Source: Anaerolinea thermolimosa (lineage in GTDB: Bacteria > Chloroflexota > Anaerolineae > Anaerolineales > Anaerolineaceae). Taken from it: a stretch of DNA of 53,070 nt. The notes beneath the pieces are model-generated. The model worked only from the letters and a program-made list of their open reading frames with translations. It did no database searches and was not told the origin of the DNA. The translations under genes and the position numbers were made by a program. This document shows, piece after piece, positions 1-53,070 of this stretch; positions within the stretch are counted from its first letter, which is position 1; each line of letters begins with the position of its first letter. The stretch spans positions 193,643 to 246,712 of the forward strand of contig NZ_DF967966.1 in the NCBI RefSeq assembly GCF_001050195.2, given 5' to 3'.

Positions 1-326
1 CTAGTCTCCAGCGCGGGGGTGGCGGTAGGAGCGGGGGTGACGATTGCCAGCAGCACGTCCTGCCCGACAATGAGGTCACAGGCTTCATTGAGCTTGTTCA
101 GGGTGCGCAACTGTTCCACTTTAACGCCGGTGAGGAGTTCGATGCGCAAACAGCTATCGCCGCTCTGCACTTTATAAAGAATGCGCCCCTGGGCATCGGG
201 GGTGGGCGTCTGGTAAACGGCCTGCCCTGGCAGGCTGGCCCGCGCAGGGGCCGTAAACGCCAGCGCCAATCCCAGGGCGAACACCCCGCCAAGAAGGATG
301 CATAAAAAGAGAGGCTTTCGAGTCAT
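1..326 (-). CDS. LysM-domain secreted protein, N-terminal part (runs off the left edge)
   Basis: An open frame reads from an ATG at 326 leftwards to the window edge without a stop (108 codons). Residues 1-30 form a signal peptide: basic start (MTRKP), a hydrophobic stretch and an A-R-A type cleavage site. A LysM module follows at about residues 48-89, beginning YKVQSGDSC, with the usual start-threshold-leaf pattern (L-R-I-E-L-L-T-G, then L-N-K-L-N-E). After it comes a T/P/A-rich linker of the kind that joins repeated LysM modules in Chloroflexota envelope proteins. LysM binds peptidoglycan or chitin-like glycans, so the protein probably sits outside the membrane. It starts 18 bases after the gnd stop. 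What lies beyond the edge is unknown. Confidence 0.75.
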   Translation of the reverse strand, partial: MTRKPLFLCILLGGVFALGLALAFTAPARASLPGQAVYQTPTPDAQGRILYKVQSGDSCLRIELLTGVKVEQLRTLNKLNEACDLIVGQDVLLAIVTPAPTATPALET

Positions 327-343
327 CTTTTTGATTATAACAC

Positions 344-1762
344 TCAAGCCGAACCCCATTCAGTGTGGAAGATGCCCTCGCGATCTACGCGGCGATAGGT
401 ATGGGCACCGAAGAAATCTCGCTGAGCCTGGGTGAGGTTGGCCGGCAGGCGCTCACTGCGGTAGGCGTCGTAATAGGCCAGGGCAGAAGAGAGCGCCAGG
501 GCCGGGATGCCCAGCTCGATGGCCGTCTGGACGACCCGGCGCAACGCGCCTTGCCGGGTTTCAACCGCTTCGCGGAAGGCATCGTCGAGGAGGAGGTTGG
601 TGAGGCCGGGGTTGCGGCGGTAGGCGTTGGTAATGTTGCCCAGCAAACTGGCGCGGATGATACAGCCTGCGCGCCAGATGCGCGCGATCTCGGCCAGGTC
701 GAAGTTGTACTGATATTCCTGAGAAGCGGTGCGCAACAGGCTCATCCCCTGGGCGTAGGCCAGCACCTTACCGGCGTAGAGCGCGGCGCGGGCGGCCTCG
801 ATGAGCTCGGAGCGGTTGCCGGTGTAATGGCCGGTGGGGCCGTGTAATACGCGGCTGGCGGCCACCCGTTCGGATTTCAAGCCGGAAAGGATGCGGCTCT
901 CGACGGCGGCGTTGATGGTGGGGATGGGAGCGCCGATATCGAAGGCGTTCTGACTCGTCCATTTGCCGGTGCCTTTCTGCTGGGCTTCATCGAGGATCAC
1001 ATCCACCAGCGGCTGCCCGGTCCATTCATCAACCCGGCGCAGGATGGCGGCGGTGATTTCGATCAGGTAAGAGCGCAGTTCGCCCTGGTTCCACGCGGCG
1101 AACACATCGGCCAGCTCTGCGGCTGAGAGGCCCGCGCCGCGGCTGAGCAGATCATAAATTTCGGCGATGAGCTGCATATCGGCGTACTCGATGCCGTTGT
1201 GCACGGTTTTGACGTAATGCCCCGCTCCGCGCGGCCCCATATACGCCACGCAGGGGGCGCCATCCTCTTCGGCTTTGGCGGCAATTTTCTCCAGGATGGG
1301 CCGCAGGGCTTCCCAGGATTCGCGGCTGCCTCCCGGCATGATGGAAGGCCCCCAGAGGGCGCCTTCTTCGCCGCCCGAAACCCCCATGCCCACAAAGTGA
1401 AATCCCTCAGCGGTAAGGGCCACGCTGCGGCGTTCGGTATCCAAAAAAAACGAATTGCCGCCATCGATGAGAATATCCCCGGGCTCGAGGTGGGGTTTGA
1501 TTTCTTCGATGACCCCGTCCACTGCGGCACCGGCGGTGACCATGAGTAAGATGCGGCGCGGGCGTTCCAGCTGTTCGACCAGGCTTGTGTATGAGTCGCT
1601 ACCGGTGATGCGCTTGCCAGCGGCTTCACCCTGTAAAAAGGCGTGCATTTTCGACTGTGTTTTGTTGTAAACGGCTACCGAAAAGCCATTCCGCTCGATA
1701 TTGAGTACCAGATTGCGGCCCATCACACCCAGGCCAACCAAACCGATGGAAGCTTTGGTCAT
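344..1762 (-). CDS. gnd: 6-phosphogluconate dehydrogenase, decarboxylating
   Basis: 472 residues, the usual full length. The N-terminus has the Rossmann pattern GLGVMGRN; the substrate and catalytic region reads GPRGAGHYVKTVHNGIEY, containing the Lys and the H-N-G-I-E-Y signature of the family, and the helical C-terminal dimer domain is complete. The enzyme oxidises 6-phosphogluconate to ribulose-5-phosphate and CO2 with NAD(P)+. The ATG follows a strong AAAGGAGGG ribosome binding site. It is the last gene of the hexuronate block, 109 bases after the larA-like gene, with a strongly folded leader in between. Its presence here, where one would expect uxuA/kdgK/eda genes, suggests that the block feeds 6-phosphogluconate. 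Confidence 0.95.
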   Translation of the reverse strand: MTKASIGLVGLGVMGRNLVLNIERNGFSVAVYNKTQSKMHAFLQGEAAGKRITGSDSYTSLVEQLERPRRILLMVTAGAAVDGVIEEIKPHLEPGDILIDGGNSFFLDTERRSVALTAEGFHFVGMGVSGGEEGALWGPSIMPGGSRESWEALRPILEKIAAKAEEDGAPCVAYMGPRGAGHYVKTVHNGIEYADMQLIAEIYDLLSRGAGLSAAELADVFAAWNQGELRSYLIEITAAILRRVDEWTGQPLVDVILDEAQQKGTGKWTSQNAFDIGAPIPTINAAVESRILSGLKSERVAASRVLHGPTGHYTGNRSELIEAARAALYAGKVLAYAQGMSLLRTASQEYQYNFDLAEIARIWRAGCIIRASLLGNITNAYRRNPGLTNLLLDDAFREAVETRQGALRRVVQTAIELGIPALALSSALAYYDAYRSERLPANLTQAQRDFFGAHTYRRVDREGIFHTEWGSA

Positions 1763-1778
1763 GGATGCCCTCCTTTGG

Positions 1779-1886
1779 CTTTCCCGGCTGGCTCGCTGAC
1801 GGGATGGATCAACCCAGGCAGGAGTGACCGGGAAAGAAATTATGAAGTAATAGGATTTCCAGAGCCAGCTTTTAGGTGGCTGGCTC
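1779..1886 (-). promoter_or_regulatory. Candidate RNA switch between larA-like gene and gnd
   Basis: In RNA sense (minus strand) the order is: A (GAGCCAGC, 1886-1879), the larA-like stop codon, B (GCTGGCTC, 1869-1862), C (CTTTCCCGG, 1836-1828), A' (GAGCCAGC, 1794-1787) and D (CCGGGAAAG, 1787-1779). The gnd ribosome binding site starts two bases later. A pairs perfectly with B, and C with D. B can also pair perfectly with A', which abuts D, so B:A' pairing competes with C:D. This is the layout of an attenuator or translation-coupling switch. It is read from the sequence only; no known riboswitch family was recognised. Confidence 0.45.
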
Positions 1887-3149
1887 CATTATACCGCCTT
1901 CGCGAAGGCGATAGAGAATTTCACCGGCGCGCGGGACGAGAAGCAGACCCTCTGCCTCACGCCCCTCCCATTCAGCAAGCTGAATCGATGCCGGGTCGAG
2001 GTATCCCAGATTAAGGCGGCGGCAACGTTCCTCAGGAATGCCAGTAGCCAGGGTTACCCGGATGCGGGGTGTCTCAATGCCGGTGGCGGCGTCGTATTGT
2101 CCTGCGCCTTTCACGTGGGTGGAATGCGCCAGGATGCCCCAGGGATAATCCTTGAAGCGTTCCCATTGCTTGAGGAAGTAATCGCGGGTGTGGTAGCCGA
2201 TTTCATCCAGAAGGGCGCCGTGGCTGTAACTGACCTCGCGGATATGGGGGGCGTAGATGATCACCTCACCGCCATCGGCCACCACCGGTTCCACTTTGTA
2301 CATGCCTTTAGCGGCAGTCCACAGATCGTCGTAGAGGGTGGGCATGACCGAAAGCACGCGCCGGAAGGGCTTTTCAACATACCGAATGTGCACCTGTGCC
2401 GAAAGCGCCGAGGCGCTTTGCCAGGCTTCCTGCGGGGTGCCGTAGAAACATCCGGCTACCCCTTCGTGGGTGACGACGAGGGCCAGGCAGGCCGCCGGTG
2501 TGGGGATGAAAGCCGCCGCGGCGTCGATCACGGCGCGCACCGGGGTTGGAGCGGTGCCGATGATGCGGCGGCTGGTGAGCATGGCCCCCAGCCAGTGAGT
2601 GAAGTGAATAATTTCGGGGCCGGCAATGCCCGGGAAGAAATACTTGTTCCCTCCCGAAAACCCAACCACCTCGTGAGGGAAGACTGGCCCCAGAATGAGC
2701 AGACGATCGTACTCCAGAACGAGGCGGTTGAGGCGTACGGGCACTTCCTGCGTAAAGAGGCCGCCCGTCAGCCTGTGGATGGTTTTGGCGGTGAGAGTGC
2801 CCAGATGGACGAAGGTGGAAGGCTCCATCCAGCCATGGTTGAAGACGCGCCCGGTGGGCAGAGTGCCCTGCACCACGGGAACGCCAAAATGCCGTGAAAG
2901 CGCGGCGTCATCCATAGGGCGGTGGGTGCCCAGAGCAATGAGGTAATCCATGGCGGCCACGCGCGGGGCGAGATGCCGCGCAAGGAGCGTGTGCATCTGC
3001 GGAAGCGGCATGGTGCGGGTGCCGTCTGGCACGATGACCAGCACGCGTCTACCGGTCAGGTCGAGGGCCTGAAGACCCTCGGCTACCACACCTTCCAGTT
3101 CGGCAGGAGAGAGGTATCGATCAGCGAATCCCAGGCCGGGAGGGTTCAT
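1872..3149 (-). CDS. LarA-family nickel-pincer racemase/epimerase (DUF2088), candidate sugar-acid C2-epimerase
   Basis: 425 residues, family length. LarA lactate racemase racemises 2-hydroxyacids with a nickel-pincer nucleotide cofactor bound to a lysine. The known key positions appear here: PDGTR (42-45) for the N-terminal nucleotide-binding motif, GTHRPM with His76 and Arg77, PHEVVGFSGGNK with His159 and Lys169, and His185. His159-Lys169-His185 have the same spacing as His174-Lys184-His200 of Lactiplantibacillus LarA. The ATG overlaps the preceding aldolase stop by four bases, so the genes are translationally coupled. The superfamily is known to include malate, phenyllactate and 2-hydroxyglutarate racemases and a D-gluconate 2-epimerase. 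In this uronate operon, epimerising D-mannonate to D-gluconate is the most economical guess, but it is inference. The cofactor genes larB, larC and larE are not in the window. Confidence 0.8.
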   Translation of the reverse strand: MNPPGLGFADRYLSPAELEGVVAEGLQALDLTGRRVLVIVPDGTRTMPLPQMHTLLARHLAPRVAAMDYLIALGTHRPMDDAALSRHFGVPVVQGTLPTGRVFNHGWMEPSTFVHLGTLTAKTIHRLTGGLFTQEVPVRLNRLVLEYDRLLILGPVFPHEVVGFSGGNKYFFPGIAGPEIIHFTHWLGAMLTSRRIIGTAPTPVRAVIDAAAAFIPTPAACLALVVTHEGVAGCFYGTPQEAWQSASALSAQVHIRYVEKPFRRVLSVMPTLYDDLWTAAKGMYKVEPVVADGGEVIIYAPHIREVSYSHGALLDEIGYHTRDYFLKQWERFKDYPWGILAHSTHVKGAGQYDAATGIETPRIRVTLATGIPEERCRRLNLGYLDPASIQLAEWEGREAEGLLLVPRAGEILYRLREGGIMEPAT

Positions 3150-3904
3150 GCGGCACCTTTCAGATCTTTGAGCAGGTTACTCAGGGCGGTGTTGAGGAGG
3201 AGCGTGTCGGTGGAACAGGCGACCATGGAGAAGCCCTTTTCCATGGCCCAGCGAGCGCCGGTTGGATCGCCCATAAAGATGCCGCACGGGCGGGCTCTTT
3301 CCTGGCAGACCTGCACCACATGCTCAATGGCTGCCCGCACTTCGGGGTCGTCGGTAAAGCCGGGCTTGCCCATGCTGGCTGAAAGATCAAACGGCCCTAC
3401 CAGCACTCCGTCGATGCCGGGCACCTGGAGAATACCCTCCAGGTTCTGGACTGCCTGAATGTGCTCGATCTGCGCAATGACGGTGGTGTACTGATTGGCA
3501 GTATCCACATAGACGCGGAAGTTCTGCCCGTAGCGGTGTGCCCGCCCCACCCCCACACTGCGCCTCCCGGCGGGTGGGTACTGGGCGTGCTGTGCCACCC
3601 GTGCGGCTTCTTCGGGGGTGTTTACCATGGGGACGATGATACCGGCCACGCCCAGGTCGAGGGTTTTCTTGATCCACACAGAAGAGGAAGAAGGCAGCCG
3701 CGCCAGGCAGGCGCAACGCGGCCCGGCGGCCATGGCCATGCGCTGAACAGCGGCGAAGTCGAGCAGGCCGTGTTCCATATCCAGAAAGAGCCAGTCAAAG
3801 CCCGCCTGGGCGGCCATTTCGGCGATTTCGGGCAGGGGCAGGCTGAGGACAATCCCCAGCAGTTTCTCGCGGCGTAAAAATTTGGATTTAAAAGCGGCAT
3901 TCAT
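3146..3904 (-). CDS. HpcH/HpaI-family aldolase (2-keto-3-deoxy sugar acid aldolase type)
   Basis: 252 residues, normal for the class II pyruvate aldolases (HpcH, GarL, YfaU). The family core is visible: FLDMEHGLLD near the start with the catalytic His, QIEHIQAVQNLEGI with the metal-binding Glu, and GVLVGPFDLSASMGKPG with the metal-binding Asp. Such enzymes cleave 2-keto-3-deoxy acids to pyruvate and an aldehyde using a divalent metal. It begins six bases after the SDR gene stop, behind a GGAGTG, and overlaps the larA-like start by four bases. In a uronate operon it could cleave 2-keto-3-deoxygluconate or a related acid. That would need a mannonate or gluconate dehydratase, which is not seen in the window. 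Confidence 0.85.
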   Translation of the reverse strand: MNAAFKSKFLRREKLLGIVLSLPLPEIAEMAAQAGFDWLFLDMEHGLLDFAAVQRMAMAAGPRCACLARLPSSSSVWIKKTLDLGVAGIIVPMVNTPEEAARVAQHAQYPPAGRRSVGVGRAHRYGQNFRVYVDTANQYTTVIAQIEHIQAVQNLEGILQVPGIDGVLVGPFDLSASMGKPGFTDDPEVRAAIEHVVQVCQERARPCGIFMGDPTGARWAMEKGFSMVACSTDTLLLNTALSNLLKDLKGAA

Positions 3905-3910
3905 GGGATG

Positions 3911-4744
3911 CTACACTCCACTGTATGCAAGGAATCCGCCATCCACAGGGATGACCGTGCCGGTGACGAAACGCGCGGCAGGAGAAGCCAGCCAGAGAGC
4001 CGCACCTACCAGGTCGGAGGGGTCGCCAAAGCGGCCCATGGGGGTGTGGCTGATGATGGCCTGGCCGCGGGGCGAAAGCTCACCGGTTTCGGGGTTGGTG
4101 AGGAGGAAGCGGTTCTGGCGGGTGAGGAAAAATCCCGGCGCGATGGCGTTAACGCGAATTTCAGGGGAGCATTCGCGGGCCATATAGACGGCCAGCCATG
4201 CCGTAAAGTTGCTCACCGCGGCCTTGGCGGCGCCGTAGGCCACCACGCGGGTGAGGGGACGAAAGGCCGTCATGGAAGAAATGTTGATGATGACCCCTTT
4301 TTGTTGCTGTGCCATTTGCCGCCCGAAGATCTGGCAGGGATAGAGCGTGCCCATCAGGTTAAGGTCAAACACTGCAGCAAGGGCGTCGGCGGGGAGGTCG
4401 AAGAAAGAGAGATCGGGGGCGGTGGCGGCGCGGGGCTGGTTGCCCCCGGCGCCATTGAGGAGAATATCCACTGCGCCGAAGGTGCTTACCACGGCATGGC
4501 AGGCTTCTTCCAGGGATGGACGGTCGAGTACGTCGCAGTGGAAGGCGGCGGCCTGCCCTCCGGTGGCCTGAATTTCGTCCACCAGCGCTCTGGCGGCATC
4601 CATGGAGCGCGCCAGAATGGCCACCCTGGCTCCGGCGCGGGCGTAGGCGCGGGCCAGTTCACTGCATAGCACACCGGTAGCGCCGGTGATGGCCGCCACC
4701 TGGCCTTCGAGGGAGAAGAGAGAAGTGAGATAGGCAGTGTCCAT
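3911..4744 (-). CDS. uxuB: SDR-family D-mannonate oxidoreductase (fructuronate reductase)
   Basis: 277 residues from the ATG at 4744, preferred over an in-frame TTG at 4756 because a GAGG lies at the right distance. It is a short-chain dehydrogenase with TGATGVLCSE as nucleotide-binding motif, NGAGGNQ at the position of the NAG motif, catalytic Ser in INISSMTAF and YGAAK for Tyr-x-x-x-Lys. The C-terminal part, with the insertion around TRQNRFLL and the end GTVIPVDGGFLAYSGV, resembles the Bacillus-type mannonate oxidoreductase rather than the long-chain proteobacterial UxuB. It would reduce D-fructuronate to D-mannonate with NAD(P)H, the step after UxaC. It starts eight bases after the uxaC stop. 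A related 2-keto sugar-acid reductase activity cannot be excluded. Confidence 0.82.
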   Translation of the reverse strand: MDTAYLTSLFSLEGQVAAITGATGVLCSELARAYARAGARVAILARSMDAARALVDEIQATGGQAAAFHCDVLDRPSLEEACHAVVSTFGAVDILLNGAGGNQPRAATAPDLSFFDLPADALAAVFDLNLMGTLYPCQIFGRQMAQQQKGVIINISSMTAFRPLTRVVAYGAAKAAVSNFTAWLAVYMARECSPEIRVNAIAPGFFLTRQNRFLLTNPETGELSPRGQAIISHTPMGRFGDPSDLVGAALWLASPAARFVTGTVIPVDGGFLAYSGV

Positions 4745-4752
4745 GATGAACC

Positions 4753-6192
4753 TCAATTCAGAGTAGCAGGGGGCTGTTCCAGCCGGTAGGCCCGGCGCGG
4801 GAGATCGTAGGCCAGTTCGCGGGCCATTTCAAGGGCTTCATCGTTGCCGATGAAGCCGCGCACAAGCAGGCCGGCCAGCCAGTTGGCCACGGCGCGCCGC
4901 CACAGATCGTGGCGGGCGGGGATGGAGAGGAAGGCGCGTGTGTCGTCATTGAAGCCCACAGTATTATAAATACCTGCGGTTTCCATCACCTGGTCAAAAT
5001 ACCGGCGCATGCCGTTCCAGGAATCGTGGAACCACCAGGGCGGGCCAAGGCGGAGGGCCGGGTAAACCCCTGCCAGCGGGGCCAGCTCACGCGCATAGGT
5101 GGTTTCGTCGAGGGTGAAGAGGATGAGCGTGAGGCGAGGGTCGGTGCCGTAGCGGGCCAGCAGCGGGCGCAGGTTGTGGGTAAATTCGGTCTGCACGGGG
5201 ATATCATAGCCACGGTCGCGGCCAAAACGGGCGAGGGTATCGGGGTGGTGATTGCGGAACGAGCCGCAATGCACCTGCATCACCAGGCCGTCCTCGCAAG
5301 ACATGCGCGCCATTTCCATGAGCATGTGTGCGGTAAAGCGGGGGGCATCGCCGGGTTGAAGCTGGCCCTGGAGGGCGCGCTGGAAGATGGCCCCGGCCTC
5401 TTCTTCGGACAGAGACGCCGTTTGGGGCTGGAAGACGCCGTGATCGGTGGCAACGGCGCCCAGCTGGCGGAAGGCCAACCGGCGGGCTTTCAGCGCGGTG
5501 AGGAAGGAGGCATAATCGCCGATGGCCACACCGCTGGCATGGCTGAGAGCTTCGATCTGGGCATGCCAGTTTTCGGTGTCGAGGTTCACAACGGCATCGG
5601 GCCGGAAGGTAGGAATGACTCGCCCCGGCCACCCTGAGGCGCGAAGGGCGCGGTGAGCATTCAGGGGATCAGAGGCCGAGTCGGTAGTGGCGAGGACTTT
5701 GATGTTGAACTTTTCGAAGAGGGCACGTGGACGGAACTCGGGAGAAGCCAGGCGCTCGACAATCTGGTCGTAGATGCGTGCGGCATTGTGAGCGGTGAGC
5801 TGTTCTTCGATGCCGAGGACAAATTTAAATTCGTAGGCCAGCCACAGTCCCGAAGGTGTGCCGCGAAAGAGGTGAAAGTGATCGGCGAAGAGCTGCCAGA
5901 TGCGGCGATGATCGCGCTCTACCGGTGAACCATCGACGGAGGGCACCCCCAGGCTTTCCAGGGGAACGCCCTGCGAATGGATCATGCGGAAGACGTAATG
6001 ATCGGGGATAACCAGTAAATCGGCGGGGGTGCCGAAGGAGGCGTGAGGGTCGGCAAAAAGAGCCGGGTCAACGTGCCCGTGAGGGCTGATGATAGGGAGG
6101 TTTTGAATGCTGTGGTAGAGGTTGAGTGCGGCGCGGCGGGTGGCCGGCTCGGGATCGAAACAGCGATCTTCAGGTAAATTCCAGGTCGTCAC
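4753..6192 (-). CDS. uxaC: Glucuronate/galacturonate isomerase
   Basis: 479 residues, usual size for UxaC of the amidohydrolase fold. Recognisable parts are ISPHGHVDP with the metal-binding HxH near residue 39, LATTDSASDPL in the middle, MQVHCGSFRNHHP and VGFNDDTRAFLSIPARHDLWRR near the C-terminus. The enzyme isomerises D-glucuronate to D-fructuronate (and D-galacturonate to D-tagaturonate). The start is a GTG at 6192 with GGAGGG just upstream; a promoter with TTGACA is found at 6222-6250. It is the first gene of the hexuronate operon. No transporter or uronidase is in the window, so the source of the uronate is not shown. Confidence 0.95.
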   Translation of the reverse strand: MTTWNLPEDRCFDPEPATRRAALNLYHSIQNLPIISPHGHVDPALFADPHASFGTPADLLVIPDHYVFRMIHSQGVPLESLGVPSVDGSPVERDHRRIWQLFADHFHLFRGTPSGLWLAYEFKFVLGIEEQLTAHNAARIYDQIVERLASPEFRPRALFEKFNIKVLATTDSASDPLNAHRALRASGWPGRVIPTFRPDAVVNLDTENWHAQIEALSHASGVAIGDYASFLTALKARRLAFRQLGAVATDHGVFQPQTASLSEEEAGAIFQRALQGQLQPGDAPRFTAHMLMEMARMSCEDGLVMQVHCGSFRNHHPDTLARFGRDRGYDIPVQTEFTHNLRPLLARYGTDPRLTLILFTLDETTYARELAPLAGVYPALRLGPPWWFHDSWNGMRRYFDQVMETAGIYNTVGFNDDTRAFLSIPARHDLWRRAVANWLAGLLVRGFIGNDEALEMARELAYDLPRRAYRLEQPPATLN

Positions 6193-6221
6193 GGGAGAAA
6201 CCCTCCGGAGGGGATGCTACT

Positions 6222-6250
6222 ACTATGCCCGAAAAGCAAAGGCGTGTCAA
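6222..6250 (-). promoter_or_regulatory. Promoter of the uxaC operon
   Basis: On the minus strand TTGACA (6250-6245) is followed after 17 bases by CATAGT (6227-6222). Transcription would start near 6215, about 23 bases before the uxaC GTG. The -35 box is perfect and the -10 box matches four of six positions. Confidence 0.6.
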
Positions 6251-6344
6251 GCGCAGTACACAGAGAAAACAACCCTGCAGCGGGTGTGCCGGATTCCTCT
6301 GAAACTCATGCCTTTTTTCAGGATGGCATTTTCATGATTTATAG

Positions 6345-6377
6345 TACAATAATTTCGCAGAAAAAGACAACGTTGTC
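6345..6377 (+). promoter_or_regulatory. Possible -10 box and LacI-type palindrome upstream of the methyl-transfer module
   Basis: TACAAT at 6345-6350 could be a -10 element for the genes starting at 6411. Just downstream lies a perfect 12-base palindrome GACAACGTTGTC (6366-6377) with the central CG typical of LacI-family operators. It lies in the divergent region between uxaC and the methyltransferase gene and could act on either side. No regulator gene is nearby. Confidence 0.35.
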
Positions 6378-6410
6378 ATAATGCAAAGGATGCCGCCTGG
6401 AGGGCTTGAG

Positions 6411-7298
6411 ATGATCTCTTCACGATTCTTCGATTTGTTGCATTCCGGCAAACCGGTGGTTCTGGATGGAGCCACGGGGACAAACCTCCAGGCGCGCGGG
6501 TTGCCCACAGGCACCCCTTCGGATGTGTGGGTGCTGGATAACCCTGCCGAGGTGATCCGCCTGCACCATGATTTCATTACCGCCGGGGCTGAGGTGATTC
6601 TCACCAACACGTTTGGCTCCAGCCGGTTGCATCTGGCCCATGCGGGGCTGGATGCACGTTTTGAAGAAACCAACCGCACTGCGGTAGCCCTCGCCAGGCA
6701 GGCCGCCGCGGGCAGTGAGGTGCTGGTGGCCGGTTCACTCGGGCCGCTGGGCGAGATGCTCGAACCGGCGGGAACGTTGAGCGCCGAAACTGCCGCACAG
6801 GTTTACGCCGAACAGGCGCGTCTGCTGGCCGAGGCCGGGGTAGACTTGCTGGTGATTGAAACCCAGTTTGACCTGAACGAAGCCCTGGCCGCTGTGCGGG
6901 GGGTGAAGTCGGTGACGGATCTGCCGCTGGTGTGTTCCTTCAGTTACGACCGCGGTACCCGCACCATGATGGGCCTGCGCCCGGCGCAGGCTGCCCAGGC
7001 GCTTGCAGGGGCGGGCCTGGCGGCGATCGGGATTAACTGCGGGCGTAGCCTGGAAGATAACCGCAGAGCGCTGGACGAGTTACGCGCGGCGACCGATCTG
7101 CCCATCTGGTTCAAGCCTAACGCAGGACTGCCCCACAGCGATGCCGAAGGGCGCATGATCTACGATGTGACCCCGGCGATGATGGGTGAGCAGGTGGCCG
7201 GGTGGGTGGCCGGTGGGGCGGTGCTGGTGGGCGGTTGCTGTGGCACCTCTCCCGAACACCTGCGGGCAATTGCAGAGGCGGTCAGGAAGGTGGCATGA
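6411..7298 (+). CDS. Homocysteine S-methyltransferase-domain protein (MetH N-terminal module, stand-alone)
   Basis: 295 residues from the ATG at 6411, chosen over an in-frame ATG at 6381 because GGAGGG (6399-6404) is correctly spaced for it. The fold is the zinc-dependent homocysteine methyltransferase barrel: VLDGATGTNLQARG near the start, ETQFDLNEA in the middle, and zinc ligands Cys210 (INCG) and Cys276-Cys277 (GGCCGTSP). In MetH this module moves a methyl group from methylcobalamin to homocysteine. Here it stands alone and overlaps by four bases with a RACo-type activator gene, followed by a separate corrinoid protein. The three genes probably act as a split methyltransferase. The folate-binding module of MetH is missing, so the methyl donor is unknown. 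Confidence 0.88.
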   Translation: MISSRFFDLLHSGKPVVLDGATGTNLQARGLPTGTPSDVWVLDNPAEVIRLHHDFITAGAEVILTNTFGSSRLHLAHAGLDARFEETNRTAVALARQAAAGSEVLVAGSLGPLGEMLEPAGTLSAETAAQVYAEQARLLAEAGVDLLVIETQFDLNEALAAVRGVKSVTDLPLVCSFSYDRGTRTMMGLRPAQAAQALAGAGLAAIGINCGRSLEDNRRALDELRAATDLPIWFKPNAGLPHSDAEGRMIYDVTPAMMGEQVAGWVAGGAVLVGGCCGTSPEHLRAIAEAVRKVA

Positions 7299-9118
7299 AC
7301 CAGATCACCGTCACCCTGCAACCGGTAGGACGGCGCATTGTCATCGAGCGCGGGGCAACCCTTCTGGAGGCGGCCCAGCGCGCCGGGGTAGAAATGGTGG
7401 CCTCGTGCGGCGGGATGGGGGTGTGTTCTACCTGCAAGGTGCGATTGATCCAGGGCAGGGTAACCCCGCCGGTGGAGACGGAGCTTGAGGAACTGGGGGA
7501 AGAATTAATCCGTGCGGGTTACCGCCTGGCCTGCCAGACAGAGCCTCTGGAAGATGTACGGGTGGAGATTCCCCCCGAGTCGCTGGTGGCGGGGCAGTCG
7601 TTACAGGTGGAAGGGCGCGAAGGCCGGGTAAACCTCGATCCGCCAGTGGTGGCCATCGACCTGCAACTGATGCCCCCCAGCCTGGATGATTTACGCTCAG
7701 ATCTGACGCGGGTGAACGCCGTTCTGCAGGAGAGGGGGCTGGGGCCGCTCGCCGCCGGGCCGCGGTTGCTGGGGGCGCTTTCACAACAACTGCGCCAGGA
7801 AAACTGGCAGGTGCGTCTGGCTGTGCGCCGCGAAGGGGAGGCTTCGGGGCTGGTCTCGGTGCTGCCGCGGGGAGCCCGCCTGGTGGGCCTGGCCATGGAT
7901 CTTGGTTCGACCAAGCTGGCGCTCTTTCTGGTTGACCTTGAAAGCGGTGCTTTGCTGGCCCAGACCGGGGTGATGAACCCGCAGATCAGCTTCGGCGAGG
8001 ACGTGGTCAGCCGCATTGCTTACGCCAACCGTGGGGAAGAACAGCGAAAACAGCTTCAGACGCGCCTGGTGGAGATCATCAACCAGACTCTGACCGAACT
8101 ATGCCAGCGCGAAGGACTCTGTGCCGACCAGATAGTGGATGTGGTGGCCGTGGGCAACACGGCCATGCACCATCTGTTTGCCGGGTTGCCGGTGGCTCCG
8201 CTGGGACATGCCCCTTATACCCCGGTAGTGAGTGAGCCGATGAACTTTCCGGCGGCAGAGATTGGCCTGCAGGTGGCGCCCGGGGCACAGATTTACCTGC
8301 CGCCAAACATTGCCGGTTATGTGGGGGCCGATCATGTGGCGGCGTTGATCGCCACGCGGTCTTATCTGGCGGCGGGGCGCACGGCTCTTCTGGTGGATAT
8401 CGGCACGAATACCGAGATCAGCCTGATCCACAGGGGGCAGATTTACGCCTGTTCCTGCGCTTCGGGGCCGGCATTTGAAGGAGCGCACATTCACGATGGT
8501 ATGCGCGCCGCGCCGGGGGCTATCGAGCGGGTGCACCTTGCGGAGGGGCAGGTGCGGGTGGTGACCATCGGGGGGCAGGCGCCGGTGGGCATCTGCGGGT
8601 CGGGCATCCTTAACGCGGTGGCCGAATTGCTGGATGCCGGAGTGATCGATGCGCGCGGGGTACTGCGAGCCGCTCACAGCCGGGTGCGCCCGGCTAACGG
8701 GAAGGCCGAATTTGTGCTGGCAGATACCACCGAAACGGCTCACGGGCGCGAGATTGTGGTGACGCGTAAAGATGTGAATGAAATTCAACTGGCCAAGGGC
8801 GCCATTCGCGCCGGGCTGGAGATTTTACTGAAAGAGGCAGGGATCCCGGCAGAGCAGGTGGAAGACTTCATCGTGGCGGGGGCGTTCGGCACCCATCTCG
8901 ACCTGGCAAGCGCCCTGCGGGTGGGGATGTTCCCAACCCTGCCGCTGGAGCGCTTTCATCAGGTGGGGAATGCAGCCGGGGTGGGCGCGCGCCAGATGCT
9001 GCTTTCACGCGGGTTGCGCCAGGAGGCGGCAGAGGTTGCCCGGGAAGTCACCTACATTGAGCTAACCACCCGGCCCGATTTCACCCCTACGTTTGTGGAG
9101 TGCATGTATTTTACATGA
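7295..9118 (+). CDS. Corrinoid activation protein, RACo type ([2Fe-2S] plus ASKHA ATPase domain)
   Basis: 607 residues from the ATG at 7295, which overlaps the previous stop (ATGA); a longer frame from 7202 runs inside the upstream gene and is unlikely. Residues 1-95 are a plant-type [2Fe-2S] ferredoxin domain with Cys38, Cys44, Cys47 and Cys80. After a linker region comes the large C-terminal ASKHA-like domain, with phosphate-binding patterns MDLGSTKLALF and LLVDIGTNTEISL and the motif CSCASGPAFEGAHI. RACo proteins reduce oxidised Co(II) corrinoid back to Co(I) at the expense of ATP. Its partners here are the neighbouring corrinoid protein and methyltransferase. It replaces the AdoMet-dependent reactivation domain of MetH. 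Confidence 0.9.
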   Translation: MNQITVTLQPVGRRIVIERGATLLEAAQRAGVEMVASCGGMGVCSTCKVRLIQGRVTPPVETELEELGEELIRAGYRLACQTEPLEDVRVEIPPESLVAGQSLQVEGREGRVNLDPPVVAIDLQLMPPSLDDLRSDLTRVNAVLQERGLGPLAAGPRLLGALSQQLRQENWQVRLAVRREGEASGLVSVLPRGARLVGLAMDLGSTKLALFLVDLESGALLAQTGVMNPQISFGEDVVSRIAYANRGEEQRKQLQTRLVEIINQTLTELCQREGLCADQIVDVVAVGNTAMHHLFAGLPVAPLGHAPYTPVVSEPMNFPAAEIGLQVAPGAQIYLPPNIAGYVGADHVAALIATRSYLAAGRTALLVDIGTNTEISLIHRGQIYACSCASGPAFEGAHIHDGMRAAPGAIERVHLAEGQVRVVTIGGQAPVGICGSGILNAVAELLDAGVIDARGVLRAAHSRVRPANGKAEFVLADTTETAHGREIVVTRKDVNEIQLAKGAIRAGLEILLKEAGIPAEQVEDFIVAGAFGTHLDLASALRVGMFPTLPLERFHQVGNAAGVGARQMLLSRGLRQEAAEVAREVTYIELTTRPDFTPTFVECMYFT

Positions 9119-9160
9119 TCGTTTAACCCCATTCATTTTGAGAGAGGAGATGAATCATTC

Positions 9161-9796
9161 ATGGACGAGAAGCTGAAAGCGATTTACCAATGTATTGTCG
9201 AAGGCGACAACAACGGTGTGCAGGAGCACGTCCGGGCGGCGCTGGAGAGTGGGATGGACGCGGGAACCATCCTCAATGAGGGGCTGATTGCCGGTATGGC
9301 CGAGGTGGGGCGCCTGTTTGAGGAAGGGGAGTATTTTGTGCCAGAAATGCTCATCTCGGCGCGCGCGATGAAGAGCGCCATGGCCATCCTCAAGCCGCAT
9401 CTCACCTCAGAGCAGGTGGGATTTGCCGGCCGGGTGGCGATTGGCACGGTGAAGGGCGACCTGCACGACATTGGCAAGAACCTGGTCGGCCTGATGCTGG
9501 AAGGGGCGGGCTTCCAGGTGATTGACCTGGGATCGGATGTGGCGCCTGAGAAGTTCGTCGAGGCGGCGAAGAACAACGATGTCGATATCGTGGCCATGTC
9601 GGCGTTGCTCACGACCACCATGGTCAACATGAAATCCACCATCGCCGCATTGGAGGAAGCCGGTGTGCGCGAAAAAGTAAAGGTGATGATTGGCGGCGCG
9701 CCGGTGACCGAGGCCTACGCCAGGCAGATTGGCGCCGATGGTTACGCTCCGGATGCCAGCCGGGCGGTGGCTCTGGCCAAGTCACTGCTTTCGTAA
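9161..9796 (+). CDS. Methyltransferase corrinoid (B12-binding) protein
   Basis: 211 residues, the size of MtaC/MtbC/MttC-type corrinoid proteins. Residues 1-85 are the helical cap; the Rossmann-like B12 domain follows. It has the base-off motif DLHDIG with Asp100, His102 and Gly105 (lower cobalt ligand His102), then SALL around 147-150 and GGAPV near the end. A GAGAGGAG ribosome binding site precedes the ATG. It shuttles the methyl group as methyl-Co(III) between an unknown donor enzyme and, by context, the homocysteine methyltransferase at 6411-7298. Cobalamin supply fits the riboswitch-controlled uptake operon at 22.7-26.0 kb. Confidence 0.92.
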   Translation: MDEKLKAIYQCIVEGDNNGVQEHVRAALESGMDAGTILNEGLIAGMAEVGRLFEEGEYFVPEMLISARAMKSAMAILKPHLTSEQVGFAGRVAIGTVKGDLHDIGKNLVGLMLEGAGFQVIDLGSDVAPEKFVEAAKNNDVDIVAMSALLTTTMVNMKSTIAALEEAGVREKVKVMIGGAPVTEAYARQIGADGYAPDASRAVALAKSLLS

Positions 9797-9820
9797 GTTT
9801 CTGTCGGAGGTTATGAAACC

Positions 9821-9849
9821 AACACCCCGGCTGATCCAGCCGGGGTGTT
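9821..9849. terminator. Strong hairpin after the corrinoid protein gene
   Basis: A perfect 12-base stem AACACCCCGGCT / AGCCGGGGTGTT with a five-base loop lies between the convergent corrinoid protein gene (ends 9796) and the ABC permease (ends 9909). There is no long T-tract on either side, so termination efficiency is uncertain, but position and stability suit a bidirectional terminator. Confidence 0.6.
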
Positions 9850-9908
9850 GATTCTGGTTCTCTGCTACCGGGGGAGGAGGGGGAGATACCTGCCGGAACC
9901 CCGCTGGC

Positions 9909-11123
9909 TTATTCGGTGCGCAGGGCTTCTACTGGCTGAAGGTTGGCCGCGCGGTTGGCGGGGTATATTCCGAAGAACAACCCCACTGCTGCCGAAAAAA
10001 CAGTGGCAAGGAGGATGGCGTCCAGATTGATGACAGGGATGAGTGCCGTGCCGCTGGAAACGGCCAGCTGACCGATGATTGTGACGATGCCCCATGACAG
10101 AAGGATGCCCATCGCTCCGCCTACCAGGCTGATGGCCGCAGACTCGATGAGAAACTGGGTCAGAATGTCGCGCCGACGCGCCCCCAGGGCTTTGCGCAGT
10201 CCAATTTCGCGGGTGCGCTCGGTGACGGACACGAGCATGATGTTCATGATCCCAATTCCCCCCACCAGGAGCGAAATGCCGCCCACGCCCCCCAGGAAAA
10301 GTGTGAGCACCCCGGTGATGGATTGAGCCGTGTTGAGAATGTCCTGCTGTTTGAGCAGGCTGAAGTCTTCCGAGCCAACCTGCCGGTGATGGCGGTCGAG
10401 GAGGAGGGCGGTGATGTCGTTCCCGGCCCGGGTTACCTGTTCTGAAGAGGCGACCTGGACGAGGATTTGATCCACCCGGTCATGGGGGGTGCGGTTGAGC
10501 AGGCGCGTCTGACCGGTGGTCAGGGGAATGATGACCTGATCATCCTGGTTGCCAAAGCCCGACCCCCCTTTACTTTCCAGGACGCCTATCACGCGGAAGG
10601 GCTGACTGCCGAGGCGAACCACCTGACCGGTGAGGTTTTCGGTGCGGCCAAAAAGCGTCTCGGCAACGGTGGGCCCCAGCACCACTACAGCCGAGCGGGC
10701 TTCTATCATCGCCGGGGTGATGAAGCTTCCTTCGGTGACATTGAGGCTGCGCAGAGAGGCATATTCCGGGGCTACTGCCATCACGGTCGTGCTTTTACTC
10801 TTCCCGGCAACACTGACCTGAACGCGCCCCTGCAACAGAGCCGAGACAGAAGCCACCGAAGGGACACTGGCCTTGATCGCCGCCGCGTCTTCAGCGGTCA
10901 GCGGTTTGGGGTTGGTGGCTTCGTTATTGGGTGAGATGAAGATCAGGTTGGTACCGATACTGTTGATGGAATTGTTGATGGAGGCCTGGGCACCGGCTCC
11001 GATGGCAAGCATGGAGATTACTGCCGCCACGCCGATGATAATGCCCAGCATGGTTAAACCGGAGCGTAATTTGTTACCGGCCAGGCTCTCCAGGGCTTCC
11101 AGAATCATCTGCAAGAAATTCAT
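9909..11123 (-). CDS. ABC transporter permease, MacB type
   Basis: 404 residues with the MacB topology: one N-terminal membrane segment ([20 protein letters not shown]), an extracytoplasmic MacB_PCD-type domain of about 220 residues, then three C-terminal segments of an FtsX-like domain, including [20 protein letters not shown], the usual family signature. The start overlaps the ATPase stop by four bases. With the ATPase and the membrane-fusion protein it forms a tripartite-like exporter. Such systems export peptides, lipids or drugs, or work as mechanotransmitters. In a bacterium without a classical outer-membrane TolC partner the adaptor would act at the cell surface. No substrate can be read from the sequence. 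Confidence 0.9.
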
Positions 11124-11803
11124 GCGGCCTCCTCAATCAAACCATCCCGGAGATGGATGACCCGTTGAGTCTGCGCGGCAATGGTCGGGTCGTGGGTGAC
11201 GATGATGACGGTGGTGCCGCGTTCCCGGTTAAGGGTAAGGAGTAGCTCCATGATCTCGCGCCCGGCTTTAGAGTCCAGGTTGCCGGTGGGCTCATCGGCC
11301 AGCAGGATGGCAGGATCATTAACCAGTGCCCTCGCTATGGCCACGCGCTGCTGTTGCCCGCCCGATAGTTCAGTGGGACGATGATTCAGCCGTTCGCCCA
11401 GGCCGACGGCCTCCAACGCCTGACGGGCACGTGTGTCCCGTCCTTTGACGACACCGGCATAACGCAGCGGCAGGCCGGTGTTGGCCAGCGCTGTGAGGCG
11501 AGGGAGCAGGTTGAAGCTCTGAAAGACAAAGCCTACCTTGCGGTTGCGGATCTGGGCCAGCTGGTCATCGCGCAGGTTTGCCACCGGAACCCCATCCAGA
11601 ATGTATTCGCCGCTGGTGGGAGAGTCGAGACAGCCAAGGATGTTCATCAGCGTGGATTTTCCTGACCCGGATGGCCCCATGATGGAAAGGATCTCACCGC
11701 GCTGGATTTCAAAGGAGATGTCTTGCAGGGCCTGGACTTCGATCATTCCCATGCGGTAAACCTTGCGCAGGTGTTTAACGCGGATCACTGGGTCATCGCT
11801 CAT
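11120..11803 (-). CDS. ABC transporter ATP-binding protein, MacB/LolD type
   Basis: 227 residues. Walker A is GPSGSGKST, the signature is [15 protein letters not shown] and Walker B is [13 protein letters not shown], the form typical of the MacB/LolD/FtsE group. The Q-loop region reads [16 protein letters not shown]. It is coupled by ATGA overlaps to the adaptor gene upstream and the permease gene downstream. It powers the MacB-type permease encoded next to it. Confidence 0.95.
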
Positions 11804-13287
11804 GGCTGGTTTCCTCCACTGGAGGGTTGTGGTGAACTATTTCCCCGCGTTCCCCCGCCGAAAATACCGCGGAACCCGGTGTTGGACGGAGTGGATGGCG
11901 TGGCAGAGGGTGGGTTGGTGATCACCAGCTCTCCTTCTTGAAGACCTTTAAGAATGACGGTGTTGTTTTCATCCGAATCGCCGATCTGCACGGTCACAGC
12001 GCGTACCCCTCCCGACTGACCGGGGACGAAAACAAGGTGCTTGTTGTTTTCGGTGCGCACAGCACGGTTGGGGACAAGTAAAACCCCTTCCTGAGTGGAA
12101 ACCACAACGCTCGCAGAGGCCGTCATTCCGGGGCGTACACGGGGGTCGGGTTGATCCAGTTTGAGGGTGGCGTTGAAATACACCACACCGTTGCTGGAAG
12201 TTCCCACCTGCCCCACATCAACCACATGGGCGGTAAACTGTGCACTGGGGGTAGCATCGAGGGTTACCGTGGCGCTTTGCCCCACCTGGATCTTGTTAAT
12301 GTCAACCTCAGTGACCTGTAAATCGACGTAGAGCGTGGAAAGGTCATCTATCCGCATCGCTACCTGGTTGGGGGAGACAATGTCGCCCGGCAGGACGGAA
12401 AGATCGGTGACCGTGCCATCAAACGGGGCCACGATTCGCGATTGATTGACCGCCGCCTGGGCCATGGTGACGCGATTTTCGGCGATTTTCAGATCTTCAG
12501 GGGTAGGGCCATTTTTGAGCTTCTCATACTGGCGCTGGGCATCGGCCAGGCTGGTCTCTGCCAGGCGCACACGGGCGTCGGCCTGGGCGATTTCAACCGG
12601 GTCTGGCCCGCTCACCAGCCAGTTGTAGTTGGCCTGATTGCGATCTCGCTTCTGTTTGGCGTTGGCCAGCGCCGAAAGTGCCTGCGCCCTGAGCTGATCG
12701 GTCTCGGGGCGGTTTTTCACCTGGTCGTAAAAGCTCTGGGCATCGTCCACTTCTTTCTGGGCGAGCACCAGGTTGGCATAAGCCGCGTCGATGGTATCCT
12801 GCGAAGCGCGTTTATAGCTCAGGCTTTCGCGGGCAGTTCTGGCATCATCCAGTTCCTTTTGTGCGGCGGCCAGTTTACTCTGAGCCTCGGCTGCAGCGGT
12901 GGCGGCGTTATCGTACAAATCTTGCAGGGCTTGTTGGGCATTGATGAGGTCGGTCTGGGCCTGGATCAGATTCTGCGATAAAGAAGTGGCATCGAGTTCA
13001 GCCAGGACGGTCTCGGCTTTCACCGTCTCTCCGGCGTTCACGTTTACCTGTCCCACTTTGCCCGATGCCTGCCAGGTTAATACCGCCGATTGCCTGGCGC
13101 GCACGGTGCCGCTGGCAAGCACAACCACCTGAAGCGAACCGCGTTGAACGGGCACGGTCTGGTAGGTTTGTGCACTCTGGGCACTTGCCCGGGCGCTGGC
13201 GGTGCTGTTGCGCAGCACAGTGGAAACCACCAGCCCCACGACAACGATTGCGGCGATGATCCCGAACCATCGAAGGAAACGTTTCAT
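11800..13287 (-). CDS. Periplasmic-adaptor/membrane-fusion protein (HlyD/MacA family)
   Basis: 495 residues. It has an N-terminal membrane anchor (about 8-26), then a lipoyl-like half ([20 protein letters not shown]), a long predicted coiled coil of about residues 95-250 rich in A/Q/L/E heptads, the second lipoyl half with [18 protein letters not shown], and beta-barrel and membrane-proximal domains. The C-terminal tail is low-complexity Gly/Ser/Pro. A GGAG lies just before the ATG. It is the first gene of the exporter operon and lies divergently from a histidine kinase/response regulator pair that may control it. Confidence 0.92.
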
Positions 13288-13441
13288 AGCTCAACTCCAG
13301 TACAGAAAATGAACCGGTGTACGGTCAGATAGCCTGAGTGTATCTGGCAGGGTTGAGGGCGGGCAGTCTTGCCAGTCATATCAGGTGGTGATGGCGATCA
13401 TATCTTTTCGTGATGGGGGTCATCCGGCTGCCAGATTCGAC

Positions 13442-13451
13442 ATGCTACAAT
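13442..13451 (+). promoter_or_regulatory. Extended -10 promoter of the histidine kinase operon
   Basis: ATGCTACAAT contains a TGn extended -10 with TACAAT at 13446-13451. The ATG of the kinase is at 13459, so transcription would begin on or next to the start codon (leaderless). The identical 10-mer recurs at 31979-31988. Confidence 0.5.
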
Positions 13452-13458
13452 AAGGTGT

Positions 13459-14748
13459 ATGCAGTCAAAATATCCGGGTCGTGAGGTCATCACGATATTT
13501 CGCGTGTTTATTGGAATTCGCCTGCTGGTGGCGTTGAATTCGGCGGCCCTGATCTATCTGCGCCCGGGGACTCGTTTTCAGCTTTTCGAAACATCTGCTC
13601 TGGTGGCCATCGGAGAGACGCTTCTCCTGCTGGTTTACCTTTCCCTGCCCTGGCTGCAGCAAAGGATGCAGGCATGGTATCTGCCCGTTGCCCTGGCGGG
13701 GGCAACCCTTGGCCCGCTGGTGGAAAATATGCTTCTCCTGCGAGAGTTGATCCAGATGGCCACTCTGGCACCGGCTTCTCAACCATTGTTTACGGTTGAG
13801 TTTGGCCGGCAGCTCTTTCTGGCGGGGCAATTTCAACTTTCCATTCTGCTCCTGGTGCCGCTCATCCTGGTGAGCTGGCTCTACTCTTTCCGGGTAACGG
13901 TGCTCTATGTGCTGGCCTCTGCGCTTTTTGATACAGCCATCCCGCTCCTTTTTTCGGGAGGGAACGATTTCAACCTGTTCCGCTTTACAGGTGAAGGGGC
14001 GCTGCGTTCGCTGATCTTTTTATTCATGGGGTATCTGATTAACCGCTTAGTTACGGCGCAGAAGCGGCAAAATGAAGAGCTGGCTGAAGCCAACCGTCGC
14101 CTGGCCGATTACGCAACCACCCTGGAGCAACTGGCCATCAGCCATGAACGCAACCGGCTTGCGCGTGAATTTCATGATACGCTTGCCCACACGCTCAGCG
14201 CGCTGGCCGTTCAGCTGGAAGCCGTGGAAGCCTTACAGCAGACCCAGCCGGAGAAGGCCAGAGCCATGCTCCATCAGTCGCTGGATATGACGCGCAACGG
14301 GTTAAACGAGACACGCCGGGCGATCCAGGCTCTGCGCGCTGCCCCCCTTGAAGACCTGGGCCTGCGCGGGGCAGTGGAGGCGCTGGCCCGAAGCCATGCT
14401 GAGCGGTTTAACTGGCAACTTCATCTGGAACTGCCGGAAGAACTGGGGGGCCTTTCTCATGAAATAGAGCATTCCCTTTATCGCATCATCGAAGAAGCCC
14501 TGAGAAATGTGGGTCAACATGCCGGGGCCAGGCGAGTGGATCTGTCGCTTAAACGAGAGGGCGCACGGCTGGAATTAATCCTTCAGGATGATGGGCGCGG
14601 GTTTGAGGATCATCCGGGAGCCTCGGATGGCCGCTTTGGGCTGATGGGGATGCGTGAACGAGCGGCAGGCATGGGCGCCACCCTGCAAATCATCAGCGCA
14701 CCTGGCCGGGGTACGCGGTTGGAACTGGCGCTGGAGGTGAAGAAGTGA
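13459..14748 (+). CDS. Sensor histidine kinase, NarL/LiaS class (HisKA_3)
   Basis: 429 residues. The first 200 or so hold about six hydrophobic membrane segments with little extracytoplasmic loop, followed by a short coiled coil. The dimerisation and phosphoacceptor motif is LAREFHDTLAHTLSAL with His239. The HATPase domain shows ILQDDGRGFEDH and GLMGMRERAAGMGA, typical of this class. Its stop overlaps the GTG of the response regulator (GTGA). The sensor has no recognisable ligand domain, so it may sense membrane state, as LiaS or BceS-like kinases do. It lies divergently from a MacAB-like exporter, a common pairing for envelope-stress systems; control of that exporter is inferred. Confidence 0.92.
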   Translation: MQSKYPGREVITIFRVFIGIRLLVALNSAALIYLRPGTRFQLFETSALVAIGETLLLLVYLSLPWLQQRMQAWYLPVALAGATLGPLVENMLLLRELIQMATLAPASQPLFTVEFGRQLFLAGQFQLSILLLVPLILVSWLYSFRVTVLYVLASALFDTAIPLLFSGGNDFNLFRFTGEGALRSLIFLFMGYLINRLVTAQKRQNEELAEANRRLADYATTLEQLAISHERNRLAREFHDTLAHTLSALAVQLEAVEALQQTQPEKARAMLHQSLDMTRNGLNETRRAIQALRAAPLEDLGLRGAVEALARSHAERFNWQLHLELPEELGGLSHEIEHSLYRIIEEALRNVGQHAGARRVDLSLKREGARLELILQDDGRGFEDHPGASDGRFGLMGMRERAAGMGATLQIISAPGRGTRLELALEVKK

Positions 14749-15401
14749 TCCGTGTGTTGATTGTGGATGACCAGGTCGTGGTCTGTGAGGGGCTTCAGGC
14801 GATCCTCAGCACGGTGGCAGATATAGAAGTGGTGGGCGTGGCCAACCAGGGAGAAGAAGCGGTGGCGATGGTAGAGCAGTGGCACCCCGATGTGGTGCTG
14901 ATGGATTTAAAGATGCCGGTGATGAATGGCATTCAGGCCACCCGCGAGATTCGCTCACGGTGGCCGGAAGTCCGGGTGCTGGTGCTGACCACGTATGATT
15001 TTGACGAATGGGTTTTCGATGCCATTCGGAATGGCGCGGCCGGATACCTGCTCAAAGATACCCCGCGTGACCAGCTGATCGCTGCCATTCGTGGAACAGC
15101 TGCCGGAAAGGCCTATATTGATCCGGCGGTGGCGGGCAAATTGCTGGAATCAGTCGGGCAGGCACGCCCGCCTTCACCAGATCCCTCTCTGGTGCGATTG
15201 TTCAGCGAACGAGAGCTGGCCGTGTTACGTTTGCTGGCTATCGGCCGCACCAATGCCGAAATTGCCAGCCAGCTTTTTCTGTCGGAGGGTACAGTGCGGA
15301 ATTATGTAAGTTCTATTTTTACCAAACTGGGCGTATCGGAGCGCACACAGGCCGCCGTCATTGCCCTGCGAAGCGGGCTGGCAGACCTCAACGCCTCCTA
15401 G
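14745..15401 (+). CDS. Response regulator, NarL/LuxR family
   Basis: 218 residues. The receiver domain has phospho-acceptor Asp54 in VVLMDLKMPVMNG and the conserved Lys in YLLKDTPRDQL. The C-terminal LuxR-type helix-turn-helix (about 150-210) reads FSERELAVLRLLAIGRTNAE followed by LSEGTVRNYVSSIFTKLG. The start is a GTG overlapping the kinase stop. It is the cognate partner of the upstream kinase and probably regulates the adjacent exporter operon, its own operon, or both. Confidence 0.95.
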   Translation: MIRVLIVDDQVVVCEGLQAILSTVADIEVVGVANQGEEAVAMVEQWHPDVVLMDLKMPVMNGIQATREIRSRWPEVRVLVLTTYDFDEWVFDAIRNGAAGYLLKDTPRDQLIAAIRGTAAGKAYIDPAVAGKLLESVGQARPPSPDPSLVRLFSERELAVLRLLAIGRTNAEIASQLFLSEGTVRNYVSSIFTKLGVSERTQAAVIALRSGLADLNAS

Positions 15402-15464
15402 CCTGGTCTCCCAGTGGAGGGTATGCCGGGAATATTCTTCTCAGGCTTCTCCGAAGGTGATCAC

Positions 15465-15650
15465 CTATTTGGGATTTTCAACAGGCTGGCTCTGAGCCTC
15501 GGTTTCGACCGGCTCTTCACCGTGCAGACCCTCGCGAAAGGCGCGGATGCCGTTCCCCAGTTCCTGTCCAATTTTACTGATGCGCCCTACCCCAAAGAGC
15601 AGGATGATCAGCACCAGGATGATGAGTAATTCGGGCATTCCCAATTCCAT
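15465..15650 (-). CDS. tatA: Twin-arginine translocase subunit TatA/TatE
   Basis: 61 residues. A single N-terminal membrane helix (about residues 7-20) is followed by the FG hinge (FGVGRISKIGQELG) and an amphipathic helix, then an acidic, proline-containing tail. This is the standard TatA layout. GGAGG stands just upstream of the ATG. TatA oligomers form the passage for folded proteins in the cytoplasmic membrane. No tatC or tatB lies nearby, so it is an isolated tatA in this window. Confidence 0.93.
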   Translation of the reverse strand: MELGMPELLIILVLIILLFGVGRISKIGQELGNGIRAFREGLHGEEPVETEAQSQPVENPK

Positions 15651-15759
15651 GGATTCCTCCAGAAGGTGAGATGGCGCCCCATGTCGCTTGCTGATAGGGA
15701 CAGGCCCATCCTGCGTTTCGCTGTGCGATGAAGGTTCAGGATGGAACGATGCCTATTTT

Positions 15760-15798
15760 AATCCTGAAGGATTTGTTTGATCCTTAAGAAGACCTTAA
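15760..15798. promoter_or_regulatory. Inverted and direct repeats upstream of the MarR gene (candidate operator)
   Basis: AATCCTGAAGGATT (15760-15773) has 6-base inverted arms, and TTAAG-N5-CTTAA follows at 15784-15798. The words ATCCTT and CCTTAA recur several times between 15760 and 15842, ending next to the -35 box. MarR proteins usually bind such palindromes by their own promoter, so these are candidate operators. Confidence 0.3.
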
Positions 15799-15836
15799 TC
15801 CTGGATGAGACTTTGGGAAGAAGGACTATTCGATCC

Positions 15837-15864
15837 TTGACAGCCCGTGCGGCGGCTTTATAAT
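15837..15864 (+). promoter_or_regulatory. Consensus sigma-70-type promoter for marR and the ABC exporter genes
   Basis: TTGACA (15837-15842), 16 bases, TATAAT (15859-15864). Both boxes are perfect. Transcription would start near 15871, which sets the MarR start at the ATG 15898 and excludes the upstream GTG at 15847. Confidence 0.8.
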
Positions 15865-15897
15865 TACGCGATCTTAATCATAAAGAGAACTAACCTA

Positions 15898-16347
15898 ATG
15901 TCACCTCCTTTATCTCAAATATCTCAAACCCTCAATGCGTGGATCCATCTCGTGATGAAGCATTCCATGCATAATCTGATGCGTTTTGCCAGGAAGCATG
16001 GTTTTTCGCTTGCCCAGCTCAATATGTTGATTCGCCTGCATTACCGGGGTGACTGCGGCGTTTCTGACCTTGGAGAAGAGGCCGGGGTCACCAGTGCGGC
16101 CGTCAGCCAGTTGCTGGAAAAGCTGGTTCAACAGGGGCTGGTGCTCCGCACTGAAGATCCGCAGGATCGGCGCCACAAAGTGATCATGCTTACCGATGCC
16201 GGGCGGCAGGTGGTGCACGAAGCCCTCATCGAGCGCCAGAGCTGGCTCATCCAGCTGGCGGGTTTGCTCACTCCTGAAGAACAGGAGCAGGTAGATGCTG
16301 CCCTTCAGTTGTTGATCGACCGGGCAGCCCTGCTCGAAAAATCTTGA
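15898..16347 (+). CDS. MarR-family transcriptional regulator
   Basis: 149 residues from the ATG at 15898, a normal MarR length. The winged helix-turn-helix reads VSDLGEEAGVTSAAVSQLLE, followed by the wing VLRTEDPQDRRHKVIMLTDAGR, the most conserved part of the family (D-x-R-D/R motif). Helices at both ends would form the dimer interface. It stands 42 bases before a pair of ABC exporter genes and shares a strong promoter with them. By analogy with lmrA/lmrCD-type loci it probably represses these genes and is released by the compounds they export. Confidence 0.92.
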   Translation: MSPPLSQISQTLNAWIHLVMKHSMHNLMRFARKHGFSLAQLNMLIRLHYRGDCGVSDLGEEAGVTSAAVSQLLEKLVQQGLVLRTEDPQDRRHKVIMLTDAGRQVVHEALIERQSWLIQLAGLLTPEEQEQVDAALQLLIDRAALLEKS

Positions 16348-16389
16348 TCCTGTCAGGAAGAAGCGTTTTTACCCATTGAGGATACTCTT

Positions 16390-18630
16390 ATGCGAAAAAT
16401 CTTCCCTTTTATTCGACGGTATACTCTGCCAATTCTGATCGCCATTTTGCTGTTGTTTGCCCAGGCTAACATCGATCTGAGCCTTCCCGATTATCTCTCG
16501 CGGATTGTCAATATTGGGATTCAGCAGGGCGGGGTAGATAGTCCCATTCCCGCGGCCATGCGCGCCACCACGCTGGAACATGCGGGTCTCTTTTTAACCC
16601 CGGCAGAAAAAAGCATTCTGGATGGGGCCTACCGGCGGGTGGACTCCTCTTCCCCTGATTATGCTGACCTGTTGAAGAAGTACCCCGCTCTGAACGGTGA
16701 TGCGGTGTACGTGCTTCAACCGCTTGACCAGGCTCAGAAAGACGCCCTGGCCCCCATCGCAGGACGGGCATTGATTACGCTTTCTTTTCTTGAACAGGTG
16801 CAGGCCGACCCTGCCCGGGCGGCAGCGCTGGGTCAGGGGCTGGGGTTTGACCTTTCGAAACTTCCCCCGGGCATGAACCTCCTGGATGTGCTGGGAAAGT
16901 TACCCGATGCCCAGCGCGCCCAGATGGTGGCGGCCATGAAGCAGCGGTTTGATACCCTGGGTGAAAGCATGATCACCCAGATGGGCATCGCGGCGGTAAA
17001 GGCAGAATATCAGGCGCTGGGGGTGGATACAGCCTCCATGCAGAATGGGTACATTCTGCGTACCGGCGGCTGGATGCTCCTGCTCACCCTCCTTTCGGTC
17101 ATTGCCACCGTCCTGGTGGGGTTGGTCTCAGCCAGGGTTGCGGCGGGTGTGGCGCGTGACCTGCGCGAAGCGGTATTTGTCCACGTCACCCGGTTTGCCC
17201 GCGCCGAGTTCGAAAAATTTTCCACGGCTTCGCTCATTACCCGCTCGACCAACGATGTGACACAGCTTCAGATGGTGACGATGATGATCATCCGCATGGT
17301 GTTCTACGCCCCCATCATCGGCATCGGGGGTATGATCCGTGCTCTGGATAAAGCCCCTTCCATGTGGTGGATCATTGCGGCCATGGTAGTCACCTTACTG
17401 GGGCTGGTGATTGGCGTCTTTTCTATCTCTCTGCCCAAATTCAAACTGATTCAGACGTTGATCGACAACCTGAACCGGGTGGTGCGCGAGAACCTGAGCG
17501 GGATGATGGTGGTGCGGGCCTTCAACCGCCAGGCTTACGAAGAAAAGCGGTTCGATAAAGCCAACCGCGACCTTACCCAGAACATGCTTTTCGTCAGCCG
17601 GGTGCTGGTGGTGATGATGCCGCTGATGATGTTCCTGATGAGCTCCATTTCGCTGCTGGTGGTCTGGGTGGGGGCGCATCAGGTGGCCGATGCCCGGATG
17701 CAGGTTGGCGACATGATGGCCTTCATGCAATACACCATGCAAATTTTCTTTGCCTTTATGATGATGTCGATGATGTTCATCATGCTGCCCCGCGCTTCGG
17801 CTTCGGCGGAACGGGTGGGTGAGGTGCTGGAGACCCGTCCAAGCATTGTGGATGTTCCGCCGCTGGAGCATTTTCCGGAGCCTTTCCGTGGAGAGGTGGA
17901 ATTTCGCCGGGTGAGCTTCCGCTACCCCGACGCCGAAGAGGATGTTCTGCATGACATTAACTTTGTGGCTCGTCCCGGCCAGACGACGGCTTTCATCGGT
18001 ACGACTGGCTCGGGCAAATCGACCATCGTCAACCTGATCCCGCGTTTTTACGACGTGACCGACGGCGCCATTCTGATCGATGGTGTGGATATCCGCCGGG
18101 TGCCGCAAAGCGAATTGCGCGCCCGGATCGGTTATGTTCCCCAGCGGAGCAATTTGTTTACCGGAACCATTGAAAGCAACCTGCGCCTGGGGAATGAAGA
18201 GGCAACCCCTGAAGAATTGCAGCTGGCGCTTGAAATTGCTCAGGCGGCGGAATTTGTGAACGAAAACCCGGATGGCCTGCAGGCCGAAATTTCACAGGGT
18301 GGAACCAATGTCTCGGGCGGGCAGCGTCAGCGCCTGGCCATTGCCCGCGCTCTGGTTAAACGCGCCCCCATTTATATCTTTGATGACAGCTTTTCAGCCC
18401 TGGACTATAAGACCGATGCGGCGTTGCGGCGCGCACTGAAGAAATATGTGGCCAATAGTACGGTGTTCATTGTTTCTCAACGTGTGGCGACGATTAAAAG
18501 CGCCGATCAGATCATCGTTCTGGATGAAGGCCGGGTGGTTGGCAAGGGAACGCACCGCGAGCTGATGGAAAGCTGTGAGGTTTATCGGGATATTGCTTTA
18601 TCGCAATTGAGCCAGGAGGAACTGGTATGA
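16390..18630 (+). CDS. ABC multidrug-type exporter half-transporter 1 (degenerate ATP site)
   Basis: 746 residues. TM1 (about 13-30) is followed by an unusually large extracytoplasmic insert of about 170 residues before TM2 (about 228-250). This long form is also known in clostridial exporters. The other transmembrane helices end near residue 475. The ATPase domain has Walker A GTTGSGKST (about 537), signature NVSGGQRQR and Walker B YIFDDSFSALD. The catalytic glutamate after Walker B is replaced by aspartate, so this half contributes the degenerate ATP site of a heterodimer. It overlaps by four bases the gene for the second half. Confidence 0.93.
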   Translation: MRKIFPFIRRYTLPILIAILLLFAQANIDLSLPDYLSRIVNIGIQQGGVDSPIPAAMRATTLEHAGLFLTPAEKSILDGAYRRVDSSSPDYADLLKKYPALNGDAVYVLQPLDQAQKDALAPIAGRALITLSFLEQVQADPARAAALGQGLGFDLSKLPPGMNLLDVLGKLPDAQRAQMVAAMKQRFDTLGESMITQMGIAAVKAEYQALGVDTASMQNGYILRTGGWMLLLTLLSVIATVLVGLVSARVAAGVARDLREAVFVHVTRFARAEFEKFSTASLITRSTNDVTQLQMVTMMIIRMVFYAPIIGIGGMIRALDKAPSMWWIIAAMVVTLLGLVIGVFSISLPKFKLIQTLIDNLNRVVRENLSGMMVVRAFNRQAYEEKRFDKANRDLTQNMLFVSRVLVVMMPLMMFLMSSISLLVVWVGAHQVADARMQVGDMMAFMQYTMQIFFAFMMMSMMFIMLPRASASAERVGEVLETRPSIVDVPPLEHFPEPFRGEVEFRRVSFRYPDAEEDVLHDINFVARPGQTTAFIGTTGSGKSTIVNLIPRFYDVTDGAILIDGVDIRRVPQSELRARIGYVPQRSNLFTGTIESNLRLGNEEATPEELQLALEIAQAAEFVNENPDGLQAEISQGGTNVSGGQRQRLAIARALVKRAPIYIFDDSFSALDYKTDAALRRALKKYVANSTVFIVSQRVATIKSADQIIVLDEGRVVGKGTHRELMESCEVYRDIALSQLSQEELV

Positions 18631-20549
18631 GCACACCTAACATGCACACTCCCACCCCCGGTGGCAACGGCAAAGGGCCGTCTGCCCCGCTACCCCCCAT
18701 GAAGGGGCGTCCCCCGATGGGCGGGATGATAGGCCGCGGCGGACCGATGGCGATGATGAAAGGAGAAACTGCACGCGATTTCAAAGGGACGATGCGGAAG
18801 CTGATTGCCTATCTCGGCCCGCATCGCATTGCCACGCTGGTGGTGCTTGTTCTGTCCATGGCCTCGACGGTGTTTTCTATCTTCGGGCCCAAGATTCTCG
18901 GGCAGGCCACGACCAAGCTTTTCGAAGGCGTGATGGGGCAAATTGCCGGAACTGGCAGTGGGATCGATTTCAACGCCATCGGACAGATTTTACTCACTGC
19001 CCTGGGCCTGTATGTGCTTTCGGCCATTCTTGCCTATGTTCAGGGCTGGGTGATGTCCGGGGTGTCGGTGCAGGTCACTTACCGCCTGCGCCGAGATATT
19101 GCCGAGAAGATCAACCGGATGCCCCTGCGTTATTTCGATGGCACCAACCATGGGGAGATCCTTTCGCGCATTACCAACGATGTGGATACGGTCAACCAGA
19201 CCCTTAGCCAGAGCCTTTCGCAGATCATCACATCGGTTACCACGGTGGTGGGGGTGCTGATCATGATGATCAGTATTTCATGGCAGATGACCCTCGTGGC
19301 GCTGTTGATCATCCCGCTTTCGCTGGTGATCGTTCAGTTCATTGTCAGCCGCTCTCAGCGTTATTTCCGCCAGCAGCAGGATTATCTCGGCCATGTTAAT
19401 GGTCACATCGAGGAGATGTTCGGCGGGCACGTGGAGGTGAAAGCCTTTAATGCCGAGAAACGGAGCATTGACAGGTTCAGCAGTCTGAACGCCACCCTGT
19501 ACAATACGGCGTGGAAATCACAGTTCCTCTCAGGGATTATGATGCCGATGATGGGGTTTGTAGGTAACCTGGGATACGTGGGGGTGGTCATTCTGGGTAG
19601 CTACCTGGCGGTGCGGAACCTGATCACGCTGGGAGACATTCAGGCGTTCATTCAATATGTGCGCTCGTTCACCCAGCCGATCACCCAGCTGGCAAACATT
19701 TCCAACGTGCTTCAGCAAACGGCGGCAGCGGCAGAACGCGTGTTTGAGTTCCTGGGAGAGGAAGAGGAAGTGCCCGAGGCCGAGAATCCGATTGTGCTTT
19801 CACACGTCGAAGGCCGGGTGGAGTTCCAGAATGTTTCTTTTGGGTACACCCCCGAGAAGATGGTGATTAAGAACTTTTCTACAAAGGTGGAGCCAGGAAT
19901 GCGCGTGGCAATTGTTGGGCCAACCGGGGCCGGGAAAACCACGCTGGTGAAACTGCTGATGCGTTTTTATGATGTGAACAGCGGCGCCATTCTGATTGAT
20001 GGTCACGATATTCGCAACTTCCGCCGCGCCGATCTCCGCTGTATGTTCGGGATGGTGTTGCAGGATACCTGGCTGTTCAACGGGACGATTATGGAGAACA
20101 TCCGGTACGGGAGTGACCAGGCCAGTGATGAAGAGGTGATTGCGGCGGCCAGAGCGGCTCACGCTGATTACTTCATCCGTTCCCTTCCGGGTGGCTACCA
20201 GATGGTGCTGAACGAAGAAACCAGCAACATCTCGGCCGGTCAGAAACAGCTGATCACCATCGCCCGGGCATTTTTGAATAACCCCGCCATGCTCATTTTA
20301 GATGAGGCGACCAGCTCGGTGGATACCCATACGGAGCTTCTCATCCAGCAGGCCATGCGCAATCTGATGCGCGGCCGCACCAGCTTCATCATTGCACACC
20401 GCCTTTCCACCATTCGAGATGCGGATTGGATCCTGGTGGTCAACGAAGGGGATATTGTCGAACAGGGTACGCACGATGCCCTTCTGGCGAAGGGCGGCTT
20501 CTACGCCGAGCTTTATAATAGCCAGTTCATACCGGTGGAAGCGGTGTAA
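18627..20549 (+). CDS. ABC multidrug-type exporter half-transporter 2 (canonical Walker B)
   Basis: 640 residues. A Gly/Pro/Met-rich N-terminal tail of about 45 residues precedes a six-helix transmembrane domain and the ATPase domain. Walker A is GPTGAGKTT (about 429), Walker B is MLILDEATSSVD with the catalytic Glu, and the switch His lies in FIIAHRLSTI. The signature reads NISAGQKQ instead of SGGQ. This half therefore has an intact Walker B but a weakened signature, complementary to its partner. Together they should form an asymmetric heterodimer like TM287/288 or LmrCD, exporting hydrophobic compounds or lipids under control of the MarR protein. Confidence 0.94.
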   Translation: MSTPNMHTPTPGGNGKGPSAPLPPMKGRPPMGGMIGRGGPMAMMKGETARDFKGTMRKLIAYLGPHRIATLVVLVLSMASTVFSIFGPKILGQATTKLFEGVMGQIAGTGSGIDFNAIGQILLTALGLYVLSAILAYVQGWVMSGVSVQVTYRLRRDIAEKINRMPLRYFDGTNHGEILSRITNDVDTVNQTLSQSLSQIITSVTTVVGVLIMMISISWQMTLVALLIIPLSLVIVQFIVSRSQRYFRQQQDYLGHVNGHIEEMFGGHVEVKAFNAEKRSIDRFSSLNATLYNTAWKSQFLSGIMMPMMGFVGNLGYVGVVILGSYLAVRNLITLGDIQAFIQYVRSFTQPITQLANISNVLQQTAAAAERVFEFLGEEEEVPEAENPIVLSHVEGRVEFQNVSFGYTPEKMVIKNFSTKVEPGMRVAIVGPTGAGKTTLVKLLMRFYDVNSGAILIDGHDIRNFRRADLRCMFGMVLQDTWLFNGTIMENIRYGSDQASDEEVIAAARAAHADYFIRSLPGGYQMVLNEETSNISAGQKQLITIARAFLNNPAMLILDEATSSVDTHTELLIQQAMRNLMRGRTSFIIAHRLSTIRDADWILVVNEGDIVEQGTHDALLAKGGFYAELYNSQFIPVEAV

Positions 20550-20574
20550 GCCCTCACCCGGCGGAGCGAGAAAG

Positions 20575-20611
20575 AAAGGGGTTGCCCGGCAGGTAAACGG
20601 GCAACCCCTTT
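20575..20611. terminator. Bidirectional intrinsic terminator
   Basis: A perfect 14-base stem AAAGGGGTTGCCCG / CGGGCAACCCCTTT with a nine-base loop lies between the convergent exporter gene and the metallo-hydrolase gene. A-rich and T-rich flanks on the two sides would allow termination in both directions. Confidence 0.85.
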
Positions 20612-21220
20612 TCAGGTCAACGGGTGGTCGAGGTCTCGGATGGGGCCGTGGGCGGGGTAGACCCGCTTTGCACCGCGGGCTCGCAAAAGCTTCCAGGAGT
20701 CCAGCGCGATGGGGTTGTCAAACGCATACGCTTCTAACGGGAGGTCACCCGTAAAAACCGCGCCGTTATCCAGGAGGAGGGAGACACAGTGCTCAGAATG
20801 CCCCGGGGTGTGGAGGATTTCACCGGCGATTCCGATCTGGTGGAGGAGCTGGCGGCTCTGACTGCATGGGATGACCACGTTTCCCTCCGGGGTGATCTCT
20901 ACAAAATGATCTGCGGGTTTGGTCCAGGTCTTCATCCGGGGGATGGCGCTCACCTGAACATCGAGCACCAGAAGGGGAACTCCCTCTCGTTTCAGCTCTT
21001 CGGCCAGGCCGGCGTGATCGATGTGGTAATGGGTGGCGAATGCATAGCGAATCTCGTGCAGGGGAATGCCCATCTTTTTGAGGTTCGCTTTCATGGTTCC
21101 GAGGGTTCCCGGCCAGCCAAGGTCCACAAGCAGGCGCGCGGTGCCCGCGCTCACCACCCAGTAATTGGTGGAACGATACCCGACGTTGACTATGGTCAGA
21201 GAAGAGGGATCTGTCATCAT
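20612..21220 (-). CDS. MBL-fold metallo-hydrolase
   Basis: 202 residues with the metallo-beta-lactamase fold. The metal-binding motif is THYHIDHAGL (HxHxDH), followed by HTPGHSEHC, FTGDLP with the bridging Asp, and VYPAHG with the last His. The domain is complete but short, like glyoxalase-II-type or general hydrolase members. The substrate cannot be told. Its start follows the stop of the upstream nucleotidyltransferase gene by 12 bases, so they may be co-transcribed. Confidence 0.9.
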   Translation of the reverse strand: MMTDPSSLTIVNVGYRSTNYWVVSAGTARLLVDLGWPGTLGTMKANLKKMGIPLHEIRYAFATHYHIDHAGLAEELKREGVPLLVLDVQVSAIPRMKTWTKPADHFVEITPEGNVVIPCSQSRQLLHQIGIAGEILHTPGHSEHCVSLLLDNGAVFTGDLPLEAYAFDNPIALDSWKLLRARGAKRVYPAHGPIRDLDHPLT

Positions 21221-21232
21221 ACCGCACTGTGC

Positions 21233-22117
21233 TTATATTTGAAATTTAGGCTCGTAGTGGACGCCGGGGAGAGTTGTGACGCTCCGCCAGAGAGCTTCCA
21301 TTTGATGAACGCTCCGGGTGAGCTCCGCCACGCTAAGGCCTGGGTGAGCCAGAATTTGCTGGAGCTGTTCAAGGTAACCGGAGGGCAGAAGGGGAAAGCC
21401 AGCAATGACCTCCATGACTTTCTTATCGCGGATGAAATAACGCTCGTTGAGCGCAAAGAGCGCCTGCGTCAGATTCGAGGCCGCCCGGGTGAGGCACCCC
21501 ACCGTGTTGTATACGTCTCCCTGAGAGGCGAACCCCTGCGCATGGAGCAGGGTAAATTCGACCGCCCAGAGGGAATCGGCGAGAATTTTTTGTTTTAACT
21601 TCGGCGGGTAAACCGCAACCTGGCGCTTGAGTTCGGCGATCAGCGATTCGGGGTCGAAGAGGGGAATGCAGATGTGGGTTTCGGCCAGGTAGATCACGCT
21701 GTAGAAGCCATAGGTGGGTTGCTGGTCGTAATCGTGCCGGATCAGCCCCTGGTGCGCCTCGGCAATGGTGCGTTGTACCTGCTCCAGGTTGCGGTAGAGA
21801 AAGTCAACCTTGCCCTGAGGGGTGTGAACCCAGGCGCCCCCGTTCACCCAAGCCCCCCATTCATAAAAATCCGTGACAGTTACCGCTTCGCGGGTGGAAA
21901 CATCTTCGGCGATCCGGCGGATTTCGTCGATGGAAAAAGGCCGCTCTTCGGAGTAATACAGGCCGATATCCAGATCGGAGGCTTCATGGTGGGTGCCGCT
22001 GGCGTATGAGCCGCCCAGGACGATGGCCTTTATCCCTTCGATCTGGCTGAGCTGGCCTACCAGCTTTTCGAGCAGGGCTTGTTTGGGTTCGGGGAGAGCA
22101 GAAGGATGGTTGAGCAT
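21233..22117 (-). CDS. Nucleotidyltransferase-domain protein (Pol beta fold) with C-terminal helical region
   Basis: 294 residues. The nucleotidyltransferase motif GGSYASGTHHEASDLDIGL (about residues 36-54) has the G-S pair and the two metal-binding Asp. The C-terminal half, about residues 150-290, looks helical and could be a substrate-binding domain like those of aminoglycoside nucleotidyltransferases or minimal NTase/HEPN pairs. It transfers a nucleotide to an unknown acceptor. No clear Shine-Dalgarno precedes the ATG; a TAGAAT sits about 15 bases before it. Two further nucleotidyltransferases lie at 47.7 and 48.7 kb. Confidence 0.8.
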   Translation of the reverse strand: MLNHPSALPEPKQALLEKLVGQLSQIEGIKAIVLGGSYASGTHHEASDLDIGLYYSEERPFSIDEIRRIAEDVSTREAVTVTDFYEWGAWVNGGAWVHTPQGKVDFLYRNLEQVQRTIAEAHQGLIRHDYDQQPTYGFYSVIYLAETHICIPLFDPESLIAELKRQVAVYPPKLKQKILADSLWAVEFTLLHAQGFASQGDVYNTVGCLTRAASNLTQALFALNERYFIRDKKVMEVIAGFPLLPSGYLEQLQQILAHPGLSVAELTRSVHQMEALWRSVTTLPGVHYEPKFQI

Positions 22118-22154
22118 ACGACAGACAGGTTGATTCTATCTTACCGAACAACGC

Positions 22155-22190
22155 GCTGGCTCCACCGTGCCTTTGTACCGGGGAGCCAGC
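22155..22190. terminator. Hairpin downstream of the 112-residue gene
   Basis: A perfect 9-base stem GCTGGCTCC / GGAGCCAGC encloses an 18-base loop between the genes ending at 22235 and starting at 22117 (both minus strand). There is no T-tract, so it may be a weak terminator or a transcript-end stabiliser. Confidence 0.35.
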
Positions 22191-22234
22191 ACACAGGTCT
22201 CAGTGGTTAAATAACGTAATGACCTGACCCTGTT

Positions 22235-22573
22235 TTAGAAGGGCCGCCGACCAGTTTTCGGCTTTTCCACCCTGAAGCGATTCTCTTCCAGCGGTTCAAG
22301 TACCACCGAGGGCGGGTTGCCCCGCGCCCAGGGAGCAAGGCCGTTCCGACGCAGCCACCGCCCCAGTGCCTGGCTCATCAACTCGCATCCTTCTTCGCTC
22401 CAGAAAGCCTCTTCGAGTTTCACCTCTTCAGGCCGTGGCTCTCCTTCCACTTCCAGTAAAATCGAAGTCCATTCCTTCTTAAAAAAGGCATCCCGGTCTT
22501 CCGGGCTTACCCGAAAGCCATACCCTTTTCCATTGCGGCTGTGTGCTCCGTTATTCCACGCTTTGACAATCAT
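22235..22573 (-). CDS. Conserved-looking small protein of unknown function
   Basis: 112 residues; not recognised. The frame has an excellent GAAAGGAGTG ribosome binding site eight bases before the ATG and a TACAAT about 42 bases upstream, so it is very likely expressed. It begins MIVKAWNNGAHSRNGKGYGF, is rich in charged and aromatic residues (FFKKEW, AFWSEEGCELM), and ends in a basic tail. It has no membrane segment or signal peptide and should be cytoplasmic. It stands 143 bases after btuD, probably as its own transcription unit. The repeated K/G/N pattern at the start might contact nucleic acid, but this is a guess. Confidence 0.7.
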   Translation of the reverse strand: MIVKAWNNGAHSRNGKGYGFRVSPEDRDAFFKKEWTSILLEVEGEPRPEEVKLEEAFWSEEGCELMSQALGRWLRRNGLAPWARGNPPSVVLEPLEENRFRVEKPKTGRRPF

Positions 22574-22716
22574 AATGCACTCCTTTCGCGGATAACCCGA
22601 AGTACTCTTTCCGATTGTACCTCAAATCTCCCGGAGACATCCGCCGGGGGGATTCGGGTACATTCCCCTTCGGTGATCGTTTCCGCGCTTTCCCCCTGGA
22701 ATGGCCCGACGCCGGT

Positions 22717-23541
22717 TTATAACACCGTAGGCAGGATAATTGGGCGTCCGCCCCGTTCACTGCGGATGCGCTGCAACGGCACGTGGTACACCTGGCTCAG
22801 CAGTTCCGGTTCGAGCACCATCTCCGGTGTTCCCAGGGCCTTGATTTCCCCTTCCACCAGCAGGCACAGGCGGTCGGCATAGCGGCTGATCAGGTTCAGG
22901 TCGTGCAGGGTCATCACCACCGTCAGCCCCTCACGCTTTGCCAGGTCGGCCACGGCGTCCAGCAGGCTGATCTGATACTGCAGGTCGAGGTGGGTGGTGG
23001 GTTCATCGAGCAACAGCAAAGGGGCTTCCTGCGCCAGCGCCCGCGCCAGCAACAGGCGTTGTTGCTCCCCGCCCGAAAGGTCTCCCAGGCGTCGGTCGGC
23101 CAGATCCAGCACGTGTGCGCGTTCCATAGCACGCCGCACACCCTGCCAGTCGCGTGCCGAAAACTGCCCCAGCCAGTTCAGGTAGGGAGTGCGCCCCAGC
23201 TGTACCATCTCCTGGCCGGTGAAGGCTGGCGGCAGGTTGCGAGCCTGGGGCACCACGGCTACCAGGCGAGCGCGCTCCTGTTCGTTCAGGTGGCGGACGT
23301 CTCTTCCGGCGATCCAGACCTCACCCCCGGCGATCTCTACCACCCCGCTCAACGCCCGGATCAGCGTGGTCTTCCCGGCGCCGTTCGGGCCGATTACCCC
23401 GAACACCTCTCCCCGCTCCACACTGAAAGAAACGCCCTTAAGCGCCCGTCTTTCTCCGTAGCGCACCTCTAGCGCTTCCACCCTGAGCATCGGGGTGGTT
23501 TGCATCTCCACCGGGTAGTTCCCGTTTCGGCGTTTCCACAT
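22717..23541 (-). CDS. btuD: Cobalamin/heme-type ABC transporter ATP-binding protein
   Basis: 274 residues from an ATG at 23541, preferred over an in-frame GTG at 23553 because AAGGTGAGG is correctly spaced. Walker A is GPNGAGKTT, signature LSGGEQQRLLLARAL, Walker B LLLLDEPTTHLD, and the H-loop lies in MTLHDLN. The whole is characteristic of the FecE/HmuV/BtuD group. It follows the permease gene closely and ends the riboswitch-controlled operon, so it most likely energises vitamin B12 uptake. Family members for iron-siderophore uptake look the same; the riboswitch decides in favour of corrinoids. Confidence 0.9.
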   Translation of the reverse strand: MWKRRNGNYPVEMQTTPMLRVEALEVRYGERRALKGVSFSVERGEVFGVIGPNGAGKTTLIRALSGVVEIAGGEVWIAGRDVRHLNEQERARLVAVVPQARNLPPAFTGQEMVQLGRTPYLNWLGQFSARDWQGVRRAMERAHVLDLADRRLGDLSGGEQQRLLLARALAQEAPLLLLDEPTTHLDLQYQISLLDAVADLAKREGLTVVMTLHDLNLISRYADRLCLLVEGEIKALGTPEMVLEPELLSQVYHVPLQRIRSERGGRPIILPTVL

Positions 23542-23556
23542 TTTCCACCTCACCTT

Positions 23557-24576
23557 TTACCAGTACGCCTGACTGCGCGCCCGGCGTAAGATCCAGAGGA
23601 AAAACGGCGCACCTGCAAGCGCAGTGATGATGCCCACCGGCAATTCCTGCGGGGCCAATACCACCCGCGCCAGAACATCTGCGGTCAGTAAAACTGCCGC
23701 ACCGCCCAGCGCCGAAAGCGGCAGAATCCGCCGATAATCGCTCCCCCAGATAAACCGCACCACATGCGGCACAATCAACCCGATAAACCCGATGATCCCC
23801 GCGAAAGAAACCGCCGCGGCTGTGGCCAACGAAGCTGCTACCACCACAATCAAGCGTGCTCTTTCCACAGGCAGACCCAGTTGTTTGGCCTGATCATCTC
23901 CAAACTGAAACACATTCAACGCATGTCCGGTGGTCATCAAGACCGACAGACCCACTCCCACATACGGCAACATCGCCAGAACCGGCGGCCAGCCGCTCAT
24001 CGAAGCCCCGCCCAGTATCCATGCCAGGGCGCGACGCACCTCATTGACCGATACCAGCATGAGGAAAGAAGTGGCAGCCGTGGCAAATGAGCTCACCGCC
24101 ACCCCCGCCAGGATTAAATTGGTGGTGGGAACACTGCGCCCCACCCTCGCCAGCTGATACACCACCCAGACCGTCAACAGTGCCCCCAGGAACGCCGCCG
24201 CCGGAACCGCGAACAGGTGTCCCTGAAGCGCCCCCACGCTCATCGCGATCACAGCCCCCAGGCCCGCTCCCGAAGCCACCCCAACCAGGTAGGGGTCTGC
24301 CAGCGGGTTGCGGAACAGTCCCTGATAGGCGGCGCCACTGCCTGCCAGACCGGCTCCGGCCAGTGCCATCAGCAGGGTACGGGGCAGGCGCAGGCCGAAG
24401 AGGATCACATCGAAGGGGCGCAGGGCTTCTTCGGGCGGCAAACCACGCAGATGGGCGATCAGCAATTCTACCAGCGCCCCCAGGGGGATGAACACGCTGC
24501 CCACGGCCGCAGAGAGGAGGAGTGCGGCACCCAGGACGAGAAGCAGGATCAGATACGGGCGGGCAGCGTGTTTCAT
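23557..24576 (-). CDS. btuC: FecCD-family ABC permease for corrinoid uptake
   Basis: 339 residues from the ATG at 24576 (GGAAAAGG upstream; a longer TTG frame is unlikely). It has about ten hydrophobic segments and the family signatures LRLPRTLLMALAGAGLAGSG near the start, GVASGAGLGA, and GIIGFIGLIVPHVVRFIWG near the C-terminus, the region that docks to the ATPase. It forms the membrane channel for the corrinoid delivered by the lipoprotein encoded just upstream. Confidence 0.93.
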   Translation of the reverse strand: MKHAARPYLILLLVLGAALLLSAAVGSVFIPLGALVELLIAHLRGLPPEEALRPFDVILFGLRLPRTLLMALAGAGLAGSGAAYQGLFRNPLADPYLVGVASGAGLGAVIAMSVGALQGHLFAVPAAAFLGALLTVWVVYQLARVGRSVPTTNLILAGVAVSSFATAATSFLMLVSVNEVRRALAWILGGASMSGWPPVLAMLPYVGVGLSVLMTTGHALNVFQFGDDQAKQLGLPVERARLIVVVAASLATAAAVSFAGIIGFIGLIVPHVVRFIWGSDYRRILPLSALGGAAVLLTADVLARVVLAPQELPVGIITALAGAPFFLWILRRARSQAYW

Positions 24577-24639
24577 CACACCTTTTCCTTCGCCGCGCGG
24601 CGGCCAGTACCGCACAGCGCTGAAAAACAAGAGAGAACG

Positions 24640-25647
24640 TTACTTCAGTTCACCGGCCAGTTCGGGGTGGAACACCTTGACCAGCTCCACCAGTCCGTCC
24701 ACCAGGCGCGGCCCGGGGCGGCTGACCAGATCATCGTTGAACGGGTAAACCCGGTTTTCCTTAACCGCTTTGATGGCGTTCCAGCCGGGGCGCTGGGCTA
24801 CCTGTTCAGGGGTTACCCCACCGTAGAGCGCATCTCCCAGCAGGATAATATCCGGATTCTGCACGATCAATTCTTCCTGGCTGATCTGTGCCCAGGATCC
24901 TTCCAGGCTCGCCCCAAGGTTTCGCCCGCCTGCCAGGCCGATCAGCAGATCAATGAATGTGCCGGGGCCACTCGTCCAGGGTTTGGCCGGGTCGGTGGCA
25001 TCCAGCTCGTAAAAGACCAGGGGTTTGCTTGCGGCTTTGGCGGCCACTTCGAGGGCCTTCTTTTCACGCGCCTGCAGCTGGTTCACCAGCTCTCGGGCTT
25101 CTTTTTCGCGCCCGGTGGCTTTGCCTACCAGTTCCAGATTGGCGTACATTTCAGCCAGGGTGGTGGGGTTGGGCACCACCAGAACTTTCAACCCCAGGTC
25201 CTGGATTCCCTTGAGTACTTCGGGGGCAGTCAGGGGAGAGGCCAGCACCAGGTCGGGCTTCAGGCTTACCATTTTTTCCAGGTCGTACTTTCCCATGTTC
25301 CCGCCCACCGAAGGCAGCGATTGAGTTTCTTCCGGGTAGTTTGAGAAGTCTTCCCTGGCCACCACCTGTGAACCTGCACCGATGGCGAAGAGAATCTCAG
25401 TGTTTGAGGGGGCCAGCGAAACTATCCGCTGCACTGGTGCGGGCAGACTGACCTCTCCCCCCGTGCCGTCGGGCAGAACGATGGGTTCGGAAGTCGGTGT
25501 AGCCGTGGGTACCAGGGGAGTTGGGGTAACTGTTGGCTCAGCAAGGGTGGGGGTAGCCGTGGGCGCCAGCGGGGTGGCCGGGGCGCAGGCTGCCAGGAAC
25601 ATCGCTAAAAGCACCAGCAGATTCAGGAATTTCAACGTCCGTTTCAT
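24640..25647 (-). CDS. btuF: Corrinoid-binding lipoprotein of the ABC importer
   Basis: 335 residues from the ATG at 25647; a longer frame to 25866 would run into the riboswitch. Residues 1-20 are a lipoprotein signal peptide with lipobox LAAC and lipidated Cys21. A T/P/A/V-rich linker of about 40 residues tethers the binding domain to the membrane. The two-lobed helical-backbone fold of the BtuF/FhuD class follows (PQRIVSLAPSNTEILFAIGA, VGGNMGKYDLEKMVSLKPDL, then PSVGG-type loops). It captures corrinoid outside the cell and hands it to the BtuC-like permease. First gene of the operon behind a cobalamin riboswitch. Confidence 0.92.
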   Translation of the reverse strand: MKRTLKFLNLLVLLAMFLAACAPATPLAPTATPTLAEPTVTPTPLVPTATPTSEPIVLPDGTGGEVSLPAPVQRIVSLAPSNTEILFAIGAGSQVVAREDFSNYPEETQSLPSVGGNMGKYDLEKMVSLKPDLVLASPLTAPEVLKGIQDLGLKVLVVPNPTTLAEMYANLELVGKATGREKEARELVNQLQAREKKALEVAAKAASKPLVFYELDATDPAKPWTSGPGTFIDLLIGLAGGRNLGASLEGSWAQISQEELIVQNPDIILLGDALYGGVTPEQVAQRPGWNAIKAVKENRVYPFNDDLVSRPGPRLVDGLVELVKVFHPELAGELK

Positions 25648-25729
25648 AATCTGTACTCTCAACAGAGCAAAAAGCAAGTTCGAATGCATCCCTGTGCGCA
25701 CACAAGTAAACAGCACTGGCGCACTTTTA

Positions 25730-25762
25730 AAATACATACTCCCTGTCGTTACCGGCAGGGAG
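25730..25762 (-). terminator. Riboswitch expression-platform hairpin
   Basis: In RNA sense a stem CTCCCTG / CAGGGAG, extended by an inner CGG/CCG-like pairing, is followed by TATGTATTTT. It lies between the cobalamin aptamer and btuF and looks like the intrinsic terminator that closes when B12 is bound. Confidence 0.5.
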
Positions 25763-25827
25763 GTGGAATCAGGCGAGGGTCGAGCCCATCGTGCTTCCCA
25801 CCTCCTTTCAGCGAGGTTGTGAGAAAC

Positions 25828-25955
25828 GCTCCTCAGGCGGTCGACCTGGCTTACCGAGAACAGCACCCGTCTCGGTTTACAGTTGCGCCACAGCGCCGGA
25901 CTTTCACCGGCTTCGCCATTCTGCCCTGCCCATCCGGGAGCAGAGCACCTGAGGG
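25828..25955 (-). promoter_or_regulatory. Cobalamin riboswitch
   Basis: Read on the minus strand, the region contains the conserved core GCCGGTGAAAGTCCGGCGCTG, then GGCGCAACTGTAAACC (CGCAACTGT core) and the B12 box GCCAGGTCGACCGCCTG (25850-25834). These elements occur in the order and spacing of the AdoCbl-type aptamer, beginning with an AGGTGCTCTG near 25951. It lies about 180 bases before btuF and 13 bases after its promoter's expected start. B12 binding should shut the uptake operon off. Confidence 0.93.
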
Positions 25956-25974
25956 CATCTATTCAATTGCAAAA

Positions 25975-26003
25975 ATTGTAGTAGAACTAACGCCTCACGT
26001 CAA
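25975..26003 (-). promoter_or_regulatory. Promoter of the riboswitch-btuFCD operon
   Basis: TTGACG (26003-25998), 17 bases, TACAAT (25980-25975) on the minus strand. Transcription would start near 25968, immediately before the cobalamin aptamer. Confidence 0.75.
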
Positions 26004-26012
26004 GGAAAAAAG

Positions 26013-27431
26013 CTAATCTGTCTTTCTTGCGCGGGGGGTCTTTTTGGCCTGCGCCGGAGCCACGTAGGCCGGGGCCAGAATGCCAAAGAAAGTGCACAGG
26101 CGCGTGTCGAGCATGCGGCTGCGGATGCGCGGGTCGAGTTCATCCAGGCGGCTGGCGGTGGTGATCACGGTGGGGAGCTCGGCGGTATAACGGTGATTGA
26201 AGATCTGGTACAGCTTTTCGCGTGCCCACGGCGAGGCATTCTGAGTGCCCAGATCATCGAGAATGAGCAGGCGCGCTGATCGAACTTCCTCGAACACCTC
26301 GTCATACGAGACTGTGCTGTTCGGGCTGAAGGTCGAGCGCAGGTGATCCAGCAGGTCTGGAACCACCACAAAAATAGGCGGTTGCCCCCGGCTTGCCTGG
26401 TAGTTGCCAATCGCCGCTGCCAGGTGCGTCTTGCCACAACCATAAGTTCCCGAAAAAACCAGCCAGCCGCGCGGATTTTCGGCAAAGGTCTGCGCCAGCT
26501 GGAAGGCCTTTTCCAGGTTGGCGCGCTCTTCAGGAGAGAGTTTCTCACGCTCGCGCATATTGAAGCTTCCAAAGGTCATGCGGCTGTAGAGGGGGAGCGC
26601 CGAAAGACGCGGCTGGGTGGTATCTACCAGCGGCTGACGGTAATCCTGAGCGTTGATCTTCACCATCGTCACCAGTTCGGGGTCGCGCAGGCGCGATTGA
26701 ATGCGCCCTTCGATCTCTTCCAGGGGCTGGTTGGTGGTCACCACAGTGGGCAGGCGGTTGACGTACCGGTGGTTAAAAATTTGATACAGTTTTTCCTGGG
26801 CCCACGGGGTGGCATTCTGCGTGCCCAGGTCATCCATCACCAGCAGTGCAATATTGCGGATTTCTTCAAAGCGGGTTTCAAAATCTTCGTCCAGAGCCCC
26901 GTAGGCGTAACGCAGCCAGTCGAGCAGGTCGGGTACGGTAAGGAAGAGGGTTGGCACCCCCATGCTGACCGCGAAATTGGCAATCGCCGCCGCCAGGTGA
27001 GTCTTCCCTACTCCGTAGGCTCCGGTCAACAGCAGCCATCCCGAAAGCGTGCGCGCAAAGGTTTGTGCCTGGTCGAAGGCATACTTCAACGAACGTACCT
27101 GCTCATCTCCCAGCCCCACGCGCCCCTGCACCTTGAAGGTCTCAAAGGTCATCCCGCTGAAGGCCGTCAGGTTGCTCAATCGATAGACCCGCTGATAGGC
27201 CATGCGCGCCACTTCCTGCGCCCGGCAGCTACAGATTTCCACCTTGCCAAAATCGGGGTGGTCAATGGGCACATCGCGCCTGACGAAGCCCACTCCCCGA
27301 CAAATCGGGCAGTTGGGGTCGCCGGGAAGGCTTTTCGAAGCCGCCGCCTCAGTGTTCGATGAAGTCGGCGAACTCTCCTTCGACATACCTGCGGCGATCT
27401 TTCGCAGAGTCTCGTCGATTGGTTTCGTCAC
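26013..27431 (-). CDS. Helicase-loader-like ATPase with two tandem AAA+ domains and a zinc motif
   Basis: 472 residues. An N-terminal CPIC...CSC motif (Cys41, Cys44, Cys67, Cys69) resembles the zinc-binding region of DnaI/DnaC-type loaders. Two full DnaC-like AAA+ domains follow. Domain 1 has Walker A GAYGVGKT (137-144), Walker B LLVMDD (196-201) and sensor TTNQ; domain 2 has GTYGCGKT (328-335), LLILDD (388-393) and sensor TTAS. Long stretches match between the copies (DDLGTQNA-PWA-EKLYQIFNHRY), so this is an internal duplication. The GTG start has AGGAGGAAGG upstream and lies 83 bases inside the DnaD-like gene. Context suggests loading of DnaB at the origin. IstB was considered, but no transposase is present. 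Confidence 0.9.
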   Translation of the reverse strand: MTKPIDETLRKIAAGMSKESSPTSSNTEAAASKSLPGDPNCPICRGVGFVRRDVPIDHPDFGKVEICSCRAQEVARMAYQRVYRLSNLTAFSGMTFETFKVQGRVGLGDEQVRSLKYAFDQAQTFARTLSGWLLLTGAYGVGKTHLAAAIANFAVSMGVPTLFLTVPDLLDWLRYAYGALDEDFETRFEEIRNIALLVMDDLGTQNATPWAQEKLYQIFNHRYVNRLPTVVTTNQPLEEIEGRIQSRLRDPELVTMVKINAQDYRQPLVDTTQPRLSALPLYSRMTFGSFNMREREKLSPEERANLEKAFQLAQTFAENPRGWLVFSGTYGCGKTHLAAAIGNYQASRGQPPIFVVVPDLLDHLRSTFSPNSTVSYDEVFEEVRSARLLILDDLGTQNASPWAREKLYQIFNHRYTAELPTVITTASRLDELDPRIRSRMLDTRLCTFFGILAPAYVAPAQAKKTPRARKTD

Positions 27432-28029
27432 GTCCTTCCTCCTGCCACGATTTTAAAATGGCCTCAATATATTTCCAGCGGCGCACGTTCTTCTCCACCG
27501 CAATTTTAAAAGCCTCTTCGATCCACGCCTGCGGGTAGGTCTGCTCGGCCTCCTGCAACACTTCCCCGATCAGAGGGGTGAGCGGCCCGATGTTTTGCTC
27601 ATAAAGGCGGAAAATGTTGGGGCGTTCCACCTCCAGTGAAACCCCCGCCCGTTCCCCTTCCAGCGGGTTCCATTCTCCGCGGTGAATGGCCTGCACTGCC
27701 GCCCGCCCACGCGGGCTGTTGAGGAAGTACAGCGCCTCTTCCCCAGCGTCCTTCACCGTCACCCGCAGAAACGTGCCGCGCTGAACCGCCCGTTCGAGAG
27801 CGTCCTTCAGCCCTTCTTCACCCAGGTCTTTCAACAGACGCGCTTCATCGGTAAAATCTTTATACGTCAGAAACCGCACCTTCCCTTCCATGCGTTCCAG
27901 AAACCACAACGCATACAGGGTGACCTTCAGCTCGGCCAGGGTATCGATCTCGGGTAACAGATCGCTGAAAAACTGGGCCGGCAGGCGCGTCAGGCGCATT
28001 TTGCCGTCGGTAAAGCCTGCAAAGGGCAT
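27349..28029 (-). CDS. DnaD-domain replication protein
   Basis: 226 residues. The N-terminal half (about 1-120) is compatible with a winged-helix domain (LTRLPAQFFSDLLPEIDTLA); the C-terminal half is a clear DnaD/DnaB-type domain: RLYEQNIGPLTPLIGEVLQE, then AWIEEAFKIAVEKN and WKYIEAILKSW, the YxxxIxKxW-like signature. In Firmicutes DnaD remodels origin DNA and recruits the helicase with its loader. Its ATG shares one base with the dnaB stop (TGATG), and its end overlaps the loader gene by 83 bases, so dnaB, dnaD-like and loader genes form one tight replication-initiation operon. Confidence 0.88.
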   Translation of the reverse strand: MPFAGFTDGKMRLTRLPAQFFSDLLPEIDTLAELKVTLYALWFLERMEGKVRFLTYKDFTDEARLLKDLGEEGLKDALERAVQRGTFLRVTVKDAGEEALYFLNSPRGRAAVQAIHRGEWNPLEGERAGVSLEVERPNIFRLYEQNIGPLTPLIGEVLQEAEQTYPQAWIEEAFKIAVEKNVRRWKYIEAILKSWQEEGRDETNRRDSAKDRRRYVEGEFADFIEH

Positions 28030-30686
28030 CAGCGCCGACCTCCGGGCAGCTGCGCGGCGTTTTCAAAGCGCGCCAGGTTGTTCAAGAAGACCAGTTCAAT
28101 CCCGCCGTGGGTTGGGCCATTGCGATGTTTGGCCACGATGATCTCGGCCAGATTGGCCCGCGGGTTATCTTTCTCCAGCGCATCGGGGCGATGAATGAAC
28201 ATCACCACATCGGCGTCCTGTTCCAGGCTGTTATGGACAATAATGTTATTGGCCACAAAATTATGATGTTGTGGAACCGTCAAATCATATACCGGTTCTT
28301 CGCCAGTAAAATCGATTGCAACCACCGCATCCCAATATACTTCGCTGTTTGCCAGTGCAGTCAACTTTTCTGAATGGAGAACATTTGCAAGACGGCTTGC
28401 TCTGATTCGGCTGATATTTTGTTTGTAGAGTGCTGTTCCACAGTAGGCGTTTCCAATGCTCGCCTGCAATTGACGGCTGGTAATTCCCTCGCTTTGCATA
28501 GCTGGAACAACCACCTGCCTCCACACACCGGCTGGAATTATGTCCCGATTGGTGTTAGCGACACGGTTTTGAATATAGTCGCAAACTTCCCGCAGTCGGC
28601 GTTCCCGGTAAGCGCCTACTGCCCCAATTTTTTCAGCAAAAAGGGTCAAATCGGGTTTCCCGGTAATGACCACGTTCCACTGATCCATCCCTTTACCATT
28701 TTGAGGAACACGCCTCAACAGAGCATTAATCCCTAAGCGGAGCAGGAGCGATTGAACATCCCGGGCCAATTGCTCACTACTGGATGCGTAGTAGGCGATA
28801 GCTCTGGTCCTCTTTCCCCGCGTTAATTGGATACTTCCATCGGTTGCCCATAAATAGCGTAAAAATAAGGCAATAGAATGCTCGGATTGGGAGAAAACAA
28901 TCGGCGGAACGAATTTTTCTGAAGAACGGAGGTTAAAAATACCCAATTCTTTCAACCAATCGGTCACCGGGCTGTGTACGCCATGGGTATGATGTCTTTT
29001 TGAAGTGAAAAATACCTGTAACCACGAATTTTGCGCCTGAATGCGCGGCTCAATTTGATCAGGGAAAACCGTCTGAGCAAGCCGCACGGCTTCCTGCGCT
29101 AAATCCAGTTCACCCGTGGTAAACTGATGAGCATGATGGGCAAGTATACAGCCATCCCCCAATAACAGCCCCAAGAAGGCCAGTTCCTCTTCACGTAAAG
29201 AAGAGTGGGAAGAGGCGGGGACTATCCGCGGCAGAGCAATCTTATCCCCAGGGGTTAATTCATCCAGCCGTTTCCATCCGTCCAATGTCAAGAAACGGTG
29301 ATTGGCAGTGGCTTCGATGCACCTGCCCAGAGCAGTGGTCAATCGCCATACTTTTTTTATTCCGGTTTCGAATGCTCTGCTAACTGGCACTGCTTCGAGT
29401 TTGAAAGTGGTCTCGTTTAATGCCCAGACATAGAAACCGCTCTTGCCAGCCAGTTCTCGAATGGGAACTTCCTCACCGCTTTCTGCAAGGGTGATGCGAG
29501 TGTTTCCTGTGAGGCAACCGCTCTCGCGCAAATCAGAAAGCACCGGTCTTTTATCGGCGCGCTGTTCCACCGCGCGCGAAAGCTGGGCGGCGGCCAGCAC
29601 CGGCACGTTCAACTCGCGGGCCAGCACCTTTAAATTGCGCGAAATATAGGAAACCTCCTGCACACGGTTATCGGTGCGCAGGTCGCCGCTCATCAATTGC
29701 AGATAATCTACGATGATCAGATCCAGTTCGTATTCCATGTGAAGGCGGCGGCACTTGGTGCGCAACTGCATGGGGGTGATGGCAGGGGTATCGTCCAGGT
29801 AAATGTGGGTGTCGGCCAGCACTTCAATGGCGTGGGTGAAGAGCGGCCACTCCTCTTCGGTTAACTTCCCGGTGCGCAGGCGCTGGGTGTCGATGCCCGT
29901 TTCCTGGGCAATCAGGCGTTGAACCAGCTGCTCGTTCGACATTTCCAGAGAGAACATGGCCACGTGTTTCTTATACTTCTGTGCGGCGTTCTTCATCACC
30001 GAAAGCATGAAACCCGTCTTCCCCATTCCGGGGCGCCCGGCTACGATCAGCAAATCCGATTTCTGCAGTCCGCCGAGCAGACGGTCGAGATCGGTTAAAC
30101 CGGTGGGCACCCCCATAATTTCATCGGTGCGCTGTGAAAGCTGATCGATACGGTCGTAGACATCGCTCAGCACCTGTTGAATGGGTTGCAGGTCGTGCCG
30201 AACGCGCCGCTCGCTGATTGAGAAGATCTTCTTCTCCGCTTCATCGATCACCGTATCGATGGATTGCTTCTGGTTGTACGCCAGTTGCGCCAGCTCATTG
30301 GCGGCATTCAACATGCGCCGCCGCAGAGAGTGCTCCTCCACGGTGTGCGCGTAGGCCTCTACGTTCAAGGCTGAAGGTGTCTGGTTGATCAGGGAAAGCA
30401 GGTAGGCCTGCCCGCCCACCTCTTCCAGCTGTCCCTGTTGCTCCAGTTCCTGAGAGACGGTCAGATAATCGATGGCAATGCGCTTCTCATGCAGGCGGGT
30501 GAAGGCTTCCCAGACCCAGCGGTTGCGCACGATGTAAAAATCTTCGCCCTTGAGGAACTGAGAAACCGTAAAGTACGCCTCAGGGTTGATCAGCACAGCG
30601 CCCAGCACGGCTTCTTCGGCCTGCCGGTTGTGGGGCGGGGCCTGGACTTCGGAAACGGGAATTTCTTCAGGATAAATGTCGCTCAT
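28029..30686 (-). CDS. dnaB: Replicative DNA helicase DnaB, interrupted by an intein
   Basis: 885 residues encoded; 456 remain after removal of a 429-residue intein, a normal DnaB size. The N-terminal collar domain includes PPHNRQAEEAVLGAVLINPE. The RecA-like domain has Walker A GRPGMGKT (217-224), Walker B LDLIIVDYLQLM and PVLAAAQLSR. The intein follows SDLRESG (Cys391 to Asn819), and the protein resumes at Ser820 with SLEQDADVVMFIHRP. DnaB unwinds DNA at the replication fork as a hexamer, so growth needs splicing. The ATG has no Shine-Dalgarno and a TGCTAGAAT lies 12 bases upstream, suggesting a leaderless or very short leader transcript. Operon with dnaD-like and loader genes. Confidence 0.97.
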   Translation of the reverse strand: MSDIYPEEIPVSEVQAPPHNRQAEEAVLGAVLINPEAYFTVSQFLKGEDFYIVRNRWVWEAFTRLHEKRIAIDYLTVSQELEQQGQLEEVGGQAYLLSLINQTPSALNVEAYAHTVEEHSLRRRMLNAANELAQLAYNQKQSIDTVIDEAEKKIFSISERRVRHDLQPIQQVLSDVYDRIDQLSQRTDEIMGVPTGLTDLDRLLGGLQKSDLLIVAGRPGMGKTGFMLSVMKNAAQKYKKHVAMFSLEMSNEQLVQRLIAQETGIDTQRLRTGKLTEEEWPLFTHAIEVLADTHIYLDDTPAITPMQLRTKCRRLHMEYELDLIIVDYLQLMSGDLRTDNRVQEVSYISRNLKVLARELNVPVLAAAQLSRAVEQRADKRPVLSDLRESGCLTGNTRITLAESGEEVPIRELAGKSGFYVWALNETTFKLEAVPVSRAFETGIKKVWRLTTALGRCIEATANHRFLTLDGWKRLDELTPGDKIALPRIVPASSHSSLREEELAFLGLLLGDGCILAHHAHQFTTGELDLAQEAVRLAQTVFPDQIEPRIQAQNSWLQVFFTSKRHHTHGVHSPVTDWLKELGIFNLRSSEKFVPPIVFSQSEHSIALFLRYLWATDGSIQLTRGKRTRAIAYYASSSEQLARDVQSLLLRLGINALLRRVPQNGKGMDQWNVVITGKPDLTLFAEKIGAVGAYRERRLREVCDYIQNRVANTNRDIIPAGVWRQVVVPAMQSEGITSRQLQASIGNAYCGTALYKQNISRIRASRLANVLHSEKLTALANSEVYWDAVVAIDFTGEEPVYDLTVPQHHNFVANNIIVHNSLEQDADVVMFIHRPDALEKDNPRANLAEIIVAKHRNGPTHGGIELVFLNNLARFENAAQLPGGRR
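28230..29516 (-). mobile_element. Full-length DnaB intein with LAGLIDADG homing endonuclease
   Basis: Encodes residues 391-819 of the dnaB product. It starts CLTGNTRITLAESGEEVPI (Cys391), has the B block TANHRFLTLDGWKRLDEL (His463) and ends DLTVPQHHNFVANNIIVHN with penultimate His and terminal Asn819, followed by Ser820. The ends and insertion site match the Synechocystis-type DnaB intein between RESG and S-x-EQDAD. An endonuclease domain lies between: LAFLGLLLGDGC (Asp511) and FLRYLWATDGS (Asp616) are the two LAGLIDADG helices with their acidic residues intact. The DNA is visibly poorer in G+C than the flanking extein, which points to horizontal arrival. All splicing residues are present, so it should be active. 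Confidence 0.96.
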
Positions 30687-30698
30687 CAGATTATTCTG

Positions 30699-30707
30699 AT
30701 TCTAGCA
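30699..30707 (-). promoter_or_regulatory. Extended -10 promoter of dnaB
   Basis: TGCTAGAAT on the minus strand, with TTGACT further upstream at a longer than usual distance (21 bases). Transcription would start near 30692, about six bases before the dnaB ATG. Confidence 0.5.
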
Positions 30708-30812
30708 GGAAGTGCAGAAAATTCCAGTCAAGAATCCTCTTTTCCCCCTCTTCAAAATCCGGGTCACAGGGGAGGGGTAGTCAGAGTGGGGTTTAGAAAA
30801 CCATGCCCATCA

Positions 30813-30841
30813 TTGACAGCCTTACGCACCTGAGGTATCCT
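30813..30841 (+). promoter_or_regulatory. Promoter of the SRP RNA gene
   Basis: TTGACA (30813-30818), 17 bases, TATCCT (30836-30841). The predicted start near 30847 coincides with the 5' end of the SRP RNA closing stem. Confidence 0.75.
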
Positions 30842-30845
30842 TGGA

Positions 30846-30957
30846 GCGCGTCCGGGTGGGACCGGCGCGGCAGAACCCACCGAACCCCGCCAGGTCTGAG
30901 AAGAAGCAACGGTAAGGAGGTCCTTCTGGGCGCCGCCGGCAAACCTGCCCGGCGCAC
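30846..30957 (+). ncRNA. ffs: Signal recognition particle RNA (small bacterial type, 4.5S-like)
   Basis: The apical domain reads CCAGG-TCT-GAGA-AGA-AGCA-ACGG at 30890-30912. This matches the universally conserved helix 8 of SRP RNA (CAGG-UCC-GNRA-GGA-AGCA in E. coli) with identical spacing of both internal loops and a GNRA tetraloop. The flanks can form the long rod: GCGC and CCGGG at 30846-30856 pair with CCCGGCGC at 30948-30955, CCGGCG pairs with CGCCGG, and AGAA with TTCT. The RNA joins Ffh and targets membrane proteins to SecYEG. It lies between the divergent dnaB gene and a methyltransferase gene; a frame running through it from 30803 is not coding. Confidence 0.88.
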
Positions 30958-31012
30958 TTCTTTGAAGCGAGAGTCATCCCACCTGCCTGTGCCAGTGCCA
31001 GTTGACGAAACG

Positions 31013-31909
31013 ATGAACTCCATTCCCGTTTGCAATTACGAGGGCTCCGATTATCAGCAATCCTTCTGGGAGCGCGGCGGGCGCGCCTATGAAGATGGTT
31101 GTGAGCGAATCGCCCTGCGCCGCCTGCTCCCGGTGGGGCAGGAGCATGAGCGCCTTCTTGAGCTTGGTGCCGGAGCCGGGCGCAACACCCTGCGTTACGT
31201 TGGCTACGGGGAGATCACCCTGGTAGATTACTCACGCACTCAGCTCGAGCAGGCCCGCCAGCGCCTTGGTGATGGCAGGCGCTTCCGCTACGTTGCCGCA
31301 GATATCTACTACCTTCCTTTTGCACCTGCTCAGTTCCATGCGGCCACCATGATCCGTACGCTCCATCACATGGTGGAGCCGCGCCTTGCCCTCGATCAGG
31401 TGCGGAGGGTGCTCAGGCCCGGAGCCATTTTTATCCTGGAATATGCCAACAAACAAAACCTCAAGGCAGTGCTGCGCTACCTGTTACGGCGGCAGAGCTG
31501 GAGCCCCTTCAGCCCTGAACCGGTCGAATTTGCCCCTCTCAACTTCGATTTTCACCCGGCCACCGTGCGCACCTGGCTGCAGGCCAGCGGTTTTGCCGTC
31601 GAAAGGCAACTCACCGTCTCGCACTTTAGAGTGGGTCTGTTCAAACGCCTGTTCCCACAGGGCTGGCTGGTGGCGCTCGACTCGGTCGCTCAGCTCACCG
31701 GTGACCTGTGGCAGCTCAGCCCGAGTGTCTTTGCACGTTGTCGTGCGGTAGGTACTCCCTCTGCAGAATCTTCGGCAGAACCGTTCGTCTTTCGCTGTCC
31801 GGCCTGCGGTCATGCTCCTCTAGAGGATACCCCGCCGCGCATCCTTTGCCCGGAATGCAGGCGTGAATACCCCGCCGAAGACGGCATTTACGATTTTCGC
31901 ATCCGTTGA
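31013..31909 (+). CDS. Class I SAM-dependent methyltransferase with C-terminal zinc-ribbon-like motif
   Basis: 298 residues from the ATG at 31013; a longer frame from 30803 is ruled out because it crosses the SRP RNA. The SAM-binding motif I is LLELGAGAGRNTLR, motif II YVAADIYYLPFA, and a post-motif LRPGAIFILEYAN follows, as in UbiE/Methyltransf_11 enzymes. The last 40 residues carry two Cys pairs (CPACG and CPEC) typical of a Trm112-like or zinc-ribbon element (RREYPAEDGIYDFR). The Trm112-type end may suggest a tRNA or protein substrate, or simply a fused stabiliser. No Shine-Dalgarno is obvious. Confidence 0.85.
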   Translation: MNSIPVCNYEGSDYQQSFWERGGRAYEDGCERIALRRLLPVGQEHERLLELGAGAGRNTLRYVGYGEITLVDYSRTQLEQARQRLGDGRRFRYVAADIYYLPFAPAQFHAATMIRTLHHMVEPRLALDQVRRVLRPGAIFILEYANKQNLKAVLRYLLRRQSWSPFSPEPVEFAPLNFDFHPATVRTWLQASGFAVERQLTVSHFRVGLFKRLFPQGWLVALDSVAQLTGDLWQLSPSVFARCRAVGTPSAESSAEPFVFRCPACGHAPLEDTPPRILCPECRREYPAEDGIYDFRIR

Positions 31910-31978
31910 CCGGTGTTGCGGGAGTGCCAGGAACAGAGGGGGATTCTCTTCGGAGGGCAAAACAACCGACCGGGTTCT

Positions 31979-31988
31979 ATGCTACAAT
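31979..31988 (+). promoter_or_regulatory. Extended -10 promoter upstream of the small membrane protein
   Basis: ATGCTACAAT, identical to the element before the kinase at 13459, lies about 50 bases before the ATG at 32040. It would drive the small membrane protein gene and holA. Confidence 0.45.
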
Positions 31989-32039
31989 TCACTCTGCTCC
32001 ATCTTGAGCCAGGTTTTGTTCTTCACCCCCGGAGGTAAT

Positions 32040-32546
32040 ATGTCGATACTCGATTGGGGTCCCATCGGGCGCACCCGCCGTAACCATGCCCTCGAACACG
32101 CCACCCTGAGCGTGCTGGCCGAACGCACACCCAACCTGCGCCTGGGAGGCTATTCGGATGATCGTGGTTTCTGGCTGGTGGGCAACGTCTCTACCGAAGC
32201 CGTGGTTGAGGCCATACAGACCGCCCTGGCGCGGCTTGAGGCGGGGGAACGTTCTCTGGCCATTCATCCTAACTGCGGAACCAATTTCGCCGCCGCAGGT
32301 ATGCTGGCGGGCACGATGGCCTGGCTGGGAATGATGGGTGTAGGGCGTGGATGGCGCTCAAAACTGGAGCGCTGGCCGATCATCGTTTCGCTGGTGACCC
32401 TGGCCATGATCTTTGCTCAACCGCTGGGGCCCTGGCTCCAGGAACGCATTACCACCCATGCCGCTCTGGATGGCCTTCGGGTGGTTGAAATCAGGCGGCA
32501 AATGCACGGTGACCTGCCCGTTCACCGTGTGCTCACGCGCGGATGA
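32040..32546 (+). CDS. Small membrane protein resembling DUF6391 proteins
   Basis: 168 residues from the ATG at 32040, behind GGAGG at 32031-32035. The N-terminal region RTRRNHALEHATLSVLAER has the H-A-L-E-H-A-T pattern I associate with DUF6391. Two hydrophobic stretches follow (about 82-100 and 112-130; AAGMLAGTMAWLGMMGVG and IIVSLVTLAMIFAQPLG), so it is likely a membrane protein. The C-terminus is charged and ends near the holA start. The function is unknown. The HALEHA motif with two His and a Glu could bind a metal; this is only an idea. Confidence 0.7.
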   Translation: MSILDWGPIGRTRRNHALEHATLSVLAERTPNLRLGGYSDDRGFWLVGNVSTEAVVEAIQTALARLEAGERSLAIHPNCGTNFAAAGMLAGTMAWLGMMGVGRGWRSKLERWPIIVSLVTLAMIFAQPLGPWLQERITTHAALDGLRVVEIRRQMHGDLPVHRVLTRG

Positions 32547-32562
32547 TCTGAGGTTCCGGCGC

Positions 32563-33564
32563 ATGGATTCAAAACCGGTGGTCTACCTGCTCCACGGCGA
32601 TGACACCCTGGCCATTCATCGTGCGCTCGATGAAATGCTCGCCCGGATGGGCGACCCGGCTATGGCCAGCCTGAACCTGACACGCCTGGATGGCCGCGAG
32701 ACCAGCGAAGATGCCCTGCGTAATGCTGTTTTTTCCATGCCTTTCCTCACCGATCGGCGTATGGTGGTTCTCACCCACCCGCTCGCCCGGCTCAATTCAG
32801 AGGCCGCCCGCACCCGCTTCTGTAGCCTGCTCGACACTCTCCCCGACTCAACGGCCCTTATCCTGATCGTTGAGGATGTTTTCGACCGGCGGGACTGGAA
32901 AACCCTTCGACACGACCACTGGCTTCTCCGCTGGGTGCGTTCCGCCGGGCCGCGGGCGTTTTACCTCCTTTGCCAGCTACCCGACCTCTCGCGCATGGCC
33001 GAATGGGTGCGCAAAGAGGCCGTTGCCCGGGGCGGGCAATTTACCCCCGAAGCCGCCGCCGCCCTGGTCGATCACCTTGGCAACGATACCCTCACCGCCA
33101 GCCTTGAAATTGAAAAACTCCTCCTCTATGTTGACCGCCAGCGCCCCGTAGAGGCGCAGGATGTAGAAGAGCTTTCTGCCCGCACCCGGCAGGCGGATGT
33201 GTTCCAGATGGTGGATGCACTTACCGCCGGGAACGCCTCGCTGGCACTAAACTTGCTACACCATTTAATGGAAGAAGAAGACGAGTTCAACCTGTTCGGA
33301 ATGATCATTCGCCAGTTTCGCCTTTTACTCGTTGGCCGTGAAATGCTCGATGAAGGCCGCAGTCCCGGCGAACTGGCCCGCGGGCTGGCGCACAGCGATT
33401 TTGTCGCCCGCAAGGCCATGGAACAGGCTCGAAGGTTTACACAACAGCGTTTGGATGCCATTTACCGCCGCCTGCTGGAGATCGATGCCGGGGTCAAAAC
33501 CGGGCAAACCACCCTGCCGGTGGAGCTGGATCGCCTCATTGCTGAACTTGCCCATACATCCTGA
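32563..33564 (+). CDS. holA: DNA polymerase III subunit delta
   Basis: 333 residues from the ATG at 32563 (the frame is open further upstream but overlaps the preceding gene). The start VVYLLHGDDTLAIHRAL is the usual HolA N-terminus (YLxGxD/E), followed by a degenerate AAA+ domain without Walker A, then MAEWVRKEAVARGGQFTPEA, DTLTASLEIEKLLLY and the C-terminal collar domain with FNLFGMIIRQFRLLL. HolA is the clamp-loader subunit that opens the beta clamp. Weak overall conservation is normal for this family. It lies 16 bases after the DUF6391-like gene. Confidence 0.92.
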   Translation: MDSKPVVYLLHGDDTLAIHRALDEMLARMGDPAMASLNLTRLDGRETSEDALRNAVFSMPFLTDRRMVVLTHPLARLNSEAARTRFCSLLDTLPDSTALILIVEDVFDRRDWKTLRHDHWLLRWVRSAGPRAFYLLCQLPDLSRMAEWVRKEAVARGGQFTPEAAAALVDHLGNDTLTASLEIEKLLLYVDRQRPVEAQDVEELSARTRQADVFQMVDALTAGNASLALNLLHHLMEEEDEFNLFGMIIRQFRLLLVGREMLDEGRSPGELARGLAHSDFVARKAMEQARRFTQQRLDAIYRRLLEIDAGVKTGQTTLPVELDRLIAELAHTS

Positions 33565-33648
33565 ACCCCTGACCCGGCTTCGTGGCTCCAGCCTTCTCGT
33601 TGAATCGGTCGGCGCATGGCGGCTCAGTTCCGGCGCGTGGAGGAAGCA

Positions 33649-36600
33649 ATGAAAGTATTCGTACGGTTAATCGGAGGGGGTGCGGTAGTCTTACTGGTGA
33701 TGGGGGCTTTCCTGTGGCTGATTGCCCCCACGGTGGAAGCACAACAGCGAACTCCCCCCGCTCCGGAGGTCGATTCGGCATTACGCGAGGCCGTTCATAC
33801 CGCGATCCAGGCGAACCAGAAGAGCATTCTGGGGTTTCTCATCAACGAAGTTGAAATCAATCACATCGTCTATTCTCAAGATGGCCGCACTGCCCTGGTC
33901 TGGTTGCAACAGCGCGACCCCGAGACGGGTGATGTGGTAGGGCAGGAACCCGGACTGGCCATTGCCCGTAACCCGCGCGGTTTGCTGAGCAAATCGGCCA
34001 GCTGGCAGGTGACGATTCAGTCTGCTACCGAATTTGCCCGAGAAGTCACCTCTTTACCCCCCGACCTTCAATCGGAGGATCTCATCGAGCGTTTCGTGAC
34101 CCCGCCCGGGGTCGCCCCCAAAGCCGTACAGACCTTTACCGGCTATAAACTACCCTGGTCAACCGCTCTGAACATTAAAATCACCGGCAGTATCGGCCAC
34201 TTTCTCGATTACGGCTCATGCTCCGAAACCTCCTGCCGCTACGCGTACGACTTCTGGAACCCTGATGCCAGCAACCGCATGTTCCCTCTGCTGGCTTCCA
34301 AGGGAGGGGTGGTCTGGGCGTATAAAGAAACCTGCCCCAACGGCTCCACCGATTGCACCAACTACCTGGTGCTTAAAGATGACAGCACCAGCCCCGCCAC
34401 CTATCAGCTTTACTACCACCTGGCCTATAAAAGTATCCCCGATCATTTTGTTTCGGGGCAAACCTATGTTCAGCAGGGAGAATACATCGGCAATGTCGAT
34501 GACACCGGTTACAGCACCGATCATCACCTGCACTTCCACGTCTATACTGCGCCGAGTAATTCCAGCTATTCCTGGGGCAACTCGGTACGCATCCTTTTCA
34601 GCGATGTGCCTTTCAACGGCGGTGAACCGCGCACCTGCGGCGAAACCATCCGCTATCCCAGCTACGGCACCGAGTGTTCCGTCGGGCCAGATGGTGTGAA
34701 AGGCACCGCCGATGACAACTACCTGCAATCGGGCAACACCGGCGCTTTTCCGCCCAAAGGCGCCTTAAACACCCCCGCCCCCTGGACGGTGGTCACCACG
34801 CGCACTGTGGACGTCACCGGTACCGCCAGCGACAACCTGGGGATCACCAAGGTGCAGATTTTGCTCAATTACGACGGCACCTGGAAGGTGGTGGACACGG
34901 CTAACTACGCCAACGGAGCTTTCAGTAAATCGCTTGACCTGTGCTCCCTGAATGTGCCCGATGGCCCCATGGGGCTGGCCGTGCGTATTTACGATGTGGA
35001 AGGCAACTGGGTGGGGCGATACACCGGCCTGCGGCAGATTGTTAAAAATTATCCGTGCTCCGGCAACACCCCCCCGCCGCCACCCGCCTGTTCGCCGGGG
35101 GCAGGGCAAATTGGCGTCTACGCTGGCGCCAACCTCACCGGCACCTGCCTGAAACTGGGCAGCGGGCAGTTCAATGCCTCTAACCTGGGATTGCTCAACA
35201 ACAATATCGCCTCCATTCAGGTGAGCAGTGGCACCTGTGCCACGCTTTTCGACCGCGACAACGCTGATCCCCTTGGCCGTACCGAGACCTTTACCACTAC
35301 CGATTACAACCTCAACGATAACCGCATTGGTGCCGGTACCGTCTCTTCTATTGTAGTGGAGCCATGCACGAACCCGGTGGATGAACCTTTCCTGATCTTC
35401 CCCGGCAACCTGATTGACCCCGATGGCAACTCGCGCACCCTGCCCAACCCCGCCAACCCCACCAGCACCGATTCGCTGGTGCTTTCCTGGACTGGCGGCG
35501 TGGGAGCGCGTGGTTTCACGGCCAGCCTCAGCGGCCCCGTTAACAAGACGATGCCCCAGACGAACACCAATACCTGGTCGGTAGGCACGCTCCCGGCAGG
35601 CAATTACACCTGGCGCGTCACGGCTCAGGGAAGCAACTCTACCAACAGCACCGATCTCTCCTTCACCGTGGCCAGTGCTTCGCTTCCTGCTTCGACCACT
35701 GTCAGTGCTCCCCTCAGTTTCGATTTTGAAAGCGGCCCTTCTGGCTGGAGCAGCACCGGACTCTGGAAGCTCGATACCCTCGACCGTCTCCTGCGCGGGC
35801 CCACGCGCGCCTGGATGTTCTCCAACGGCACGACCTTTAACAACACCACCTACCGCGCTGGCGACCTCACTTCGCCCCCCATCACCATTCCTTCCAGCGG
35901 CACCTACTACCTGCGCTTCCGCTTTTTCAGCGATGTCGAGGGCGCCTCCTTCGATGGTCAGCGCCTGGCTACCCCCCACTGGGATCAACGCCTGGTGCAG
36001 GTTTCCACCGATAACGGCGCTACTTTTAGTGATCTCTATCAGATCAGCGGCGATACTCAGGGCATCCTCTGGCTGGATAGCCCTGCCCTCAGCCTGCAGA
36101 ACTTTGCCGGAAAAACGATCCGCCTGCGCTTCCACTTTGATGCGGTCGATAACCTGAACAATGCAGGTTTTGGCTGGGCGATTGATGATGTGCGCATCGA
36201 TACCACCCCCCCTGAAAACTGCACCGATAATGACAACACCCCTGCCACAGCCCGCGCCATCACCATCAATGGCCCGGCGCTCACCGGCACGATCTGCCCG
36301 GCGGGGGATACCGATTACTTCTCCTTCAACGCCACCGCGGGTGCTTCACTGCGGATTGACCTGGACGCCAAGTCTCTCGATCCGAATAACCCGCTGGATT
36401 CGTTCATTGCCCTGCTCGATTCGAACGGGCAGGATGTGCTGGCCGCCAACGACGATGAACGCCCCCCCAGCGACCCAAACCCCCTGCAGGATTCTCTCAT
36501 TAACACCGTCATTCAGCGCACTGGAACGTACTACGTGCGTGTACGCGCCTGGGATTTCCCAGGCGGGGGCGGCACGGCGCACAACTACCGCCTCAGCGTC

Positions 36601-37626
36601 ACTCAAAACACACCTGTTGTCCCCGACTCTGTACGCATGACCAAACCCGTCAACCCGCAGAAAATTCCCACCGTGCCCTTCATCGTCGAGGCCAGTGTGC
36701 AGGACCATCCCAACGGTGGGGGCATCCGGCAGGTAGACTTCTTCTGGCATAGCCCCGACTGGGAGAACACCGGATGGGTCAAGTTTGCCTCTGATACCAA
36801 CGGCGGTGACGGCTGGTGGGCGATTTTCAACCCCACCCAGGATACCACCGGCAGTGCCTTCTATATCATGGCCACCAATGTGGCCGGTGGCAGTAAAGGC
36901 GTGCTGGTTACTGACCTCAAACCCGATTTGACCGCTCCCACCAGTTCGATGAACCCCCTGGCTTCTCCCTCCAACAGCACCGCCGTACAGCTGACGTGGA
37001 ACGCACAAGATCTGCAGGACGACATCGATTACTTCGAAATCCAGTACCGCTTCAATGGCGGTGCATGGACCACCTGGGATCAGAAACCCCCGAAAGCTGC
37101 CCGTTCAGCCTGGTTTATTGGCCAGCCGGGAACTTACGATTTCCGGATGCGCGCCGTAGACCTGGCGGGTAACCAGGAGGAATACCCCAATGCCCCTGAG
37201 GCCACGGTCGTCATCAACGGCACATGCACCGGAGACAGCTTTGAACCTGATAATACCCGCGATACCGCCAGAACCCATTCCTTAAACTCCAGCCTCTCCC
37301 ATAACCTGTGCCAGAACGATTCCGACTGGGTTAAATTCGACGCACAGGCCGGTCAGGAATTCCTCATCCTCATCGCCTCCAAAGGCGGCGGGGCAACGGT
37401 ACGCGCCCGGTTGAGCAACAGCGCCGGTACCCAGCAATATCTGGAGGCCGCCCCGGCAGAGGTGGGCGGAAGCCTTGCCGTGCGCTGGACGGCCCCCGCC
37501 ACAGGCACGTATGCCCTGGAAATCACCTCCAAAGATAGCCGCATCTGGGGTACAGGGGTTGTGTACCAGCTGTACATCGGCAAACCCAACCTGATGTTCC
37601 TGCCGATCATCAGCCGTCAACCCTGA
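33649..37626 (+). CDS. Large secreted multidomain protein with M23-type peptidase-like domain, crystallin-like and PPC domains
   Basis: 1325 residues from the ATG at 33649 (GGAGGAA upstream). A signal peptide ends near VEAQQ (about 31-33). An M23/LytM-like domain spans about 150-320: Asp201 (YAYDF) and DHHLHFHV with His293 and His295 are zinc-ligand candidates, and the first His may be His184. Then come an Ig-like module (TRTVDVTGTASDNLGI), a beta/gamma-crystallin-like module (GQIGVYAGANLTGTCLKLGS), a fibronectin-like module, a MAM/immune-inhibitor-like module (FDFESGPSGWSS), a PPC-like domain (DTDYFSFNATAG), more Ig/FnIII-like segments and a second PPC-like domain. It ends NLMFLPIISRQP. Role: probably cell-wall or glycoprotein binding or processing at the surface; substrate unknown. 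Confidence 0.88.
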   Translation: MKVFVRLIGGGAVVLLVMGAFLWLIAPTVEAQQRTPPAPEVDSALREAVHTAIQANQKSILGFLINEVEINHIVYSQDGRTALVWLQQRDPETGDVVGQEPGLAIARNPRGLLSKSASWQVTIQSATEFAREVTSLPPDLQSEDLIERFVTPPGVAPKAVQTFTGYKLPWSTALNIKITGSIGHFLDYGSCSETSCRYAYDFWNPDASNRMFPLLASKGGVVWAYKETCPNGSTDCTNYLVLKDDSTSPATYQLYYHLAYKSIPDHFVSGQTYVQQGEYIGNVDDTGYSTDHHLHFHVYTAPSNSSYSWGNSVRILFSDVPFNGGEPRTCGETIRYPSYGTECSVGPDGVKGTADDNYLQSGNTGAFPPKGALNTPAPWTVVTTRTVDVTGTASDNLGITKVQILLNYDGTWKVVDTANYANGAFSKSLDLCSLNVPDGPMGLAVRIYDVEGNWVGRYTGLRQIVKNYPCSGNTPPPPPACSPGAGQIGVYAGANLTGTCLKLGSGQFNASNLGLLNNNIASIQVSSGTCATLFDRDNADPLGRTETFTTTDYNLNDNRIGAGTVSSIVVEPCTNPVDEPFLIFPGNLIDPDGNSRTLPNPANPTSTDSLVLSWTGGVGARGFTASLSGPVNKTMPQTNTNTWSVGTLPAGNYTWRVTAQGSNSTNSTDLSFTVASASLPASTTVSAPLSFDFESGPSGWSSTGLWKLDTLDRLLRGPTRAWMFSNGTTFNNTTYRAGDLTSPPITIPSSGTYYLRFRFFSDVEGASFDGQRLATPHWDQRLVQVSTDNGATFSDLYQISGDTQGILWLDSPALSLQNFAGKTIRLRFHFDAVDNLNNAGFGWAIDDVRIDTTPPENCTDNDNTPATARAITINGPALTGTICPAGDTDYFSFNATAGASLRIDLDAKSLDPNNPLDSFIALLDSNGQDVLAANDDERPPSDPNPLQDSLINTVIQRTGTYYVRVRAWDFPGGGGTAHNYRLSVTQNTPVVPDSVRMTKPVNPQKIPTVPFIVEASVQDHPNGGGIRQVDFFWHSPDWENTGWVKFASDTNGGDGWWAIFNPTQDTTGSAFYIMATNVAGGSKGVLVTDLKPDLTAPTSSMNPLASPSNSTAVQLTWNAQDLQDDIDYFEIQYRFNGGAWTTWDQKPPKAARSAWFIGQPGTYDFRMRAVDLAGNQEEYPNAPEATVVINGTCTGDSFEPDNTRDTARTHSLNSSLSHNLCQNDSDWVKFDAQAGQEFLILIASKGGGATVRARLSNSAGTQQYLEAAPAEVGGSLAVRWTAPATGTYALEITSKDSRIWGTGVVYQLYIGKPNLMFLPIISRQP

Positions 37627-37647
37627 AAGCCGCCCGGAGTATGGAAT

Positions 37648-38817
37648 TTATGCCTGGTAACCGAGGAGGATGATCTGAATGTTCTGGTTGAGCAGCCGGG
37701 GAACTGCGCCAGCAACCGGCTGGGATACCTGCCCCAGCGTGTATGCCCCTGCCAGCGGAATGTTCCCCAGGGCCTCATGCAGCGCCAGTGGAATTTGCCC
37801 GGCCTGAATTCCGAAGAGGGAGAGCCAGGCCACATCCACGAACGCCAGCGCCGCCATGGGGCTGGCCGGTGCCAGGTTGCTCAATGCCGTGCGCGCGGCC
37901 TGTTCCACGGCCAGCAGGCAGGCCTGCGGGTCTCCCAGGGTTAGCTGGGCAGTTGTTCCGGCCTCAATCGGCACATTCATGCGCAGACTGCCGTTGACCT
38001 CTACCCGCAGAGGGGAGCGAAGGATGAAATCGGGGCTTGCCGGGTATTCTTGCAAACCAAAGGGGTACAACCGCACCAGTTCATTGAGCGGTGGATAAGC
38101 CCATTCACGCGCGGGGTGGCCAAAGGTCTCGGCGTAAAAATCAGCCGGAGAAACATCGTTGATCGCATCCACCCAGACGTCATGGGTTTTTCCAAAACGC
38201 ACCTGCAGGCCCGAGTCGCGCCAGCCGTGCCCGCACCCACCGGAGAGGCGAAACCTTCCTCCCAGAGTGGCAATCGCCAGCGCTCCGGGGGCGGTCTGAG
38301 CGCGGGCAAACAGGGGGGTCTTCCCCTGGGCATATCCTCCGGAAGCCAGACAGCCCCCAATCCGGGTTGGCAGGTCGGCCAGCGCCGAGCAGAGCGGCAG
38401 AAGATTGCCCTGCACGCCATCGGCGGCGATAAGCGCCCCCTGGGGTAGCACGAGGTCACTGCGCAGGGTGCGCACGGCCTGACGGGCGGCTTCCTGGCTG
38501 TCGGCGCCGTAGCCCGGCCACCAGTGAACCGCCGCTTTCAGGTCATTTCCCGCGATCACCATTACCACCACGGCGCGGGGTTCTTCGCGCTCACCGGCCA
38601 GTGCCCGTACTGTGCTCATTCCCCAGAGTGGGGTATCGCCGAGCATCGAAGTTAATCCGGCCAGCACCTCTGAGGGCTCAAACTCTTCCGCGGCGAAGAC
38701 CAGTGCCAGAACCGGTTGCAGGGTTCCAAGCTCATCGAGGGCTTTCCGGGCGGCCTGCATGGCGGCATCCCGCCCATCTAACCCGTGCCCCACACCCACT
38801 ACCGAGAGATACGCCAC
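37648..38817 (-). CDS. FIST-domain sensory protein
   Basis: 389 residues from a GTG at 38817, which has GGGAGG six bases upstream; a TTG at 38832 is the alternative. The FIST N domain covers about residues 30-200 (DGRDAAMQAARKALDEL, then ASGGYAQGKTPLFARAQT) and the FIST C domain about 215-370 (ESIS-like FGHPAREWAYPPLNELVRLY). FIST domains are thought to bind small ligands such as amino acids and often belong to signal pathways. It follows the large GAF histidine kinase gene almost without gap, so the two probably act together. It lacks a membrane segment and any output domain. Confidence 0.88.
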   Translation of the reverse strand: MAYLSVVGVGHGLDGRDAAMQAARKALDELGTLQPVLALVFAAEEFEPSEVLAGLTSMLGDTPLWGMSTVRALAGEREEPRAVVVMVIAGNDLKAAVHWWPGYGADSQEAARQAVRTLRSDLVLPQGALIAADGVQGNLLPLCSALADLPTRIGGCLASGGYAQGKTPLFARAQTAPGALAIATLGGRFRLSGGCGHGWRDSGLQVRFGKTHDVWVDAINDVSPADFYAETFGHPAREWAYPPLNELVRLYPFGLQEYPASPDFILRSPLRVEVNGSLRMNVPIEAGTTAQLTLGDPQACLLAVEQAARTALSNLAPASPMAALAFVDVAWLSLFGIQAGQIPLALHEALGNIPLAGAYTLGQVSQPVAGAVPRLLNQNIQIILLGYQA

Positions 38818-38832
38818 AGAGACCTCCCGCAA

Positions 38833-41800
38833 CTACTGCGCTGACACCGGCACGGTAAAGTGGAAAGTAGTGCCTTTGCGGAACTCGCTCTCGAACCAGA
38901 TCTTCCCGCCCTGCATTTCTACCAGGCTGCGCGTGATGTTCAATCCCAGCCCGGTACCGGGGGCCTCGCGGGTCTTGGGGTCTTCAGAGCGGAAGAACTT
39001 CTGGAAGATCTTCTTCTGATCTTCCTCGCTGATGCCAATCCCGTCATCTTTAACCCAGATGTGAATCACCTGCGGCGCGCCCTGTTCATCCCACCGGTTG
39101 GAGCATTGTTCCGCGGCTACATGAATGTGCCCGCCCACTGGGGTGTATTTGTGGGCATTGCTGATCAGATTGACCAGCACCTGTTCGAAGCGGGTGCGGT
39201 CGGCCCAGGCGGGCGGCAGTGTGGCGGGCACGTCGAGGGTCAGTTCTTGTTTTTTCTCTTCAATCTGCCGCCTGGTAGAACGCACCACACTATCCACCAC
39301 CTCGGCCACAGAGATCGCTTTGAAATCCAGACGCAGCCGCCCCACTTCGATTTTCGAGAGATCGTTCAGGTCCGACACCAGCGTATTCATGCGTTCGATG
39401 TTGGCCCGAATGGTGTTGAGGAAGTTGGTCTGGGCTTCGTTCACCGGTCCTACGGCACCGGCGGCGAGCAACTCGGTATATCCTTTGACCGAGGTCATCG
39501 GGTTCTTAAGTTCGTGAGCCACGAACGAGACAAACTCGCTCTTGGCCAGGTTGGCACTCTGCACGGCATGGTAGAGTTGAGCATTGAAAATGGCAATAGA
39601 AGCGTGGTCGCTCAAACGCGCCAGGAAGCCCAGGGTTTCTTCGCTCAGCGGCCCGGCGGCATCGCTTTCCAGCAGCAACAGCCCGATGGCAGCGCCTTCG
39701 CGCCGGATCGGGATGATCACCTGACTGGTGGCCAGCTTCAACAGGCGCCCTGGATCATCCGATGACCCATCCAGGCGGCGGTAAAACGGGGCCGCCTCTT
39801 GAAGCACCTCTTCCAGCTGGAACGCCTTCACCGGCAACAGGCCATTGGGGTAGGCTTCCAGCTCATCGGAATATCCCTGAGAGGCCATCACCTTCAAATG
39901 TTCATCCTGAACAATGCCGATCAATCCGGCCTGAGCGCGCGACTGGCGCATGGCCCATTCGAGGGTGATGCGCATGGCGCGCGAGGTGTCGAGGCTGGTA
40001 TTGAGCTCCCGATCGATGCGCTGCATTACCGAAAGCTCTTCCACCCGGGCCGCCAGTGCCTGGTCGGTAAGGGTGTACAGACGGGCGTTCTCAATGGCCA
40101 CCGCCGATTGAGCCGCAAAGGCCGAAAGCAGGTCTTCGTCATCCTGGGTGAACGGTGATCCGTCGCGTTTGTTGATCACCTCAATCACCCCGATAACCCG
40201 GTCTTTAACAATCAGCGGAATGACCAGGAGCGCACGGGTGATAAACCCGGTGGTCTGGTCTGTTTTGGAATACCATTCGGCTGAGCGCGAGACATCATTG
40301 ACGATGATCGGCTGGCGTGTTTTCACCGCTTTCCCCACCACCCCGCTCCCCGGCGGCAGGCGGCGGTTGAGCAGATCATTGGCCACCGGGCTTACCACCA
40401 CCCGGAACACCAGTTCTTCGGTCACTTCATCCACCAGGAGCAAACTACCTGCCTCGCAGGTGAGGATATCCACCGCGCTCTGCAGGATATTCATCAGCAA
40501 TGGTTCCAGGTCCAGCGTTGAGGTTAGCTGGCGGGTCATCTCGTTGAGCGTGGTCAGTTGCAATGCGCGCCGTTCGGTTTCCTGAAGGAGGCGCGCTTTG
40601 ACAATCGCCCCTGCCACCTGGTCGGCGATGGCCTGGGCCAGGTTTTGCTGGTCAGCCGTATAGGTGATGCGCGGGTCTTCGCTCCCCATACTGAGCGCGC
40701 CAATCGTCTCGGCCCCGGCGTTGAGCGGCACGGCCATCCAGGCGTATATCCCGCTCTGCGGTGCGACCACTCCCAGGCGCTGGCATTCACGGCTGAAGTC
40801 CTCGGTGCGCAGCGGGCGCCCCTGGCGGATCACTTCCACTTCCAGCGCCTGCCCCGGCGGAATGGGGCGGTTTTCATGCTCGCTTAAACGCTCGTCCTTC
40901 TCCAGGTAAAATGCATACCGGTAAATGTCCTGAACCCGGTCATAAAGCATGATGGAAAAGCGATCCGAGGGGATAATTTGCGTGGATTGAGCATAGATCA
41001 GCTCAAGAAGGTCATCCATCGAGAGGGTGATGTTCACCCCCTGTGCCACCCGTGCCAGCACATTGAGCTGGTGCACGCGATTCTGCATATTCGTCAGCAC
41101 CTGCGCCCGTTCAATGGCCAGCGCGGCCTGGTCGCAAAGGGTTTCCAGAAAATTCAAATCGCGTGAGGTGTAGGGTTCGCCCGAAAAGCGCTCTCCAAGC
41201 GTCACCCACCCGTTGAGCCGTTCGCGCCCCGGCAGAGGGACAAAGTACTTTGTGCCAAGGAGGGTCAGGCGTGCCCGATCTGCCTGGAAGGATGGTGGGA
41301 GGCTTTCGGGGCTGGTCAGGATGAGGATTGAGTCCTCGTGAGCCAGTGCCTGGATCAACGGACTGGAGCTATTGAAACGCACATCGCTGGTAGGGGCGCC
41401 CGTCTCATCCGCGGCGGCCACGTACGTATCTGAAAGAGAGTCCAGCAGAAAGAGGTGAATCCGCCCTGGCGCAAGTGTTTCCTGGATTGTAAGCCGCAGG
41501 GTGGCGAGGATTTCTTCCAGGTCAACGACATGCGTTAACGCGTTGCTGAAGGCTGCCACCCGTTCCTGATGTGCCTGATCGCTGCGGAAGAACGCCGCGT
41601 CTATCCTGCGCTGAAGGACAGTACGCAGGGGCTGCATGGCCAGAGCAAAGAGGAAGAAAATGACCCCGGTTAACACCGGGTTGGATTGCGAAACCAGCCG
41701 CCCTGCCAGCAGCGAAAGCCCCGCTACCAGCAGGGCATAACCCGCTACTGTGAGGATGGTGAGCGCCCCGTAGAGAAGCGCACGGCTGAGGATGAAATCG

Positions 41801-42594
41801 GTCTGCTGGAGGCGAAAACGCTGAAGCAGGTATCCTGCCAGCGCCGGGAAGATGGCCAGGGGTAAAAGGATCTCCGGTGGGGGCATCTCTACCGGGCGGC
41901 CGGCCGCCAGGTGAACCCCCAGCCAGATCATCCACGGGCCGTAAGAAATCGCCCCGCTGAAAACAGCCAGGCGTGCCTGGTCTCGTTCAGTAGCCATGGC
42001 AGTGCGCATCTGCCGAAAGGCCATCCACGCCAGGCAGAAAAGGATCATCAGGCAGAACAGGCAGGCCTGCCACCCCGGCACAGCGCGGGCCACTTCGGGC
42101 GCGAAGATACCGCCCAGGCTCAGCCAGGCCGTCAGGGTCAAGATCAACCCCGGGGCAAACCCGGCCAGTAACAGGCCGCGGCGCCGGCGCAGAAAGGCTT
42201 CTTCACGCGGGAAATGGAGAGCCAGACCAAAGACTGCGCCGGAGGCCACCCCCAGCGCCAGTACCCACAGCCCCGTAAACACTCCGGCGCCGAATAGGTC
42301 TCCCAGACCGGCCAGCACCATGGCCAGAGAAGCCGAGAAGAGGGTTAACATCTGGCCTGTCAGGCGAGTCCGGCGCACGCTGAACGTCCAGATCGCGCTC
42401 ATCAGGTACACCAGCCCGGACAGAAGCGCCGCCCAAGGCAGGGGCACCGCCCATGGGAAGGCTAGCACCGGCTGGGCCACGAAAACCGCCAGCGTCACCG
42501 CCAGGTAAACGAGCAGGAGCATTTGCGGCAGCCAGCTTCCTATCGGCTGACGACGCACAGACAACCCACTCACGGCGGCCCCCGAAGACTCCAT
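38833..42594 (-). CDS. Membrane-bound hybrid-sensing histidine kinase with multiple GAF domains
   Basis: 1253 residues. The first 310 or so contain about nine hydrophobic segments. GAF domains follow at about 340-490, 505-660, 680-830 and 850-1010; the third is especially clear (ILTCEAGSLLLVDEVTEELV, GVVGKAVKTRQPIIVNDVSR). The kinase core has SEFVSFVAHELKNPMTSVKG with phospho-acceptor His1027, then N box NLISNAHKYTPVGG, G1 VKDDGIGI and G2 GTGLGLNITRSLVEMQGG. No receiver is fused and no response regulator is adjacent. A TATAAT ends six bases before the ATG and no Shine-Dalgarno is visible, so the mRNA may be leaderless. Stimulus unknown; GAFs could bind nucleotides, heme or small molecules. 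Confidence 0.95.
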   Translation of the reverse strand: MESSGAAVSGLSVRRQPIGSWLPQMLLLVYLAVTLAVFVAQPVLAFPWAVPLPWAALLSGLVYLMSAIWTFSVRRTRLTGQMLTLFSASLAMVLAGLGDLFGAGVFTGLWVLALGVASGAVFGLALHFPREEAFLRRRRGLLLAGFAPGLILTLTAWLSLGGIFAPEVARAVPGWQACLFCLMILFCLAWMAFRQMRTAMATERDQARLAVFSGAISYGPWMIWLGVHLAAGRPVEMPPPEILLPLAIFPALAGYLLQRFRLQQTDFILSRALLYGALTILTVAGYALLVAGLSLLAGRLVSQSNPVLTGVIFFLFALAMQPLRTVLQRRIDAAFFRSDQAHQERVAAFSNALTHVVDLEEILATLRLTIQETLAPGRIHLFLLDSLSDTYVAAADETGAPTSDVRFNSSSPLIQALAHEDSILILTSPESLPPSFQADRARLTLLGTKYFVPLPGRERLNGWVTLGERFSGEPYTSRDLNFLETLCDQAALAIERAQVLTNMQNRVHQLNVLARVAQGVNITLSMDDLLELIYAQSTQIIPSDRFSIMLYDRVQDIYRYAFYLEKDERLSEHENRPIPPGQALEVEVIRQGRPLRTEDFSRECQRLGVVAPQSGIYAWMAVPLNAGAETIGALSMGSEDPRITYTADQQNLAQAIADQVAGAIVKARLLQETERRALQLTTLNEMTRQLTSTLDLEPLLMNILQSAVDILTCEAGSLLLVDEVTEELVFRVVVSPVANDLLNRRLPPGSGVVGKAVKTRQPIIVNDVSRSAEWYSKTDQTTGFITRALLVIPLIVKDRVIGVIEVINKRDGSPFTQDDEDLLSAFAAQSAVAIENARLYTLTDQALAARVEELSVMQRIDRELNTSLDTSRAMRITLEWAMRQSRAQAGLIGIVQDEHLKVMASQGYSDELEAYPNGLLPVKAFQLEEVLQEAAPFYRRLDGSSDDPGRLLKLATSQVIIPIRREGAAIGLLLLESDAAGPLSEETLGFLARLSDHASIAIFNAQLYHAVQSANLAKSEFVSFVAHELKNPMTSVKGYTELLAAGAVGPVNEAQTNFLNTIRANIERMNTLVSDLNDLSKIEVGRLRLDFKAISVAEVVDSVVRSTRRQIEEKKQELTLDVPATLPPAWADRTRFEQVLVNLISNAHKYTPVGGHIHVAAEQCSNRWDEQGAPQVIHIWVKDDGIGISEEDQKKIFQKFFRSEDPKTREAPGTGLGLNITRSLVEMQGGKIWFESEFRKGTTFHFTVPVSAQ

Positions 42595-42600
42595 GCTGTT

Positions 42601-42606
42601 ATTATA
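42601..42606 (-). promoter_or_regulatory. -10 box of the GAF kinase gene
   Basis: A perfect TATAAT on the minus strand six bases before the ATG at 42594. Transcription would begin at or next to the A of the start codon. No good -35 box was seen. Confidence 0.5.
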
Positions 42607-42620
42607 GTACGGTGACCCTC

Positions 42621-42654
42621 AAAAAAAACCGCCTTCGGGGCTTTCGGAAGGCGG
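42621..42654 (-). terminator. Intrinsic terminator of the ABC transporter operon
   Basis: On the minus strand CCGCCTTC pairs with GAAGGCGG across a 10-base loop, directly followed by eight T. It lies 25 bases after the permease stop and separates this operon from the GAF kinase gene. Confidence 0.92.
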
Positions 42655-42679
42655 CTTGCAAAAGTGTTAAGTGTTTCGA

Positions 42680-43858
42680 CTACTTGTTGAAGAGCACCTG
42701 TTCGCGGTAATACAGGCGAATGGCAATCAACGTGAGCAGAATCGCCAGAAGGAGGGTGGAAACGCTCACCAGCAGGAAATGCTGGGGGTTGTAGTTCTCG
42801 CCGCGCAAGATTTGGTTAATGAGGATCGACTGCCCGTACGTGGGCACGAGCATTTTCACCCCTTCGGACTTGATTGTGGTAAAGGAGAGAAACATCGAGG
42901 GCAGGCCGATGATCAAAGGCAAGAACCCCAGGTAAGTTTGAGCCTCTTTAAAACTGCGTGTGAAGGTTGCCACCAGCATCTGTAATGCAGAGGCGAGAAG
43001 CACCTCCGGGATGGCCAGCAGATAAATCCACGCCAGCGCCCGCCCATCCAGTACCATGGGGAAGCCAATATATTCTTCCACCGGGATAATCTGGAAACCC
43101 GCCCAGAAAAGCACCAGCACCACCGCCAGAGAAACATACGCAAAGGGCAGGGAAGCCAGCAATTTTCCCAGCACAAACTCCCAGCGCCGGGGGGGATTAA
43201 TCAGCAGGGGTTCAAGCGAGCCACGTTCACGCTCGCCAGCCGTGGAATCGATGATCACATACACGCCCCCGGCAAAGATGTTCAGGGTGATGAGGAAGGG
43301 CATCATATTGAGGAAGATCAACGCCTGGCTTTGCGGGGTGGCCACATCGCGCACGCCAATCGAAACCACCGAAAGCAGGGTTGAATCTACTCCGCGTGCC
43401 TGCAGGCGCAAGGCGGCCAGCAGTCTGTTATATTGCGTCAGCAAAATCTGCATCCGCTGGATGGATGCCGAGGCGGTAGAACGCGAACTGTCCAGCACCA
43501 GCTGAACCGGAGCTGGCTCGCCGCGGCGGAAGGCCTCGGGGTAGTCGGGAGAAATGATCAGAACCACCTCGGAATCTCCCTCGCGCACGCTGTTCACCGG
43601 ATCAGCCGGGGCGGGCAACACGTTAACATTATTTTGCTTTAAAAACTGGATCAACCCCGGGGCATACTCTGCCCCTGCAACCGGCAGGAGCAGGGGCTTT
43701 TCCTGCGGGTCCACATTAAGGATTCGCCCCATCACCACAATGAGCGCCAGCAGCAGGCCAGGAGTGAACAGAGACGAAAGAAACGAACTGGTCAGCGTAC
43801 GCCGATCGCGCAGGTTGTCCACCACTTCTTTGGAAAAGATAATCCATACGCGCTTCAT
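42680..43858 (-). CDS. ABC-2 type transporter permease, NatB-like
   Basis: 392 residues. One N-terminal membrane helix (about 23-42) is followed by a large extracytoplasmic region to about residue 175 and a C-terminal bundle of five or more helices containing NIFAGGVYVIIDSTAGERERGSLEPLL. The sequence ERERGSLEPLLxxP is the signature of the NatB/ABC-2 group. The start overlaps the ATPase stop by four bases (ATGA), and a strong terminator follows. Family members export sodium, antimicrobial compounds or unknown substrates. The nearby CPBP/hydrolase fusion gene belongs to the same operon. Confidence 0.9.
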   Translation of the reverse strand: MKRVWIIFSKEVVDNLRDRRTLTSSFLSSLFTPGLLLALIVVMGRILNVDPQEKPLLLPVAGAEYAPGLIQFLKQNNVNVLPAPADPVNSVREGDSEVVLIISPDYPEAFRRGEPAPVQLVLDSSRSTASASIQRMQILLTQYNRLLAALRLQARGVDSTLLSVVSIGVRDVATPQSQALIFLNMMPFLITLNIFAGGVYVIIDSTAGERERGSLEPLLINPPRRWEFVLGKLLASLPFAYVSLAVVLVLFWAGFQIIPVEEYIGFPMVLDGRALAWIYLLAIPEVLLASALQMLVATFTRSFKEAQTYLGFLPLIIGLPSMFLSFTTIKSEGVKMLVPTYGQSILINQILRGENYNPQHFLLVSVSTLLLAILLTLIAIRLYYREQVLFNK

Positions 43859-44589
43859 TTAATCAATCCTTCCTCACTGCCGATGGCGGCCACGAAAGCA
43901 TCTTCCAGGTTTTCTTTGCCGGTAACCTGGCGAATTTCATCCGGTGTGCCGCTGGCGGTGACCAGGCCGTTGGCAATGATCACAATCTGGTCACACAGTG
44001 CAGTTACTTCCTGCATGATGTGGCTGGAAAAGAGGACGCACTTTCCCTCTTCACGCAGTCTGCGGATAAACTCGCGCATGGAACGGGTGCTCATCACATC
44101 AAGTCCGTTGGTGGGTTCATCGAGAAGGACATTCTGCGGGTTGTGTGCAAGCGCCCTGGCAATACACACCTTAACGCGCTGCCCGCTGGAGAAGCCCTCG
44201 GCGCGGCGGTCGATGAAGTCCTGCATGTCGAGCAGCGCCGTGAGAGCCTCGATGCGCTCTTCGAGTGCGCGGCCTTCTAACCCATGCAACCGCCCGAAAT
44301 AGCGGATATTCTCCCGCGCTGTGAGCCGGGGATAAATGCCGTGCGAATCGGTCAGGGCGCCAATGCGCTGGCGCACCTCTTGCGACTGGCGCACAGCGTC
44401 AAAACCGTCCACCGTGACCGAACCCGCATCAGGCCGGAGAACGGTATAGATCATCCGCAGGGTGGTGGTCTTTCCGGCGCCATTGGGGCCAAGAATACCG
44501 GTGATCTGCCCATCGTGGGCCATAAAAGAGATGTCTTTCACCGCCTGCACCTTGCCAAACGATTTTTTTACATGCTGAACTGAGATCAT
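43855..44589 (-). CDS. ABC transporter ATP-binding protein, NatA-like
   Basis: 244 residues from the ATG at 44589 (MISVQHVKKSFGKV); a frame extending to 44739 overlaps the upstream gene and is not used. Walker A GPNGAGKTT, signature FSSGQRVKVCIARAL (F-S-S-G-Q rather than LSGGQ, frequent in NatA proteins), Walker B NVLLDEPTNGLD, and switch His in LFSSHIM. It starts 26 bases after the hydrolase fusion gene and overlaps the permease gene. It drives the NatB-like permease. Confidence 0.92.
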   Translation of the reverse strand: MISVQHVKKSFGKVQAVKDISFMAHDGQITGILGPNGAGKTTTLRMIYTVLRPDAGSVTVDGFDAVRQSQEVRQRIGALTDSHGIYPRLTARENIRYFGRLHGLEGRALEERIEALTALLDMQDFIDRRAEGFSSGQRVKVCIARALAHNPQNVLLDEPTNGLDVMSTRSMREFIRRLREEGKCVLFSSHIMQEVTALCDQIVIIANGLVTASGTPDEIRQVTGKENLEDAFVAAIGSEEGLIK

Positions 44590-44615
44590 GGATACCTCGA
44601 AAAGGAATGCCAGGG

Positions 44616-46973
44616 TCAGGGTTGTGGGCCCAGGGCGCTGACGAAAAAGGGCAGAGGGGCGGTGCGTTCCACACAACCCGCGTCGATTCCCTCCACGGAG
44701 GCTTTCTCGACGAGTTGCCGTACCAGACCGGGAACACACCCCACGTAGAAGTTTCCATGCCCCATCCCCGGGAGCACCACGTGCAGGCTGTCTGGCAGGT
44801 ATTTACGCGCCGCTTCACCATTTTCAGGCGGGGTGACGGGGTCGGCTTCGCCCGAAATCAACAGGGTGGGAATCTCCAGCGCAGGGAAGGCCTCATTCGC
44901 GTGCGCCTGTGGGTTCGACGGAAAGGCGCGACAAGCCGCCCGCCAGCTCCCGGTGACATCGTAGAAGAAATACTCCCCCGGTTCTCCCTCCGGTGGAAGG
45001 AGCGGCACATCCTCACTGCACAACACGGCAAAAAAGAGACCATCCTCGATGAGGGTATCGTTATCCTTAAGGACAAGCAGATATTGGGCCGCCAGTGGTT
45101 GCAGGTTCCCCTGCGCGGCGGTATGGATCAACCAGGGCAGTAACACTGCATAATCGCTGGAGTAAGTGATCAGCCGCACCATCGTACCCACGGCTTCGGC
45201 GCCCAGCGAGATGGTGGTGGCCTCGCCCGTGGTTGGGTGAGGAACACTGACCTGTGCCGGTGTCTGTTTTAATTGTTGAAGAAGTTGTTCCCATTCTTGT
45301 GAGAGTTTCGGGAAGGCTTCCCGGCATGCCGGGTCACCTGCACAGCGCGCAAAGATCAGATCCAGGGCGCGTTGTGCATCGTGACGGAGCGACTGGCCGA
45401 TGGCCCAGCCCGGCGGAACCACTCCATCCAGGATGGCGGTACGCACGTTCTGCGGGTAAAGGCGCATGTAGGTCAGCGCGGCGCGGGTGCCATACGAAAC
45501 CCCCAGCAGATTGATCTGCCCGTAGCCAAGGGCCTTTCGCACGGCTTCCAGGTCTTGCATGGCGATTTCGGTGGTATAGAACTGCGGGTCGCCCTGAAGC
45601 TCGTCCTCCACGCAGTGACGCATTTGCTGGTAAACCTCATCCGCAGAGGGCAGTCTTCCTCCGAGAGCTTCGTCTTCTGTCCCCGACGTGCAGTGCAGCG
45701 GGTTCGACTTGCCCGTCCCGCGCTGATCCACCAGCACCACGTCGCGCTTAAAGGTGACCCGGTCCAGCAGGGAGAGCATGGGCAGGAAAGCTTCCGTGGC
45801 GGCCTGGCCAGGCCCTCCAGCCAGCATGAACAGGGGGTCGGGGGCAGGGTTGCTGCTCTGCGCCTTCACCACCGCCACATTCAGCCGGATGGTACGCCTG
45901 TGCGGGTCGGCGGGGTTTTCGGGAACCTCCAGCTGGCCGCAGCGGGCCACCACCTGGGTGGAATGCCCCTTTGCACTCAGGAGGCAGTCTTCCAGGCGCA
46001 AAGGAGAACCAGCTTCAGGCGCGGCAGGGGTGGCTGCAGGGATGCAGGCAGTCAACAGCAGAAGTAAAACGGCGGCCGTTGGCCAGCGGAACTTACGCGC
46101 AAGCCGCCCGGCCAGAAGCAGATACACTGCTCCAGCCATCACAATGAGCACGAGATTAACCATGGGATTCAAATCCTCAATGATGAACAGGCTGGCCGAA
46201 GGCAGGGCAGAATCTCTCAGCCCGGCCACCAGGCCCGTATACAGGTTGTTCGCCAGGTGGAGGCCAAATGCCATCTCCAGCCCCTGGCTGTCGAGCGTTA
46301 CCCATCCCAGCAGTACCCCCATGAGAAAATATTGCGGCAGAGCATACTGCCCTCCCAGGGCGCTCACTTCAGGATTGGGCAGGTGCAGAAGGGCAAAGAT
46401 CAGTGCAGGGGCCAGAAGCGGCCACCAGACGTGCCGCGCCCGCACCCCAAAAACCTGGGTGAGGTAGCCGCGGAAGATCAATTCTTCTGCCGAGGTTTGC
46501 ACGGGCATCCACAGCAGTGCTACCCCCAGATAGGGCCAGAAGCGCCGCGCCTCAAAACTCCAGCGGTAATCGCCCGCGCCCAGCAAGGCCTGAACGCCAT
46601 CCACCGCCGCCGCCAGCAATACCCACACCCCGCCGGAAAGGAAAAACAACCGCCAGCGGAACGCCCCACCCGGTAGAAGCAGACTGCGAAACGAACGCCG
46701 ATGAAAGGCAGGAAGGGCGTATCCAAGGGTAAGCCAGGCCGCCCCGAACGGCGCCAGGGCGACTGTGAGAGCCAGCGGCAAAGGCGCCCGATTCAAAAGA
46801 TCAGTGGAAGGGTAAACCATGAGCAGCGGAGTCACCAGAAGGGCCGTGGCCACCGTGAGAGAGGCGAAGACGAGCAAAAGGGTGAGAACCACACGCCACC
46901 AGCGATGGTTCCCCGCGCGTGCCGCCTCGAAAAAAGGCCCTCTCAACAACCGTTGGAACGAATCGGGTTGCAC
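44616..46973 (-). CDS. Fusion of a CPBP intramembrane protease and a TAP-type serine hydrolase
   Basis: 785 residues; GTG start with GGAGG upstream. Residues 1-305 are a multi-spanning CPBP (CAAX-protease/Abi) domain with EELIFRGY (Glu163, Glu164, Arg168), His197 and HLANN (His239, Asn243). Residues 299-310 form a hydrophobic end with a lipobox-like LTAC (Cys310) and a T/P/A-rich linker, as at the start of a separate lipoprotein. Residues 330-785 are an alpha/beta hydrolase of the tripeptidyl/proline iminopeptidase type: LAGGPGQ (oxyanion), VDQRGTGKS, GVSYGT with nucleophile Ser493, GEADPVTPP with Asp, GMGHG with His. The hydrolase should face outside. It heads an operon with NatA/NatB-like genes; CPBP proteins often neighbour such transporters. 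Confidence 0.92.
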   Translation of the reverse strand: MQPDSFQRLLRGPFFEAARAGNHRWWRVVLTLLLVFASLTVATALLVTPLLMVYPSTDLLNRAPLPLALTVALAPFGAAWLTLGYALPAFHRRSFRSLLLPGGAFRWRLFFLSGGVWVLLAAAVDGVQALLGAGDYRWSFEARRFWPYLGVALLWMPVQTSAEELIFRGYLTQVFGVRARHVWWPLLAPALIFALLHLPNPEVSALGGQYALPQYFLMGVLLGWVTLDSQGLEMAFGLHLANNLYTGLVAGLRDSALPSASLFIIEDLNPMVNLVLIVMAGAVYLLLAGRLARKFRWPTAAVLLLLLTACIPAATPAAPEAGSPLRLEDCLLSAKGHSTQVVARCGQLEVPENPADPHRRTIRLNVAVVKAQSSNPAPDPLFMLAGGPGQAATEAFLPMLSLLDRVTFKRDVVLVDQRGTGKSNPLHCTSGTEDEALGGRLPSADEVYQQMRHCVEDELQGDPQFYTTEIAMQDLEAVRKALGYGQINLLGVSYGTRAALTYMRLYPQNVRTAILDGVVPPGWAIGQSLRHDAQRALDLIFARCAGDPACREAFPKLSQEWEQLLQQLKQTPAQVSVPHPTTGEATTISLGAEAVGTMVRLITYSSDYAVLLPWLIHTAAQGNLQPLAAQYLLVLKDNDTLIEDGLFFAVLCSEDVPLLPPEGEPGEYFFYDVTGSWRAACRAFPSNPQAHANEAFPALEIPTLLISGEADPVTPPENGEAARKYLPDSLHVVLPGMGHGNFYVGCVPGLVRQLVEKASVEGIDAGCVERTAPLPFFVSALGPQP

Positions 46974-47090
46974 CTCTTCCTCCCCGTATTGGTAAAGATA
47001 GAGCGATTCTAATCTGAATTTAATGCCTTCAGGATGGCTGCCCGATCACTTTGACCTTTTCTTGATCTTCCCCCTCAGGCGTTCCATCCC

Positions 47091-47705
47091 TCAGATGCCT
47101 GCGCGCAATTGTTGTACGGTTCGGGCCTCCAGGCTGAAGTGGAGAAAGTCGATCTCTATACCCGGCCCGGCGGGGCACTGCGCCACCAGCCCGACCCGGA
47201 TTGCCTCTGGCACAGGGAGCTGGAATACCCGCACCATCTTCCAGCTCTCGCCATCCAGGGCATAATGCATTCCAAACACATTCCCCACCCGGCAAAGTTG
47301 CAGCCAGAGATCGGGCGCAGTCAGGTTGGCGCCGTTGGCGTCATCCGAGAGGCCGTTGGTGACCACACTTACCGCGGCTGTCGTTCCCAGATCGGTTCGC
47401 TCATAGCACAACTTGCACCAGTGAGAAGGGTCGGCCCATGCCATCAATGCTCCGGCGTCCCAGGTGGTGGCCCAGGTTGGGCGAACATGCGCCCTGGCCA
47501 CGAAGTCTCCCTTTGCCATGCGCCAGAGATACGGCGCATCCTCTTTGACGTTAACCCCTGCCGGGTCGCGGAAGTAATCGACCTTTCCCGGAACACGAAC
47601 ACGCATTCCACCCCCGGGCAGGGCTTCCCAGTTGATGGGAGGATTCTCCCAGTGCAAGCCTCTGGCGACCAGGTTTTCTGGGGTCAGGTTTTCAAGCAGA
47701 TTCAT
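47091..47705 (-). CDS. DUF1349 (concanavalin-like beta-sandwich) protein
   Basis: 204 residues from the ATG at 47705, which has GGAGGA upstream; a TTG at 47723 is less likely. The sequence is a DUF1349-like jelly roll: FRDPAGVNVKEDAPYLWRMA, DAGALMAWADPSHWCKLCYE and VGLVAQCPAGPGIEIDFLHF are the typical strands (yeast regulation-of-enolase protein 1 belongs here). No signal peptide, so cytoplasmic. The biochemical role of the family is not established; a sugar-binding surface is possible. Last gene of a minus-strand cluster with nucleotidyltransferase and NTF2-like genes, 30 bases after the nucleotidyltransferase stop. Confidence 0.85.
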   Translation of the reverse strand: MNLLENLTPENLVARGLHWENPPINWEALPGGGMRVRVPGKVDYFRDPAGVNVKEDAPYLWRMAKGDFVARAHVRPTWATTWDAGALMAWADPSHWCKLCYERTDLGTTAAVSVVTNGLSDDANGANLTAPDLWLQLCRVGNVFGMHYALDGESWKMVRVFQLPVPEAIRVGLVAQCPAGPGIEIDFLHFSLEARTVQQLRAGI

Positions 47706-47735
47706 GATTGATTCCTCCTCCAAAAGATCGATGAT

Positions 47736-48272
47736 TCACAGTGTTCCCTTTTCCAACCTTCCATGAGGGCGTTGCCAGATGGTCAGGCAGGGGATCATCC
47801 GCTTCACCTGCACCCCGGCGTGTTCAACCCGCCCTCGAAAGCCCTTCTGGATCTTGTACAGTCCAAAGCAGTCTTCCCCGCCCAGCAGACAGGATGAGTC
47901 CTCCCAGGCGGTCAGGTCAAAGCACTTCAAGCCGCAGTCACGCACCTCGAACACTGCCGCCAGGTCGGCCTCCACCGCACCCTGCCAGTGATGGAGGGTG
48001 GTTTCGAGCACTTCCTGGAGCAGAGCGTCCATAGCCGCGGGCGGCAGTGACGCCGGAGGTTCGACGATCAGGCTCAGATCGAGATCTGAGTCGGGCCGGT
48101 ACCCGCCTGCCAGTCCGCGCGAACCATGCAGCACCACACGGTCAACGCAGGAATGCACGGTGAGGTGGGCGGCCTTTAGCAGGGCATGGGTTACCGGCAG
48201 GCAGGCGACCAGGAACGGGTTGAATTCCAGGATTTCTTCCACGGCAATCTCCTCAAAGGGTTGCCAGCTCAC
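47736..48272 (-). CDS. Small nucleotidyltransferase-domain protein
   Basis: 178 residues. The Pol-beta-type motif VVLHGSRGLAGGYRPDSDLD (about 46-65) carries the G-S-R and D-x-D elements; a third Asp may be in EADLAAVFEVRD. The helical remainder is short and rich in Cys (CGLKCFDL, DSSCLLGGEDCFGLYK). Size and form resemble minimal nucleotidyltransferases; no HEPN partner is found next to it. The ATG overlaps the NTF2-like stop by four bases. The acceptor substrate is unknown. Confidence 0.8.
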   Translation of the reverse strand: MSWQPFEEIAVEEILEFNPFLVACLPVTHALLKAAHLTVHSCVDRVVLHGSRGLAGGYRPDSDLDLSLIVEPPASLPPAAMDALLQEVLETTLHHWQGAVEADLAAVFEVRDCGLKCFDLTAWEDSSCLLGGEDCFGLYKIQKGFRGRVEHAGVQVKRMIPCLTIWQRPHGRLEKGTL

Positions 48273-48652
48273 CCTTTGACATAAGACAACTTCTCACAGA
48301 TCAAACCGTTTCGCACCCGGAAGATATCCACCCCGCGCACGTGCCCCGGCTTACCGGCGGCATCTTCCCAGAAATACACCCAGCGCATCACGCATCGTTC
48401 ACCGAGGCCGAAGATCTCTTCGATTTCGATGCGGGCGTGGGGTGAATCGGCGAAGAACTGTTCCCAGAAGCGGGTCACCGCTTCTTTTCCTGCGAAGGTA
48501 CTCCCATCCGGGGGCGGGGTTGTGTTTTCGAACACGGTATCGTCACTCGTGAATTGCATCATCCCGGGCACATCGTGCCGGTTGAAGGCCTCATGGAATG
48601 CCAGAACCACCCGCATGGCGGTTTCAAAGCGAGATAAACGGGCAGGGGACAT
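48269..48652 (-). CDS. NTF2-like/SnoaL-type protein
   Basis: 127 residues, a single cone-shaped NTF2-like domain: helical AFHEAFNRHDVPGMMQFTSD, then TTPPPDGSTFAGKEAVTRFW and the beta-strand series ending GVDIFRVRNGLICEKLSYVK. Such proteins act as small isomerases, hydrolases or just binding modules. AAGGAGGG precedes the ATG. It overlaps by four bases the next nucleotidyltransferase gene, so the two are translationally coupled. No catalytic residue can be named with confidence. Confidence 0.85.
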   Translation of the reverse strand: MSPARLSRFETAMRVVLAFHEAFNRHDVPGMMQFTSDDTVFENTTPPPDGSTFAGKEAVTRFWEQFFADSPHARIEIEEIFGLGERCVMRWVYFWEDAAGKPGHVRGVDIFRVRNGLICEKLSYVKG

Positions 48653-48733
48653 AAGAAAAACCCTCCTTAATCAGTAAAGAACATCGCCCCGGTGGGTTCC
48701 CCGGTTGTGGCTTGATGCAAAGGCCAGCGCCGA

Positions 48734-49600
48734 TCAATACTCCCGGGCATCGGGGGGCAGCTCCCGCACGCGGCGCAGATGGGCACTCACCCGGGCATCG
48801 TCATCCCGGGGGTAGTTGAACCCCCGGGCTTCTGCCACCTGCAGGGCCACCCTGCGGAACAGGTCGGTCATGGTGAACAGGGCCTCCCAGGTGCGTTCGT
48901 AACTGGCGTCTGTATAGGTGGCCAGGAGCATTTCCCACAGTTCCGGTTCCAGGTGGCGCTGAAAGTACTTGCCATCCTTCCCCGGGTTGACGGAAAACCC
49001 CGTGCGGATGCCAATATACCAGGTGAGCATTTTCATCAGCTGAGCGCGCACGTACACATCGAGCGCGTGCCTGGCATACAGAATTTCTCTGCGCCACAAT
49101 CCCTTGGCTACGTAGGGGCTTACCCACCAGAATTCGTTACAGCAATCGGCAAAGGCTTTGGCCGTGGGCGGTTGAGGAAGGTGTGTGCTTTCGTCGGGGG
49201 GTGGGAGCGATCCGATCAGCCCATCTTTATCCAGCAAAACCACACTCAGGCTGTCTGAAAGCACATCTGCCAGTTGCTCCAGGGGGTAAAGGCTCAAATC
49301 TATGCGGTTGCCATCGGTAAACTGCATCAGATAGGTAAAATGGCCGTCCCCTTCGGGCGGGGGGTCCTGCATGTCTTCGGGCATCTGGAAGATCATCAGC
49401 TCACCAAAGCGCCGAATCCAGGCCGGGTTTTTCCGGTAGGGGGCCACGTCCGTCACCAGGTACACCACATCAAAATCCTGAAAGAGGTCCCTCGGAGCAT
49501 GCGGGTTGACGCGAGAGCCGTTCATGATCACTGCCCGAATACGCTCATCACTTCTGGCCGTCTCAAGGATAAGATGGAGCATTTCCTGTTCACTGCGCAT
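48734..49600 (-). CDS. Aminoglycoside 6-adenylyltransferase-like protein (AadK/AadE family)
   Basis: 288 residues from the ATG at 49600, close to the 284 of Bacillus AadK. A frame extending to 49804 has no family similarity. Family features: MRSEQEMLHLILETARSDER at the start, AVIMNGSRVNP with the G-S-R motif, FQDFDVVYLV with the two Asp, and C-terminal GLWRREILYARHALD and GKYFQRHLEPELWE. Authentic members adenylylate streptomycin at the 6-position. As a chromosomal copy in an environmental bacterium its natural substrate is uncertain. It stands 81 bases upstream of the NTF2-like gene, in the same direction. Confidence 0.88.
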   Translation of the reverse strand: MRSEQEMLHLILETARSDERIRAVIMNGSRVNPHAPRDLFQDFDVVYLVTDVAPYRKNPAWIRRFGELMIFQMPEDMQDPPPEGDGHFTYLMQFTDGNRIDLSLYPLEQLADVLSDSLSVVLLDKDGLIGSLPPPDESTHLPQPPTAKAFADCCNEFWWVSPYVAKGLWRREILYARHALDVYVRAQLMKMLTWYIGIRTGFSVNPGKDGKYFQRHLEPELWEMLLATYTDASYERTWEALFTMTDLFRRVALQVAEARGFNYPRDDDARVSAHLRRVRELPPDAREY

Positions 49601-49756
49601 GGGAACTCCGTGGAATATGTACCTATAGCGTGGACAGACTTCCCCCTGAGAAAGCCATCCTTCGTCACAGGCGATCAATGGCGTTGCTGTCCGTTTCTGT
49701 ATCCGAGTATAGCACAACATCTGCGGTGCTGAAGGCTGCCGGAAAGCCCCCCTGCC

Positions 49757-49782
49757 TTTCAAATTTCTGGTATGATTTGAAA
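49757..49782 (+). promoter_or_regulatory. Extended -10 and overlapping inverted repeat upstream of rarD
   Basis: TGGTATGAT (49768-49776) is an extended -10 for the gene at 49808. A perfect 8-base inverted repeat, TTTCAAAT (49757-49764) and ATTTGAAA (49775-49782), spans it and would place a bound regulator over the polymerase site. Confidence 0.4.
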
Positions 49783-49807
49783 TTATTCTTTTTAAGAGAG
49801 CCAACCC

Positions 49808-50698
49808 ATGAACAAAGGCATTCTTTACGGCATCGCCGCCTACGCTATCTGGGGGGTCTTCCCGGTGTACTGGAAGTTCCTGCAGGGAGTGCCGGCCTTA
49901 CAGATCATGACCCACCGAATCGTGTGGTCATTCATCTTCGTTTCCATTCTGGTCAGCCTGCGCCATGGCTGGAAAGATATTTTCGGGCGTCTCACCCGGC
50001 GCATGGTGCTCCTCTATCTGCTGGCTGGCTGCCTGCTGGCGGTGAACTGGCTGGTGTATATTTACAGCGTCAACGCCGGGTTCATCGTAGAGTCGAGCCT
50101 GGGTTATTTCATCAATCCGCTGGTCAACGTCTTGCTGGGGGTGATCTTCCTGCGCGAACGCCTGCGACCGCTCCAATGGGTGCCGGTGGGGCTGGCCGGG
50201 GTTGGCGTGCTCTACCTGACGATCAGCTACGGACATTTGCCATGGATCGCCCTGGCCCTGGCCTTTTCTTTCGGTTTCTATGGGTTGTTGAAGAAGCTCG
50301 CTCCTCTTGGTTCACTGCCCGGCCTCACGGTGGAGACAGCCGTCATTTTCCTCCCTGCCCTGGGATACCTGCTCGCCATGGAATTCACCGGTAGCGGCTC
50401 GTTTGGCCACGTTGACCTGTTGCAAAATACCCTGCTGGTGCTTACTGGTGTGGTGACGGCTGTGCCGTTGCTTTTCTTTGCCGAAGGTGCCCGGCGCATC
50501 CCTCTGGCGATGATGGGCCTGCTCCAGTATCTTGCACCCACGCTTCAGTTTTTATTTGGCGTGCTGGTATACGGTGAGCCCTTTACTCCCCAGCGGATGG
50601 TGGGTTTCAGCATCATCTGGCTGGCGCTGTTGTTGTACTCTGTAGAAGGGCTGGTCGAGCACCGCCGCGCACTGCACGCCGCGCTGGCCGAAGGATGA
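49808..50698 (+). CDS. rarD: EamA-family permease RarD
   Basis: 296 residues with ten hydrophobic segments in two EamA repeats. The start MNKGILYGIAAYAIWGVFPV followed by YWKFL is the RarD hallmark, and HRIVWS, NWLVYIYSVNAGFIVESSLG and YFINPLVNVLLGVIFLRERL match the family closely. RarD proteins are drug/metabolite transporters; the substrate is not securely known, though chloramphenicol sensitivity gave the original name. The gene overlaps the DUF72 gene by four bases. Confidence 0.94.
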   Translation: MNKGILYGIAAYAIWGVFPVYWKFLQGVPALQIMTHRIVWSFIFVSILVSLRHGWKDIFGRLTRRMVLLYLLAGCLLAVNWLVYIYSVNAGFIVESSLGYFINPLVNVLLGVIFLRERLRPLQWVPVGLAGVGVLYLTISYGHLPWIALALAFSFGFYGLLKKLAPLGSLPGLTVETAVIFLPALGYLLAMEFTGSGSFGHVDLLQNTLLVLTGVVTAVPLLFFAEGARRIPLAMMGLLQYLAPTLQFLFGVLVYGEPFTPQRMVGFSIIWLALLLYSVEGLVEHRRALHAALAEG

Positions 50699-51423
50699 CT
50701 CGCGTTTTCACTGGCACTTCAGGATGGACGTACGATCACTGGAAGGGAGATTTCTACCCTGTCGGGCTGGGTAAAGCGCGTTGGTTTCCATATTATGCCA
50801 CTCGCTTCAACGCAGTTGAAATTAATGCCACGTTTTACCGCACCTTCTCTCCGGCCACCCTGGAGAAGTGGCGCAACCAGGCCCCGGAAGGCTTTCGCTA
50901 CGCGCTGAAAGCCCCCCGTTCTGCAACTCACGATCGCCTGCTTCTGGATTGTGAAGCCGAGTTGAGCGCTTTTGCCCGGCTGGGGATGATCCTCGGCGAG
51001 CACCTGGGGATGTTCCTGCTTCAGGTATCGCCGAAGACCCCCTGCGACCCGTCCCGTTTGCTTGCCGCCCTGAAGGCCTTTCCTGACCCCACCCGGGTGG
51101 CGGTGGAATTTCGCACCCCGGACTGGAACTGTCCGGAGGTGACCGGCCTGCTGGAGGCGCTGGGAGCGGCCTGGGTGAACGTGGACTCTCCCTCTGTGTC
51201 TCTTGGAAGCCAGTTGACCGGCCCACGTGCCTATCTGCGCCTGCACGGGCGTCAGCGATGGTATGCTTCGAACTACTCTGATGATGAACTGCGCCAGGTG
51301 GCCGCAACCGTGCGGGGGCTGTCTGAGCGCGGGGCTGAAGAGGTCTATATTTTCTTCAACAATGATGTGGGCGGGTATGCGCCACACAACGCGGCCCGGC
51401 TTCAACACTGGCTCAACGCATAA
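50695..51423 (+). CDS. DUF72 protein
   Basis: 242 residues, complete DUF72 TIM-barrel-like protein. Typical motifs are GTSGWTYDHWKGDFYP at the start, FNAVEINATFYRTFSPATLE, FRYALKAPRSATHDR and, at the end, AEEVYIFFNNDVGGYAPHNA. The family is widespread and structurally a barrel, but its reaction is not established. The ATG overlaps the rarD stop (ATGA), suggesting co-translation with the permease. The downstream gntK gene is convergent; only 16 bases separate their ends. Confidence 0.92.
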   Translation: MTRVFTGTSGWTYDHWKGDFYPVGLGKARWFPYYATRFNAVEINATFYRTFSPATLEKWRNQAPEGFRYALKAPRSATHDRLLLDCEAELSAFARLGMILGEHLGMFLLQVSPKTPCDPSRLLAALKAFPDPTRVAVEFRTPDWNCPEVTGLLEALGAAWVNVDSPSVSLGSQLTGPRAYLRLHGRQRWYASNYSDDELRQVAATVRGLSERGAEEVYIFFNNDVGGYAPHNAARLQHWLNA

Positions 51424-51439
51424 AAATTACCGCTCTTCC

Positions 51440-52957
51440 TTACCTCTCTGTGGACTGCTGAAAGCGGGCTACGTCCTCGAAAGATGGAAGCAAATTTTCA
51501 TAGAGGCGGGTGTAGAGTGCATACAGATGGTCGTACACAGGAACCTGCGCAGGATCAGGCGCAACCTGGCCGTTCACCTGCACCAGCTGCCCCGCCGACT
51601 CCAGATCAGCCACGGCTCCCATGCCGATCATGGCCCAGGCGGCCGCTCCCCAGGAAGAAGTCTCGCCCCATTCCGGCAGGAACAGCTGACGGTTGAGCAC
51701 ACTGGCCATGATCTCCAGCCACAACGGCGAATAGATAAAGCCCCCTGAAGCGCGAATTTCTGCCGGTTCACACCCCACCTCGGCGAGCATCTCTGCCAGA
51801 CTGCGAAAGCGAAAGGCTACCCCCTCCAGCAGGGCGCGCGCCAGGTGAGCTGGCCCGTGCTCCAGGGCCAGCCCAAAGAACACCCCGCGTGCGTTCAGGT
51901 TCCAGTTGGGGCTTCGTTCACCGGCAAAGAACGGCAGGCAGAGCACCCCGCCCGCTCCGGGGGGAACTTCACCCGCCAGTGCCGCCACTGCGTCAAAAGT
52001 CACCTTTGCACCGCCCGCGCGGCTGAACACTCCACGCAGCCAGTCCAGCGCCACCCCGCCATTGTTAATCGCGCCTCCCACCAGCCAGTGATTGCTGTCG
52101 ATGGCATAGCACCAGTTCTTCCCCCGCGGGTGCAGGATTGGCCGGCGTGCCACCACGCGCAAGGCGCCACTCGTCCCTACCATCAGGGTAGCCCGGTTGG
52201 GCAGCACTGCACCTGCCCCCAGCGATGAATTGACGGCATCCGAACACCCCAGCACCAGCGGCGTGCCGGGCAACAGTCCGGCCTGCGCCACCAGCGGGGT
52301 ATCTTTCAACTTCAAAAGATACTGCGGGGGAGCCAGGGGTGAGAATTGCTCTTCCCGCAAACCGGCGAGCGCCAGCGCTTCTGCATCCCAGCGCAGGGTA
52401 TGGGTATCCATCAACCCGTGCCCGGCAGCGATGGAATAATCGACCACCCACTCACCGGTGAGCGCATGGAGCACATACTCTTTCGCCGTGACGTACCGCG
52501 CGGCCTGCGCAAACACCCCGGGCTGTTCATCGCGCAGCCAGAGGATTTTATACAGCGGGTACATGCCATGCACCGGGCAACCCGTCCGCTGGTAGAGGGC
52601 AACCCCCTGGGGTGTGCCCCGGTACTGCCCGGCCTGATGCGCCCCGCGCCCGTCTGCCCAGGTGATGACCCCCGTCAATGGCCGCTCTGAACCATCCAGC
52701 ACCAGCAGGCTGTGCATGGCCCCGCCCACGCTCACGGCTTCGATCTGCCGGGCTGACACCCGTGCGGCCATCAGCGCCTGGCGGCTGGCCTGCACCATCC
52801 CTTCAAGGAGCGCTTCCGGCGGCTGTTCGTTCCATCGGCGCGGCCCTTCTCCGGCAGGGTAAGTACCCTGCCCGGCCCCGCAAACCCGTCCCTCGCCATC
52901 GAGGACGGCAGCTTTACAGGAGCCGGTACCCAGGTCAATTCCCAGAAACATGCTCAT
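51440..52957 (-). CDS. gntK: Gluconokinase, FGGY family
   Basis: 505 residues, full length for the FGGY fold. N-terminal ATPase motif FLGIDLGTGSCKAAVLD. Gluconokinase-like features, compared from memory with Bacillus GntK, are GVITWADGR, YQRTGCPVHGMYPLYKILWL, MVGTSGALR, CYAIDSNHWLVGGAINNGG and LPFFAGERSPNWN. Xylulokinases and glycerol kinases differ at these places. The enzyme phosphorylates D-gluconate to 6-phosphogluconate, the substrate of Gnd encoded at 344-1762. The ribosome binding site is poor. It is convergent with the DUF72 gene. A close FGGY relative acting on another sugar or sugar acid cannot be fully excluded. Confidence 0.85.
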   Translation of the reverse strand: MSMFLGIDLGTGSCKAAVLDGEGRVCGAGQGTYPAGEGPRRWNEQPPEALLEGMVQASRQALMAARVSARQIEAVSVGGAMHSLLVLDGSERPLTGVITWADGRGAHQAGQYRGTPQGVALYQRTGCPVHGMYPLYKILWLRDEQPGVFAQAARYVTAKEYVLHALTGEWVVDYSIAAGHGLMDTHTLRWDAEALALAGLREEQFSPLAPPQYLLKLKDTPLVAQAGLLPGTPLVLGCSDAVNSSLGAGAVLPNRATLMVGTSGALRVVARRPILHPRGKNWCYAIDSNHWLVGGAINNGGVALDWLRGVFSRAGGAKVTFDAVAALAGEVPPGAGGVLCLPFFAGERSPNWNLNARGVFFGLALEHGPAHLARALLEGVAFRFRSLAEMLAEVGCEPAEIRASGGFIYSPLWLEIMASVLNRQLFLPEWGETSSWGAAAWAMIGMGAVADLESAGQLVQVNGQVAPDPAQVPVYDHLYALYTRLYENLLPSFEDVARFQQSTER

Positions 52958-53013
52958 CGTGATCGTTCCAGTATTGGTAAAACAATGGTGAAGGAACAGG
53001 AATGAGGGCTGCC

Positions 53014-53032
53014 CCCTGGCGAATTACCAGGG
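53014..53032 (-). terminator. Small hairpin after the partial upstream frame
   Basis: CCCTGG / CCAGGG with a seven-base loop, directly after the stop of the partial frame at the right edge. There is no T-tract; it may be a weak terminator upstream of gntK. Confidence 0.35.
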
Positions 53033-53070
53033 TTACGCCATCAAGTCAGCCAGGTGCAAACCACGGGCCA
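53033..53070 (-). CDS. Possible C-terminal end of a gene entering from the right edge
   Basis: On the minus strand a frame from the window edge reads ARGLHLADLMA and then a TAA at 53035-53033, just before a small hairpin. The piece is too short to identify. It would be the gene preceding gntK in the same direction. Confidence 0.3.
   Translation of the reverse strand, partial: ARGLHLADLMA

Follow-up and report, generated by a model that had tools for sequence, protein, structure and literature searches.

The classical route for hexuronates is UxaC-UxuB-UxuA-KdgK-Eda. A route from uronate to gluconate was proposed earlier for Thermotoga maritima (Rodionova 2012), where, according to the regulon account in PMC3750489, the UxaR regulon holds gnd-uxaE-uxaD-gntE-gntK and the gluconate and KDG routes coexist under one regulator. 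The D-mannonate/D-gluconate 2-epimerase was demonstrated in 2020 (PMC7583248); that report gives GntE2 a kcat of 197 per second and a KM of 17 mM on free D-mannonate and GntE1 a poor KM for mannonate, and states that genomic context sometimes fails to predict activity in the LarA superfamily. In Lactobacillus suebicus extracts, mannonate kinase and 6-phosphomannonate 2-epimerase activities were measured, and a homologue of T. maritima gntE, detected in galacturonate-grown cells, is described as a possible 6-phosphomannonate 2-epimerase (PMC6978723). No title on such a route stood among the matches listed in a title-level search of open-licence PMC for the host's class and these acids; one paper on sponge Chloroflexi (PMC6306507) contains the words glucuronate and gluconate.

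The window analysed here is a whole stretch of 53,070 nucleotides from Anaerolinea thermolimosa. ORF calls place five genes head to tail at 344-6192 on its minus strand, and the ORFs and family models bear out the gene content given in the preliminary description: uxaC, an SDR gene, an aldolase gene, a LarA-family gene and gnd. We read the locus, with a probability of about 0.8, as a T. maritima-type hexuronate catabolic operon that takes glucuronate through gluconate to pentose phosphate by way of a nickel-dependent epimerase. The route had been presented as new; since Thermotoga provides both an earlier proposal of it and an assay of the key enzyme, the operon is a new instance of the Thermotoga-type route rather than a new pathway, and extends that route to a new host.

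The operon's first gene, uxaC (4753-6192, minus strand, 479 aa), encodes a glucuronate/uronate isomerase (NF002794, 510 bits against a cut-off of 387) and is the only PF02614 match in a profile search of the genome. It is followed on the same strand by an SDR-type D-mannonate oxidoreductase, or fructuronate reductase (3911-4756, 281 aa; NF006132, 375 bits, cut-off 281), an HpcH/HpaI-type 2-keto-3-deoxy-acid aldolase (3146-3904, 252 aa; HpcH_HpaI PF03328, 121.5 bits, cut-off 25), the gntE-type LarA homologue, a predicted nickel-pincer D-mannonate/D-gluconate 2-epimerase (1872-3149, 425 aa; Pfam Lar_N, 84.5, cut-off 23.3), and gnd, for a decarboxylating NADP-dependent 6-phosphogluconate dehydrogenase (344-1762, 472 aa; TIGR00873, 678 bits, cut-off 426.7). 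If the automatically assigned start codons are taken, there is a 4-base overlap between uxaC and SDR and another between aldolase and larA, while gaps of 6 and 109 bases separate SDR from aldolase and larA from gnd. Uronate isomerase, fructuronate reductase, gntE and gnd are placed in one operon by gene order only, from which we infer co-transcription. At 1862-1886 on the minus strand, a perfect 8-base inverted repeat, read by eye, surrounds the stop codon of larA; the pattern scan called no terminator there. The scan of 1-6600 on both strands gave five promoter-like sites, against 1.7 in shuffles; one lies 5′ of uxaC (6250-6222, 10/12 match). For the aldolase, no curated equivalog model reached its cut-off in the NCBIfam scan, and an HpaI-type aldolase was absent from all 40 neighbourhoods compared across the class (threshold 70 bits); seen in this operon only, it may be a side-branch enzyme.

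The LarA homologue has its best PDB sequence match in 4nar (T. maritima Q9WYS3, GntE2) at 226.6 bits, the next being lactate racemase at 33.6, and it is 35% identical to GntE2 (135/391 aligned). The AlphaFold model (pLDDT 93.4) superposes on 4nar with Z 50.0 and 2.0 Å over 403 residues; the next structure has Z 35.8. Nothing beyond the LarA family is prominent in the structure search, though similar folds elsewhere may exist. The catalytic and cofactor residues listed for LarA in PMC7583248 (D72, R75, H108, H174, K184, H200 and K298) correspond in the window protein to Asp42, Arg45, His76, His159, Lys169, His185 and Lys281. Thus His76, His159, Lys169 and His185, named from the window sequence beforehand, do lie at functional positions, while Arg77 from the same list does not, the cofactor arginine being Arg45, and Asp42 and Lys281 had been missed. 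These seven residues, together with loop Glu160, Trp277 and the pair Ala341-His342, are common to the window protein and GntE2. Of 137 homologue rows, 135 keep them position by position and two have gaps (some rows represent the same gene twice). The published GntE signature E, V, A, H (PMC11770544) is matched by Glu160, Val161, Ala341 and His342; in the alignment, the second of these positions is Ser in GntE2.

On NF052594, the model for a nickel-dependent putative hexonate epimerase (LarAH18 group), the window protein scores 179.4 bits, below the curated cut-off of 500, and is therefore not assigned to that narrower group. Assayed GntE2 also falls short (188.4 bits over 411/435 residues), so we did not use this cut-off to define GntE. 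Three further LarA-family genes in the genome share 27%, 23% and 22% identity with the window protein by best local alignment, and none of them has the GntE-loop Glu. A lactate or malate racemase was considered and rejected, since scores against those structures and models are far lower and the recognition loop is not the same. The nearest relative, the predicted fold and the signature residues together support well the assignment as a GntE-type D-mannonate/D-gluconate 2-epimerase, the activity that the preliminary description had suggested for this gene.

In the proposed pathway UxaC would isomerise D-glucuronate to D-fructuronate, the SDR would reduce this to D-mannonate, and the LarA protein would form D-gluconate from it by inversion at C2 through a transient hydride transfer, using a nickel-pincer cofactor presumably supplied by the genome's own larB-larE-larC. 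A gluconokinase would then form 6-phosphogluconate, which Gnd would decarboxylate to ribulose 5-phosphate; we infer both the substrate and the direction of flux. The kinase is most likely the FGGY carbohydrate kinase at 51440-52957 (minus strand), which lies 45 kb away. Among NCBIfam models it fits the gluconokinase model TIGR01314 best, at 396 bits against a cut-off of 648.55. The scoring on TIGR01314 took in 8 of the genome's 11 FGGY matches; the seven scored besides this kinase, out of ten others, reach 138-278. The best PDB match is the gluconate kinase 3gbt (287 bits; next 181). The gluconokinase proposed at this position is the best candidate among those scored, with the qualifications that it is an FGGY protein, lies below the model cut-off and is distant from the operon. 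The gnd gene is the genome's single PF00393 match. A dedicated Gnd paralogue was rejected, this being the sole 6-phosphogluconate dehydrogenase found in the genome, which also has zwf; given zwf, the only Gnd has an ordinary job as well.

The classical lower steps had been described as missing from the window, and this is correct: neither PfkB kinase, UxuA nor Eda matched among the 39 window proteins scanned with Pfam, a set covering every predicted gene but one and no small ORFs. The genome search for UxuA and Eda, recommended beforehand, did find homologues elsewhere, namely two of UxuA (one above the NF003027 cut-off) and two of Eda (both above the TIGR01182 cut-off), all outside the window. 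Read by eye, the UxuA and Eda genes lie apart, amid other genes. Their presence weakens the gluconate-route reading to some degree. The three genes beside one Eda gene (L171) have no NCBIfam match at 1e-15.

Relatives were surveyed in 298 genomes of the class. The 144 matches to the LarA homologue at 1e-20, minus 8 weak ones (best E > 1e-30), leave 136 genomes with an orthologue, some of these being contig-end fragments. Of 40 neighbourhoods, 26 have an SDR gene close to larA (25 upstream, one shared strand throughout) and 16 have gnd, invariably downstream and likewise on the larA strand. In 12 uxaE is close by, in 9 uxaC and in 3 an FGGY kinase; the 9 with none of SDR, gnd, uxaC or uxaE count against the Thermotoga-type reading. 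The neighbourhoods thus support a tie of the LarA-family gene to SDR, gnd, uxaE and uxaC. No zwf was found in 6 of the 16 genomes with gnd in the neighbourhood versus 3 of the 24 others (small numbers); 6-phosphogluconate in those six probably comes from another source, for example gluconate. Uncorrected for relatedness, the orthologue accompanies uxaC in 73/136 genomes versus 42/162 of those without it (Fisher p 1.5e-6), PF01081 in 101/136 versus 84/162 (p 7.5e-5) and zwf in 105/136 versus 106/162 (p 0.03). Co-occurrence with uxaC and gnd had been suggested as a check; it is seen with uxaC across the genomes and with gnd in the 16 neighbourhoods. The co-occurrence with PF01081 does not bear out the further claim of a route without KDG, in so far as it would replace the KDG route. 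SDR-gntE-gnd recurs as an arrangement in several phyla, so that many LarA homologues as yet unassayed become open to functional tests.

Three other explanations, compatible with each other and with the Thermotoga-type reading, deserve weighing. Phosphorylation could come first, with mannonate converted to 6-phosphomannonate and then epimerised to 6-phosphogluconate as in L. suebicus; the end product and the Gnd step would be the same, the extract activities and the candidate gntE homologue there give precedent (PMC6978723), and FGGY kinases occur near larA in those three class loci. We nevertheless think this order improbable: GntE2, the closest assayed relative, acts on free D-mannonate (PMC7583248) and shares the recognition residues, while the L. 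suebicus epimerase gene is putative and LarA goes unmentioned in PMC6978723. It is likewise unlikely that the LarA protein epimerises some other hexonate or an aldarate and sits beside gnd without functional meaning. The 35% identity to GntE2, the poor KM of GntE1 and the imperfect predictive value of context in the superfamily would allow it, but the recognition residues are those of assayed GntEs, save Val for Ser and Ala for Gly relative to GntE2, the adjacent SDR is modelled as a mannonate oxidoreductase, and linkage to SDR and gnd is repeated in several phyla.

The operon might instead supply the classical KDG route, either exclusively or in parallel with the gluconate route, with UxuA elsewhere dehydrating mannonate, the HpaI aldolase or Eda splitting the product, and LarA serving only to link gluconate and mannonate in the opposite direction. 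The UxuA and Eda homologues, the 2-keto-3-deoxy-acid-type aldolase in the operon and the joint control of both routes in T. maritima (PMC3750489) speak for this. The scattered position of UxuA and Eda speaks against it, as does gnd, which lies downstream of larA in 16 of the 16 class loci having it. Two genomes of relatives (G253 and G164), moreover, hold larA, SDR, uxaC and gnd in a span of 17 kb, with neither PF01081 nor zwf found. We accordingly give this explanation little credence and retain the Thermotoga-type reading.

The cofactor genes were also sought, as had been recommended: larB, larE and larC are all present, as three adjacent genes (G000:C1 1002445-1005062). Across the class, neither LarB nor LarC was found in 53 of the 136 orthologue-bearing genomes, which tells against the reading; unexpectedly, among the 96 of these that are at least 90% complete, 38 show neither, although the cofactor residues are unchanged. 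One supported group of 12 GntE-type epimerases comes entirely from such genomes. The association of orthologue and larC is weak (80/136 versus 68/162, p 0.005, 298 genomes, relatedness uncorrected). If these GntEs are active, the cofactor must come by uptake or a second route; tentatively, then, a sizeable part of the class may have GntE-type epimerases whose nickel-pincer site is fully conserved and whose cofactor is acquired from other organisms or produced in another way. Such orthologues bear on whether salvage or an alternative synthesis of the nickel-pincer cofactor exists. The Anaerolinea host itself lies outside this set, and phrases such as 'lacking LarB' retrieved nothing relevant from the open-licence PMC literature.

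Compared with known systems, the operon shares the first two steps of the classical pathway (PMC6978723), whose lower steps lie outside it, with UxuA and Eda homologues scattered in the genome. Like the L. suebicus galacturonate route, it would bring mannonate carbon to 6-phosphogluconate and then to Gnd, whereas L. suebicus is described as using mannonate kinase and a 6-phosphomannonate 2-epimerase for which the gene is putative only (PMC6978723). With GntE2 (LarAH20, 4nar) the predicted epimerase has in common the fold, the residues for catalysis and cofactor, the Glu of the recognition loop and the Ala-His pair; it differs in having Val for Ser in the loop and Ala for Gly before the catalytic lysine. 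Unlike the T. maritima regulon as described, the Anaerolinea operon includes uxaC, has no visible uxaE, has its kinase far off and carries an HpaI-type aldolase between SDR and larA. Like that UxaR regulon, it brings together fructuronate reduction, a LarA homologue predicted to yield gluconate by epimerisation at C2, and Gnd, with gnd and gntE within one uronate locus.

On the minus strand of the window, 344-6192 is taken up by five ORFs: uxaC, an SDR gene (D-mannonate oxidoreductase, that is, fructuronate reductase), an HpaI-type aldolase (3146-3904), a larA-like gene and gnd. With start codons chosen mechanically, neighbours among the first four overlap or almost abut, and 109 bases separate the larA-like gene from gnd. 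UxaC, the SDR and Gnd all scored over curated model cut-offs, and in Pfam the Lar_N and aldolase domains passed theirs; for the aldolase, no HpaI-like equivalog among the curated models reached its own cut-off. ORFs and family models thus agree that the five-gene operon of the preliminary description is real, and its functional reading is well supported. That uxuA, kdgK and eda are missing from the window also held, a Pfam scan of 39 window proteins finding no PfkB kinase, UxuA or Eda. By eye, a perfect 8-base inverted repeat at 1862-1886 spans the larA stop codon, ahead of gnd.

The LarA homologue was compared with solved structures. The top match was 4nar (226.6 bits), the T. maritima protein identified as GntE2 in a passage of PMC7583248, followed by lactate racemase (33.6). 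A structure predicted from 24 aligned sequences (pLDDT 93.4) superposed on 4nar with Z 50.0 and 2.0 A over 403 residues, the next family member giving Z 35.8. Mapping LarA numbering located all seven catalytic or cofactor residues (Asp42, Arg45, His76, His159, Lys169, His185 and Lys281); His76, His159, Lys169 and His185, proposed earlier, thus match functional LarA positions, but Arg77 is not the cofactor arginine. The GntE signature E, V, A, H, published in PMC11770544 (seen in excerpt), appears as Glu160, Val161, Ala341 and His342. Homologue rows came from 137 of 138 loci (L170 yielded none), with some genes present twice as loci were fetched by several routes; at the seven residues, and likewise at Glu160, Trp277 and both members of the Ala-His pair, every position shows agreement in 135 rows and a gap in two. 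On the NCBIfam hexonate epimerase model (cut-off 500) the window protein scores 179 bits and the assayed GntE2 188. We predict that the window protein is a GntE, a D-gluconate 2-epimerase, with a probability of about 0.8.

The gluconokinase assigned to 51440-52957 is, judged by sequence, the best candidate among those scored: this FGGY kinase reaches 396 bits on the gluconokinase model, against 138-278 for seven of the ten other FGGY matches in the host genome, and a gluconate kinase heads its PDB matches (287 bits; second 181), but it stays below the curated cut-off of 648.55.

LarA protein matches at 1e-20 occur in 144 of the 298 genomes of the host's class, and removing eight weak ones left an orthologue set of 136 genomes. 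From these, 40 neighbourhoods were chosen by coordinate as lying well inside contigs, although some are nonetheless cut by contig ends, and matches of at least 100 bits (70 for the aldolase) were counted. The SDR gene is near larA in 26, always on the same strand and upstream in 25; gnd is near in 16, always downstream on the same strand. uxaE, identified via PF16257 in one representative, is found in 12, uxaC in nine and an FGGY kinase in three, while the operon's aldolase is absent from all 40. In nine neighbourhoods, not one of SDR, gnd, uxaC and uxaE is seen. Among 69 larA loci from named genomes, many shortened by contig ends, at least one of these four is present in 44 (SDR 35, gnd 20, uxaE 14, uxaC nine, seven of these on the same strand) and the aldolase in none; records labelled Acidobacteria, Verrucomicrobia, Planctomycetaceae, Ktedonobacterales, Nostoc and Paractinoplanes are among them.

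The host genome (4.17 Mb, six contigs, completeness 99.99%, contamination 4.69%) has three further LarA-family genes. Because larB, larE and larC exist there, side by side, along with a second LarE-family gene, the matter of nickel-pincer cofactor genes, whose absence the preliminary description would have counted against itself, is answered in the finding's favour. Across the class, neither LarB (NF033503) nor LarC (PF01969) was found in 53 of the 136 larA-orthologue genomes (38/96 at >= 90% completeness, 23/60 at >= 95%), with LarB alone in three and LarC alone in 10. Divergent LarB and LarC genes may possibly have been overlooked in these genomes; detection is consistent, since both occur together in 132 of all 298 genomes, LarB alone in six and LarC alone in 16. 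A quick tree of 57 rows holds a 12-member group wholly from genomes lacking both (SH-aLRT 95), retained in a careful tree of 54 rows with long branches left out (bootstrap 95, not fully settled; SH-aLRT 91). Cofactor residues are intact in all 12; the remaining 13 such rows are scattered, with 11 state changes altogether. The converse case, larB, larE and larC without larA, is mentioned in a part of PMC11796402.

The objection that a co-regulated uxuA-kdgK-eda set elsewhere could instead carry the flux holds in part. Homologues do exist, namely two of UxuA (one passing the NF003027 cut-off, the other missing it) and two of Eda, both over the TIGR01182 cut-off, but no co-located set was seen: by eye, all four genes sit amid genes of other kinds, and a KDG kinase model (cut-off 400) gives 68 bits for the PfkB kinase close to one of the Eda genes. 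At 8062-9069 of locus L040, a UxuA-family, mannonate-dehydratase-like gene lies, by eye, amid glycan-degradation-looking genes, away from other uronate genes. gnd, zwf and uxaC are each single copy in the host. zwf was not found in six of the 16 genomes with gnd in the neighbourhood versus three of the remaining 24. Two of these six, G253 (host's family, one contig) and G164 (host's order), each 99% complete, hold larA, SDR, uxaC and gnd inside 17 kb, and neither zwf nor PF01081, the Eda profile, was found in them. Their Gnd substrate is probably not supplied by glucose 6-phosphate dehydrogenase, and gluconate is therefore favoured as its source. That the gluconate route substitutes for others finds no support over the 298 genomes, zwf being present in 105/136 genomes with larA versus 106/162 without, and PF01081 in 101/136 versus 84/162; since larA is unlinked to the absence of either, the route supplements the others rather than displacing them.

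At 6381-9796, divergent from uxaC, three genes make up a corrinoid methyl-transfer set. One belongs to the homocysteine S-methyltransferase family, the second is that of a RACo-type corrinoid reductive activase, and the third encodes an MtgC-like corrinoid protein, a homologue of which also adjoins the larA cluster in locus L146. Elsewhere in the window are a single ORF with two tandem IstB-like ATP-binding stretches (26013-27431), a DnaB replicative helicase split by a LAGLIDADG-bearing intein (28029-30686; Pfam DnaB, Intein_splicing, LAGLIDADG_3), a single long ORF in which an Rce1-like CAAX-protease domain precedes an alpha/beta hydrolase (44616-46973), and an aminoglycoside-modification-like gene of the streptomycin adenylyltransferase family (48734-49804; Adenyl_transf, 394 bits).

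The uronate-to-gluconate route had been put forward as new. It is already published, and what is new here is the host, since Rodionova 2012 originally proposed it, as recounted in a passage of PMC6978723, and GntE2 is reported in PMC7583248, in the portion available, to act on D-mannonate, probably giving that compound access to the pentose phosphate pathway. T. maritima, according to an excerpt of PMC3750489, has a kdgA-kdgK-uxuB-uxuA operon alongside gnd-uxaE-uxaD-gntE-gntK. The L. suebicus variant differs, running through 6-phosphomannonate (PMC6978723, same passage).
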